Assembly (NCBI GenBank): GCA_036873135.1
Contig: JAPTYO010000011.1
Coordinates: forward strand, 18,858,747 to 18,922,746
Direction: 5' to 3'
Length of the DNA stretch: 64,000 nt
Source: Clarkia xantiana subsp. parviflora
Taxonomy: Eukaryota; Streptophyta; Magnoliopsida; Myrtales; Onagraceae
Shown: in pieces, positions 1 through 64,000 of the stretch
Position numbering within the stretch: position 1 is the first letter of the stretch
Layout: the number at the start of each line of letters is the position of its first letter
The notes under the pieces: generated by a model
Databases searched by the model: none
Told to the model about the DNA's origin: nothing
Seen by the model: only the letters and a program-made list of their open reading frames with translations
Translations under genes and position numbers: made by a program

Positions 1-1439
1 TATGCGCTCACTTACTTTCTACTCAATGGACAAGCTACCCAATCCGAATCACAATATATGCTCAAGTCAAGTGTATTGTTTGAAGGATAGATTAAACCTT
101 GGCCAGGACTTCCTTAGATGTATCTAATGACTCTCATAGTTTCATCATGATGAGAATTCTTAGGCTTATCAACAAATTGACTTAACCTTTGAACTGAGAA
201 GCTAATATCTGGCCTTGTCATGGTTAACTAAAGAAGCTTGCCTACCAATCTTCTATAAGAAGTTGCATCTTCCAAAAGCAAATCATCAGTTGAAGTCTTG
301 GTGGCCTCATCATACTCACAAGTAGTGAGTTTGAGATTGAATTCCATAGCAATTTCAGTTGGCCTAGCAGCTCCTAAACCAGCCTCCTCAATGAGTTCAA
401 GTGCATACTTTCTTTGATTGATTACTAGACCCTCCTGTGACCTTGCCATTTCCAACCCCAAAAAATACCTCAAGTTGCCCAAATCCGTGAGTTTGAAATG
501 TGATTGGAGAGTGGACTTCAATTGATCAATCATATGTGCATTTGATCCAGTAATGAGCAAGTCATCAAATAAATGAGGAGAAACACTCTATCCTTGCCAT
601 CAGTCTTGGTGAACAATGAATGATCGGAAGCACTTTGAGTTTATCCATATTTCAACAAGATATGGGTGAGCTTGATGTTCCACTGCCTAGAAGCTTGTTT
701 CAGCCCATAGAGTGACTTCATAAGCTTGCATACGCGCCTAGGTGACCCCAAATTAGTCTTGGTTGAATCAAAGCCTTGAGGAATATCCATATAGACCTCC
801 TCATGCAAATCACCTTGAAGAAATGTATTGTTCACATCCATGTGAAACAAGCTCCAAGAGTAGGATGCAGCCATAGCCAAAACAATCCTCACAGTTTTCA
901 TCTTCACCATAGGGGATAAGGTTTCATTGAAGTCGATTCATTCTACTTGAGTAAAGCCCTTAGCAACCAATCTTGCCTTGTACCTCTCAATGGAACCATC
1001 AGAATTATACTTTACTCTAAACACCCATTTGCATCCAATGGTGGACTTTCCATGAGGCAATTCCACAACCTTCCAAGTGTTGTTATCTTGTAGAGCTTTG
1101 ATCTTCTCCTTCATTGCCACAACCCAATTTGAGTCCTTGACTGCTTGCTTGTAAGTAGAAGGCTCCCTAATCTTGTCAATAGAAGCCAAAAAACAATTGA
1201 AATCGGGGTTCAAATCATCATTCGAGACATACTTCTCAATTCCAAAAGCAGCATTGGAAGATGATGTTCCCCTGAGTTGAGCAATCCTAGCACTCCTCCT
1301 TAAGGTGGGTACTTGTCGAGGTTTGTCTTCAACAATGGCTATAGGAGGTTGTGGAGAAATTACTTCATCAAGAATAGGAGAAGATGCCAAAAGGATCCTA
1401 TCAAAAGTACATTGATCCCCATAATAAGGTTCACGAACC
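1..1439 (-). pseudogene. Copia-1 pol, 3' part: integrase tail, reverse transcriptase, start of RNase H
   Basis: Reading leftward from 1439, one open segment (1390-938) holds the linker after integrase and the RT start, with the typical copia [19 protein letters not shown] block. A second (910-641) carries the palm start FHMDVNNTFLQGDLHEEVYM. A third (560-228) carries the RT end with DLGNLRYFLGLEMARS. Near the left edge the frame reads a DSDWVACP block, the copia RNase H start. The segments are in different frames, so at least two frameshifts have occurred, and the YVDD stretch falls in the broken part between 641 and 560. The enzyme would copy the RNA genome into DNA; this copy cannot. The remainder lies beyond position 1. 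Confidence 0.88.
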
Positions 1440-2315
1440 TGATGGATATACGCCCAATTTGAACCCGTTGACTTCCGAACCGTTGTATTTTTATCATCCC
1501 ATTATTGGTTGTAAATCGAAACTTCAACCCGAACATTTCGCGAGAACACCAACGGCACGGACGAGGCCGAGGCGCTCGTCCGGCCGAGTCAAACTCACCT
1601 AGGTGAGGTTGGGTGGCCACACCCGACCTCCCCTCGGGGAGATCGGGTCAGCCAACCCGATCTTCCCTAGGGGAGATCGGGTGGACCAACCCGATCTCTC
1701 CTAGGAGAGATCGGGTTGGGAGAGATCGGGTCGGCCAACCCGATCTCTCCTAGGAGGGATGGGGTTGGCCAACCTCATCCCCCTAGGAGGGGTTGGGTGC
1801 CCTCACCCAACCCCTACCCTTGGGGGTCGGATTTCCCTTCCCCCCAAGGGCCCCGGTACCATTTTTGGACTCCCATACTCGGTTTGCTCCGCCTACCTTC
1901 TCCGTATCCTAAAGTCTTTAATCATGCGTTTAAAGGTTAATTAACTGTGTTTAAAGGTTAACGATGTCATTAAGCCACCTTAATGACACCGTTGCCTATA
2001 AATACCCCACCTTCACAATTCATTTGGACATCTTGGCAATTTGGATAATTTTGCTCTGACATCTCTCTAGCTTTATCTCTCTAAAAACGATACTGACTTA
2101 GGCATCGGAGAGGGTTCATCAGGCACCACCCCCCCCTCTGTGCCTGGTACTGCCCCTTCTGCAGGGCGAAAGGAGAAGAGAGGCTAAGGAAGGAAGGAAA
2201 GAAGGAAGGACGCAAGCTAAGACAGTGCAACCCAAGAATACCGGATCACCCACATCTCCAGTGAGGAACGATATTTGAGCCGACCACCCGTTGACCCTGA
2301 TCTCGGAACCTAACA
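1440..2315 (+). repeat. 5' LTR of element N (876 bp)
   Basis: The LTR starts TGATGGATATACG and ends CTAACA, directly before the primer-binding site. U3 contains an array of about 34 bp units around CCTAGG, each an inverted repeat built on GAGATCGGGTTGG (1596-1800). A TATA box TATAAATA lies at 1997-2004. Downstream is the block CTTAGGCATCGGAGAGGG, shared with the other gypsy LTRs here. The 3' LTR is about 81 bp shorter because it has fewer array units. Confidence 0.93.
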
Positions 2316-2332
2316 CTTGGCGCCGTCAGTGG
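2316..2332 (+). other. Primer-binding site of element N
   Basis: CTTGGCGCCGTCAGTGG follows the 5' LTR directly. TGGCGCCGT also follows the 5' LTRs of elements A and B. It matches the 3' end pattern expected for a tRNA-Asp-type primer rather than initiator Met; the tRNA assignment is inference. Confidence 0.75.
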
Positions 2333-2366
2333 GCTTCGGACAGAAAGCCTGGCTATAACAAGAGCA

Positions 2367-3824
2367 ATGACGAACAGCAGGGTGTCTAGGCACCACCGCC
2401 CACCAGGGGGCAATGGGCGAAGGAGAGAGCCTATACCCCCAGGAGGGCAGCCTAACCCGGGAAAGCAGCCAATGCAACCAGAACCACAAGGAATCCCACA
2501 GCCTCCTCAACAGAACAACCAGGAGGGAGGACCCTCACGCCCAGCTGGGGCTGAGTCCTCCACAGCTTCCACACCCCTGGCAAGAAGGCCACAGAGAGAA
2601 AGAGAACAACAAGGAGTGCCGTCCCAGCACACGGCACCCCCTGAGGGATATTATTATGAGGCGCAACCCCAAGGGTACCCGTATGGGATGCCGGCCCAAA
2701 GGAATGGCAACCGCGCCCACACAACATATGCAAGGCCGGCATACACCCAGGGGACACACAGTGAAGCTCATGAAGAGGAACAGATCCCAACAGAAGAGCA
2801 CCACTCGCACCCTCGAGCAGGGCAGCGAGAGGAGCAAAGAAGAGATTACCAGGAGCCACCCCAAGAGGGAAGGCAACAATTCGTGCCTCCTAGGCAACAG
2901 CAGAACGCCAGGGCTTACACCCCACTGGGGGAGGACAGACAAGCAAGACCTCCAAGGAGGCAAGAATTCTATGAAGCACCCCAGCAGGGACACCAAGGAT
3001 ACACCTACAGTCCGTACCAATACGGACAAGGGATCCCAGCAAGCCCCATCTACAACTACGGAGGCCATCAGAGAAATTACACTCCGACACCGATATTGAT
3101 CACTCCAGAAGAAATAGAGGCCATTATAACCCGGAAAATGAATGAGTCAAAGAAAACCAGCTTGCATTGTCTAAGTGACAAAACGAACCACCCTTTCACA
3201 AGGGAATTGGAGATGAACAGGGTGCCAGACTCCCTACACACAGTGCAAATTGCAAAGTACAATGGCAAGGGAGACCCCCTAGAGCATATCCAACAGCATG
3301 AGGCCTCTCTATTTGGGAGAACAACTGATGAAAGGTACAAGGCGCTCTTGTTCCCAAACACCTTATCAGGGGTGGCCTCACACTGGTTCTTCACCCTACC
3401 CTCTGAGAGCATCCACTTATGGGAGCAGCTAAAGGCGAAATTTCTGCAGAGATATCTAGGGGAGAGAAAACTCCTCAAAGGAACAGGCTCCATCGATGAT
3501 GTGAAACAAGAGTACGATGAATCTTTGGCCAGTTACTACACTAGGTTCAATCAAAATATCGCAGACATCCAGGGCGACATCACTGAGGGTGAGATAATAC
3601 GAGCCTTCATCAGAAACCTAGGCCGCTTCGGGTCCACACTGGCAGAAAAGATGGCCAAGAAGCCAGCAAGCACCTTAGAGGAGCTTGCAGGAAGAGTCAA
3701 AACTCATATAGACCTGGAGAGGCACAGGGCAAGTAAGAAAGCCAAGATCCAAGCAGCTAAGGAAGACAATGCAAAGCCGAACAAAGGAAAGCCACCCCAG
3801 GCACCTCAGCATGCAAGGCAGTAG
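2367..3824 (+). CDS. Gag of element N
   Basis: This 485-codon frame starts 35 bases after the PBS. The first 250 residues are rich in Gln, Pro, Gly and Arg and of low complexity. Residues about 285-450 form a retrotransposon gag (capsid) domain, with IAKYNGKGDPLEHI, SHWFFTLP and ITEGEIIRAFIRNLG, closely matching gag in A and B. A basic, Lys-rich tail follows. Gag would form the cytoplasmic particle that packages element RNA. The frame ends at TAG (3822-3824), and the next open stretch is in the same frame, so gag and protease were one polyprotein separated by a single stop, through decay or possibly readthrough. Confidence 0.85.
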   Translation: MTNSRVSRHHRPPGGNGRRREPIPPGGQPNPGKQPMQPEPQGIPQPPQQNNQEGGPSRPAGAESSTASTPLARRPQREREQQGVPSQHTAPPEGYYYEAQPQGYPYGMPAQRNGNRAHTTYARPAYTQGTHSEAHEEEQIPTEEHHSHPRAGQREEQRRDYQEPPQEGRQQFVPPRQQQNARAYTPLGEDRQARPPRRQEFYEAPQQGHQGYTYSPYQYGQGIPASPIYNYGGHQRNYTPTPILITPEEIEAIITRKMNESKKTSLHCLSDKTNHPFTRELEMNRVPDSLHTVQIAKYNGKGDPLEHIQQHEASLFGRTTDERYKALLFPNTLSGVASHWFFTLPSESIHLWEQLKAKFLQRYLGERKLLKGTGSIDDVKQEYDESLASYYTRFNQNIADIQGDITEGEIIRAFIRNLGRFGSTLAEKMAKKPASTLEELAGRVKTHIDLERHRASKKAKIQAAKEDNAKPNKGKPPQAPQHARQ

Positions 3825-4900
3825 GAATGGCGTCCGCCCCAGCAAAGAAACCAAATGGGAGAACCACTAAAGGCTAGGGAAATTAATGTCATCAAGTTCG
3901 TTCCATTGAACGCCACTCCAGCTACTGTCCTCAAAGAGATGCGGAATCAGAAGCTCTGGTCACCCCCTGCAAGATGGAGAGCCCCAATGGTGGGGAATCA
4001 CAAGGATAGATGGTGTGACAACCATGAAGCTTACGGGCATGACACGAACGAATGCTTCAGCCTAAAGCTAAGCATCAACAATGCCATCCAAAGGGGATAC
4101 CTAAAGCAGTTCGTGGATCATGGGGGCAACAGCATGCAGCTAGGGCCATCACACAGAGACAAGGGCAAAGGCAAAGTAGACTACAATCCTCCACCCAACA
4201 AGAGAGGGACCATAAACATGATACACGGGGGAGTAGCGTCAGGTGGCCCAACTGCTAATGCAAGGGAGGTTTACGCTTCCAAATTGAGTTCAGTGCCAAG
4301 GTGGAGAAAAAGGCCAAGAGAAGGAGAAGAAGTGAAGATTGAATTCTCGGAGAAGGACAAGAGCCACATTGTCTTCCCACATGACGATGCGTTAGTCATC
4401 ACAATAGACATTGATAATTTTGATGTAAAGCGAATATTGGTGGATGGGGGCAGCTCAGCTGACCTCCTAAGCTTGAGAGTCCTAGAAGAAATAGGGAAAA
4501 CCAAGGCAGACATCAAACCAGTCAACTTCCCTTTAGTTGGCTTCTCAGGAGCAACAAGCTACCCCCTGGGAATAATAACCCTGCCGGTGACCATGGGCCA
4601 AGGATGGACACAGCTGAAGGTGAATGTTAACTTCTTGGTGGTTGAAAGCCTGGGAGCCTACAAAGGGATCCTAGGAAGGACAACCATAAATCCACACAAA
4701 ATCGTGCCATCCACAGTACACCCGAAGTTGAAATACATCACCGAGAACGGAGTCGGAGAAGTCTTGGGTGATCAACGCACTGCAAGACAGTGCTACGTCA
4801 ACTCCTTGAGACGTGGATCACACAGGACGGACACGGTGGCAATGGTCATGGTAGGAGCCAACCAAGACAGAAAGAAGAGGGGAAGGAGACAAAGGCAAGG
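3825..4900 (+). pseudogene. Zinc-knuckle-like region and aspartic protease of element N
   Basis: In frame with gag after one TAG, this part carries a Cys/His cluster (WCDNHEAYGHDTNECF, near 4015), then an INMIHGG block. The aspartic protease has its active site at ILVDGGSSADLL (4434-4470) and the flap-side block YKGILGRTTINPHKIV. In A and B the same order leads straight into reverse transcriptase after the CYVN-Arg-rich block. Here that block (CYVNSLRRG) is followed by about 40 unrelated basic residues and then a second gag. The protease looks intact at its catalytic Asp-Gly-Gly-Ser. Confidence 0.8.
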
Positions 4901-6263
4901 AAAGATGAAGAATGGAGTGGTACTCCGTTTGAGCAGGCAGTTTTTTCAAACAGTGCCTAAGAGGAGACACAGGAGCAAGGCTGTGAAGGTGACAGCCATA
5001 CCTTGGCAGCCAGACACCGTAGAGGGGAAAAGAACAAGGGACTCCATCTCAAGAGGCTTCTGTTACATCGATGATATCAAGCAAATGCCGCAGGAGCCAA
5101 TATCAAGCTATTTCCAGAGATTCTCCAGTTATGGTGCCAATATGGACATCACAAGAGGAGAAGCCGTCAAAGCATTCATTCGGAACATGCACCCAAACTC
5201 ATTTGAGGCCTATGGAGGGCTTTATGAGATGGTCATGACGAGCACGATGAGAGAGCTCAAGGAAAAGCTAGACAAAGCATTTGCAAAGGAGATGGAGCAA
5301 CTGGATGACGTCCCGGAGAAAGAAAGAGAGACTGACACACTGGGAGGAGGTGTAAACTTCACATTCACACCCCTTACAGTGAGCATAGAAGAAATCTTTC
5401 AGAAGTAACTCAAGGAGGAGCTGATGTGCTCCAAGATGGCAGTTCCTTGTACCCAAGCCCATGTGTTGTTCCTACAAGTCGAAATGGTGGCCCAATCACT
5501 CGATCCAAGGCCCAAGTCACAAACATGGCCAATGGAGGGCCTAAAATGCTGCTGCAGATGCAAGAAAGCCCAAGAGACACTCAAGTCAATTAGCATTCAA
5601 TGCTAATCCGCCCAACAACCAACCAACCTTGAGACTTGGGTTCTGAATTGATTTTATTTATATTTTCTAGTATTTGGCTTTCCAATAAGGGCTGCTATCC
5701 ATGCATGAGGTAGCCAATTTAAATTTGAATTTCGTTTTTGTTGTAAAGAGCACTATATAAGCTCTACTAGTATGTTATTTTCAGCAGCTTTGATGAATGA
5801 GATTATTGCCTTAGTGCACCCCCTTCTTATCTAAGCAATCTGATTGTTTAGTGGCGAAACCTATCCGATTCTTATCCCTCATCCTTGAGTGTGGCGAATC
5901 AAACCCGGACGTCTTTGCTTGTGGCGAGTTATCTTATCAAGCATTGGTGAACGGTTCTACCATCCACCCTATTCATCTTATCCGTTTCTGTCACTTTTAT
6001 CCAATTCCCTTTGTGTCGACAAACCGAGGCACATCATTTGGTATCAGAGCAGATCCGAGGCACATCAGGAGCTACCCACATGCAGAGAAGAGGGCAAGGC
6101 CTTCCTAGGAAGAGATGCACAGGGATGGTGTGAGTACCATGGGACCTGGGGGCATCAAACCAACAACTGCATGGTGCTGAAGATAGAAGTGGAGGAAATG
6201 ATTCATAATGGAGACCTGAAGAAGTATGTGGCAACAGACAAATGGACCACCCCATATCCTTAG
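4900..6263 (+). pseudogene. Second, partial gag in element N (replaces RT)
   Basis: Downstream of protease, the stretch near 5060-5300 reads YIDDIKQ, then PISSYFQRFSS, then DITRGEAVKAFIRNM. This aligns with the C-terminal half of the gag domain (IDDVKQ, YYTRFNQ, DITEGEIIRAFIRNL). A TAG is replaced here by TAA at 5406-5408, then a 646 bp LTR remnant is inserted. The frame resumes at 6073 and ends in a zinc-knuckle-like WCEYHGTWGHQTNNC (6124-6168) and a stop at 6261-6263. So the element has gag-PR-gag order with no polymerase. It arose by recombination between relatives or capture of a second gag; which of these is not decided. Confidence 0.7.
5422..6067 (+). mobile_element. LTR remnant: one LTR, its primer-binding site and the last bases of the second LTR
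   Basis: A 615 bp LTR (5422-6036) begins TGATGTGC and ends GCACATCA, a perfect 8 bp terminal inverted repeat, with TATATAA at 5754. Twenty bases follow, including TTTGGTATCAGAGC (initiator-Met-type PBS). Then the LTR end CCGAGGCACATCA is repeated (6055-6067). GGAGC flanks both sides (5417-5421 and 6068-6072). An almost complete internal deletion between the two LTR ends explains this. The PBS marks it as an element separate from N. Confidence 0.9.
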
Positions 6264-6530
6264 TTTCGTATTTAGTACTTAGCACGTTCAAGCTTTCCAA
6301 GATTTTCAAAAACAACTTTTGAGAAGGAGAACTCAAGAAGTTACTCCAACTCTACAACTATCTTTGACTTCCTCCAAAGAGTGTCTTGACCCATCCAAGG
6401 CACCCCATCTGTACAAAAAACATGAATGCTCTTAAGAGAGTAGGATTTCCTTCAAAGGTATTTTCCAATGAATGTGGTGATATAATCATGAAGTTATCCT
6501 TACACAGATATGACATCAAGTCAACAACAG
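6264..6530. other. Unassigned spacer in element N
   Basis: This AT-rich stretch lies between the zinc-knuckle frame and the tandem arrays. No coding motif, terminal repeat or RNA gene was recognised. Confidence 0.5.
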
Positions 6531-7030
6531 ATTCAACGCCCCCAAGAGCGTATCTTGAGAGTAGTTTTTATACTACGACACTCGACACCCCCAAGAGCGT
6601 ATCTTGAGAGTAGTTTTTATACTACGACACTCGACGCCCCCAAGAGCGTATCTTGAGAGTAGTATTCATACTACGACCCTCAACGCCCCCAAGAGCGTAT
6701 CTTGAGAGTGGTTTCCAAAAACTATGAATTTCGACGCCCCCAGGAGCGTATCTTGAGAGTAGTGTTCATACTACGACCTTCGTCGCCCCCAAGAGCGTAT
6801 CTTGAGAGTAGTTATTACACTACGACCTTCGACGCACCAAGAGCGTATCTTGAGAGTGGTTTCCAAAAAATACGAATTTCGACGCCCCCAGGAGCGTATC
6901 TTGAGGTAGATTTGCAACCTACCAGATTCGACGCCACCAAGAGCGTATCTTGAGGTAGAAAAAACACTACCAGATTCGACGCCCCCAAGAGCGTATCTTG
7001 AGGTAGATTTCAAACTACCAGCTTCGACGC
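6531..7030. repeat. 49-bp tandem array in element N
   Basis: About ten units of roughly 49 bp begin CGCCCCCAAGAGCGTATCTT and continue GAGAGTAG, with variable T- or A-rich ends. Later units shorten to about 46 bp. Units are contiguous with no unique spacers. The array sits between gag and the antisense gene, where A, B and C carry a different array. Confidence 0.92.
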
Positions 7031-7465
7031 CCACCAGGAGCGTATCTTTGGTCTAACCTGAGCCCTCCGGGAGCCTATCATGTGAAACGTTAAGTGCCCT
7101 CCGAGAGCCTGTCTCGTGAATAGTTTCGACGCCAACCAGGAGCGTATCTTTGGTTTAACCTGTGCCCTTCGGGAGCCTATCCTGCGAAACGTTAAGTGCC
7201 CTCCGAGAGCCTGTCTCGTGAACAGTTTTCGACACCAACCAGGAGTATATCTCTGGTCTAACCTATGCCCTCCGGGAGCCTATCCTGCGAAACGTTAAGT
7301 GCCCTCCGAGAGCCTGTCTCGTGAACAATTTTCGACGCCAACCAAGAGCGTATCTTTGGTCTAACCTGTGCCCTCCGGGAGCCTATCCTGTGAAACGTTA
7401 AGTGCCCTCCGAGAGCCTGTCTCGTGATCAGATTCGACGCCCACCAAGAGCGTATCTTTGGTCCA
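7026..7465. repeat. 102-bp tandem array in element N
   Basis: Slightly more than four units of about 102 bp follow the 49-bp array. Each starts with a relative of its core (CGACGCCAACCAGGAGCGTA), then a block with CTCCGGGAGCCTATC and one with AAACGTTAAGTGCCCTCCGA. The 102-bp unit therefore looks like the 49-bp core joined to a new sequence and re-amplified. Confidence 0.9.
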
Positions 7466-7852
7466 AACAGTACCACATATACCATTTAAAGGGTATCGGA
7501 AGAGAACATTACACCATTATTGAGAAGGATCCCATGAGAGAGTAATTTCAAAGTAAAGTCATATGGATAACACATAATGTTTTTTCTTGATGAAATAGCA
7601 GGTAAGGTATGAAGAAAAACATGAAAGAAGGATAAGTAAAGGAAACACACCAAGAGAAGAGTCCATAATCAAAGGAATATATACAAAAGCATGAGCAGTA
7701 CTAATGTAAAGCCAAGCGAACCACATAGTCAACAGCACAATACGACAAAGGAAAGCAACACCAAACACCATAACAATCCCAAAAGATACTCAACCCATTA
7801 AAGGGGAGAAGGAGTATAGTTATATATACAAAGATAGCACGATGTAAACACA
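7466..7852. other. Spacer between array and the 3' end of the antisense gene in N
   Basis: This A-rich sequence lies downstream of the antisense stop codon. No motif was recognised; it probably holds the antisense transcript's 3' untranslated region. Confidence 0.45.
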
Positions 7853-10134
7853 TCAATCAGAACCTTCGGGAGAGTCACCCTCACCCCCTGAAGCTGAACC
7901 ACCGGCAGAGATGGATGAAGAGGAGGAGTCTGAAGTACCGATCTCCACAGGTGTAGCATCCACCTGTGTAGGGGCAGGCTCGTCTGCAACAGCAGCCTGA
8001 CCCCTCAGAACAGCCATGTAGCCAGTAGCGTATGGCCCGAAGTCACCAAGATCACCAACTGGAAACTGAGGATCAATGCGGAAAATATGATCAACCAGAT
8101 ACTCACTAAACTGGTTCATCTCCTGAGTGAGACGCGCGCTATAATCAGCAGTGAAGGCAGAGGAAGCCTTGTACTCAGATACTGCGACAGTCCTCTCCTC
8201 TGCCCGGCACCTAGCCTCCAACCTCCGCAACTCCTCAGAGTGGAGTGAAGATGCAACCTCAGCCTCTCGGCGTAAACTACCTACGGTAGTCTCAAGCAAG
8301 GACACTTGGTCCCTGAGCTCCTACATCTTTAAATCAGATAAGCGCGCCTTCTCAGCAGCGGTGGCGAGCTCCGCCTTCAGAGAGACCTGGCTGTCCTCAA
8401 GGGCCTTCTTCTCGTCAGATAACTCGAGCACGAGTGATGACATGTTCACCATGTCAGACATACCCTAAAAATTCAAACAAGGGATGAGTAACCGAAAGAC
8501 AACCAATATGAAAGTATAAAGAAGAAAGCAAGGAACAACTCACAGGTGCATAACGAGAGAGTACACCCTGAACAAAGCGCCGAGTCTCCCCAGGAGACTT
8601 GGATTGAGCAACACGATCGCCAGGGGGGATGGCACCGCGAAGTACGCGGATCCCAACCTCAGGAGTCCGCAAAGAGGAGCTGCTATCAAGGTGGAACTCC
8701 TTCAAACCAGCGAAAGGAGTCCACTCAGACCCAATAACGTCTTCATCAGTAAGACGTGCGAAATCCTTCCGACTTAAAGTCGGAGGCCCACCTATACAAG
8801 CGAAGCAAGTCAAAGGAAAATATAAACATAGAAGGATCAGTAACAAGGTAGAGATCAAACCTGAGGACCGCGCCCTCGGCTGGGGGGCAGGGGAACCACC
8901 ACCAACAGGTCGCTTCCCTTTGTCAGCCAGGGAAGGCACCTCTTCGACCACCATCTCCTTATCACGAGATAGGGTCGGGGGACGAGCAGGATCCGCAGCT
9001 TTCTTCCTCTTAGCAGCCGAGGCCCCGGCCTCAGAATCAGATCTCCGCGGCTTAGACTTGGAAGGTCCAGAGTCTCTGCCTACGGAGACAACCCTCTCGG
9101 TCACCAAGGGGGAGCGCCCTAGCAATGTAAGAAAAACAAGATAAGGAAAACACAAAGTATACTATAAAGAAGCAAACAGGAGGAAGCATACCAGAGGCCC
9201 CAGCCTTCTTCCCAGGCATGGGGGATTTCTTCAGAGTGGAGCTAGAAGGAGCCTTCCTCTTGCTCAGGTCAACAGGTGCTCCCTGCACGTTATAGGTTTT
9301 TCCATGAAACCAACCTACAAAGGAAGAGCAGAAGGTAAATAAAGATGAGAAGACCAAGTAACATACCGAACCCCCGGAGTCAGGAGTCAAACTGATCCCG
9401 GCCTCGTAAAGATCCGTCTCAGTCACTAAGGACACGGGACAGTACGATCGAGTCCTGTTGCTCTCATGAATGATTTTCATAGTCTCCAAATCAACGGAGG
9501 AGAACTCCCCAAAAGCAGGCCAACCATCCGACCGATCTTCATTCAAGACCGGCCAAGTGACGTATCGATCCGTAATGAAGAAGTAATGCTTGGCCCAGTG
9601 ACTGGCCGAGTTGTCGCTCCGGGCCACGAAACGAAGAGAGGTATCCCACTCGACCCCACTCAACCCGAAATCAGCAAATCGGGGATCCTTGAAGGTCGGA
9701 TGGCGAGTTACGAAACTCGCAAACCCCACCTTCGTCTGGTACTGGAACCGGTAGAAACATCGGAACAGAACAAGGGAGTACTTCTAGGAGTACCAATGGC
9801 ACAACACCCGGAAGCCCTCCCAGACACGGAGGGCACTGGGGGCAAGGTTCACAGGAGAAATCCTGAAGAACCTGCTCAACTCTATGAGGTCATCGCAGTA
9901 AGGCAACCTCAACCCAAATCGAATCTGGGAGGGGTACACGACGACCTTCCCTCTAGGAGGCTCCGTCACTGTCTCGCGGGTATTCCCCAAGGAGGGGAGG
10001 AAAGGATATAGAGGCTCATCTAAGGGACAGATATCTCCTAAGGTAACGTGCTCATTGTAATCGGACCTAGTGAGGTGGTTCTCCGCAGCGAGACCTAAGG
10101 CAAAGGTAGCAGGAAATCCCAAAGTTCGAATCAA
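7853..10134 (-). pseudogene. Spliced antisense gene of element N (Transposase_28-like plus coiled coil)
   Basis: Reading leftward, 10134-9367 encodes a region like the antisense proteins of A, B and C: QIRFGLRLPYCDDLIELSRF then ALRVWEGFRVLCHW, resembling the 'putative gypsy type transposon' family (Transposase_28). One in-frame TAG lies at 9784-9786. Later segments are joined by stretches with GT/AG ends: 9366-9315 (short, 52 bp), 9191-9119, 8860-8792 and 8543-8465. The middle exons are Lys/Arg/Ser-rich (SKRKAPSSSTLKKSP), a possible nuclear signal. The last exon is Glu/Leu-rich and probably coiled coil, with a Ser/Gly/Asp tail and stop at 7853. One more stop seems to lie near 8323. The direction is opposite to gag. 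Function is unknown. Confidence 0.7.
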
Positions 10135-11770
10135 GTTTCGACTAACACCCCAGCTTAGATCGCGACACTAAGCTAATGATAGGAAAGGAAGAAATGCGAC
10201 AAAAAGAAGAGAAAAGGAACTCACTCATCCTTCGGAGGATGTAACGCCTCTGTAGAGTCTGTGTGCGCGGACACCACCAGGAATACAGTACCTGCCACGA
10301 CATGGCAAATATCAAGACAAGAAAATTTCCGAAAAACCGGAAGTACTCCGACACTCGACCAACGACAACAACCAAAGATTCGAAGACACCCAACAAAGAT
10401 AGCCAACATGACCCAAGGACACCACGACAACCAAATCGAATAATTTTATCCGAACCTAAAGTCGGTTTTCGGGCAAAATTACCATTACGCCCTCCAACGA
10501 AGATCAACACACCATTGGCGATACAATACCAAATTCAAAACCGGGATAGTTTAATCGGACAAGAAACCATCTCCGGACGACCGGCAAATTTTTTTTCCCA
10601 AATCCACAACTATCAACGGCTATCCACGACAATCCCACATTCAATCAAATTTCGGCAATCAAGTATCGGCAATCAAGTTTCGGCAATCAAGTATCGACAA
10701 CTCAAAAATCAACATTTTACGCGGTAACGGAAAGGAAAAGAGTGGACCTTCGGAAAACCCGACCCGATGTGATAAATGGGTCCGGATTTCGAATTTGGAG
10801 ACCGCCGGGAATCAGTCCCTCGCCGGAGGTCAGGTCCAGTCGTCGCCGGAGTTGATTCCGGCCGCCCCACCGTCACCGGAAAGCACCGCACGCTGCACCG
10901 GAGTCGTCCCACCTCGCCGTCGATCGCCCTCGCCGGACCAGACGTGGCCTTCGTCAACGGCAGCCTTGCCGTCGTCCTGGTCTGCTGGTCCGTCCCGCCT
11001 CCACGCCGCCGTAGCCGCCCGTCGAAGCCGTGGATTCCCTCGCCGTCGTGGATAACGGTCCCCTGTCGCCTCCCGCCGGAGCTGCTGGCCGGAATTTCGG
11101 GTTCCCACCGGAATTTTGGCCGGCCCTTGCCTTGGGTGTGCTCTCAATTTTTTCTTGCTCTCCAAGGGTGAGTAAAGAGGGAAGATGGTGGCTATGGTGA
11201 CTAACTAAGGTATTTTCTTAACTCTCCTCTATATTTGAAAGATGGTAGGGTTTTTTAAAGAGTTTTAATCACCACCCTCCATTTATTTTTAAAGTGAGAT
11301 CCAAGGGCCAAAGAAAAATCATCACTTTTATCCCTTTTAACTTTGGCTAAGTATATCTCCATACTTAGAAAAACTATCAAGTTAGACTTATTCTTGAGCA
11401 TCCCATACTTAGGAAAAAATTTTGGCCAAAATTGAATTTTTCCTCGCTTAGGCAAAATCCCGGCACGAAATTGAGACATGAGTCACTTAGGTGTATTCGT
11501 ATTACGCACCTATGCGAGCATGTATTTTTTGAGTACACGCCTGTAGCAAAAGTAGATTTATTACTCCCACGTCAGACGGACGCGTGCTTAGGCACACGTC
11601 CGCGCTACTCTAACGTTTACAACTCCTCTATCTCATAAGGCAGGGGGCGAAGTCGGAGACGCGCATCCATGGGTAAGCAAGCATCCAGACGAAAGGTAAA
11701 ACCCCGGTTTCAAATTGCGCGTATCATACCATCCTGAAATAGAGTCAATCAAGGGTTAGGCCATTGGTTG
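10135..11770. other. Upstream region of N's antisense gene
   Basis: No reliable gene was found. An AT-rich part (10280-10740) contains three copies of a 15 bp unit GGCAATCAAGTWTC near 10650-10700. A GC-rich part (10780-11110) holds long open frames in several phases of low-complexity Pro/Arg composition. The 3' end (11640-11770) is conserved in element E (61410-61560). By analogy with A-C, this region should contain the antisense promoter, but I see no clear TATA box. Confidence 0.5.
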
Positions 11771-11783
11771 ACTTGGGGGCATG
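11771..11783 (+). other. Polypurine tract of element N
   Basis: ACTTGGGGGCATG sits directly before the 3' LTR, where plus-strand priming occurs. The same sequence, as its complement, abuts the LTR of element E. Confidence 0.75.
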
Positions 11784-12578
11784 TGATGGATATACGCCCA
11801 ATTTGAACCCGTTGACTTCCGAACCGTTGTATTTTTATCATCCCATTATTGGTTGTAAATCGAAACTTCAACCCAAACATTTCGCGAGAACACCAACGGC
11901 ACGGACGAGGCCGAGGCGCTCGTCCGGCCGAGTCAAACTCACCTAGGTGAGGTTGGGTTGGCTGACCCGACCTCCCCTAGGGGAGATCGGGTCAGCCAAC
12001 CCGATCTCCCCTAGGGGAGATCGGGTTGGCCAACCCCATCCTCCCTAGGAGGGGTTGGGTGCCCTCACCCAACCCCTACCCTTGGGGGTCGGATTTCCCT
12101 TCCCCCCAAGGGCCCCGGTACCATTTTTGGACTCCCATACTCGGTTTGCTCCGCCTACCTTCTCCGTATCCTAAAGTCTTTAATCATGCGTTTAAAGGTT
12201 AATTAACTGTGTTTAAAGGTTAACGATGTTATTAAGCCACCTTAATGACACCGTTGCCTATAAATACCCCACCTTCACAATTCATTTGGACATCTTGGCA
12301 ATTTGGATAATTTTGCTCTGACATCTCTCTAGCTTTATCTCTCTAAAAACGATACTGACTTAGGCATCGGAGAGGGTTCATCAGGCACCACCCCCCCCCT
12401 CTGTGCCTGGTACTGCCCCTTCTGCAGGGCGAAAGGAGAAGAGAGGCTAAGGAAGGAAGGAAAGAAGGAAGGACGCAAGCTAAGACAGTGCAACCCAAGA
12501 ATACCGGATCACCCACATCTCCAGTGAGGAACGAGATTTGAGCCGACCACCCGTTGACCCTGATCTCGGAACCTAACG
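11784..12578 (+). repeat. 3' LTR of element N (795 bp)
   Basis: It is nearly identical to the 5' LTR outside the U3 palindrome array, where it keeps four CCTAGG-centred positions against six in the 5' LTR. The last base appears changed (CTAACG for CTAACA), and the flanking AAACC differs from GAACC by one base. Confidence 0.92.
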
Positions 12579-12583
12579 AAACC

Positions 12584-13676
12584 TGTAACTTGGGTTCCAA
12601 GCAAGTAGGCAAAAAGACCTCAACTCTTCTTTGGACGTGCTAAAAGGAAAGATATGTTCATGAAAAACAACATCCCTTGATACTTGAAAAGCTGAATTTG
12701 AAACTCTCATCACAAGTATCCTTTTTGAGAAGTAGAATACCCCATGAGAATACAAGGCTCAGCTCTTGGACTAAACTTATCCAAGTTGTTCAAGTTGGTG
12801 GCAAAACATAAGCAGCCAATGATCCTTAAGTGGCTAATTGAAGGTTGCTTCCCATATAACACCTCCATTGGGGATTTGAAGTTCAAAGATGATGATGGCA
12901 TACGATTGATCAGTAACATGCTGTGAGAACACAATGGCCCCAATACTTGATGGGCATAGAAGCTTGAAAACGTAATGCCCTTGCCACATTCAAAATTTGC
13001 CTATGCTTGCGTTCCACTCTTCCATTCTGCTGAGGAGTGTGTACACAACTAGTTTGGTGCTGAATCCCCAAATGAAGAAAGTGATCCTTGCAAATGGAAT
13101 TGATGAATTCAGATCCACTATCACTCCTTACAGTCTTGACCATAACCCCAAACTGATTTTGGACCATCAATAGGAAGCTTTTGAGGTGGAGGAAGGTATC
13201 ACTCTTATTCTTCATCAAAAACACCCAAGTAGCCCTTGAGAAATCATCCACAATTGTAAGGAAATATTGGTAATTCTTGATGGTAGGAACCTTATATGGG
13301 CCCCAAAGTTCCAAATGAATCAAGGCAAAAGGAGTAGAGGCATGGGAATGACTAATAGGAAAAGATAATCTGGTTTGCTTGGCCAAAGGGAAAATGGTAC
13401 ATTGTTTGATACAACTACTAGAGAAATCATTCAAACTCAATATGTCATTTAAATGACTCATATATGTAGCTGAGATGTGTCCCAGACGCCTATGCCAGGT
13501 CCAAGCATCCTCTTTATTAGGTGTTGAAATGGAATGAGCTGCCACCACCTTGTTTTAGCTAGAAGGTACTGAATCTTTGAGTGTGTATAGCCCCTTAGAC
13601 CTCTTACCAATCACCATTGGCTTCCCAATTTGGCCCTGAATCAACACATTATCAAAAGTAAATATCACTTTGCAAT
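12584..13676 (-). pseudogene. Copia-1 integrase
   Basis: The main frame (13548-12910) has the GAG-pre-integrase zinc motif (WHRRLGH, then a CIKQC-type pair) and the integrase core. The first catalytic position reads HLELWGPYK, so Asp is replaced by Glu. The second is RSDSGSEF and the third is in PQQNGRVERKHR. Another frame continues the C-terminal region (12943-12710) with NRMPSSSLNFKSPMEVLYG and ILMGYS, so there is a frameshift near 12920. Integrase inserts element cDNA into chromosomes; the changed catalytic Asp and the frameshift indicate a dead copy. Confidence 0.87.
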
Positions 13677-14240
13677 TCAATTGATTGGAAGCTTAGACAC
13701 TGAACTCAAGTTGAACTTGAAATCAGGCACCAAGAGAATGTCATCCAAGGCGAAGCCAGAAGAGGAGCAGCTCCCAATGTGAGTGACTCTACACTTGTTG
13801 CCATTAGGCAAATGAACAAACTGATGATTGGAATCAGTTTTCCTCAAGTTGTGCAGCCAACTCATTTGATGAGTGATGTGGTTTGTAGCTCCTGAATCTA
13901 CAATCCATATCATAAAAGAAGTAGTTGATATATCTGCCATATTCACACGGACAAATTCATCCTCCTCATAGTAAAGAGGCTCAAAATCATCTTGTATAGC
14001 AACATGTTGGACTCTCCTATCCAAACCTGTGTGCACAACCCTCTTTTCAGATGTGCCATGAAAAATCCTCTTGTCCCCAGCAGCTACATGTTCAACCAAG
14101 TTAGATTGTGATCCTTCATCAATACTAACATTAGCTGAATTCCATGGACGTTTCAAAGCAGGAGGAGAAGCCAACTGAGATGCTTCTTCCAACAAGTGTC
14201 CACTTCGTGTCCCATCTTGCCACAATAGGTGCACAACCAA
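13677..14240 (-). pseudogene. Copia-1 protease
   Basis: The frame contains the copia aspartic protease active site WIVDSGATNHIT, then VHLPNGNKC and the typical LDDILLVPDFKFNLSSVSKL block. It is in a different frame from gag upstream, which it overlaps by about 90 bases, so a frameshift separates them near 14200. The N-terminal part includes an acidic FEPLYYEEDEFVRV stretch. Confidence 0.85.
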
Positions 14241-15043
14241 TTGGACTTATCAACTTTGCATATCCTTCCAGCTGAAACATTAGAAGCTCCATAATTTGAA
14301 TTGCCCCCACTAGAGTTGAAGTTCCTTGCATTAGTGACATTGATCCTAGAACCATTGCCAAATCCACCAACACTCCTTGAATTGTTGAAGGAATTCCTTT
14401 GAGAATACAAAGCAGTAGCCTCTCCCACATCCCCAATCGAGCCAGCAATTGCACGTTGGCTCTCTTCTTGGACCAAAACAGAAAAAGCCACACTAAGGGA
14501 TGGGAGTGGTTGCCTCATCAATAAGCTGCTTCTCACATGAGCATAAGACTCATTTAGCCCCAAAAGGAAAGCAATCAGCTTTTGCTTCTCCTTGTGATCA
14601 TTCACAATCTTGTTATCACCTGGGCATTCAAGCCTCAAATCATCAATTGAGCTCAAAGAACCCCACAATTGCTTCATCTTCCCAAAATACTCAGTAATGG
14701 AAAGAGCACCTTGTGAGGTTTGGTAGATCTCCCTAGTAACCTGGGAGATTTGAGTACCATCAACCTTATCAAACATTTCCTTGAGGTCATTCCAAATAGA
14801 CAAAGCAGTGGTATTATAAACCAAGCCATTCACAAGTTCCTTAGCAACTATGTTTCTAAGCCATGCTTTAACAATAGCATTTGCTCTGTCCCACCTTAGC
14901 TTTTGTGTCACAGGGACACTTGACCTTGTGAAGCTGCCATCTATGAAACCTACTTTGTTCTTCACCAAGATCCCTTCTATTATGGCAGTGCTCCAAGCAT
15001 GGTAATTGCTGGAGCCTTGAAGCTGAAATGGAATTAAGAGCAA
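14153..15043 (-). pseudogene. Copia-1 gag
   Basis: This frame of about 296 codons carries the copia gag (UBN2-type) pattern: NYHAWSTAI at the start, then WDRANAIVKAWLRNIVAKE, MFDKVDGTQI, and LLGLNESYAHVRSSLL. A zinc knuckle CTYCGKMGHEVDTC lies near the end. Gag forms the particle and the knuckle binds RNA. The true start may be slightly upstream, because the frame begins inside the conserved N-terminal block. Confidence 0.88.
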
Positions 15044-15613
15044 TCCAGTGGTGTCCGAGGAAGCAAGTAAAGAGGATCTTCAATGGTGTTATCAGCCATA
15101 GCTCAATCCCAAATGGAAATATAAAGACTAATCTGACTTGATTTGCAAGAAAATTCCACGAAATTTCAATTACAGCCACACAAGATCAAAGGAAACAGAC
15201 GAAATTGCAAGCTGTGCAAGAAGACAAAACTGCCAGCTAATTCCAGCAATGTTTGGCAGCAAATCAATCCAGAAGCACTCAAAATTGAATCAAGATCATG
15301 AAATCCTCAATCGTTATTAAGCAAATCAACATGAATCAATGGAATCTGGACCAATTCTTGCACTCCAAGCAAGGAATTCCAAAGGTGAAGACAAATCCAG
15401 GCAACGAAGCAAAATCTAGTAATGCTACGCAGTACTATCCAAACCAGATCCAAATGAGCTGAAAAAATAATCAATTCTTGATCCAACGGACTTACTCAGA
15501 GTCGTAATCAAGAATATAGATGAAATCCAAGCTCAATTGAAGAATCGAAGCCAAAAGATCCACGAAATCCAGTTGAATCAAGATTGCGTGATCTTCAAGA
15601 AATCCATGACGCA
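15044..15613 (-). other. Leader of Copia-1 between PBS and gag
   Basis: This is the untranslated leader in the sense of Copia-1. It is AT-rich with no convincing frame apart from the likely gag N-terminal extension at its low-coordinate end. Confidence 0.6.
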
Positions 15614-15625
15614 GCTCTGATACCA
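15614..15625 (-). other. Primer-binding site of Copia-1
   Basis: On the minus strand the sequence is TGGTATCAGAGC, the complement of the initiator Met tRNA 3' end. It lies two bases inside the LTR end at 15628. Confidence 0.88.
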
Positions 15626-15627
15626 TA

Positions 15628-15776
15628 TGAATAGAGAGGATTTAGAATGAATATGCATAGTATTGATCATCCCAAATCAGTTGATCACAATGTACATTAG
15701 TGCTATATATACAAGAGAGGAAATACTAACTAACTATACTAACTTAGAGTACAATGTTAGTAGGAAGGGTATCACA
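15628..15776 (-). repeat. 5' LTR of Copia-1 (about 149 bp)
   Basis: On the minus strand it starts TGTGATACCC and ends CTATTCA next to the PBS, and contains TATATATAG. The partner LTR is outside the window, so the outer boundary is inferred from the TG/CA rule. Confidence 0.6.
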
Positions 15777-17329
15777 TGGAAATACCATGTGTTCATTCCT
15801 ATAAGAATAAAGATAGAATGAGAGATTTTTATATTTAAAATTGCTAAAACTTCTTGACTTTTATTTTCATTTTGAGATACTCTCAAATAAGTTCCGTAAA
15901 GGATCATATTATTTTTCCTAAGTATTTGAGAATACTTAAGTTGAGTATTGAATTTATCTTCGTTCTTTTTAATCTTATTATTAACGTTATTCAACACATT
16001 GCTAATACATCCTTATTTTCTATTGAGTACTCCATTAAATGATAAATTCTCCGGTTAATGTGCATGAAAAACCGATTTGATATTAAATTTGAAAATGAAA
16101 CGATATAAACCACGGGATAAAACTGGTTTTATGCGCCGTACGCGCGTGTACCTCGAAAGACGGAACACATCGTTTTAAAGTACAAATTTAATAATGAAGT
16201 GTTTTAATTTATGAATGCTAATTTTCGTTTATGATTCTTTGGAAATAACCCATTGATGATACCATGGTTAGAGGTATGCTTTAATGCTACTACGATCAAG
16301 TAGTACATCAACTATAGCATTAAGCATGAGCTCAAACGCATAGTCCATGAGGTGGATAAGTCTCTGGATGAGTTAATAAACGAAAGGAAGTAGTCAGTAA
16401 AATGACACTCCCACTATAAGCCTTGAAAGAAAAGTTTGGCTAAGCAATCATATTATTAAAATACTTCAAGAAACATAGTCTAAAATTACATTATATTAGG
16501 ATCTAACATTAATTGTTCCTACGGGACAAAATTAAGTTGATTCATATTAATGTAAAACTATGTTCCAAAAAAACCGGTTGACGCGTTACCATAAAAGGCA
16601 ACAAATGATACGGGTAAAACCTTAACATAAAGTAGCATTAATTTGCGCATTAAAAAAGTATTTATTAAGATTACGGTCTACTCTTAAAGAATATAAGTTT
16701 AAGATTAGCTTGGATTAATGGTAACGTGGTCGAACATGACACATTATAGAAATTTGAGGATGGACTTCCAATGATTTGCGGAATGAAACGAACTAAAGTA
16801 CTGATTGGATTAAAATGGATAACGGAGATTCTCAGGTCCCACTTACTTCGAGTGGCAGAATGATATAGCATTAGTAAATGCATTAGTGAATGACATGGTA
16901 AATGATGATGGAAACGTCCTCATAATAAATCCAGTAGGAGGGCTCACTCCCCCTCACATAATCATCACTAAATGTTAATGCGAATCAAGTCGAACCTGAT
17001 AATCATAATGCTAAACCATTGGATGAAAATCCAATAGTCGTCAAAACTGCCCATTATTCCTAGTGGGAGGAAATGACTAACTTAATTCCAGATCCTAGTG
17101 ATCAAGGAATAAATCTCGGAGGTAAAATCCTGAGACCAAGAGTTCATTCTAAGAAAGTTGTAGACCAAAATTCTAGCACCGCCATTGTTCCCAGTGGGAG
17201 TAATGCTCCGAGAAAAAACATTATTCCGAGTAGGAGTAACGTTCAGACTTAAGATGAGATTATCGAGCCTAGACTTATTCTAAGGCAACGAACTTCTTTT
17301 AAAAAGTATCCATCAAGTGAGACATTCGT
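15777..17329. other. Unassigned AT-rich region upstream of the Copia-2 pol relic
   Basis: No intact frame was found. From about 16900 the sequence has the loose look of a decayed copia linker between integrase and RT, with repeated CCTAGTGGGAG-like words. Nothing firm can be said about 15777-16900. Confidence 0.4.
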
Positions 17330-18889
17330 TCACGAGTCAGTGACAATTCGGCAAGCATTGGAAGAACCTCAAATGTTGGAATGGAGGAAAACAATGGAGG
17401 ATGAAAATGCCTAAATTAGAACGTTTTCGGTTTTGGTCTACAGTTGATTTACCTGCTAACCACAGAGCTAGAAAGTGAAATTTTATAATTCACTACTGAT
17501 GGAAAATTTGAGTGGTGCAAAACTCGAACAATTGCGAAAGGATATACCCAAATTCACGGAGTGGACTTTGATGAAACATACTCACCAACTGTGTGTTACA
17601 CCGCAGTTAGGGCCATCCTTGCTCTTATTGCAAGCCTCGATCACGAGCCTGCATCAAATGGATGTTAAAGACCGCATTTCTCCATGAAAACTTGGAAGAA
17701 TAGATCTATATGGAGCAGGCAGAGGGTTTTATTACTCCTGGAAAAGAACGTATAGTATGCAAACTCCAAAGATCTATTTACGGTCTTAAACAATCGTCTC
17801 GGCAATGGTATCGCTGATTCCACGAGGAAATCGTCGAAAACGGATTTGTGAATCTTCACGAGGATCCCTGCGTATACACCAAGACCTCCGGGTCTACATA
17901 TGTCTCATAACCTTATACTTGGATGACATACTCATTGCTGCGAGCGATGTGAGTTTCATGAACAAACCAGAGTCCTGGTTAACATCAGCATTCGAGATGA
18001 AAAACATGGGAGTGGCCACGTACATCTTAGCCATTAAAATTTCCCGAGATCGTGCCGCCCGGAGATTGTGTCTGTCTCAAGAACCATATATCAACAAACT
18101 GTTGAAAAGATTCATAATGCTCGATGCCAAACCCGTGGATACGCCGGTTGTGTTCGGGTGCGCGCTGTCGAAGCGTGATGACCCGAAAAACCAGCAGGAG
18201 CGTGAACAGATGAAGAATGCAGAGTGTCTAAGCATGGTAGGAAGTCTAATGTACGCCATGCTATGTACTCGGCCGGACATCTGTTACGCTGTGGGCCTAG
18301 TAGCAAGATTCCAATCAGATCCTGGCTATCAACATTTAAAGGCCGTAAAACGAATTATAAGATATCTGAAAGGTACTGCCGACTATGTTCTGTGCTATAA
18401 GGGCAGGCAAATCAAATTGACTGGTTATAGTGACGCCGACCACGGTGGCGATCCGGACGATTGTAAGTCCACCACAGGGGAATTTTCCTCCTTGTTGATG
18501 CTGCCATATCATGGGTAAGCAAGAAGCAATCTTGTGTCGCGCTTTCCACTATGGAATCAACATTCGTTGCCCTTTCTAAAAATGCACAAGAAGCAGTCTG
18601 GCATTAAAGGATTCATACTGCATTAATTGGCACTGACAAGAAGAGCAAACCTGTGAAGGTATACTCCGACAGTCAGGCAGCCATTGCAGCAGTTAAGAAT
18701 CCAAAATGCCATAGTAGGACCAAACATATTGATGTGAAATATAATTATGCCAAATCAGTTGTGGAAGAAAATATAATCGCTTTAGAATACTTGTCCACAG
18801 ACAATATGGTTGCTGACCCATTAACTAAGCCATTACGTAGAGAAATTTTAGAAAAGCACGTAAAACTGCTTGGATTACGTAGGGCTTAA
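17330..18889 (+). pseudogene. Copia-2 reverse transcriptase and RNase H relic
   Basis: RT begins near 17350 (EPQMLEWRKTMEDENA) and is scattered over three frames to about 17800, with stops. From 17805 a longer frame holds the catalytic box LYLDDILIAAS, then YINKLLKRF and MVGSLMYAMLCTRPDICYAVG. RNase H follows with GYSDADHGGDPDDCKSTTG. After another break the end is read at 18653-18889 (SDSQAAIAAVKNPKCHSRTKHIDV, stop TAA). This is a classic copia RT-RNase H tail. Many frameshifts make it older than Copia-1. Confidence 0.88.
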
Positions 18890-19243
18890 TAAGTGGCTTG
18901 TATAAGTGATGGAATTTTGACATTTGAAATGATATTTCGATTGAATAAAATAATTGCAAATTGAGTATATGATCTATCGACGTCATGATGATAAATAACA
19001 TCGGATTTTACGGTCTATAAACTAAGTCGTAGGAAGAAGTAAAACTCTTCCACCAAAAACATGTCGGATGTGAATCGTGCCTCATCACACAGGCACAGTC
19101 ATCTTATAGGAGAGGGAGACCTCTACCACAACAAGATTGGCTAAGAACTAGGGGGATAAACTTGGTTAAACGAAACGATAACTTGGTCATGCTTAAAGCA
19201 TGACTTAATCTTCGTTTTGTAAATCGCCTTGTTGGACTCTGTC
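18890..19243 (+). other. 3' non-coding part of Copia-2, left of the S insertion
   Basis: This sequence after the RNase H stop has no coding motif. It probably continues at 22571 once element S and the solo LTR are removed. Confidence 0.45.
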
Positions 19244-19461
19244 TATTAGATGTACATATTGCATATACATTGATAGGTACTCATACTTGTATAGATACAT
19301 GGTACCTTAGGTTGACTTGTATAGTTGACTAGTTAGTTATGATTGATCTCCTATATATAGTGGCATCCTAACATGTAAATACTTGGTTGAATCATTTATA
19401 TCATTCATATTTTATATCTCCTTATGGTTCAACCCTCCTCTCCACATTATAGAACTTAATA
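19244..19461 (+). repeat. 5' LTR of element S
   Basis: It is 218 bp long with a TATATATAG box near 19352, and matches the 3' LTR in length and almost every base. Confidence 0.9.
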
Positions 19462-19473
19462 TGGTATCAGAGC
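19462..19473 (+). other. Primer-binding site of element S
   Basis: TGGTATCAGAGC abuts the LTR and matches the initiator Met tRNA pattern. Confidence 0.9.
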
Positions 19474-21550
19474 TATGGTATTTTTAGCTTCGGTTTCATA
19501 ATTTTTCGAGAGGATTTTGCATTCATCGATTTGGATCTTGAAGATTGAGCATCGATGTGGAGCTGATATGGTGTTTACATAGACTGCTTCATGTTTGCAT
19601 ATGTAGATCTGCTTCATTTCAGCGGATAATTGGAGCTTTTATGCATCGATTCGAGCTTGAATCTTGAGGATTTTAGCTTCGATTCTTGGATTACATGAAG
19701 ATCAAGTCATTAGCTGCTGTATTTCGTGGATTTGCTGCATGATTCTTCATGTTTTGATTGATGATTTCTGCGTTTGAAGCTGCTGCTGCTACTGTGTTTG
19801 CATATACCAGCATGGTGTTTGCATACCTGAGTTCTTGATGATGCTGTCATCTGCACCTTGCTTCGTGTTGCTGCTGTTATCTGCAATTTGATGCAGCATT
19901 TTGGCTTTAATTAGCTTCGTTATTGTGATATGGATTCTTTATGAGATCATCATCACTTCTGGAAGGATTTGGATCATCGTTTTTCAGCTCCGTTCTTCGT
20001 TTCTTGGACATTGCTGCTGTTCTTGCTGCATTTTCCAATTTGTGAGGAGCTGTGATGAATAATTCGAAGGTTTGGCTTCGATTCTGCATTTCACATGCTT
20101 CCTGGACATCGTTGCAAAGTTTGTGTAAAGATTTGTGCATCATTCGAAGCTTCTTGGAGGTAATTCCGATTCAAATTCAGATTCGTACCTATTTTACTGC
20201 TTGAAGTTCGATCTTCGAATTCGAGCTTATTTCTTGATCATTTGCTGCGATTTTGGATGCATTGGATTCGAATTTGATGCTGCTATTGAATGCAAGCTGC
20301 AATTTGTTGATTGCTGCTGCGGATTGGATCAATTTGATCCGTTATTGGTCTGTTTAGCTCAGTTCGTGATGCTGCTGCATTGTTTCCTTCAATTGCTTCA
20401 AATTCAACCTGGTTTATCGATCATATGTTGCGGTTTGGATTGGATTTTATGTGCATTGAGGTTCCTGCTGGATTCCAAGCTCCGATTTGTCGATTCAAGC
20501 TATAGGATTGTCTTGATTTGGCATGATGCCATCCTGTTCGTTGTATGTGTTCTGAGGACTTTGAATCAGCAATCTCTTGATCGTAGGAGTTCCTTGGATC
20601 GTTTTGTTCAGGAATTAGTGCGATAGTGATGCAGAGATATGTTCTGTGTTGGTTTGATGTTGATTGCAGTAGATTTGGCGTTGAATTGGGGCTGTTTTCT
20701 GGGTTGAAGTTGAAGAACACCTGGGTTTCTACATGAAGATTTGAAGATCTTCATCCCAGCCCAGATATTCGGATTGACTGATTAATTGCGTGCTTCGCTG
20801 GATTCGAACACACGACCTGTTGCTTCAGTTAATTCGTGGAAATTCTGCGTTTCGATGGATTCGAACCCGCGACCTCTGGGCTGTGTAGCGCCGTGCACCC
20901 TCCGTGCACTGGGATTTCCACTTGGAGTTGGCTCGTCTCGTGCACCCCGGTGCTCCTTCATGTGCTCTGCACGTGCCATGGGTGTTTTTGGCCGAATTTC
21001 GAGCCGAATTTGGGTGTTCTGGTCTATTTTGGCCAAATTACTGATCGAATTTGGGGCAATTTTGGAGTTTTATGAAGTTTGGGGCTTCTTTGCAAGCTTT
21101 TGGATATTTGGGGTTGTTTTAGGCTGTTTTCAAATTTGGGATGCTCTTTTGAGGACTTTGGGGCTGTTTTGGAGCGGTTTCAGAGTTTGGGGCATTTTTG
21201 CTGATTTTGTGAAGTTTGGGGCTATTTTGAGGATAGTTCTGAAATATTGGGGCTTCTTTGGAGCTTTTGAAGACTTTGGGGCTGTTTTGAGGAGAGTTCT
21301 CAAGTTTGGGGCCGTATCCCGAAAATTGGATTTTCGAGGGGCCGTTTTATGAAGACCGGGTTATCAACCTTGGCATTTTGGAGCGGGTTTTAAATTTCCC
21401 ATGGATCATTTGAGTGGGTTTTGAAATTTCCATGGCTCATTTTGAACGGGTTTACCCTTGGCTCTTTTTGACCGGGTTTTGATTGGACCTTGACATTTCA
21501 TTCATCATCGACCTTTTCTCTCAAATTTTCCTTTTAATTCTTTAGAAAGG
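19474..21550 (+). other. Internal region of element S
   Basis: No transposon protein is encoded. Three zones are visible: a leader rich in GCTGCTG and GATTCGA words (19500-20780); two tRNA T-arm-like copies on the minus strand (20795-20880); and a T/G-rich zone with many TTTGGGG runs (21040-21320). Open frames crossing these zones have low-complexity composition and no family signature. Confidence 0.6.
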
Positions 21551-21574
21551 AAGAAGAAGGAAAAGATGGGGGAA
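21551..21574 (+). other. Polypurine tract of element S
   Basis: A stretch of A and G (AAGAAGAAGGAAAAGATGGG) ends just before the 3' LTR. Confidence 0.8.
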
Positions 21575-21792
21575 TATTAGATGTACATATTGCATATACA
21601 TTGATAGGTACTCATACTTGTATAGATACATGGTACCTTAGATTGACTTGTATAGTTGACTAGTTAGTTAGGATTGATCTCCTATATATAGTGGCATCCT
21701 AACATGTAAATACTTGGTTGAATCATTTATATCATTCATATTTTATATCTCCTTATGGTTCAACCCTCCTCTCCACATCATAGAACTTAATA
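21575..21792 (+). repeat. 3' LTR of element S
   Basis: This is the 218 bp partner of 19244-19461, ending TTAATA and followed by CCGTC. Confidence 0.9.
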
Positions 21793-21797
21793 CCGTC

Positions 21798-22570
21798 TGT
21801 TGGGATCAAAATGACGTGGTCTCAAACTTCACATAATGGACTTCTAGGCTTCGCCTTGGACGTAGCTCTCTCGAGGACTTGATTTCCTCCGGGAGACTTT
21901 TAAGGTCGAGCACCTAAAAAGGGGTGGGGATGGCCCCTGATTCCACTCCGAAGCTTAAGTTAGTAATGTATTTGAGAGTGTAATATATAAGTATTCAGAG
22001 CAGATTGTCCTTAATTGAAGGAGATAGCCCCCTATTTATAGGGAGAAGTTTACCGAATTTGTAGAGACGGCTACTGGCCTCTGATTGGTTGCCTAGGGGC
22101 GGCAATCAGCCCTTTGTGATTGGCTGATAGAAGCGGTTGTCAGTCAGCAGGTGACAAGCAGGTCGCCACCTCACTTTTACTTCGGAGGAAGGTTTTCCTT
22201 TTAAGAAGGTGACAAGCAGGTCGCCACCTCACTTTTTACTTCGGGGGAAGGTTTTCCCTTGGAGACGGTGGGAAGCAGGTCACCACCTGTCTTTACTTCG
22301 AGGGAAGGTTTTCCTTTGGAGACGGTGGGAAGAAGGTCGCCACCAGTCCTCTGGAAGATTCTCTAAGTCTCCATAGTCGACCAGTCATTCTTTTGAAGTC
22401 GACTTCTTCATGATTGGTAGTCGACCTTTTATCTCCAAATGGTTGGAATAAACAAGAAAGGTCGTCGACTTCTTCTTCTCGCCCTTAAAGCGTACTCGAC
22501 CTGTCACCTGTCGGAAATCACCATAGACCAAGAACGTACATACATAGTCGGGTTTATTTATAACCCAACA
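21798..22570 (-). mobile_element. Solo LTR of a Tat-type gypsy element (773 bp)
   Basis: The ends are TGTTGGG and CCCAACA, with a perfect CCGTC duplication on both sides (21793-21797, 22571-22575). On the minus strand it has TATAAATAGG near 22035 and the CTTAAGCTTCGGAG block shared with the other gypsy LTRs. No internal sequence remains, so it formed by LTR-LTR recombination. It also holds three or more copies of a unit with AAGCAGGTCGCCACCTC (22140-22345). Confidence 0.93.
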
Positions 22571-23348
22571 CCGTCCATCATTAAAATCACATTCAGGGCC
22601 AGATGAAAGACTCTGCGATAGCATGATTGACATATCCCACCCCTGGCTTGTCCAGGTGTGCTATCGACGCGTGCTTCATACTACGCGTGCTATGTTCGAC
22701 CACGGGGTCATGCTTGGTTGTGCTAGCTAGAATCCTTGTGATTCAAAGGACGCATACTTCTTCACCTTGAGCGTGTGATTGATCATGGGTGTCTTATGAA
22801 GAGGCACCCAAAGTATCCTCTAGGACTCAGAACTTATACCTAAGGTCTAGCTCAATGTTCGCTTCCCGGCGTACGAGCGTAGAGCCAAAGAAAATGGCCA
22901 ATTGACCACGTCTTAGAAACCGGTTGAGTTAGACTAAGGGTATAAGCTACGGGGATGGTCATGCTCATCTATAATTCACTGACTCTTGTGTTCACAAGGT
23001 GGCCACCAACCGGATATTAGTTGAAGGTTGTGAACACTTGTACGGCTGCCCTGGAGAAGTATTCCTATGTGGAAAACTGGGCAATTGGAGAATTATCAGT
23101 TGACCAAGGATACAGTGCGGTACGTATTTTATTTTTGACATGATTGATTTACGAAAGGGAATCAACGTTCTACGGGCGCTACAACACTCCTAACAGATGA
23201 GTAGCACGATGCCCGTCGTATCCGCCGGTCGCACGGCAAACCTCGTATGAACTATTCGGAGACGGAGACAATAACTGAAGACTGAAATGTTGATACTACT
23301 GGATGACAATACACTAACAGGCACCCTCCAATTCCAGCGAGTAGGAGC
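22571..23348 (+). other. Probable 3' non-coding region of Copia-2, right of the insertions
   Basis: No coding frame was found. The last bases before the LTR (GAGTAGGAGC) resemble a mutated copia polypurine tract (normally GTGGGAG). This supports the view that it leads into the 3' LTR at 23349. Confidence 0.45.
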
Positions 23349-23947
23349 TGTTAGCATATGGTGACGTGGCGCCGTAATTGGTAGCCCGTTAATATATGTG
23401 GTTACCTAAGATAATTAGGTAAATGTCACATTAGGCTAATTGGGCAAGACCCAATTCCCATGTGACATGTGAGAACCAAAATTGGGCCTCCGCCACCACA
23501 TGATAAGTCGGCCGAAACCCTAATTGTAGGGAGGAGGATTTTCTCCTCCTCCCACTATATAAGGAGGTCTTGGGGTCACCTCCAAAACACACCTTGATCA
23601 CAACTCCTCCTAAATTGTGATTTGAGAGAAATCCCTTTCTCTCTGTAGTGAGTTCGGCCGGCCCCATAAACACCACTATTGGTGTGCCAAATTGCTTCCG
23701 AGCATTCAGTCTGAGGTTCTGTCATCATTGAAGAATCGATCAGAGAATTTGCTGTGGAGTTTATACCGCGTAGAACTTCTTCTCACGAAGAACTTGTACG
23801 GGTTCCGACCGGAGGATCAGAACTCCCTCCACAACGTTCTTGGGCAGGAAAGCTATTGAGGTATGTGTACATTATTCCGCTGCGTAATTAGATTACTTAC
23901 AAGTACACCTTTAGCATTCCGTAGTATTACGTCCCTGTAATCCAACA
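23349..23947 (+). repeat. Copia-type LTR, probably the 3' LTR of Copia-2
   Basis: It starts TGTTAGCATATGG and ends AATCCAACA, with promoter TATATAA at 23556-23562. The flanks (GGAGC, GACCT) do not match, so it is not a simple solo insertion. Assignment to Copia-2 rests on orientation and the degraded purine tract. Confidence 0.65.
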
Positions 23948-24320
23948 GACCTAAGGTGGTATTTTCTAGTGCTAAACAATCTCTCACAAATTGTGAGATT
24001 TAGAGAAAACCCTCCTCCCTAAATAAAGCTAGGTTCGGCCGAAGTGACTACAAGCTAGGAGGTGCCAAATTGCGACGAGAAATTTACTCCAAGTTGATCC
24101 ATCTCGCGAAAATCGAAGGAGGCTTTGTTGTGAAGATCAAACCGCGTAGGGCTTTTCTAGCAGGAACCTCTACGGGATACTGGTCGGTGGACCAAGAAAT
24201 TCCCTCGAAAATCTTGGTTGCAAGAAAGGTTTAAGGTATGTGCACTTTCTTCCACTGCGTAACTAGTTACCTAGCACGTACCTAGGGTTTCTTCTTGCAT
24301 GATTAATCACCGTAACCCTA
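23948..24320 (+). repeat. Second, diverged LTR fragment of the same copia family
   Basis: This stretch repeats the R/U5-like order of the preceding LTR: a CACAAATTGTGAGATT block, GGTTCGGCCGAAG, GAGGTGCCAAATTGC, a CCGCGTAG block, and GGTATGTGCAC followed by CACTGCGTAACTAG. It lacks the promoter half. It is clearly related but diverged. Confidence 0.65.
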
Positions 24321-25462
24321 CATACTATACTTGGAGGAAGAGGAGCGAGTGAAAGCTCTGTGGAACCCAAGCCTTGTCTAAGAAGAAATTGGGCACTTGT
24401 CTCTTCAATAGGTATATGTATATCATGTAGCTTAGTCTCACCAAGTGAGTTGAGGAGTGCATCGAGCTCTGCTTCTGCACATGCAGCCTTAAATGAGGAG
24501 GAAGAAGTGGCTTGTTTTCCCGACTCTACTGCAGTTTTAGTTATTTGATACTTATTTGAATTATCTTCCTTAATGAAATAAAATTCATCAAAATCAAAGT
24601 TGTTGAGTTTCTCTAAAGTTGTTTCAAATTTTTTTATTTGCACTTCCGCAATTATATTCTTTTTATTCGTTGTTGATGTTGATTCCACTTGTTGCCACAT
24701 AAATAATATGTTTTGTAAATCACCAGACAAAATTTTCATATATAAACATGAATAGTATAAGCATAGACAATGAAATGCATGGGGTTACGACAATAATTCT
24801 AAAGATTCAATTCTAGGATATCTTCAAGCTCGGATAGCAAATAAAGCATACGAAACATCATAATAAGAATTGCTTGCATATATTTGTAAGTATATGATCA
24901 AACTCAACCTCTTGAATTAAACGGTAAAGAAATGAAGCATACCGGTTCTGGTGGTGGCAATAGACCCCCTTCAATAAAGAGCCTTTTAGCTACACCTACC
25001 TTTGAAAGTTATTCTACAAATGCATTCAGATTCAACTAGAGGAACATAGCCTATCGAGAACCCGCCATTGTTAGATAATGAATTTATATTGGAAGATCCA
25101 AACAAAGCTGACTTTGCACCTTTGAAATGCAGAATAAGCACATAGAGATCACAATACCTCATAACTTTGACTTTGTCTCTACAATGAAACGTTCATCGTT
25201 AACAGATTGAATAATCTGATCGGCTTGAGCTGAAAGCAATGAATTCCCTCATCTGCTGAAGAATTTTGGAAAAAAAAAAACGCATAATAGTTAGTAATTC
25301 ACTTCTTACGAGATTTATAGATATGTCATTTCGAAATGTAAGCAAAAAAAAACATATCGATTCGGATCATCATCAATGATTCATTCATCTGAACTTGGAT
25401 AATCAACTACCATATCATCAATAATTCTTAATGCACTCAACTCAGAATAGGCAAATTGATCT
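24300..25462 (-). pseudogene. Fragments of an unrecognised minus-strand gene (downstream exons)
   Basis: I do not recognise this gene. Reading leftward: 25462-25380 encodes APDQFAYSELSALRIIDDMV and ends at TGA after YPSSDE. A region near 25250-25160 reads ADQIIQSVNDERFIVETK. Near 25120-25000 is KGAKSALFGSSNINSLSNN, then GGFSIGYVPL. The longest frame (24739-24263) contains SFKAACAEAELDALLNSLGE and ELSLAPLPPS. These patches look like protein and match no transposon domain I know. They are separated by AT-rich, intron-like sequence, but frames do not join cleanly. It may be a dead or captured host gene; further fragments flank elements A and B. Confidence 0.45.
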
Positions 25463-25467
25463 GGAGC

Positions 25468-26164
25468 TGATGGGTTTCACTATAGCCGTTAGGCCCTTTA
25501 ACGACGAGTAAACGGTGAATAGGCCCACTGGGCCCTAAAAGAGGTCAAGAAGACCAATGCGTAGGGTCCCGACGAGAGGAGTCCCGATGACGAAGGTCCC
25601 GACAAGGTCGGTCCCGACATGCGAGCTGGACGCTCCCGATGAGATGCCTTTAAGTAGGCCCCGATGAGATGCCTTTAAGTAGGCCCCGATGTTGAATCCC
25701 TGAAGATGTTGTCCCTGTCACGATTACGAGGGGCCCCGAGCGGTGACCTAATGAGATAACTCTGGAGTCCCCGATATTGGTCGGGACTTGCTATCAGAGG
25801 TTGAGGCCGAGATACGCGGGACGTGGGCCGAGATACGCGGAACTGCCCGAGATACGCGGGACGTGGGCCGAGATACGCGGAACTGGCCGAGATACGCGGA
25901 ATGTGGGTTAACTGCCCTAGTGATTCATCAGGTAACTGGGGTACCTTTTCTCCTATAAAAAGGAAGAAGTTACCTCAGATCAGATACATGAAAATTACAT
26001 ACTCAATACTTTTGCTTGTTTTGCCTGTTGCGAGATTCTCATTTAAGCATCGGAGAGGGATTCTGGGTCACCGCCCGGTCTATTCCCCTCTTGCAGGATC
26101 AAGTGGAGCGAAGGACTTCGGATTTCCGTCAAGACCGTACCGGAGTTCCAACCGTGATCCAACA
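25468..26164 (+). repeat. 5' LTR of element A (697 bp)
   Basis: It starts TGATGGGTTTCAC and ends GATCCAACA. U3 has about five copies of a unit with CCGAGATACGCGG (25810-25910). TATAAAA lies at 25954, followed by the TTAAGCATCGGAGAGGG block. Confidence 0.95.
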
Positions 26165-26181
26165 TTGGCGCCGTCTGTGGG
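26165..26181 (+). other. Primer-binding site of element A
   Basis: TTGGCGCCGTCTGTGGG abuts the LTR; element B has the same sequence. Confidence 0.8.
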
Positions 26182-26201
26182 AAACGTAGCGAAAAGCAAA
26201 T

Positions 26202-29200
26202 ATGACTTCTACTCGTTCAATGGCGGCTGGCAAGCAGAAAAAGCAAGGACAATCTGGTGGTTCTCGTCACCCTGCTGGGACTTTGAATTCAGGGCTGCCG
26301 GAGCGTGCTGTGGACCAAAATCTCCCTGCTGAGGTTTCCCGAACAGGGGGGCACAATGAAGTTCCTGAGGATACTGCTCAACACCAAGAGAATAGGGAGG
26401 AGGATGCTCCTCCAAACGCGGACCTGGCAAAGGCTGTGGCGGATGCCATGCCGATGTTCTTGGAGGCTCTCCTGGAGCGGAGAGAGGATGCCAAGAAGCA
26501 GGAGGAGGTGCCTCCACCGAGGGAGGTTCAGAATGTGCAGGAGGCCCAACCCAGAAGCCAGGACAAGGGTAAGGAGCCCGCTCAGTCAGAGCGATTTGTG
26601 GTCGATGGGCCCGGACCGGTGCAGCATAGGACCATTCCCCTTAATGGTCCCATCACCCCCGACCAGGTGGTGAAAATCGTGAACATCTGCATGGGGGACC
26701 AGAAGTCGATGATGTCGGAACTGAGGGATCGATCCACCCATCCCTTTGTTCCCCGATTGATAGACACCCTCGCCCCGCCAGGGCTGGGTATCCCCACAAT
26801 TAAGGAGTACGATGGCGAGGGAGATCCAGTTCGTCATGTCCAGAAGCACCTCATGGATTGTCTAGGCAGAGCCCCGAATGATGATATTGTATGTGTGTTG
26901 TTCCCAGGTACACTTGGTGAGAGGGCCCTGACGTGGTTCTTCAGCTTGCCCCCAGGATGCATCACCTGCTGGGCTGATATGCATGACCGTTTTATTCAGC
27001 AGTACCAGGGTCGTCGGCGCCTCTTGAAGAGTGTGAGGTCCCTGGCCCAGGTGGTGCAGAGGCCCGACGAATCGCTGGCGCATTATTACCAGCGACACAC
27101 TGCTAGTGTGGCAGAGATCGATGAGGAGATATCAGAGGGAGAGACCATCCGCACTTTTATTCGGAACCTCACAGCACCATATGGTTCCGACCTGATGCAC
27201 AACGTGGCTGAGAAGGCTGTGTGGAATATGGAGGCGCTGCAGAAGAGGGTGAAGCAGCAAATCGACGTGCAGGAGTCGAAAGTAGCTGCTGGAGAGCTTG
27301 AGCCTCCGAGGTCAAATAAGGGGAAGCAGTCGTTCAAACCATTGGACGACCATAAGTCGAAGGATAAATCCGAGGGCAGTCGGAGTCGGGGCCGCTCTGA
27401 TAGAAGGGAAGACAGGCGTCCCCCAAGGAAGGACAAGCAGGAGGATCATAATATTCCTCTCAATAGTCCTATGGCTTCCGTGTTAGCGGTGATGGATCGA
27501 CAGGGTATCTCCAGGTACCCCCCGAAGAAGGAAGGAGAATTTTTGGGAGCTCGCACCGATCGTTATTGTCGGTTCCACCGCGCCAGCGGTCACGACACTA
27601 ACCACTGTCGGGAGTTGAAGAAGGAGATCGAAAAGCTAATCCAGAAGGGGAAGCTTAAGGAGTTTGTGGCTGAGAGGCGGTGTCGATCCCGCTCCTGATC
27701 TCGATCGCGGTCCCGTTCCCGATCCCGCGATCGGTCCCCAAAGAAGAAGAAGTCCGAGCCGGAGTCTTCGGGTGCCCGTAAGGAGAAGCGGGGCACCATT
27801 AATGTGATTCATGGAGGATTGGCTGCAGGAGGTGATACCACAGCCTCTCGGGAGGTCTACGCCTCAAGAATCCCCGCTGCTGTGGTGCTGGGCAAGAGGT
27901 CCCGATCCTGGACCGCGAAGGAAGAGATGGTGATCTCCTTTTCAGCAGAGGACCTGCTAGGTGTCGAGACTCCACACGATGATGCTTTGGTCGTGACCCT
28001 GGACGTAGATGGGTACGAGATGAAGAGAATTTTGATCGACGGAGGGAGATCCTCCGATATTCTGTTTATGGATGCGCTGGAGGCCATGGGGAAAACGAAG
28101 AAGGATCTGAAGCAGGTGAACTTCCCGATGGTCGGATTCTCTGGTTTTACCTCCTATCCGCTGGGAATGATCACCTTACCGGTGGAGTTCGGTAGTGGGT
28201 GGAAAGCGGAGAGGAGAAATGTGGAGTTCGTGGTGGTCGAGTCCGCGGGGACCTATAATGCGATTATCGGGAGAACTACCATCAACCCGCTGATGGCAGT
28301 TGCCTCCACTGTTCACCAGAAGATGAAGTTCCCGACTGACCACGGAGTCGGGGAGGTCAAGGGCGACCAGGTGGCTTCCAGGAGGTGCTATGTTAATGCC
28401 ACCCGACGGAGAAGACGGGAGGCAATGACCATCCTCCAGACCGATGCTGATCCCAGAGAGGAGTTTGGGCGTCCCGCCCCTATGGAGGATTTGAAGGAGG
28501 TCGAGATTGATGGACATCAGAGGAAGGTGAAAATCGGGTCTGCTTTAACTGAAGAGACGGCCCGAGAATTGATCGAGCTGCTGAAAGAGTTCAATGAGCT
28601 GTTTGCATGGTCCCCGAGTGACATGCCCGGAATCAGCCCCGATGTAATTGTGCATGAGTTGAAGATTGATCCCGCGATCAAGCCTATCGCGCAGAAAAGG
28701 CGTCTGATGGGCACAGACAAGAGGATCGCGATTCAGCAGGAGGTGGGCAGGTTGCTCGATGCTGGATTTATCAAGGAGCTCCGATTCCAGACTTGGGTCG
28801 CCAACCCGGTTCTGGTGAAGAAGAGCAATGGGAAATGGCGGATGTGTGTTGATTTCCGCGACTTGAATAAGGCTTGCCCGAAGGATTGTTACCCGCTTCC
28901 GAGGATCGACCAGTTGGTGGATGCTACGTCGGGACATGAATTGTTGAGCTTCATGGATGCTTACTCGGGCTATAATCAGATCAAGATGGCCAAGGAGGAT
29001 GCCCCCCACACTGCCTTTTATGCTGATAGCGACATCTATCACTACGATGTCATGCCCTTTGGATGGATTAATGCCGGGGCAACTTACCAAAGGATGGTGA
29101 ACAAGCTGTTCGGAGACATGCTGGGGAAAACCATGGAGGCTTACGTGGACGATATGCTGGTGAAGTCCCGACAGGCCAGAGATCATGTGAGCAACTTGGC

Positions 29201-31790
29201 GGTGGCGTTTGAGCGGATGAGGCTTCATCAAGTTCGTTTGAATCCAGCCAAGTGCGCCTTTGGAGTACACTCGGGGAAGTTTTTGGGCTTTATGGTAAGC
29301 CAAAGGGGGATTGAGGTGAACCCCGAGAAGCTGAGGGCAATCGAGAAGATGCAGTCTCCGATAAATCATCGTGAGGTGCAAGTGCTGAATGGCCGACTAG
29401 CTGCAATGAATCGCTTCCTGTCCAAGGCAAGCGATCGATCCATGCCATTTTTTGAAGTACTGAGGGCCAACAAGAATTTTGAGTGGACTGCCAAGTGTGA
29501 AGAGGCATTCCAGGCACTCAAGCAGCACCTCCGCACCCTCCCACCATTGGCGAAACCGATCCCAGGCGAGCCGCTCTATCTATATTTGGTTGTTTCTGAG
29601 TTTGCTATTAGCTTTGTGTTAGTGAAGATTGTCGAGGGTAACCAAGTCCCCGTTTATTATGTAAGCAAGGCGTTTGCCAAATCTGAAATGAATTATCCCG
29701 CCGTTGAGAAGTATCTTTTTGCGTTGATCATTACTGCTCGGAAGCTGAGGCCTTATTTTCATGCGCATGAGATTACTGTGTTGACGAATCAGCCTTTGAA
29801 GCATTTTTTGAACCGACCTGATGCGTCGGGGAGATTAGTGAAATGGGCAGTCGACCTTAGTGAGTTCCGCATTCACTTTGCTCCGAGAACGGCTATTAAG
29901 GGCCAGGCGTTGTCGGATTTCATAGCAGAGTCTACAACCCCTGATCTGGAAGAAGCGGGTCCTGTAGAGGGGGCAGCCATGGAGGTCCCGATAGCAGAGC
30001 AACCAGAAATGGAGCGACCAGAAGTGGCAGAGCAATCAGAACAGCCAAATGAGGAAAATACTTGGGAAATGTATACTGATGGCTCTTCGAGTTCAGAGGG
30101 ATCAGGAGCAAGGTTCGTATTGATACCACCTAGCGGAGGCGAGCCCCTTCGATATGCTTTGGCCTTGACGTTTAGAGCCACCAACAATGAAGCTGAGTAT
30201 GAGGCTCTTATCACAAGCCTCAAAATTGCCAAAGGTACGGGAGTTGGTCACTTAAGGGTGAAATGTGACGCTGGCCTGATTGTGAATCAAGTCCAAGGAC
30301 GATATGAGGCAAAGAGCCCGGTGATGAGAAAGTACCTTCATGAGGTGCAAGTCTTGAAGGAGAGTTTCAAAAGTTTCGATATTGAGGAAATCCCGAGGGA
30401 GGAAAACGCGGAAGCAGATGCCTTGAGCAAATTTGCCTTGGGGGCACCCCTCGAGGAAAATCGGAAGGTGCACTTCTTGGAGAAGGTGATTTTGTCAACC
30501 ACCGATCCATCGGAGGTGTGTGCCATTGAAGCTGGATCGGAGGAGGAGCCCACTTGGATGACCCCGATAGTCGTGTACTTGACTACGGGGGCAGTCCCCG
30601 ATGATGGAGTAGTAGCCGACAGGATACGCCGGATCGCGGTTAATTACGTGGTGGTGGACAATCAGCTGTACAAAAAGGGATGGTTCTCAACTCCTTACTT
30701 GAAATGTGTGGCTGAGCCCGACACAAATCAGATCCTTAGGGAGGTGCACGAAGGGGTCGCGGCTTGTCACGAAGGGGCCCGATCCATTACGAGGAAATTG
30801 CTGAATTTGGGCTATTACTGGCCTACGATGAGCAAGGAGGCGACGTTGTTAGTCCAATCTTGTGACACGTGCTAGAGGTACGCCCCGAATATCGTGGCTC
30901 CGGCTGCTAATTTGACGTCCATCAAGAGTTCTTGGCCCTTCGCGCAGTGGGGTATCGACTTGGTGGGACCTCTCCCACAAGCACAAGGTCAGTGTAAATA
31001 TTTGCTTGTAGCCATTGATTATTTCTCAAAATGGATAGAAGCTAAGGCATTGGCCAAGACAACGGGGAACTAGATCCTCAAGTTTCTCCAGACCCATATT
31101 ATATGTAGATACGGGATTCCTAAGGTGTTGATCAGCGATAATGGTCCTCCGTTTAACGGGGCTCAAGTGAAGGAATATTTGGAGGAGCTGAATATCGAGC
31201 ATCAGACAGCCTCTGTCCATCATGCTCAAACTAATGGACAGGTGGAGTCAGCCAACAAAATCGTGATGGATGGCCTGAAGAAAAGGGTCTATGCCTTGAA
31301 GGGAAAATGGCTGAACGAGCTGGAAAATGTGCTTTGGGCTGTTAGAACGACACCCAAACGATCAACTGGGGAGACTCCGTTTGGCCTTGTTTATGGCACG
31401 GAGGCTGTTGCTCCCGTGGAAATAGCTGTGGCGTCCCATCGGATGAGATATTACGAGCCTTTGACGAATGATGAAATGAGACGTCTGGATTTGGACTTGC
31501 TTGAGGAAAAGAGGCGGGAAGCCGATGAAGTCCAGGCTCGAATGCGTTTGGCGACGGCCATATATTACAATCGACGAGTTAAGTCCCGACAGTTTTTTGT
31601 CGGAGAACTGGTTTGGCGTCGGAACGAGTTCACCCTTTTGGATCGGATCAACAAGATGTCACCAAAATGGGAAGGACCTTATAAGGTCGTGGGGATGCCA
31701 GCACCAAATGCGTACAAGTTGGAAGACCTTGATGGCAATGTATTGAAGCATTCTTTCAGTGGCGAACACTTGAAGAAATTTCATGCTTGA
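26202..31790 (+). pseudogene. Gag-pol polyprotein of element A (three nonsense codons)
   Basis: One frame runs from ATG 26202 to TGA 31788-31790 without frameshift. Order: gag domain (near 26800-27270); Cys/His knuckle RYCRFHRASGHDTNHC (27562); Arg-Ser tract (27677-27740); aspartic protease ILIDGGRSSD (28030), where B has Ser for the Arg; RT with YVDD (29142-29153) and PFGWINAG, where B has Leu for Trp; first RNase H (29570-29930); second RNase H with YTDGSS, NNEAEYEAL, KCDA and EADALSKFA (30067-30440); integrase with an HHCC finger and the GIDLVGP, SDNGPPF and GQVESAN catalytic blocks. Two RNase H domains are a Tat hallmark. Stops lie at 27696 (TGA), 30873 and 31071 (both TAG). Confidence 0.93.
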
Positions 31791-32200
31791 TGAAAAGTCG
31801 CCTTAAGTGGTGCCCGATGAAAAGTCGCCTTAAGTGGTGCCCGATGTAAAGTCCCCTTAAGAGGTGCCCGATGTAAAATCGCCTTAAGTGGTGTAAGTTA
31901 TCTATCGTTTGATTCGATGTAAGCAGATTTTGTGCCATCAATGAATAAAGAGGTTGCTTCCGATCAGATTATTCTTAGATTTATTCTAAGTGTTGTTGAG
32001 TCGCCTTAAGTGGTGCACGAGGTTAAGTCGCCTTAAGTGGTGCACGAGATTAAGTCACCTTAAGTGGTGCACGAGATTAAGTCGCCTTAAGTGGTGCACG
32101 CGATTAAATCGCCTTAAGTGGCGTGGGCTAAATCGTCTTAAGTGATGTGTTGAAATGTCTTTTAAGTGGCATAGTTAAGTCGCTTTGAGAAGTGCAACGG
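31791..32200. repeat. Tandem array after pol in element A
   Basis: Units of about 24 bp read AAGTCGCCTTAAGTGGTGC plus a short variable end. The array includes the inverted repeat CTTAGATTTATTCTAAG (31974-31990) and an AATAAA (31944-31949) about 155 bases after the integrase stop, a possible sense polyadenylation signal. Confidence 0.9.
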
Positions 32201-32298
32201 AAAATCGGAACTAAGATAGTTTGATATTTCTGAGGGCTCAAAGGCCCGAGGATGCGTTACAAAGAGAGGGAAATTACAAGGACTATAAAGATAAAGCA

Positions 32299-35135
32299 TT
32301 AAGCTTGGTCCTCGTCAGCATTGGCGGAAGCAGGATCCACGAGATCTGTGGTAGAAGGCTCCACAGGATCGGACCCTTGGAGGTCAGTCGATGAAGGTTC
32401 AGCTGCATGAGGGTCGATTATCGGGGGATCAACTGTCGGGGGATCGACACTTGGAAGCTCCGCCACGTCTTCAACACCCGCAGGGGTGTTGCCCTCATCA
32501 CTCTCCTCCGGGAGGTCGAAATACCTCTTCGCGAAGGGGGCGAGAGTAGCAGACTTGTCGAAACTAATGGCGTCGCCATACTCCAGATGGAGCTCCTCGA
32601 CCGCGTTGAAAAGGGTGTTCTCCACCTCCGTGGTGCAGAATTTCACCGCATCAGCTTGGAAGTCCTCAGAACCCCGATAATCTTCCCGACCCTTGGTCTC
32701 AGCCGCAGCCAGCTTGGTAGGGACATCGGCAATTTCCCGTTCCTGCCCCGCCTGGGCGTCTTCCAAAGCTTTCTTCTCGAGGACAAGTCTGTCCCGCTCG
32801 AGGAAGAGCCTGTCCCGAGCCTCCGCATCCTTGTGCCGCTCTTGCTGCTCCCGCTTCAGCAGCCTCTCAAAGTCGTGAACCTGCTTTTGGAGGTCCTGAA
32901 TCTTTCGATCAAGGAGGGCCTGCTCCTTAGCAAATTTTCCTCTCGAAGACTCGGAGGCCGCGAGATCCTCCTTAAGCTTGGCTACAACCACGGGAGCCCC
33001 CTTGGCCCGCTCCTGCTCCAGAGCCTCCTCGAGGGCAAAGATGTACCCGAAGCAGCGGTTCATGTCCACCAACTCCTGCGAAGGAAAGAAGAAAAGGTTA
33101 GCACATGAATATCCTGCCTTACTGATTAAAGGGTGAAAAAAGGAACCTTACCTCCACCAGACGAATAGCCATTCCGTGAACATCCGCGCGGATGTCCTCC
33201 CGATCTAGGGAGATCGGAACCTTCAGAGATGGAAGATCCGAGCATGCCACCAAGTGTAGACCCAGCTCCGGGTATGTGTTACCCTGTCGGAGCTGGACCC
33301 CTTGCAGCGTCTGGATCGGGGTCCAAGGAGCCGCCTTCTGGCTGGGGTCGTAGACTTTGTAGAAGCTCCCGTCCAAGGGGAGAGGAGGAGGACCGACTGG
33401 AGTCGTGGAGGTGCGCATCTCCGAGTCGCCCTGAGACGGAGAGGGAGTCAAGCTGTGAATGGGCGAATGCTGCTGCGAAGAAGGTGAGGGGGGCAGCCCC
33501 CCGGAGGTTGGCTTCAGTGGGGACTGCCTCGTTCCCCGACGACGAATCAAGGCGGTGCCCTCGTCTGTCTCCTCGGAGGAGTCCAGATCTTCCACCCGAC
33601 GAAACTGATCGCCTGTCGGGGTTTTTTCAGCCCCCGATCCCATCGGGGCAGGAAGTTGAAGGAGACCCTCTCCAACTTGAGCACCGGAAAGTGGTGCCCC
33701 TGCTGAAGCTCCAGCCCCCGACTGAGTTCCCGATCGACCTGCACCTAGAGGACAAGATGCTTCATAAAGATAGCCAGGAAGTTGGGCAGGATCCTTACAC
33801 CAAATGACGCGCCGAGAGAGGTATTGGTCTTTCCCGTGGTAGTTGTAGTAACCCGCTTTGAGGATGCGGGGAGTTTCCCCTCGGAGGATGCGTTTGACCT
33901 CTCTGATTCTGGCCTCCTTGCTGGAGGGTTGGGAACTAGCTTCCTGTACGACTTAATAGCTAGGCGAGCTGTTTACCTTCTTCAACACCTTGGACATTGA
34001 AGAGCCTTTCCATCTTCTCCACTCGGGCCCGCTTAGTCAGTTCCGCGGAGGGAGCTCCCGACGAAGCTGTGGCCTTCTTTGCCGACTTCCTCTTCTGCGC
34101 GGGGTGCTGGACAGCGTCAGTCTCTCCCTGCTTAAGGAGGAGATTGGTCAGCAGAGATACCTTCTTAGCTGCAAACAGTGGAAAACAGAGACGTGAACAG
34201 AAATGTTACCCAAGGAACCATATTGGAGGGGCCGTCGAAGAGTTGACCCCCAGAGATTATATCGAGGAGGCGGATCCCGGTGTCCACCAGGTCCTGCTCC
34301 TTGAGGGAGTTAGTGTCGAGGGGAGTGTAAGATTCTCCCCAACGGTAAAGCTGGATGCAATGAAGGATTTGAAAGTCTTCGTCCGAATAGGTGTGGTAAG
34401 CGGGAGGAGAGTCCGCTTCAACCTTCCATCGGGGCCATGGGATAGAACTATTCTTAATAAAGCAGTAGCTCCTCTTCCACCCGCTGTTATCAGACCCTGT
34501 GTCGATGAGGAGCCCCCGACCCTTGACAACCTTCCAAGTGTCACTGGTTCAACTACACCGTGCGAGCAGCTGCTTACTCCACTTCGGCATCCGAGGATAG
34601 AAGGCGCAAACCCCGGCCTCGTTGCATTTCATTCCGTAAAAAGTCCGGAAGAGTTGGAGGCTGTAAACCCACTTCTGTCGGAAGCAGAGAACCTGGAAAG
34701 CATTCCACACGCGGATGGCGTGGGGGGAGAAGGTAGTTGGATGCGTCTTGTAGTGGGTGCACATCTCAACCAGATTTCCGCAGAAGGGGAATCGAATCCC
34801 TGCCGATATTTGCCCGGTGGAGACAAATACCTCCCCTTCCCGGGGACGAGTGACCTCAGGGTCACCCGGGACGCGGGGCCAAGGATAAGGGAAGCGAGGC
34901 TCCCAGGTAGAAGTAATGCACCCATCCCGGAGAGCTGCATCATAGGCAGTGTTGGAAATCTCATTGGCGGCATAGTCGAAGTTAAAGGGCTTTCTTCCCT
35001 CGGAACTGGATCCGCTGTCTGAAAATTAGCCATGGCAAGAAAAGGCGTAATGGGTTTTCGGAAGAATGCAAGCAAATTGATCAAAAACAAGGGAAAGACT
35101 ATGCTAACATCAGAGAAGGAAGTCTTACCAGACAT
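32299..35135 (-). pseudogene. Spliced antisense gene of element A
   Basis: The minus-strand ATG (35135-35133) begins a seven-base exon ATGTCTG. An intron with GTAAG and TTTCAG ends (35128-35019) leads to exon 2 (35018-34210): MSDSGSS, NFDYAANEIS, QISAGIRFPFCGNLVE, WNAFQVLCFRQKW, a Transposase_28-like region. Exon 3 (34168-33152) has a basic patch and a Pro/Ser-rich linker with APWTPIQTLQGVQLRQG. Exon 4 (33075-32299) is a Glu/Lys/Leu coiled coil with an acidic tail ending DEDQA. Exon 2 has at least one frame break (near 34600). The frame between exons 2 and 3 does not join cleanly with the visible GT site. CTATAAAA lies about 155 bases upstream (35287-35294). Molecular function is unknown. Confidence 0.75.
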
Positions 35136-35680
35136 GATGACTCGAAGTGAATAGGATGATCTTCACGGTCACCGGGAGGCTGATCGGAAAATAGGAAGCC
35201 GAAGAAGAACTTGCGCTTTCGAAATTGCAGAGCTTTTGAAATTACAGAGACGGAAACGGTAAAAGAGAAAGAAGAACAGTACCAGGGTTTTATAGAAGAA
35301 GGGACAGTCGAAAGGACATTCTAATCTGGACCGTTGAAAGTGAAACGTTTCAATCCGAACCGTTGAGATAAAAGGGGGCAGAATGGAAAGAGATGTTAAT
35401 GATGAAACGGCCTGAAAAGTACTTTTTCAGAAAAATCAGGCACGGGGGCCGAGATCGTCGCTTCGTCACCTGCTGCATTTAATAGTTGAGTAACCAAGAA
35501 ATCTCTTCGGATTCGGTGGTTATCCTCGTAGCATCGGGGAATCTTGGAGGAGGTGATCTGCTTCAAAAGATCTTCCGAGAAGGTCCGTGTTAATCAAATT
35601 TTGTCAAGGGAAAAGCCTCGGATACCGGTATCGGGAGGTCGGGAGTTAAAGACACGACGAACTGTAAGTCCCTCATGTCT
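35136..35680 (-). promoter_or_regulatory. Antisense promoter region of element A
   Basis: On the minus strand the sequence TCTATAAAACCCTGG (near 35280-35294) sits about 150 bases before the antisense ATG. It is conserved at the same place in B, C and D, together with a purine/pyrimidine block around GCCTGAAAAGTACTTTTTC (35411-35430). It does not encode protein on either strand. Confidence 0.7.
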
Positions 35681-35690
35681 TGGGGGCAAA
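35681..35690 (+). other. Polypurine tract of element A
   Basis: TGGGGGCAAA directly precedes the 3' LTR. Confidence 0.85.
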
Positions 35691-36348
35691 TGATGGGTTT
35701 CACTATAGCCGTTAGGCCCTTTAACGACGAGTAAACGGTGAATAGGCCCACTGGGCCCTAAAAGAGGTTAAGAAGACCAATGCGAAGGGTCCTAACGAGA
35801 GGAGTCCCGATGACGAAGGGTCCCAACAAGGTCGGTCCCGACATGCGAGCTGGACGCTCCCGATGAGATGCCTTTAAGTAGGCCCCGATGAGATGCCTTT
35901 AAGTAGGACCCGATGTTGAATCCCTGAAGATGTTGGCCCTGTCACGATGACGAGGGGCCCCGAGCGGTGACCTAATGAGATAACTCTGGAGTCCCCGATA
36001 TTGGTCGGGACTTGCTATCAGAGGTTGAGGCCGAGATACGCGGGACGTGGGCCGAGATACGCGGAACTGGCCGAGATACGCGGAATGTGGGTTAACTGCC
36101 CTAGCGATTCATCAGGTAACTGGGGTACCTTTTCTCCTATAAAAAGGAAGAAGTTACCTCAGATCAGATACATGAAAATTACATACTCAATACTTTTGCT
36201 TGCTTTGCCTGTTGCGAGATTCTCATTTAAGCATCGGAGAGGGATTCTGGGTCACCGCCTGGTCTATTCCCCTCTTGCAGGATCACTTGGAGCGAAGGAC
36301 TTCGGATTTCCGTCAAGACCGTACCGGAGTTCCAACCGTGATCCAACA
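35691..36348 (+). repeat. 3' LTR of element A (658 bp)
   Basis: It matches the 5' LTR except for scattered substitutions and loss of about 39 bp of the CCGAGATACGCGG array. It is followed by GGAGC. Confidence 0.95.
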
Positions 36349-36353
36349 GGAGC

Positions 36354-36418
36354 AAAAAAATTCATAAAGAAAATTGGTAATCATGAAATCGATGAACAGT
36401 TGAAAAAGTATCCAAGTG
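36354..36418 (-). other. Short non-element strip between A and B (possible host-gene fragment)
   Basis: These 65 bases separate the target duplications of A and B. On the minus strand they would join the fragment at 47917-48060 and end in TTTTTTGCTCCAG, which looks like a splice acceptor, before the exon at 25462. They are evidence that A and B landed about 65 bases apart in one sequence. Confidence 0.6.
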
Positions 36419-36423
36419 ACAGT

Positions 36424-37120
36424 TGATGGGTCCGACTATAGCCGTCAGGCCCTTTAACGGCGAGGAAACGGCAAACAGGCCCACCAGGCCCAGAGTGAAG
36501 GTCAAGATGACTTAGGAGAAGGGTCCCGACGAAGGGAGTCCCGACGAGGCAAAGTCCCGACAGAGTCGGTTCCGACAGTGGAGCTGGAAGCTCCCGATAA
36601 GAAGCCTTTAAGTAGGCCCCGATGGTGAATCCCTGAGAATGATTGGCCCTGTCACGATGACGAGGGGCCCCGAGCGGTGACACAACGAGATAACTCTGGA
36701 GTCCCCGACGGGAGTCGGGACTCGTTATCAGAGGATAAAGCCAAGATATGCGGGGCGTGGCCGAGATACGCGGAACGTGGTTAAGATACACGGAGCGTGG
36801 CCGAGATACGCGGGGCATGCCTAAGATACGCGAGATCACGTCCGAGATATGCGGGATACGGGCTAACCACCCCTAACGGTTCGCCAGGTACCTGAGGCAT
36901 CTCTTTGCCTATAAAAGGGTAGGAGATCACCTCAGAAAGACTTACGTTGAGTTGAATACACTCCGAGTTTATTACTTGCCAGTCATACGAGATACTCATT
37001 TAAGCATCGGAGAGGGATTCTGGGTCACCGCCCGGTCTATCCCCTTTTGCAGGATTGCGTGGAGCAAAGGAGCTAGGATTGCCGTAAAAGTCCGTACCGG
37101 AGTTCCACCGTGATCCAACA
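36424..37120 (+). repeat. 5' LTR of element B (697 bp)
   Basis: It starts TGATGGGTCCGAC and ends GATCCAACA. TATAAAA lies at 36910. U3 holds a degenerate GAGATACGCGG array (36730-36860). Confidence 0.95.
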
Positions 37121-37137
37121 TTGGCGCCGTCTGTGGG
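37121..37137 (+). other. Primer-binding site of element B
   Basis: TTGGCGCCGTCTGTGGG, identical to element A. Confidence 0.8.
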
Positions 37138-37156
37138 AACCAAACAAAAAGCTGAT

Positions 37157-40100
37157 ATGCCTTCTACTCGATCAATGGCGGCTGGCAAGAACAGAAGACA
37201 GGGACAATCCGGTGGTTCCCGTCACCCCGCTGCAACGAATCTGAATTCAGTACCAGAACAAGAGGAAAACCAGAACCATCCCCCGTCTGAGCTCTCCCAG
37301 ACAGGAGGGCACAATGGATCGCATCCCGAAGATGTTGCCCCTCAGCACCAGGACAACAGGGGGCAGGAGGCTCCCCCAGCTGCAGATTTGACGAGGGCCG
37401 TGGCAGAGGCCATGCCCATGTTTCTGGCGGCTGTAGAGGCTCTCTTGGATCGAAGAGAGGCTGCGAGGAGGCAGGAGGAGATGCCCCCGTTGGAGGAAGC
37501 GACCCCGCTAACAGAGGGCCGGAACGCACAGGAAGCCCCGCCCCGAAGCCAAGACAGAGGTAGGGCGACCGGTCAGCCGGAGAGGTTCGTGGTTGATGGG
37601 CCAGGACCAGTACAGCACAGGACCATTCCCCTGAATGGTCTCATCACTCCCGACCAGGTGGTAAAGATCGTGAACATCTGTATGGGAGAACAGAACCCGC
37701 TGGTGTCGGAGCTGAGGGATCGATCCACTCATCCCTTCGTCCCTCGACTCATTGATACCCTAGCCCCGCCTGGGCTAGGCATCCCCACGATAAAGGAGTA
37801 TGATGGCGAAGGAGATCCAGTTCGCCACGTCCAGAAGCACCTCATGGCGTGTCTGGGAAGAGCTCCAAGTGAAGACATAGTGTGTACGTTGTTCCCGAAT
37901 ACACTGGGAGAAAGAGCCCTGACCTGGTTCTTCAGTCTGCCCCCAGGCTGCATCACTTGCTGGGCAGACATGCACGACCGATTCATTCAGTAGTACCAGG
38001 GTCGGAGGCGTTTATTGAAGAGTGTGAGGTCTCTGACCCAGGTGGTGCAGAGGCCCGACGAATCGTTGGCTCATTACTACCAGCGGTACACAGCCAGCGT
38101 AGCAGAGATAGATGAGGAAATCTCAGAGGGCGAAACCATCCGTACCTTCATTCGGAACCTGACAGCCCCCTATGGCTCCGATTTGATGCACAGCGTGGCT
38201 GAGAAGGCTGTGTGGAATATGGAGGCATTACAGAAGAGGGTGAAGCGGCAGATCGATGTCCAGGAGTCAAAGATAGCCGCGGGAGAACTGGAGCCCCCAA
38301 AGTCGAACAAAGGGAAGCAGTCAAGTAAACCTTTCGACGATCGTAAGTCAAAAGGTAAACCCGACAGTGGCAAGAATCGAGGTCGTCCGGATCGGAGGGA
38401 CGACAGACGTTCTTCAAGGAAGGATAAGCGGGAGGATTTTGACATTCCTCTCAACTGCTCTATGGCGGAAATGCTGACAGTCATGGAACGACAAGGTATC
38501 TCCAGGTACCCCCCGAAGAAAGATGGAGAATTCCTGGGGTCCCGCACAGATCGCTATTGTCGATTTCACCGCGCAAATGGCCATGACACCAATCACTGTC
38601 GGGAGCTGAAGAAGGAGATTGAAAAGCTGATCCAGAAGGGGAAGCTTAAGGAATTTGTCGGGAATAAGCGGTGCCGATCCCGCTCTCGGTCCCGATCGCG
38701 GTCCCGTTCCCGATCCCGCGATCGGTCCCCAAAGAAGAAGAGAACCGATCCAGAGTCATCCGGTGCTCGCAAGGAGAGACGGGGCACTATCAATGTGATC
38801 CACGGAGGATTTGCTGCTGGAGGTGATACCTCATCCGCCCGAGAAGTCTATGCCTCTAGAATCCCTACGGCGGTGGTGCTGGGTAAGAGGTCCCGATCCT
38901 GGACCTTGAAAGAAGAGATGGTAATCTCCTTTTCGTCGGAAGACCTCATAGGCGTAGAGACTCCGCACGATGATGCCTTGGTGGTAACCTTGGATGTAGA
39001 TGGGTTCGAAATGAAGAGAATTCTAATCGACGGGGGAAGCTCCTCCGACATCCTATTCATGGACGCGCTGGAGGCTTTGGGGAAGACGAAAAAAGATCTG
39101 AAGGAGGCAAACTTCCCGATGGTTGGATTCTCTGGCTCAACCTCCTATCCGCTAGGAGTAATCACCTTACCAGTGGAGTTTGGTAGCGGGTGGAAATCAG
39201 AAAGAAGGAACGTGGAGTTTGTCGTGGTTGATTCCGCGGGAACCTACAATGCAATTATCGGAAGAACCACCATTAATCCTCTGATGGCGGTTGCCTCGAC
39301 TGTGCACCAGAAGATGAAGTTCCCGACCGACCACGGAGTCGGAGAGGTCAAGGACGACCAGGTGGCTTCCCGAAAATTCTATGTTAATGCCACCCGGAGG
39401 AGGAGGCGAGAGGCCATGACTGTCCTCCAGACAGACACAGATCCCAGAGAAGAGTTTGGGCATCCCGCCCCCGTAGAAGATCTGAAAGAAGTCGAGATCG
39501 ACGGACCCCAGAGGAGGGTGAAAATCGGGTCTGCTCTGACTGAGGAGACAGCCCAAAAATTGGTGGAGTTGTTGAAGGAGTTCAAGGAGCTGTTTGCCTG
39601 GTCCCCGAGCGATATGCCAGGAATCAGCCCCGATGTGATCGTACACGAGCTAAAGATAGACCCCGCGATCAAGCCTATCACGCAAAAAAGGCGTCCGATG
39701 GGCACGGATAAGAAGATTGCGATCCAGCAGGAGGTGGGCAGGTTGCTCGACGCCGGGTTCATTAAGGAGCTCCGATTCCAAACTTGGGTGGCCAACCCAG
39801 TGCTGGTGAAGAAGACTAACGGGAAATGGCGAATGTGCGTGGACTTCCGCGACCTGAACAAGGCTTGCCCAAAGGACTGCTATCCACTCCCGAGGATCGA
39901 CCAGCTGGTGGAAACCACGTCGGGACATGAGCTGTTGAGTTTCATGGATGCGTACTTAGGATACAACCAGATCAAAATGGCCAAGGAAGACGCTCCCCAC
40001 ACAGCGTTCTACGCGGACAGTGACATCTACCACTACGATGTCATGCCTTTCGGGTTGATCAATGCTGGGGCCACCTACCAACGGATGGTGAACAAACTGT

Positions 40101-42767
40101 TTGGAGATATGCTGGGAGAAACCATGGAAGCTTACGTGGACGATATGCTGGTGAAGTCCCGACGAGCCGAGGACCACGTACACAACCTTACCATGGCGTT
40201 TGAGCGGATGAGGCTCCATCAAGTCCGCTTGAACCCGACGAAATGCGCCTTCGGAGTCCACTCAGGGAAATTCTTGGGCTTCATGGTAAGTCAGAGAGGA
40301 ATTGAAGTGAATCCTGAGAAGCTGAGGGCAATCGAGGAGATGCAGTCCCCGATAAACCATCGGGAGGTGCAAGTACTGAATGGCCGACTAGCTGCAATGA
40401 ACCGCTTCTTGCTCAAAGCCAGCGACCGATCAATGTCGTTTTTTGAAGTCTTGAGGGCCAACAAAAAATTCGAATGGACCGCCAAATGTGAAGAAGCGTT
40501 CCAAGCACTCAAGCAGCACCTTCGCACACTCCCGCCGCTGGCAAAACCGGTTCCAGGCGAGCCGCTCTTCCTTTATTTGGCTGTTTCTGAATTTGCCATT
40601 AGCTCTGTGTTAGTAAAGATTGTCGAGGGTAATCAAGTCCCCGTCTATTATGTAAGCAAGGCATTTGCCAAATCTGAATTGAACTACTCCGCCGTTGAGA
40701 AGTACCTCTTTGCGTTGATTATTACTGCTCGGAAGCTAAGGCCATATTTCCACGCACACGAGATCATTGTGCTAACGAACCAGCCTTTGAAGCATTTTTT
40801 GAACCGACCGGATGCGTCGGGGAGATTAGTGAAATGGGCAGTAGAGCTTAGCGAGTTTCGCATACACTTCGCTCCGAGAACAGCCATTAAGGGTCAGGCA
40901 TTAGCAGATTTCATAGCAGAGTCTACAGCCCCCGATCTGGAAGAAGCGGGCCCTGTAGAGGGGGCAACCATGGAAGTCCCGACAGAAGTACAACCAGAGA
41001 GGGCAGAGCAATCAGAACAGCCAAACAAGGAAAATATCTGTGAGATGTACACGGATGGCTCCGCGAGTTCAGACGGATCAGGAGCGGGCTTCTTGTTGAT
41101 ACCACCAGGTGAAGGTGAACCGCTCCGATACGCCTTGGCTTTAACATTCAAGGCCACAAACAACGAAGCGGAGTACGAAGCTCTTATCACGGGCCTAAAA
41201 ATCGCTAAAGGCACTGGAATCGATCACTTGAGAGTGAAGTGCGACGCAGCTTTAATCGTGAACCAGGTTCAAGGGCGATACGAAGCAAGGAGTCCGATAA
41301 TGAAAAAGTATCTGCGAGAGGTACAAGCCTTGAGAGAGGGCTTCAAAAGCTTCGATATCGAGGCTATCCCGAGGGAGGAGAACGTAGAGGCAGACGCCTT
41401 GAGTAAATTTGCCCTGGGGGGCACCCTTGGAAGAAAATCGGAAGGTGCACTTCTTGGAGATGGTGATCTTATCAAACATCGACCCAACACAGGTGTGCAC
41501 CATTGAGACAAAATCGGAGGAAGAGCCCACTTGGATGACCCCGATAGTCGCGTATCTGACTACGGGGGCAGTCCCCGAGGATAAGGTAGCAGCAGACAGA
41601 ATATGCCGGATCGCGTCTAATTATGTGATGCTGGATAATCAGCTGTACAAGAAGGGCTGGTTCTCGACTCCGTACCTGAAGTGTGTAGCAAAACCCGACA
41701 CCAATCGAATCCTGAAGGAAATGCACGAGGGGGTCGCGGCTTGTCACGAAGGGGCCCGATCCATTTTGAGGAAGGTGTTGAACTTAGGCTACTATTGGCC
41801 CACGATGAACAAAGAAGCAACGGCGTTGGTCCGATCATGCGACGCGTGCCAGAGGTACGCCCCGAGTATCGCGGCTCCGGCCGCCAACCTAACATCCATC
41901 AAGAGCGCTTGGCCCTTCGCGCAGTGGGGCATCGACTTGGTGGGACCTCTTCCACAAGCACAAGGACAATGTAAGTATTTACTTGTAGCTATCGATTATT
42001 TTTCGAAATGGATAGAGGCGAAGGCGTTGGCCAGAACAACGGGGAACCAGATCGTCAAGTTCCTCCAGACCCACATCGTGTCCAGATACGGAATTCCTAA
42101 GGTGGTGATCAGCGACAATGGCCCACCATTCAACGGCTCTCAGGTGAAGGAGTATCTGGAGGAGTTGAACATTGAGCATCGGACTGCTTCTGTACGTCAT
42201 GCTCAAACTAATGGCCAGGTGGAGTCCGCCAACAAAATCGTGATGGATGGCCTGAAGAAGAGGGTCTATGCCTTGAAGGGCAAGTGGCTGAACGAACTAG
42301 AAAATGTGCTTTGGGCTGTTAGAACGACACCCAAACGATCAACAGGAGAGACTCCGTTTGGCCTCGTTTATGGCACGGAAGCTGTCGCCCCTGTGGAGGT
42401 AGCTGTGGCGTCCCATCGGATGAGATATTACGAGCCCCTAACGAACGACGAAGTGAGACGTCTGGACTTGGACTTACTTGAAGAGAAGAGGCGGGAAGCC
42501 GATGAAGTCCAAGCTCGAATGCGTTTAGCGACGGCCAGGTACTACAATCGGCGAGTGAAGTCCCGACAGTTCTTTGTCGGGGAGCTAATTTGGCGTCGCA
42601 ACGAGTTCACCCTTTTGGATCGAATCAACAAGATGTCACCAAAATGGGAAGGACCTTATAAGGTCGTGGGGATGCCAGCTCCAAATGCATACAAGTTGGA
42701 AGACCTCGATGGCAGAACATTAAAGCATTCTTACAGTGGCGAACACTTGAAGAAACACCATGCTTGA
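37157..42767 (+). pseudogene. Gag-pol polyprotein of element B (one nonsense codon, one frameshift)
   Basis: I place the start at ATG 37157, matching A's start context. Gag is interrupted by TAG at 37991-37993 where A has CAG; the same frame then runs to 41506. It includes the knuckle RYCRFHRANGHDTNHC, an Arg-Ser tract (38671-38732), protease ILIDGGSSSD, RT with YVDD (40133-40144) and PFGLINAG, first RNase H, and second RNase H with MYTDGSAS. One extra G in a G run near 41416-41421 shifts the frame. Integrase continues in the next frame (41409-42767) with GIDLVGP, SDNGPPF and GQVESAN. Every catalytic motif I could locate is intact, so this is the best-preserved pol in the window. Confidence 0.94.
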
Positions 42768-43800
42768 AGAAAGTCGCCTTAAGTGGTGCCCGATAAAGTC
42801 GCCTTAAGTGGTGCTCGATAAAGTCGCCTTAAGTGGTGCCCGAAAAAGTCGCCTTAGGTGGTGCCCGATGTAAAATCGCCTTAAGTGGTGTATGCTATTT
42901 ATCGTTTAATTCGATGTAAGCCAATCTTATGCCATCAATAAATAAAGAGGTTGCTTCCAAATAAGAGTTGTCCTTAGATTTATGCTAAGTGTAAAAGTCG
43001 CCTTCAGTGGTGCACGAGAAAAGTCGCCTTCAGTGGTGCACGAGAAAAGTCGCCTTCAGTGGTGCACGACGAAAGTCGCCTTCAGTGGTGCACGATGAAA
43101 GTCGCCTTCAGTGGTGCACGGGATCAAGCCGCCTTAAGTGGTGCACAATACTTAGATTTATTCTAAGTATCCAAAAATCGCCTTCAGTGGTGCACGAGAA
43201 AAGTCGCCTTAAGTGGTGCACAATACTTAGATTTATTCTAAGTATCCAAAAGTCGCCTTCAGTGGTGCACGAGAAAAGTCGCCTTAAGTGGTGCACAATA
43301 CTTAGATTTATTCTAAGTATCCAAAAGTCGCCTTCAGTGGTGCACGAGAAAAGTCGCCTTAAGTGGTGCACAATACTTAGATTTATTCTAAGTATCCAAA
43401 AGTCGCCTTCAGTGGTGCACGAGAAAAGTAGCCTTAAGTGGTGCACAATACTTAGATTTATTCTAAGTATCCAAAAGTCGTCTTAAGTGATGCACGGGAC
43501 TAAGTCGCCTTGAGTGGTGCACGAACTTTAGGTTTATCCTAAGTAACGATTAAGTCGTCTTAAGTGATGCGCGGGATTAAGTCGCCTTGAGTGGTGCACG
43601 ATCTTTAGGTTTATCCTAAGTAACGATTAAGTCGTCTTAAGTGATGCGCGGGATTAAGTCGCCTTGAGTGGTGCACGATCTTTAGGTTTATCCTAAGTAA
43701 CGATTAAGTCGTCTTAAGTGATGCACGGAACTAAGTCGCCTTAAGTGGTGCAAGTTATTAAAATCGTCGGGAAAGACGTACGAGAATGTCTTAAGTGTCG
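42768..43800. repeat. Complex tandem array after pol in element B
   Basis: Basic units of 24-25 bp (AGTCGCCTTAAGTGGTGC and a CTTCAGTGG variant) fill 42768-43140. Five copies of a 75 bp higher-order unit follow (43135-43475), each with ACTTAGATTTATTCTAAGT, then three copies of a 77 bp unit (43480-43735) with TTTAGGTTTATCCTAAG. AATAAA at 42941 follows the integrase stop by about 175 bases. A 159-codon open frame through the 75 bp units is only a by-product of 75 being divisible by three. Confidence 0.93.
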
Positions 43801-43948
43801 AGGTTTCGACTTAAGCGCGTATAAGTAAAGTCACTCGGAGAAGTGTAACAAAAGATCGGAACTAAGGAAGTCTGATATTGATAAGGGCTCAAGGGCCCGA
43901 CGACGACGCAAGAGAAGAAGATACAAGGACTCTAAAAAGATAAAACAT

Positions 43949-46659
43949 TCAAGCTTGGTCCTTGTTGACAGCATTGGCAGCAGCTGGGTCCGCGGAGTCG
44001 GTAGCAGAGGGATCCACAGGATTGGCTTCGGGAGGATTGGCTATCGGGGCGTCCGCACTTGGAAGTTCAGAAGCGTCTTCGACAATTACGGGGGTACTCC
44101 CCCCATCACTCTCCTCGGAGAGAGCAAAATACTTCTTCGCAAAGGGAGCGAGGGAAGGAGACTTGTCGAAGTTGATAGCATCCCCGTACTCCAGGTGGAG
44201 CTCCTCAACCGCGTTAAAGAGAGTGTTCTCCACCTCTGCGCCAAAGAACTTCATGGCATCAGCTTGGAAGCCCTCAGACCTCCGATAGTCCTCCCGGCCC
44301 TTTTCCTCCGCTTCGGCCAGCTGCGCAGGAAACCCCGCGATTAGCTCCTCCAAAGCCTTCTTCTCAAGGACCAGTTGGTCCTCGGCAGCCTTCTTCTCCT
44401 GGGTCAGCCTGTCCACAATCACCCCCGCTCCTGCCGTTCTTGCCTCAAGAGCCCCTCGAAGTCCGCGATCTGCTGCTGAAGATCCCGAATCTTCTGATTA
44501 AGGGCAGCCTGCTCCTTGACAAGCTTCCCCCGCAGAGACTGGGAGGCCTTGAGATCCGCCTGAAGCTGCTCGCGGACCCCTCGGTCCCGCTCCCGGGCCT
44601 CATCATAGGCAATAACATACCCGATGAGGCGGTTGTAGTCCCCGAGCTCCTGCAATAAGAAGGAAAAGTGTTAATGAACAAACGACCCGATCTATCATCA
44701 ACAAGAAAGAAGCAAAGTCTCACCTCTACGCGGCGCACAGCCATATCCCTGATATCCCGCTGCATATGCGTCCGATTGAGGTAAATCGGATGCCGCATAG
44801 AAGGCAGAATAGAACCCGCCAGCAGATGCAGGGCCAGCGCCTGGTCCTGTTCCCCTTGTGTGAGCGGGACTCCCTGAAGCGTCTGGATAGGAGTCCAGGG
44901 GGCATTCGCCTGTGAAGAATTGAAGGGCCTGTAGAAGTCCCCATCAAGAGCAAGGGGAGAGATAGGACGAGGAATGGAAGGGCACGCCTCCGTCTCTCCC
45001 CGAACAGGGGAAGGAGAGAAGTCGTGGATAGGTGAGAGCTGCCGCTGCTGCGGAGAAGACGAAGGAGGCGGCCCCTGAGGGGTTGGTTTCAAGGGGGATT
45101 GCCCCGCCTTCCGACGTTGTTGAGGGGGGTCAACCCCGCCAATCTCCTCGGAGGAGTCCAGAGTTTCCACCTGACGAAACTGTTCGCCAGTTGGAACCTT
45201 CTCTCCAGCTGAGGAAGGCACCCCCGCTGAAGGCGGTGCGTCTGCGGAAGCCGCAGCACCCGAGGAAGCTCCCGAGCGACCTGCACCTGGAGGATGAGAA
45301 GCTTCAGAAAGGTAGTCAGGAAGTTCATCGGGATTCTTACACCAGATGATACGTCGGGAGACGTATTGATCCTTCCCACGATAATGATAGTAGCCTGCCT
45401 TCAAGACTCGGGGAGTTTCGCCTCGAAGGATTCTTTTGACATCAGTAATGCGGCCTTCCTTGGTCGAGGAAATCAAATCCGATGGGACCATCCTCTTGTA
45501 CGATTTAATAGCAAGTCGAAGTTGTTTACCTTCTTCAGCGTTCTGGACATCGAAGAGCTGGTCCAGATCCACCCGCTTCCGCTTGGGCTGCTCCGCTGAA
45601 GGAGACCCCGACCTAGCAGCAGCCTTCTTGGCAGACTTCCTCTTCCGCGAGGGGCGGACAGCATCAGTCTCCCCCTGCTTAAGGAACAGATCGGTCAGCA
45701 CAGATACCTTCTTGGCTGCAAACAGTAAACAAAGAAAGAGTTAGAAGTTTACCCAAGGAACCATATTGGAAGGGCCGTCGAAGAGTTGACCCCCAGAAAC
45801 AATGTCGAGGAGTCGGATCCCGGCGTGCACCAGGTCCCGCTCCACGAGTGAGTTGGCGTTGAGAGGAGTGTAAGACTCCTCCCACCGATAGAGCTGGATA
45901 AGCTGGAGAGTCTCAAAATCCCCATCAGCATAAGTATGGAAAGCAGGTGGAGGGTCCGCTACCACCTCCCAACGAGGCCAGGGAATGGAGGAGTGACGGA
46001 TAAAGAAGTAACTCCTTTTCCAGCTACTGTTGTCGGACCCTGTATCAATCAAGAGTCCTCGACCCTTGACCACCTTCCAGGTGTCACTGGTCCAACCGTA
46101 CCGGGCAAGTTGCTGCTTACTCCACTTGGGCATCCGAGGGTAGAAGGCGCAAACCCCCGCCTCATTGCACTTCATCCCATAAAAGGTTCTGAAGAGTTGG
46201 AGGCTGTAGACCCACTTCTGTCGAAGGCAAAGGACTTGAAAGGCGTTCCAGAGGCGGATGGCATGGGGAGAAAAGGTAGTGGGGTGTGTTCTGTAATGGT
46301 GGCACAGCTCCACCAGATTACCGCAAAAGGGGAACCTGATCCCCGCTGATATTTGTCCCGTAGAGACAAACACCTCCCCTTTCTGGGGACGAGTAACCTC
46401 AGAGTCACTCGAGGGACGATGCCTAGGATACGGGAAACGAGGTTCCCAGGTGATGGTGATGCAACCCTCTCGGAGAGCTGCATCATAAGCAGTATTGGAA
46501 ATCTCATTTGGAGCATAGTCAAAGTTAAAGGGTTTTCTCCCCTCGGAGCTGGAACCGCTGTCTGAAAAGCAACCAGGGCAAGAAAATACAGTGGGACTCT
46601 TGGAGAAATTAGAAGGGAAAAGACGAACAAGCAACGAAGAGGGATTCCTTACCAGACAT
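43949..46659 (-). pseudogene. Spliced antisense gene of element B
   Basis: Exon 1 is the seven-base ATGTCTG (46659-46653). Intron 1 (46652-46562, 91 bp) has GTAAGG and TTTCAG ends. Exon 2 (46561-45753) is open throughout: NFDYAPNEISNTAYDAALRE, QISAGIRFPFCGNLVELCHH, FYGMKCNEAGVCAFYPRMPK, WPRWEV and FDGPSN, resembling Transposase_28. Exon 3 (45715-44724) carries RKRKSAKKAAA, a likely nuclear signal, then VDLDQLFDVQNAEEGKQLRL and a Pro-rich linker. Exon 4 (44649-43949) is a coiled coil with an acidic tail ending NKDQA, with one base missing near 44425. The phase at the visible exon 2 donor does not match exon 3. TATA (ACTATAAAACC) is at 46820-46830. Confidence 0.78.
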
Positions 46660-47204
46660 GATGAAGTAGAGGTTGAAGGAGATGAGCGAAGCGTCGCCGG
46701 AAAGATGATCGGGAAGACTCCAGAGACCTTCGAAATCACAGAGCTTGGAATCGCAGAGAAATCGCAGAGAGCTTTTGAGAATTCGAAGACGGTAAAAGTT
46801 AAATTGTGACTATGGCTAGGGTTTTATAGTCGAAGAAGACGGTTGAAAGGACACTTCGATCCGAGTCGTCGGAGTCGAAGAGTCTTAATCTGGACCGTTG
46901 AGATGAAACGTGCAGAAGGACAACGGGGGTAATGATGAAACGGCCTGAAAAGCACTTTTTCAGAAAAGGACAGGCGCGAAAAATAAGGCACGTGGGTCGA
47001 AAACGTCACTCCATTATCTACTGCATTTAATGCACTAGGAAACCGAGAAGACCCTTGGGATATAACAGTTATCTACAAAATCCTGAGGAAACGTAGAGGA
47101 GAAGACTGATAAACTGAGTAACTGAACCAAGGAAAAGATCCCCGACTTTAATATTGGAAGATCGGGAGTTGAAAGACACGACGAACTAAAAGTCCCTCAT
47201 GTCT
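46660..47204 (-). promoter_or_regulatory. Antisense promoter region of element B
   Basis: TATAAAACC on the minus strand lies about 165 bases before the antisense ATG. The surrounding sequence is conserved with A, C and D, including CTGAAAAGCACTTTTTCAG (46946-46964), a near-perfect inverted repeat. Confidence 0.7.
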
Positions 47205-47214
47205 TGGGGGCAAA
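47205..47214 (+). other. Polypurine tract of element B
   Basis: TGGGGGCAAA precedes the 3' LTR. Confidence 0.85.
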
Positions 47215-47911
47215 TGATGGGTCCGACTATAGCCGTCAGGCCCTTTAACGGCGAGGAAACGACAAACAGGCCCACCAGGCCCAGAGTGAAGGTCAAGATG
47301 ACTTAGGAGAAGGGTCCCGACGAAGGGAGTCCCGACGAGGCAAGGTCCCGACAGAGTCGGTTCCGACAGTGGAGCTGGAAGCTCCCGATAAGAAGCCTTT
47401 AAGTAGGCCCCGATGGTGAATCCCTGAGAATGATTGGCCCTGTCACGATGACGAGGGGCCCCGAGCGGTGACACAACGAGATAACTCTGGAGTCCCCGAC
47501 AGGAGTCGGGACTCGTTATCAGAGGATAAAGCCAAGATATGCGGGGCGTGGCCGAGATACGCGGAACGTGGTTAAGATACACGGAGCGTGGCTGAGATAC
47601 GCGGGGCATGGCTAAGATACGCGAGATCACGTCCGAGATATGCGGGATACGGGCTAACCACCCCTAACGGTTCGCCAGGTACCTGAGGCATCTCTTTGCC
47701 TATAAAAGGGCAGGAGATCACCTCAGAAAGACTTACGTTGAGTTGAATACACTCTGAGTTTATTACTTGCCAGTCATACGAGATACTCATTTAAGCATCG
47801 GAGAGGGATTCTGGGTCACCGCCCGGTCTATCCCCTCTTGCAGGATTGCGTGGAGCAAAGGAGCTAGGATTGCCGTCAAAGTCTGTACCGGAGTTCCACC
47901 GTGATCCAACA
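47215..47911 (+). repeat. 3' LTR of element B (697 bp)
   Basis: Equal in length to the 5' LTR and followed by ACAGT. Confidence 0.95.
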
Positions 47912-47916
47912 ACAGT

Positions 47917-48405
47917 GAGAAAGGCTGAGACTTAGCATCATCAATCAGCTGCCTGTAATCGCCGCCTTTGCTCTTTGGCAGCGAAACTTCAGACAACTTC
48001 AGCACCAATAGGTACATGACATGACGCAAGGGCAACAACAGGCTAAGGCAGTGACCTCGACTGCAAAACGGCCCGAAGTGTTGCGATGGAGGTAGAGAGT
48101 CAGGCCGCGGGCGACAGGAGGCGAGCGGGGCAGGCTCGATCCTGTGTTGATCTAGGGTTTAGGAGGCTTTGGGAATGAGAGTGGAGGAAAATGGATTGGA
48201 GGTTCAGAACTTGGGGAATGAGAGTGGATGAGCGAGGAAGATTGGATTGGAGTTGCAGAGCTTGAAAAATGAGAGCGGAGGGGATGAAGCGGTCAGAACG
48301 GGTTCATTCCAGCTGGACAGTATGCAGTTCGGTGTCTGGTCCGGTTTTGATAACATTGACTTAACGGGATAATTGATCGAAGTCGACGAAATGTCGTTTT
48401 ACCAT
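47917..48405 (-). pseudogene. Possible 5' part of the unrecognised minus-strand gene
   Basis: Next to B, the minus strand reads EVSLPKSKGGDYRQLIDDAK (48010-47930), which looks like protein and matches no retroelement domain. Upstream the minus strand has AAACCCTAG (48160-48170), a telobox-like motif often found near plant gene starts. Beyond it is a diverged direct duplication of a block containing GGGAATGAGAGTGGA on the plus strand (48172-48285). The gene is separated from its other fragments by elements A and B, and its upstream side by F. Function is unknown. Confidence 0.4.
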
Positions 48406-49046
48406 TGTTGGATCCTTCTCTCGATGGAGAGTCGGGTCCTGGTGTATGCACTTCGGGTCGTCGAGGTAACGGGTCTTCGCATGTGCCGGGATACGTGCGC
48501 CTTCGGATACCTCCACGAGGGGCAGTATCGCACAACGCAGAGGGGGGGGGGGGTGGAGTGCGATGAGCCCTCTCCGAAGCTTAATTTATAATTCTAGAGA
48601 GAGAAAGTTTAGAGAGAGGCCCCTATTTATAGGAAACCTTGAAATCAAACCGGATTTTGAACGGTCCAATGTCGGTTTAATTGTGAAAAAGTGAACCGGA
48701 CGTGGACGAGCAAGGAGTTGACGTCGGAGAGTCCGACACGTGTCGTACGCGCGTATGTAGGAGTCACGCGCATTTCTTAGACATAATCTAGAGGTCGGGA
48801 TTGTCTGAATTTCGGTCCGGATTGTTTTGACTATCCGGATTCCGGTCCGGATTGTTTTGACAATCCAGATTCCGGTCCGGATTGTTTTGACAATCCGGAC
48901 GAGTCCTACGCTCGGGGTACGCGCGCGCGTACCCCGGGCCGTTTTTAGACTTGTGGGTGATTATTTTAGGATTGTTTGGTGGGTTTGACGTGTACTTGAA
49001 GTCCGAATAATTATAAAACGAACCCGAATCGGACGTATACCCATCA
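48406..49046 (-). repeat. 3' LTR of element F (641 bp)
   Basis: The plus-strand ends are TGTTGGATCC and CCCATCA. On the minus strand it has TATAAATAGG near 48625 and the CTTCGGAGAGGG block. U3 has three copies of a palindromic unit TCCGGATTGT-TTTG-ACAATCCGGA (48805-48900). A run of G lies at 48541-48553. Confidence 0.85.
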
Positions 49047-49979
49047 TTTTCCCCCGAGTCAAGTAATACCGTGACCCTTTCTTGACTCTATTTAGAGTAA
49101 ACGTTCGATTTAAGTTCGGGTGTTACCTTGGCGTGGACTTACCGTCCGTCGGCGCGTGTGCATCAATGTCACTTATCCCGCTCTTCATTTAATAAGGGTG
49201 ACTATAGGTGCTGACATGGTTATCCCAGCAAATGTAAGTATATGGCATGTATATATGTAATGATGTAGGACTATGTATGCAATAGAGACGTTAACACTAA
49301 CGAGTGTACGGCCATAGTATATGCGTGCATATGCATAGACGCGTGATATACAATGTCATAATAATAAACATGTAGATATGATCATTTATATATATATATA
49401 GTGACGGGGGCGTAAGTATATGCATGCTGGGATCATAATAATGGACACGTGACATGGATATGTTAACGGGCATACGTGTATGCATGTAGGCGCACGCGTG
49501 GGTGTGTAAGCATATGTATATGCTAATAACTCATGCAAAAGAGTTTGAAAAAATATGGAGGATATAGGGAATTACCCACATGTACATATAAAAAAGGAGA
49601 GCATGAAAATTTCTTCTCACTTTACCTCCACATTTCAAAATTGTCAACTCCCTTTTCTTGAGGAGTAAGTGACTTAGAACCCAAGCCACTCACCCACCCA
49701 AATCGCACCACCACCGGCCAACCAACACACACTGGAGGGACCAGCTCGTGGCGGTGGGACTAATGGCAGCGGACAGCACGGAGGCGAGGGCGGCGGCGCA
49801 CGGCGGAGACGCGGGCGGAGCTACGGCGGGCTTCCGGTGGTCCGAAACGGGTCCAACCTCAATTTTTGTGGTGATTCGGATTTTCGGGGTTGATTAAAAC
49901 CATTTCCAGGTATGTAGGCACTTTTACTTACTTCAATTTGATCAATCCTTGTCTTGATTGAAACTTGACTATTCATGCC
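48406..49979 (-). mobile_element. F: minus-strand gypsy element, 3' end only, split by element C
   Basis: An LTR (48406-49046) is followed rightward by a purine tract (complement TTTTCCCCCGAG) and about 930 bases of interior before element C begins. Orientation is minus because the tract and interior lie to the right. The interior includes a stretch of ATG/TAT-rich words (49200-49510), a possible antisense promoter (TATAAAAAAGG near 49587) and a GC-rich part. It resembles the non-coding end of N and E. The rest is right of the window. ACCAT (48401-48405) may be its target duplication. Confidence 0.75.
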
Positions 49980-50687
49980 TGTTGGATCACGGTGGAACTC
50001 CGGTACGGTCTTTGACGGCGATCCGAGCTCCTTTGCTCCACGTAATCCTGCAAGAGGGGATAGACAGGGCGGTGACCCAGAATCCCTCTCCGATGCTTAA
50101 ATGAGTATCTCGTACGGACTGGCAAGCATTAATCTCAAGTAGTGTGTATCAAAACGTACTGTGATCTGAGGTAACCTCTGCCCTTTTATAGGCGAAGAGG
50201 TACCTCAGTTACCTGGTGAACCGTTGGGGTGGTTAGCCCGTATCCCGCGTATCTCGGCTATGATCTCGGCCATGATCTCGCATATCTCGGCCACGCCCCG
50301 CGTATCTCGGCCACGCTCCGTGTATCTCCAACACGCTCCGCGTATCTCGGCCACGCCCCGCGTATCTTGGCCTCAACCTCTGGTGGCAAGTCCCGACTAA
50401 CATCGGGGACTCCAGAGTTGTCTCATTGTGTCACCGCTTGGGGCCCCTCGTCATCGTGACATGGCCAATCATTCTCAGGGATTCATCATTGGGGCCTACT
50501 CAAAGGCATCTCGTCGGGAGCATCTAGCTCGCCTATCAGGTCCGACTCTGTCGGGACCTCTCATCCTCAGGACTCCCTCCGTCGGGACCCTTCTCTTGGG
50601 TCATCTTCGCCTTCATTTAGGGCCCAGTGGTCCTATTTGCCGTTTCCTCATCGTTAAAGGGCCTAACGGCTATAGCCAAACCCATCA
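49980..50687 (-). repeat. 3' LTR of element C (708 bp)
   Basis: The plus-strand ends are TGTTGGATCACGG and AACCCATCA. It is related to the A/B LTRs, with a longer CGTATCTCGGCCACG array (50240-50375). Confidence 0.92.
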
Positions 50688-51248
50688 TTTGCCCCCAAGA
50701 CATGAGGGACTTATAGTTAGTCGTGTCTTTCAGCTCCCGACCTCCCGATATCAGTATCGGAGGCTTTTCTCTTGGCAAAATTTCTTGACACGGATCTTCT
50801 CGTCCACGTCTCCTCGATGCCTTGTGGATAACTGCTAAATCCGAGAAGACTCCTCGGTTCCCCAGCCATTAAATGCAGCAGATAACGAAGCGACGTCTTC
50901 GGCACTCGTGCCTGATTTCTCGCGCCTGCTTTTTCGGAAAGTGCTTTTCAGGCCGTTTCATCATTACACCCATTGCCATTCTGTATGTTTCATCTCAACG
51001 GCCCAGATTAAAACGCTTCGACTTCGACGATTCAGATCAGAGCGTCCTTTCGACTGTCCTCTTCGCCTATAAAACCCTAGCCCTGGGCACAGTTTTCACT
51101 TTACCGTCTCCAAAATTTCAAAAGCTCTCGGCAACTTCTGAGAACTTCAAGCTCTGCGATTTCAAAGACCTAAGTGCTCCTCCGGCCTCCTGTTCTTCCA
51201 AGCAACTTTCCGGCAACGTCCAGTTCATCCTTCCAGCCTCCAATCATC
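50688..51248 (+). promoter_or_regulatory. Promoter region of the antisense gene of C
   Basis: CCTATAAAACCCTAG (51065-51079) lies about 180 bases before ATG 51249. The region matches the antisense promoter regions of A, B and D, including the GAAAGTGCTTTTCAGGCCG block. Confidence 0.7.
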
Positions 51249-54200
51249 ATGTCTGGTAAGGATTTCTTCTTCGTTGCTTGTACATCTTTTCCTTGTTTGC
51301 AGTTTTCCGGAAAACCCAACGTGCCTTTCCATGGCTGATTTCAGACAGCGGATCTAGTTCCGAGGGAAGGAAGCCCTTCAACTTCGACTATGCTCTGAAC
51401 GAGATTTCCAGTACTGCGTACGATGCAGCTCTCCGGGAGGGATGCATCACCTCTACCTGGGAACCTCGTTTCCCCGTATCCTTGGCTGCGACTCCCGGGT
51501 AACCTTGAGGTTACTCGTGATAGAGTATATAAGTTAATATGCTCACATTGCATCTTGTTACTTATACTTGCATTTACTTCCATCATGTCATTAGATGATT
51601 CTATAAGGCTATTGTATGGTGCATATATCATGCAGTACATGTTACATGGTATATGCACCTTGGTGCACCAAGTTAGGCACATAGGATAGTTAGTCCTAGT
51701 TGGGGATCCTTATCACCTAGTATATATAGTTTACCTCTTGCATTGTAATCCCTAATCATCAATCAACAAATGATTCAACCTACTAAAGCTATTATGGTAT
51801 CAGAGCCACCTCAAATGGCGGCACAACCACAAAGCTAAAGAAGACCAAGTTTCTTCAACCCGGAAAGGGGAGGTATTTGTGGGCAAATATCGGCGGGGAT
51901 TAGATTCCCCTTCTCTGGTAATCTGGTCGAGATGTGCCAGCACTACAAGACGCATCCGACCACCTCTCTCCCCACGTCGTCTGTGGAACGCCTTCCAGGT
52001 CCTCTGCTTCCGACAGAAGTGGGTTTACAGCCTCAAGCTCTTCAGGACCTTCTACGGGATGAAGTGCAACGAGGCGGGGGTTTGTGCCTTCTACCCCCGC
52101 ATGCCGAAGTGGAAAAAGATGCAACTCGGGTTGTGCAACTGGACCAATGACACCTGGAAGGTGGTCAAGGGTCGGGGACTCCTGGTCGACACGAGCTCCG
52201 ACAACAGTGGGTGGAAGAGGAGCTACTTCTTCATCCAAAACTCCTCAATCCCGTGGCCCCGATGGGAGGTGGAAGCGGATTCTCCTCCTGCTTTCCACAC
52301 CTATACCGACGAAGACTTCCAGACTCTTCAACTCATCCAGCTCTACCGGTGGGGGGAGTCCTACACTCCCCTCGACGCCAATTCTCTCGTGGAGCGGGAC
52401 CTGGTGAATGCCGGGATCCGACTCCTCGACATAGTCTCCCGGGGGCAGCTCTTCGACGGCCTCCTGGGTAAATCTCTAACCTTTGTTTTTTACTGTTTGC
52501 AGCTAAGAAGGTATCCGTGCTGACCAGTCTGATCCTTAAGCAGGGGGAGACCGATGCTGTCCGCCCCACGCGGAAGAGGAAGTCAGCCAAGAAGGCTGCT
52601 GCTCCATCGGGATCTCCTTCCGAGGAGAGGCCAAAGCAGAGCCGTATGGAGGTGGATAAGCTCTTCGACGTCCAGAACGCTGAAGAAGGTAAAAAGCTCC
52701 GCCTCGCTATTAAATCGTACAGGAGGCTGGTTCCGAAGGAGTTGATTCCTTCGACCATGGAAGCCCGCATCGCCGATGTCAAACGAGTCCTCCGGGGGGA
52801 AACTCCTCGTGTCCTGAAGGCGGGCTACTACAACTACCACGGGAAGGACCAATATGTCTCCCGACATATTGTTTGGTGTAAGGACCCTAATGAACTTCCT
52901 GATTACGTTTCTAAAGCCTCCTCTCGTCCTCTAGGTGCAGGTCACTCGGGGACTCCATCGGGTGCTGGAGCCTCAGCAGGTGCACCACCTTCAGCAGGGG
53001 CGCCTCCTTCAGCAGGGGCACCACTTTTCTCTGGTGGAGAGACCCTGACCGGCGAACAATTTCGTCGGGTGGAGAACCTGGACTCCTCCGAGGAGACCGA
53101 TGAGGGCGGCTCCCTTCGTCATCGTCGGGGGACGGGGCAGTCCCCACTGAAACCAACCTCCAAGGGGCCCCCCTCGCCTTCTTCACAACAGCGACAGCCG
53201 TCGCCCATCCACGACTTCACTCCTTCCCCCGCCCGGGGCGAGCCGGAGGCGCGCCCCTCCACGACTCTGAAGGCCCTCCTCCTCTCCCTCTCGACGGGAG
53301 TTTCTACAGGGCCTTCGACCCCGCACAGGTGGATGCTCCCTGGACCCCGATCCAAACGCTGCAAGGGGTCCAGCTCCGACAAGGGGATGCCTACCCGGAA
53401 CTGGCTCCGCATCTGCTAGCAGGCTCGATCCTGCCCAGTATGAGGTATCCGATTTCCCTGAATCGGGAGGCGATCCGTCGGGACGTTCGAGACATGTCCA
53501 TGCGTCAGATAGAGGTAAGACTCACTTTTCTCTCCTTCATCAATAAGGCTGGTTGCTCATCCACTAACACTTCTCTTTCTTCTATCGCGGGAGATCGGGG
53601 ACATCAACCGTCTCTTCGGGTACCTCTTCGCCTTCGAGGAGACCCGGGAGCGGGAGCAGGCGGTCATAGCCAAGCTTAAGGACAATCTCGCGGCCTCCAA
53701 GTCTTCGCGGGGAAAACTGGCCAAGGAGCAGGCCATCCTCGACCGAAAGACTCGGGACCTCCAAAAGCAGGTTTGTGACTTCGAGGAGCTCCTGAAGCGG
53801 GAGCAGCAGGAGCGGCGGGTTGCTGAGGACAAACTTGTCCTGGAAAAGAAGGCTCTGGAGGAGCAAGTTGCTGAGGTTCCTGCGCAACTGGTCGCGGCTG
53901 AGACCAAGGGCCGGGAGGATTATCGGAGGTTCGAGGACTTCCAGGCTGATTCAGTGAAGTTCTGCAGCGCGGAGGTGGAGAACACCCTCTTCAACGCAGT
54001 TGAGGAACTTCACCTGGAGTATGGCGACGCCATTGACTTCGACAAGTTTCCATCTCTCGCTCCCTTCGCGAAGAAATACTTTGCCCTCTCGGAGGAGAGT
54101 GACGAGGGGAACACCCCCGCGGTTGTTGAAGACATGGCGGAGCCTCCAAGTGCCGACGCCCCGATAATCGACCCTCCAGCAGCCGAACCTGTGGAGCCTT

Positions 54201-54259
54201 CTGCCACAGATCTCGTGGACCCTGCTCCCGTTGATGCCGCCGACAAGGACCAAGCCTAA
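51249..54259 (+). pseudogene. Spliced antisense gene of element C (interrupted)
   Basis: Exon 1 is ATGTCTG (51249-51255). Intron 1 is 51256-51344 (89 bp, GTAAGG to TTTCAG). Exon 2 (51345-52467) has NFDYALNEISSTAYDAALRE and, after a 344 bp insertion, WNAFQVLCFRQKWVYS and WPRWEVEAD. Intron 2 (52468-52502) is only 35 bp but joins exons 2 and 3 in frame. Exon 3 (52503-53514) has VRPTRKRKSAKKAA and a Pro-rich linker, with a frameshift near 53265. Intron 3 begins GTAAG (53515); its acceptor CAG has become CGG (53589). Exon 4 (53591-54259) is a Glu/Lys coiled coil ending DKDQA. Direction is opposite to gag-pol of C. Confidence 0.72.
51518..51861 (+). mobile_element. LTR fragment with primer-binding site inserted in the antisense exon of C
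   Basis: Comparison with B shows about 344 extra bases between GAGGTTACTCGT and GGAAAGGGGAGG. They contain TATATATAG (51720), then TGGTATCAGAGCC (51795-51807, initiator-Met-type PBS) and about 50 bases of leader including ATGGCGGC. So this is a copia-type LTR plus the start of an interior, the rest deleted. No clear target duplication. Confidence 0.75.
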
Positions 54260-54399
54260 CTGCTTATCTTTAAAGTCCTTGTATTCTCCTCATTTTTGTA
54301 ATCATCGAGCCTTTGAGCCCCTATTAATATCAGACTTAGTTTCGATTTTCCATTGCACCTCTCAAAGTGACTTTACTATACTTATTTAAGTCGAAATCT

Positions 54400-54983
54400 C
54401 GACACTTAAGATATTCTCACACATCACTTAAGACGATTTACCAACTTGCACCACTTAAGGTGACTTACCATCACGCACCACTTAAGGCGACTTTCCAATA
54501 CTTAGAATAAATCAAAGAAACGTGCATCACTTAAGACGACTTAATCTCGTGCATCACTTAAGACGACTTAATCTCATGCATCAATTAAGACGACTTTTTC
54601 AATAATTAGAATAAATCTAAGAGTCACGCATCACTCAAGACGACTTTCTCGTGCATCACTTAAGACGACTTAATCTCATGCATCACTTAAGACGACTTTT
54701 CTCATGCACCACTTAAGGCGACTTTTCTCGTGCACCACTCAAGGCGACTTTTCTCGTGCACCACTCAAGGCGACTAAGTAACGCTTAGAATAAATCTAAG
54801 AATAATTCTGATCGGAAGCAACCTCTTTATTTATTGATGGCACAAAATTTGCTTACATCGAATCAAACGATAAATAGCTTACACCACTTAAGGCGATTTT
54901 ACATCGGGCACCACTTAAGGCGACTTTTCATCGGGCACCACTTAAGGCGACTGTTCATCGGGCACCACTTAAGGCGACTTTTC
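54400..54983. repeat. Tandem array of element C
   Basis: Complement of the A/B unit: CACTTAAGGCGACTT and CACTTAAGACGACTT variants, with CTTAGAATAAATCTAAG hairpins at 54604 and 54784. TTTATT at 54826 mirrors the AATAAA of A and B. Confidence 0.9.
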
Positions 54984-54984
54984 A

Positions 54985-57900
54985 TCAAGCATGGTGTTTC
55001 TTCAAGTGCTCGCCACTAAAAGAATGCTTCAATACTCTACCATCGAGGTCTTCCAATTTGTACGCATTCGGAGCTGGCATCCCCACGACCTTGTAAGGTC
55101 CTTCCTATTTTGGTGACATCTTGTTGATTCGATCCAAAAGGGTAAACTCGTTGCGACGCCAAACCAGCTCCCCGACGAAGAATTGTCGGGACTTAACTCG
55201 CCGATTGTAATATCTGGCCGTCGCCAAACGCATTCGAGCCTGGATTTCATCGGCTTCCCGCCTCTTCTCTTCGAGCAAGTCCAAGTCCAGATGTCTCATC
55301 TCATCATTCGTCAAAGGCTCGTAATATCTCATCCGATGGGACGCCACAGCTACCTCTACGGGGGCAACAGCCTCTGTGCCATAAACAAGGACAAACGGAG
55401 TCTCCTCGGTTGATCGTTTGGGTGTCATTCTAACAGCCCAAAGCACGTTTTCCAGCTCGTTCAGCCATTTGCCCTTCAAAGCATAGACCCTTTTCTTCAG
55501 GCCATCCATCACGATTTTGTTGGCTGATTCCACCTGGCCATTAGTCTGAGCGTGGCGGACAGAGGCTGTCCGATGCTCGATGTTCAACTCCTCCAGATAC
55601 TCCTTCACCTGAGCCCCGTTAAACGGTGGACCATTGTCGCTGATCACCACCTTAGGGATTCCGTAACTGGATATGATATGGGTCTGGAGAAACTTGACGA
55701 TTTGGTTCCCCGTCGTCTTGGCCAGCGCCTTAGCTTCTATCCATTTCGAAAAATAATCGATAGCTACCAGCAAATATTTACACTGACCTTGTGCCTGCGG
55801 GAGAGGTCCCACCAAGTCGATCCCCCACTGCGCGAAGGGCCAAGCACTCCCGATGAACGTCAAATTAGCAGCCGGAGCCACGATATTCGGGGCGTACCTC
55901 TGGCACGCATCACAGGATCGGACCAACGCCGTCGCCTCCTTGCTCACCGTAGGCCAATAATAGCCATAGTTCAGCACTTTTCTCATATTGGATCGGGCCC
56001 CTTCATGACAAGCCGCAACCCCTTCATGTACCTCCTTCAGGATTCGCCTTGTGTCGGGCTCAGCCACACACTTCAAGTATGGAGTCGAGAAACAACCCTT
56101 CTTGTCAGCTACCACTTGATCATCGGGGACTGCCCCTGTAGTCAGGTACGCGACTATCGGGGTCATCCAAGTGGGCTCCTCCTCCGATCTTGCTTCAATA
56201 GCACATACCTCCGACGGGTAGGTGGTCGATAGGATCACCTTCTCCATGAAGTGTACCTTCCGATTTTCCTCCAGGGGTGCTCCCAGGGCGAATTTACTCA
56301 AAGCATCTGCTTTCGCGTTTCTTCCCTCGGGATTGCCTCGATATCGAAGCTTTTGAAGCTTTCCTTCAAGACTTGCACCTCACGAAGGTACTTCTTCATC
56401 ATCGGGCTCTTTGCCTCATATCGCCCTTGGACCTGGTTCACAATCAAGCTCGCGTCACATTTTACTCTCAAGTGAATGACTCCTGTACCTTTGGAAATTT
56501 TCAGGCCTGTGATAAGAGCCTCATACTCCGCTTCGTTATTCGTGGCCTTAAACGTCAAGGCCAAAGCATATCGCAGCGGTTCACCTCCGCCTGGTGGTAT
56601 CAATATAAACTCTGCTCCTGATCCATCTGAACTCGAGGAGCCATCCGTTTACATCTCCCAAGTATTTTCCTCATTTGGCTGTTCTGATTGCTCTGCCATC
56701 TCTGGTTGTTCTGCCATCGGGACCTCCGTGGTTGCCCCCTCTACAGGGCCCGCTTCTTCCAGATCGGGGGCTGTAGATTATGCTATGAAATCCGCCAACG
56801 CCTGGCCCTTAATAGCCGTCCTCGAAGCAAAGTGTATGCGAAACTCACTAAGCTCGACTGCCCATTTCACTAACCTCCCTGACGCATCAGGTCGGTTCAA
56901 AAAATGCTTCAAAGGCTGATTCGTCAACACAGTGATCTCATGTGCATGAAAGTATGGCCTCAGCTTCCGTGCAGTAATAATCAACGCAAAGAGATACTTC
57001 TCAACGGCGGGATAATTCATTTCATACTTGGCAAACGCCTTGCTTACATAATAAACGGGGACTTGATTACCCTCGACAACCTTCACTAACACAATAAAGA
57101 TAGAGCGGCTCGCCTGGAACCGGTTTCGCCAGCGGCGGGAGGGTGCGGAGGTGCTGCTTGAGTGCCTGAAACACCTCTTCACACTTGGCGGTCCACTCAA
57201 ACTTCTTGTTAGCCCTCAGCACTTCAAAAAACGGCATAGATCGGTCACTCGCCTTGGACAGGAAGCGATTCATTGCAGCCAGTCGGCCGTTCAGCACTTG
57301 TACCTCCCGATGGTTTATCGGAGACTGCATCTCCTCAATCGCCCTCAGCTTTTCGGGGTTCACCTCAATTCCTCTCTGACTCACCATAAAGCCCAAAAAC
57401 TTCCCCGAGTGGACTCCGAAGGCGCATTTTGTCGGGTTCAAGCGAACCTGATGAAGCCTCATCCGCTCAAACGCCGTGGCTAGGTTGTGCACATGATCCT
57501 CAGCTTATCGGGACTTCACCAACATATCATCCACGTAAGCCTCCATGGTTTTCCCCAGCATGTCTCCGAACAGCTTGTTCACCATCCTTTGGTAGGTTGC
57601 CCCGGCATTGATCAGTCCGAAGGGCATGACAACGTAGTGGTAGATGTCGCTATCAGCATAAAAGGCAGTGTGGGGGGCGTCCTCCTTAGCCATCTTGATC
57701 TGGTTGTAACCCAAGTACGCATCCATGAAGCTCAACAATTCGTGTCCCGACGTGGCATCCACCAGCTGGTCGATTCTCGGGAGCGGGTAACAGTCCTTCG
57801 GGCAAGCCTTATTCAGGTCGCGGAAATCAACACACATACGCCACTTCCCATTGCTCTTCTTCACCAGCACCGGGTTAGCAACCCAAGTCTGGAATTGGAG

Positions 57901-59133
57901 CTCCTTGATGAACCCAGCATCGAGCAACCTGCCGACCTCCTGCTGGATCGCAATCCTCTTGTCTGTGCCCATCAGACGCCTTTTCTGCGCGATAGGCCTA
58001 ATCGCGGGATCAATCTTTAACTCGTGCACGATCACATCGGGGCTGATTCCTGGCATATCACTCGAGGACCAGGCAAACAGCTCCTTGAACTCCTTCAGTA
58101 GATCGATCAATTTTCGGGTTGTCTCCTCGGTCAAAGCAGACCCGATTTTCACCTTCCTCTGAGGCCCGTGAATCTCGACCTCCCTCAAGTCCTCCACGAG
58201 GGCGGGACGCCCAAACTCCTCTCTAGGATCAGCATCTGTCTGGAGGACAGTCATGGCCTCTTGTCTCCTCCTTCGGGTGGCGTTGACATAACATTTCCTG
58301 GAAGCCACCTGGTCGCCTTTGACCTCTCCGACTCCATGGTCAGTCGGGAACTTCATCTTCTGGTGCACAGTCGAGGCAACCGCCATTAGGGGGTTGATGG
58401 TAGTTCTCCCTATAATCGCGTTGTAAGTCCCCGCGGACTCAACTACCACAAACTCCACGTTCCTCCTCTCTGATTTCTACCCGCTACCAAACTCCACTGG
58501 TAAGGTGATCACTCCTAGCGGATAGGAGGCAGAGCCAGAGAATCCGACCATCGGGAAGTTTGCTTCCTTCAGGTCCTTGTTCGTTTTTCCCATGGCCTCC
58601 AGCGCATCCATGAACAGAATATCGGAGGAGCTCCCTCCATCGATCAGAATCCGCTTCTTCTCGTACCCATTCACATCCAAAGTCACGACCAAAGCGTCAT
58701 CGTGCGGAGTCTCCACGCCTACTAGATCCTCCGACGAAAAGGAGATCACCATCTCTTCCTTCAGGGTCCAGGATCGGGACCTCTTACCCAGCACCACAGC
58801 AGTGGGAATTCTAGAGGCATAAACCTCCCGGGAGGACGAGGTATCACCTCCTGGTGCAAATCCTCCGTGAATCACATTGATAGTGCCCCGCTTCTCCTTA
58901 CGGGCACCAGAAGACTCCGGGTCAGACCTCTTCTTCTTTGGGGACCGATCGCGGGATCGGGAACGGGACCGCGAACGGGACCGAGAGCGGGATCGACACC
59001 GCTTCTCCCCGACGAACTCCTTAAGCTTCCCCTTCTGGATCAGCTTTTCTATCTCCTTCTTCAGCTCCCGACAATGGTTAGTGTCGTGACCGTTTGAGCC
59101 GTGAAATCGACAGTAACGATCGGTGCGGGATCC
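54985..59133 (-). pseudogene. Gag (3' end) and pol of element C
   Basis: Reading leftward from 59133: knuckle RYCRFHGSNGHDTNHC, Arg-Ser tract (59010-58935), protease ILIDGGSSSD, RT with YVDD (57537-57526), both RNase H domains, and integrase with GIDLVGP, SDNGPPF and GQVESAN. The frame is broken by a stop at 58476 (Trp to TAG), a stop after the YVDD region near 57508, a deletion of roughly 30-40 bp near 57100 at the start of the first RNase H, stops near 56780 and 56650, a frameshift near 56300 and a stop near 55104. Gag upstream of the knuckle was separated by the insertion of D. Confidence 0.92.
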
Positions 59134-59788
59134 TGTTGGATCACGATGGAACTCCGGTATGATCTTTGACGGCGATCCTAGCTCCTTCGCTCCACGTAAT
59201 CCTGCAAGAGGGGATAGACCGGGCGGTGACCCATAATCCATCTCCGATGCTTAAATGAGTATCTCGTATGGACTGGCAAGCAGTAATCTCAAAGTGTATA
59301 ACACAACGTAACTTGATCTGAGGTGACCTCTGTCCTTTTATAGGCGAGGAGGTACCTCAGTTACCTGGTGAACCGTTGGGGTGGTTAGCCCGTATCCCGC
59401 ATATCTCGGCCATGATCTCACGTATCTCGGCCATGATCTCGCATATCTCGGCCACGCCCCGCGTATCTCGGCCTCAAACTCTGATAGCAAGTCCCGACTA
59501 ATATCGGGGACTCCAGAGTTGTCTCATTGTGTCACCGCTCGGGGCCCCTCGTCATCGTGACAGGGTCTATCATTCTCAGGGATTCATCATCGGGGCCTAC
59601 TCGGAGGCATCTTGTCCGGAGCATTCAGCTCGCCTATCAGGTCTGACTCTGTCGGGACCTCTCATCCTCGGGACTCCTTCCGTCGGGACCCTTCTCCTGG
59701 GTCGTCTTGGCTTTCGTTTAGGGCCCAGCGGGCCTATTTGCCGTTTCCTCACCGTTAAATGGCCTAACGGCTGTAGCCAAACCCATCA
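59134..59788 (-). repeat. 3' LTR of element D (655 bp)
   Basis: The plus-strand ends are TGTTGGATCACGATG and AACCCATCA. It is about 50 bp shorter than the LTR of C because of fewer CGTATCTCGGCC units. Confidence 0.9.
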
Positions 59789-60318
59789 TTTGCCCCCTGG
59801 ACATGAGGGACTTATAGTTCGTCGTGTCTTTCAACTCCCGATCTCCCGATACGAGTATCGGAGTCTTTTCTCTTGATAAAATTCCTTGACGCCTTGTGGA
59901 TAACCTCCGTATCCGAGAAGACTCCTCGGTTCCCCAGCCATTAAATGCAGCAGATAAGGAAGCGACGTCTTCGGCACTCGTGCCTAATTTTTCGCGCCTG
60001 CTTTTTCTGAAAAGTGCTTTTCAGGCCGTTTCATCATTACGCCCGTTGCCATTCTGCACGTTCCATCTCAACGGTCCAGATCAAAACGCTTCAACTTCAA
60101 CGATTCAGATCAAAGCGTCCTTTGGACTGTCCCCTTCGCCTATAAAACCCTAGCCGTGGGCACAGTTTTACTTTTACCGTCTCCAGATTTTCAAAAGCTC
60201 TTTGCAACTTCTCTGCGATTTCCAGCTCTGCTATTCCGAAGATCTCAGTCCTCCTCCGATCACTTTTCCGGCAACGTCAAGTTTGTCCTTCCATCCTCCA
60301 ATCATCATCTCTGGTAAG
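59134..60318 (-). mobile_element. D: minus-strand element of the A/B family nested in gag of C
   Basis: Its 3' LTR is 59134-59788, preceded by GATCC (59129-59133), the likely duplication. To the right lie the purine tract complement and the antisense promoter with CCTATAAAACCCTAG (60138-60152). At 60311-60318 the antisense start reads ATCTCTGGTAAG, so the ATG has become ATC. Element E interrupts here; the rest of D lies beyond the window. Confidence 0.88.
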
Positions 60319-61397
60319 TGTTAGGTTATAAAGTCTAGGTCAACGGGTCGTCAATCTAGAATTTATCTCCCACTAATGAAATGTCGGGTTCAGTGCTCCT
60401 AGGACTAGTCGTTCTGATCCGTGCCCTTATACTCCCTTGGGGTAGTCGTTCTGATCCCTGCCCTTATACTCTCTTGGAGTAGTCGTTCTGATATGTGTCC
60501 TTCTCTTCTCCCCTTCTGACCTCCTTTCCTTCTCTCCTTCTGACCTCCTTTCCTTCTCTCCTTCTGACCTCCTGAGGCTTGTACTTCTTACCCCTGGGGC
60601 TTGTCCTACTGCTCTATGCTCTTCTGCTTCCTTGGTTCTCCTCTCCTTGCCACCCTGCAAGAGGGGCAATACCAGGCACAGAGGGGGGGGTGGTGCCTGA
60701 TGAACCCTCTCCGATGCCTAAGTCAGTACGGTTTTAGAGAGATAAAGCTAGAGAGATGTCAGAGCAAAATTGTGCAACTTGTCAAGATGATCAAATGAGT
60801 TGTGAAGGTGGGGTATTTATAGGCAACGGTGTCATTAAGGTGGCTTAATGACATCGTTAACCTTTAAACACAATTAATTAACCTTTAAGCACATAATTAA
60901 GACCTTAGGATTCGGAGAAGGTAGGCGGAGTGGACCGAGTGTGGGAGTCCGAAAATGGTGCCGGGGCCCTTGGGGGGAGGAGAAATCTGACCCCCAGGGG
61001 TAGGGGTTGGGTGAGGGCACCCAACCCCTCCTAGGGAGGATGGGGTTGGCCAACCCCATCCCCCCTAGGGGAGATCGGGTTGGCCGACCCGATCTCTCCT
61101 AGGAGAGATCGGGTTGGCTGACCCGATCTCTCCTAGGAGAGATCGGGTTGGTCCACCCGATCTCCCCTAGGGGAGATCGGGTTGGCTGACCCGATCTCCC
61201 CTAGGGGAGGTCGGGTGTGGCCACCCAACCTCACCTAGGCGAGTCTGACTCGGCCGGACGAGCGCTTCGGCCTCGTCCGAGCCGTTGGTGTTTTCGCGAA
61301 GGGTTCGGGTTGAAGTTTCGATTTACAATCATTAACGGGGTGATAAAAATAAAGCGATCCGGAAGTCAACGGGTTCAAATTGGGCGTATATCCATCA
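60319..61397 (-). repeat. 3' LTR of element E (1079 bp)
   Basis: The plus strand starts TGTTAGG and ends TCCATCA. It carries the N-family TATA (complement of TATAAATA near 60817), seven CCTAGG-centred palindrome units (61025-61240), and extra repeats with CCTTCTGACCTCC (60500-60575) that lengthen it relative to N. Confidence 0.9.
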
Positions 61398-62527
61398 CAT
61401 GCCCCCGAGTCAACCAATGGCCTAACCCTTGATTGACTCTATTTCAGGATGGTATGACACGCGCAATTTGAAACCGGGGTTTTACCTCCTTGTCTGAATG
61501 CCTGCTTACCCATGGATGCGTGCCTCTGACTCTGCCCCCTGCCTTATGAGATAGAGGAATTGTAAACGTCAGAGTAGCACGGACTTGTGCCTAGGCACGC
61601 GTCCGTCTGAGGTGGGAGTAATAAATCTATCTTTGCTACAGGCGTATACTCGAAAAATACACGCTTGCATAAGGATGCAATACGAATACACCTAAGTGAC
61701 TCATGCTTCAATTTCGTGCCGGGATTCTGCCCAAGTGAAGGAAAATTTAATTTTGGTCCGAAATTTTTCTAAGTATGGGATACTGGAAAATACACCTAGG
61801 ATGTTAACTAGGAGTGAACATGGACATATCATGAACATGAGGATGTGTACTAGCATACATGCAAGTAGGAACATAAGGATGGGAGTGAGTAGAGACATGA
61901 TGCGATTGTAGTCATGAATGTATGCATGAATATATGGCGGCCACGTGCATGGACGTCTAAATGTTTGAACACATGGGAGTGTGTATGTGAGCATGCATAT
62001 GAGTGCAAGCATGAACATGTATGTATGCATGGACGGGTTGTGAGTATGAGCATGAGTGATGACATTGATGTACCTGTAGATGTTAATCATGAATATGAGC
62101 ATAAGTGCAAAGGTGAGAGCATAGACCTCTCCTTTACTTGAGGGTGGGAACTCTGCCACTCAATGGGACACAACGTTCCGCCTCCCTCGTACTGGCGTGA
62201 GCATTGTCCATTAATCTCGACCTTCGGCATGTGTAACATTTTTCCTTTATTCGTTGGAGCGTGTGTATAGCTCTTGACCTTTACCTTTTTGGGAAGATTT
62301 GTTCTTCAGACAGGGAGACCTTGAAGATCGTTTTCCAAGGTAGTCAGACCAAATCTGACCGTCCGTTGAATCAGATGAGAGGGAAGGACCCTCTAGTTCT
62401 GCTTATCAGGCCTAGAAATTTTCTAAGTCAGGGGTGGCTGCTAATGCTTCCAGTATGTTCTTTTTCCCTTCTCTTTTCTTTGTGATATACTTATGATTGT
62501 TCTCATGCTGCTTCCTTCTTGTTGTTA
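61398..62527. other. Non-coding 3' interior of element E
   Basis: The purine tract complement CATGCCCCCGAGTC begins it, followed by sequence conserved with 11640-11783 of N. From 61800 to 62110 the sequence is built from ATG, CATG and GTATG words, as in F at 49200-49510. No Transposase_28-like exon was seen here, unlike in N. Confidence 0.6.
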
Positions 62528-62830
62528 GAGCGTTCTTCCCTGGTTACCGAATGGTTCTTGTGGTGGGTGAGAGTTCAAGTCAATCTAAATCCGAGGCGCA
62601 TAAACTTAACTCTGAGGTCGGGCCCTCGGCTGCCAAGGAGAAGGAAACCACGAGAGGCTCTCCTTCAAGTGCCCCCTTGCTGACTCCCTCCCCTGATAAG
62701 GAGGTAGTGGTTGAAGAGGCGACCTCTTTGCTAGACAAAAGGAAACAACCTGTGGCTGGCGATGGGGTGATCATAGGTCTTGATGTCTCTTCTTTATCCT
62801 CTGCCCCCCAGCCGAGGGACCGAGACTCAG
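62528..62830 (+). pseudogene. Exon of the antisense gene of E, homologous to N
   Basis: A splice-acceptor-like TTGTTAG precedes 62528. The exon encodes SQSKSEAHKLNSEVGPSAAK, PSPDKEVVVEEATSLLDKRK and PQPRDRDSG. It ends CAG before GTTCAT, the same intron position as in N (8861/8860). The product segment is Ser/Lys/Glu-rich, as in N. Downstream the frame stays open to 63039 but no longer resembles N, consistent with intron readthrough. Confidence 0.65.
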
Positions 62831-63354
62831 GTTCATTTCGTCTGTATGTAGATTTGACGACTTTCGAAGGTGTCTTTGGCTTTCCTATGGGTTATGTTAT
62901 TAACCCCTGCGTTGAAGATTTTTCTTTTGGTGACGGGTGTGATCATCATCTTACACTGAGGTTCCCCTCTCTTGCCATGGCTCTGATTAAGATGGAAAAT
63001 TCTTGCTTTGGAGTTTGGTGGAGACTGCTCTTGAATTAGCCTCTACTAGTGTCGTAGTTGTGATCGTTGTGGGGATCGTTTTGTTATATGTCCTCAATAG
63101 TGCTTGTCGTGATTCTTTGCTTCATGATTGATTTCGTGAGATATGGAGGTTGTCTTCATAATAAGGACGTCTCCTTCCTGGTATCACCCAGTGGTTTGAA
63201 ATATAAGTGCCTACCTTTGATGAGCGTACGAAGGGTGTTGTTTTTCCTTTTTCTTGAACCTCCTCCTAAGGCTAGGCGTAGCCTTTTGATGTTCGTGGTC
63301 GGGATGGTGTCTTTACAATGCATGTCTTTGACAGATGTTTTATGATGTGCTGCC
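62831..63354. other. Unassigned interior of element E
   Basis: It is probably the intron and decayed 3' exons of the antisense gene. No motif was recognised. Confidence 0.4.
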
Positions 63355-63600
63355 ATGATAATCACTTCGAGGTATGTGGACATGATAGCCACTTCCTGAT
63401 GTGTGGGAGTGATAGCCCTTTTGTAGTGTGCGGACATGATAGCCACTTCAGGGTATGTGGACGTGATAGCCACTTCAAGGTATGTGGACATGATAGCCAC
63501 TTCAGTGTATGTGGACATGATAGCCACCTCAAGGTATGTGGACATGATAGCCACTTCAGTGTATGTGGACATGATAGCCACATCACGATGTATGGAGTTG
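63355..63600. repeat. 27-bp tandem array in element E
   Basis: About nine units of GTATGTGGACATGATAGCCA plus CTTCAAG-like ends occupy the stretch. It stands where N has its 49-bp and 102-bp arrays but shares no sequence with them. Confidence 0.9.
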
Positions 63601-64000
63601 TGCTTTAGTATTCCTTTCTCATTGGAGAGCCTTCATTGCTATAGTTGCCTTTTGTGTAGGCTATGTTTGTTGGGTTAGGTCCCGATGTCTCGTCTTGTCG
63701 GATGTTGTATCTTTTACGCTCTTTAGATGTCTCCTTCATGAGTTGTGCTTGACGATGTTCAAGTCTGATACGAGCATAGGTCACGCGAGGGCGACATGTA
63801 TGACAATAATATTTGTCGGAGGTTGATTTGTGTGACTTGTAAGGCAATTCTCTTCTTGATGGGTCGAGCTTATTTTGAGAGCTTTGACCTTCGGATTTCA
63901 TGTCTTTGCTATCCTTCTTGGTGGTGTTGGGTTCCTTTGAGATACTTCTCTTGACTTGTGATATGGGTGGTAGTATAACTCGTTACTTTTCATGATAACC
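63601..64000. other. Unassigned right edge
   Basis: This is interior sequence of E upstream of its array in element sense. A minus-strand open stretch (63901-63605) has a basic composition but no domain I recognise. Confidence 0.35.

What the first reader, a model, noticed from the sequence alone, without database searches (positions are those of the whole stretch)
43949..46830. Antisense gene with its own TATA box and introns, kept in four related gypsy elements
A (35294-32299), B (46830-43949), C (51067-54259) and the visible part of D all carry, on the strand opposite to gag-pol, TATAAAAC, then ATGTCTG, then GTAAG...TTTCAG and the same coding exons. Antisense open frames between pol and the 3' LTR are known for Tat-lineage elements. 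A full promoter plus intron layout conserved at the same positions suggests a real host-like transcription unit travelling inside the retroelement. An intron on the antisense strand is not removed when the genomic RNA is copied, so it can persist through retrotransposition.
Basis: partly seen in the sequence, partly recalled or inferred. Interest (0 to 1): 0.82.

Follow-up and report, generated by a model that had tools for sequence, protein, structure and literature searches.

The report
Spliced antisense gene inside plant retrotransposons
Several related plant jumping genes in this stretch carry, on their opposite strand, what looks like a separate protein-coding gene with its own promoter and introns; this type of gene is known, but its intron layout seems little described.

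Summary
The observation mostly holds. A, B and C are Tat/Retand-type gypsy elements carrying, opposite to gag-pol and between pol and the 3' LTR, a TATA box, a 7-nt first coding exon (ATGTCTG) and three predicted introns. D has the TATA box and donor, but its start codon reads ATC and it is cut off at the donor. The antisense frame was protein-coding in the elements' history: dN/dS is 0.19-0.23 over 785-798 codons and 0.07-0.11 in exon 2, near the 0.06-0.09 of 5 of 6 gag-pol comparisons. Predicted introns are T-rich; introns 2 and 3 keep branch-point-like motifs. A fifth, distant element (E) has a homologous antisense exon 2 bounded by predicted introns of the same phases. The antisense gene is broken in all five elements seen. 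The protein resembles the known Retand antisense Transposase_28/TRP28 protein (Pfam hits below cut-off); own-promoter antisense transcription is published for the related Grande element. New is the multi-intron layout, not mentioned in the passages I could read; two key papers were not held. No RNA evidence; the host genome search did not complete; function is inferred.

The parts
46821..46828 (-). B: TATA box (TATAAAAC) of the antisense gene, 387 bases from the 3' LTR edge at 47215
46653..46659 (-). B: coding part of exon 1, ATGTCTG
46562..46652 (-). B: intron 1, 91 nt, GTAAGG..TTTCAG, phase 1
45753..46561 (-). B: exon 2, TRP28-type domain, dN/dS 0.07-0.11
45675..45752 (-). B: intron 2, 78 nt in the preferred model (GTAAAC..AAGCAG, phase 0); a 42-nt alternative ends at 45711
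44724..45674 (-). B: exon 3, basic NLS-like stretch (by eye) and linker
44650..44723 (-). B: intron 3, 74 nt, GTGAGA..TTGCAG, phase 0
43949..44649 (-). B: exon 4, frameshifted; stop ends at 43949
35287..35294 (-). A: TATA box
32299..35135 (-). A: antisense gene from ATG to stop; introns 35128-35019, 34209-34128 (preferred), 33151-33076; TGA in exon 2 at 34551-34549 and frameshifting gaps in exon 3
51068..51075 (+). C: TATA box
51249..54259 (+). C: antisense gene, broken by a 339-nt insert from about 51519 and several indels; intron 3 has lost its AG
60141..60318 (+). D: TATA box to first donor only; ATG replaced by ATC at 60307-60309
7853..10228 (-). E: distant homologous antisense gene, six predicted exons, five predicted introns (10224-10095, 9366-9283, 9191-9119, 8860-8792, 8543-8465), in-frame stops in exons 2 and 6
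47215..47911 (+). B: 3' LTR (pairs with 36424-37120, 98.6% identical)
37994..41506 (+). B: sense ORF with reverse transcriptase and two RNase H-type domains, opposite in direction to the antisense gene

Best explanation
This is the antisense accessory gene of Tat/Retand-type Ty3-gypsy LTR retrotransposons, with a multi-exon layout. Inferred working: RNA polymerase II starts at an internal TATA promoter 353-397 bases from the 3' LTR edge and transcribes against gag-pol. The pre-mRNA loses three introns (91, 78 and 74 nt in B) and encodes a protein of roughly 820-850 aa (estimated from exon lengths; no intact copy seen): a TRP28-type domain in exon 2, a basic NLS-like stretch in exon 3 and a C-terminal exon that looks helical. 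The protein probably works in the nucleus on the element's own expression or integration. As the splice signals lie on the antisense strand, the sense genomic RNA keeps the introns through reverse transcription, so they persist. Shown: antisense frame under purifying selection, splice-type signals and intron-like composition, a homologous exon 2 with like-placed introns in a second family. Inferred: transcription, splicing, nuclear role.
For: dN/dS in the antisense frame 0.188 (A-B, 798 codons), 0.195 (B-C, 796), 0.228 (A-C, 785); exon 2 0.070, 0.105, 0.113; differences pile up at third codon positions. Gag-pol benchmark 0.059-0.094 in 5 of 6 comparisons. 13 of 14 predicted introns begin GT and end AG; all 14 have T 0.35-0.55 against 0.20-0.28 in 5 exons. 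CTGAC 20 nt before the preferred intron-2 end in 3 of 3 copies and TAAC 21-23 nt before the intron-3 end in 3 of 3. E's exon 2 aligns with B's in two pieces (scores 155 and 170; highest of 200 shuffles 56 and 51) and is bounded by a phase-1 intron at the start codon and a phase-0 intron after the domain. A, B and E pieces hit PF04195. Own-promoter antisense transcription and a nuclear protein are reported for Grande gene23 (PMC7264820, passages).
Against: No transcript evidence. All five antisense genes seen are broken. PF04195 scores (20.8, 21.1, 24.1 bits) are below the curated 26.2. One sense frame also shows low dN/dS (0.17-0.46), and beats the antisense frame in 1 of 12 exon-wise comparisons (exon 4 first part, A-C: 0.38 against 0.436). 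The intron-2 acceptor is not settled, and a 24-nt stretch inside the preferred intron 2 has only one variable site among A, B, C, unusual for an intron. Intron 1 has no consistent branch-point-like motif. E's later exons align poorly with B's: 47 of 500, 495 of 500, 542 and 615 of 2000 shuffles reach the score; only last exon against last exon reaches 4 of 500, over a helix-like stretch.
Confidence: 0.75

Rival explanations
1. Two or more separate, unspliced antisense ORFs (a TRP28 ORF and a C-terminal ORF), the apparent introns being spacers, as an ORF finder would report them.
For: PMC11963269 used ORF Finder and reports several antisense ORFs per element (104 in 63 clusters). Introns 2 and 3 could be read as spacers.
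Against: The conserved start of exon 2 has no in-frame ATG before it in the conserved part, whereas the tiny exon 1 gives one; in A an in-frame stop lies just before exon 2. GT..AG ends, T-richness and branch-point-like motifs are not expected of spacers. E shows introns in like places.
Confidence: 0.12
2. A non-coding antisense RNA matters (double-stranded or small-RNA regulation) and the ORFs are incidental.
For: Antisense transcripts of retrotransposons can regulate by duplex formation; raised as a possibility in PMC7264820 (passages).
Against: dN/dS 0.19-0.23 with differences concentrated at third codon positions over about 790 codons shows protein-level constraint. It may act in addition to the protein.
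Confidence: 0.05
3. Artefact: the antisense frame is open only because it mirrors a sense coding frame.
For: Long sense ORFs also occur in places (for example 33964-35022) and one sense frame has dN/dS 0.17-0.46.
Against: That frame pairs its third positions with those of the antisense frame, so a low value is expected as an echo; it has 14-20 stop-bearing codons per comparison in exons 2 and 3, against 0 or 1 in the antisense frame, and a higher dN/dS in 11 of 12 exon-wise comparisons. The PF04195 match is in the antisense frame.
Confidence: 0.03
4. On origin (compatible with the best explanation): the unit is a captured host gene that kept its introns because it was taken up in antisense orientation.
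For: A promoter-exon-intron unit opposite to gag-pol is what DNA-level capture, or capture through read-through RNA, would leave (inference).
Against: No relative outside elements was found, but two protein searches returned 0 hits of any kind, plant element relatives included, so they are uninformative. PMC11963269 reports no TRP28 similarity outside transposable elements.
Confidence: 0.25

Closest known systems
Antisense TRP28 (Transposase_28, PF04195) ORFs of Retand-lineage elements (Vicient 2025, PMC11963269; text parts 1-3 of 5 and a term search read)
   Same: Same place (between pol and 3' LTR), same strand, same domain family by a sub-threshold Pfam match; [quoted passage not shown]
   Different: That study works with ORFs; the word intron does not occur in its text. 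Here the gene is predicted to have three introns (five in E)
Grande gene23 of maize (Gomez-Orte 2013, not held; seen only as cited in PMC7264820, passages)
   Same: Antisense gene between pol and 3' LTR, transcribed from its own upstream promoter, nuclear protein
   Different: Sequence not compared here; whether gene23 has introns could not be checked
Intron-bearing plant LTR elements Ogre and EVADE (PMC12786077 and PMC6317226, passages)
   Same: Spliceosomal introns in an LTR retrotransposon
   Different: Those introns are in the sense gag-pol transcript; these lie on the antisense strand
Retroviral antisense genes such as HTLV-1 HBZ (PMC11963269 background; PMC10186651 abstract in search listing)
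   Same: Works like: an antisense gene of a retroelement giving a nuclear regulatory protein
   Different: Promoters there lie in the 3' LTR; here the TATA box is internal. No homology claimed

Membership tests
Tat/Retand lineage of Ty3-gypsy | gag, RT, RNase H plus a second RNase H, integrase after RT (the double RNase H as a Tat mark is recalled) | tested here: met
   A: Retrotrans_gag, RVT_1, RT_RNaseH, RVT_3, Integrase_H2C2; rve in A below cut-off, above it in C
Tat/Retand lineage of Ty3-gypsy | Placement with Retand in a reverse transcriptase tree | not tested
   No tree was built; no reference RT sequences were fetched
Tat/Retand lineage of Ty3-gypsy | Long pol-3' LTR region (2,933-6,566 bp) and LTRs of 315-1,194 bp in PMC11963269 | tested here: met
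   About 3.9 kb in A and 4.4 kb in B from the last integrase-side ORF to the 3' LTR; LTRs 658-697 bp
[quoted passage not shown]
   Arrays at 31789-32121, 42770-43752 and 54417-54986
Retand antisense TRP28 gene | Antisense ORF matching PF04195 | tested here: inconclusive
   B 20.8, A piece 21.1, E piece 24.1 bits, all below the 26.2 cut-off; no match in one C piece and a second E piece
Retand antisense TRP28 gene | Protein-coding constraint on the antisense frame | tested here: met
   dN/dS 0.188, 0.195, 0.228 for the three pairs of A, B, C
Spliceosomal introns on the antisense strand | GT..AG ends, T-rich, plausible plant length, frame kept | tested here: met
   13 of 14 GT..AG; 69-130 nt in the preferred model; frame kept in B up to its own exon-4 frameshift
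Spliceosomal introns on the antisense strand | Spliced transcripts | not testable with these tools
   No RNA data at hand
Nuclear accessory protein | Nuclear location and DNA binding | not testable with these tools
   Only a basic stretch seen by eye in exon 3

The most novel reading that the evidence does not exclude
Retand-type elements carry an ancient multi-intron polymerase II gene on the antisense strand. Its first introns predate the split of element families now about 30% identical in the encoded domain, and have been copied unspliced through every round of reverse transcription. Antisense placement would then be a way for a retroelement to keep introns and a splicing-dependent nuclear gene.
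Probability: 0.55. Interest if true: 0.65.

Novelty: new variant of a known kind. Interest (0 to 1): 0.5.

Why it matters
Introns are expected to be lost when an element moves through RNA; a 2025 review says plant LTR elements generally lack introns and names Ogre and EVADE as exceptions (PMC12786077, passages). A conserved intron-bearing antisense gene would show that strand placement escapes this rule. It would also mean that ORF-based surveys split or truncate this protein and so misjudge its length and domains. With correct full-length transcripts, the open question of what the Retand antisense protein does becomes directly testable.

Tried and rejected
Search of the host's own genome for more copies: 19 of 19 calls not answered (3, 5, 11, 20, 25, 27, 30, 32, 36, 41, 43, 45, 47, 50, 57, 59, 66, 73, 77). 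So selection rests on three copies plus one distant one.

Protein searches gave 0 hits and so say nothing about relatives. A sequence search of solved structures gave 0. The AlphaFold model of exon 2 from 8 short rows was poor (mean pLDDT 40.2), so no fold search was made. Related-locus searches with the alignment could not start.

Gene model: a first intron 2 of 42 nt (also used in the query) was replaced by 78 nt because of the usual minimum length of plant introns (recalled), the invariant CTGAC 20 nt before the end, and a similar acceptor in E. Against this: a 24-nt stretch around TTTGCAG with one variable site; and codon-position differences in the 12 disputed codons ([3,0,1], [2,1,1], [2,1,2]) are too few to decide. 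Both versions keep the frame. A third option with a weak donor (G|GTCAAC) was set aside because the stretch after it is nearly identical in A and B.

In one search one exon-4 piece was scored in a wrong frame; one search corrects it and replaces the dN/dS values. Homology of the later exons of E to those of B was tested and mostly not supported.

Full report
What is in the window. Three Tat/Retand-type elements: A (25468-36348, +), B (36424-47911, +) and C (49978-59788, -). A fourth, D, shares the LTR 59131-59788 with C, and its homology to the others ends at 60318. A fifth, more distant element, E, lies at about 1440-12577. A encodes gag, reverse transcriptase, RNase H, a second RNase H-type domain and integrase parts.

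The signals. TATAAAAC is present in 4 of 4 copies A-D, ATGTCTG in 3 of 4 (D has ATC), the GTAAG donor in 4 of 4, and TTTCAG followed by ACAGCGG in 3 of 3 copies that reach it. The TATA boxes lie 353-397 bases from the 3' LTR edge, inside the element rather than in the LTR. Seven blocks of 9 or more bases are invariant in A-D between the LTR and the first donor, among them CTATAAAACCCT and a 22-base block at 46952-46931.

The gene. The model for B: exon 1 46659-46653 (coding part), intron 1 of 91 nt, exon 2 46561-45753, intron 2 of 78 nt (preferred), exon 3 45674-44724, intron 3 of 74 nt, exon 4 44649-43949. The frame runs through the junctions until a frameshift in exon 4. Exon 2 of B matches Pfam PF04195 Transposase_28 (E 0.00046, 20.8 bits; cut-off 26.2). 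Of four further exon-2 pieces scanned, one of A (21.1 bits) and one of E (24.1 bits) match the same profile; a second E piece and a C piece that begins late in the domain do not.

Selection. dN/dS (Nei-Gojobori, own script) for A-B, B-C and A-C is 0.188, 0.195 and 0.228 over 798, 796 and 785 codons (bootstrap 95% 0.147-0.232, 0.154-0.237, 0.183-0.283). Exon 2 alone: 0.070, 0.105, 0.113. Differences by codon position: 161/130/333, 127/109/281, 119/95/250. Shifted antisense frames and two of the sense frames give 0.56-2.85 exon by exon. The third sense frame, whose third positions face those of the antisense frame, gives 0.17-0.46; the antisense frame is lower in 11 of 12 exon-wise comparisons, and that sense frame has 14-20 stop-bearing codons per comparison in exons 2 and 3 against 0 or 1. 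Gag-pol, A against B and A against C, gives 0.059-0.094 in 5 of 6 comparisons and 0.36 in the sixth, a 77-codon gag piece. B against C was not computed for gag-pol. Exon 2 is thus about as constrained as pol. A-B dS is 1.01 in the antisense exons, while the LTR pairs of B and A are 98.6% and about 92% identical. So the constraint acted mostly during the active history of the elements, before these broken insertions.

Introns. Identity among A, B and C in introns is 48-66% in 8 of 9 comparisons and 78% in one of 23 nt (for intron 2 only the diverged part was measured). Exons are 74-80% identical. All 14 predicted introns have T 0.35-0.55 and GC 0.33-0.44; the 5 exons measured have T 0.20-0.28 and GC 0.54-0.58. 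This fits transcription on the antisense strand. 13 of 14 begin GT and end AG; C's intron 3 has lost its AG. CTGAC stands 20 nt before the preferred intron-2 end in 3 of 3 copies, and TAAC 21-23 nt before the intron-3 end in 3 of 3; intron 1 has no consistent motif. The end of intron 2 is not settled: AAGCAG gives 76-82 nt, an alternative 36 nt earlier gives 40-46 nt in the same phase.

A second family. E's antisense protein is about 30% identical to B's by tblastn over 310 positions. Its exon 2 aligns with B's in two pieces (scores 155 and 170; best of 200 shuffles 56 and 51). That exon is bounded by an intron at the start codon (ATGA|GTGAGT, phase 1) and one after the domain (phase 0), as in B; E has three further predicted introns. 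The later exons of E align poorly with B's or A's: 47 of 500, 495 of 500, 542 of 2000 and 615 of 2000 shuffles reach the score; last exon against last exon reaches 4 of 500, over a helix-like stretch. So only the first two introns are argued to be homologous. A TATA-like TTTAAAAAACCCTA lies near 11259, about 1 kb before E's start codon (by eye).

State of the copies. The antisense gene is broken in all five: A has a stop in exon 2 and frameshifting gaps in exon 3; B an exon-4 frameshift; C a 339-nt insert, several indels and a lost acceptor; D is truncated and lacks ATG; E has stops in exons 2 and 6.

Literature. PMC11963269 (text parts 1-3 of 5 and a term search) reports antisense TRP28 ORFs in 97% of recent Retand clusters; 'intron' does not occur in its text. 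PMC7264820 (passages) reports that Grande gene23 is transcribed from its own promoter and has a nuclear product, and asks that spliced antisense transcripts be looked for. PMC6317226 (passages) finds Transposase_28 in 23% of Retand elements. PMC12786077 (passages) says plant LTR elements generally lack introns, with Ogre and EVADE as exceptions. PMC11728184 and PMC7730604 (passages) hold no mention of 'antisense' in their text. Paper searches (only the top 9-20 of 9 to 10,050 papers were listed, judged by title and start of abstract) showed no report of introns in these antisense genes. The Grande gene23 paper of 2013 and the 2011 survey of extra ORFs are not held, so an earlier report cannot be excluded.

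Conclusion. This is a formerly functional, probably spliced antisense accessory gene of Retand-type elements: a known kind of gene with a little-described intron layout, parts of which are shared by two distant families. Expression, splicing and function remain untested.

Noticed in passing
1440-12577: A fifth, distant gypsy element (E) with its own antisense gene; its LTR is about 90% identical to 60627-61397, part of the sequence that follows the break in D.
   Followed up: partly
59131-59788: One LTR serves both C and D, which lie head to tail: a sign of recombination between LTRs. The LTR-plus-promoter stretches of C and D are only about 83% identical.
   Followed up: no
49978-59133: C is a mosaic: its body is closer to A (87% against 84% to B), while its LTR and promoter region is closer to B (about 80-82% against 74-76% to A).
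   Followed up: no
46952-46931 (also in A, C, D): A 22-base block, CTTTTCAGGCCGTTTCATCATT, is invariant in A-D about 100 bases upstream of the TATA box; a possible regulatory site.
   Followed up: no
62497-63039: An ORF in the sequence following the break in D looks, by eye, like the exon-4 region of E's antisense gene; tblastn with the B model found no exon-2 match there and Pfam found none.
   Followed up: partly
51519-51857: The insert in C looks, by eye, like a fragment of another LTR element (it ends near a TGGTATCAGAGC primer-site-like motif).
   Followed up: no
31789-32121, 42770-43752, 54417-54986: Tandem arrays of 25-27 bases, with longer units of 75 in B and 103 in C, lie between pol and the antisense gene.
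   Followed up: no
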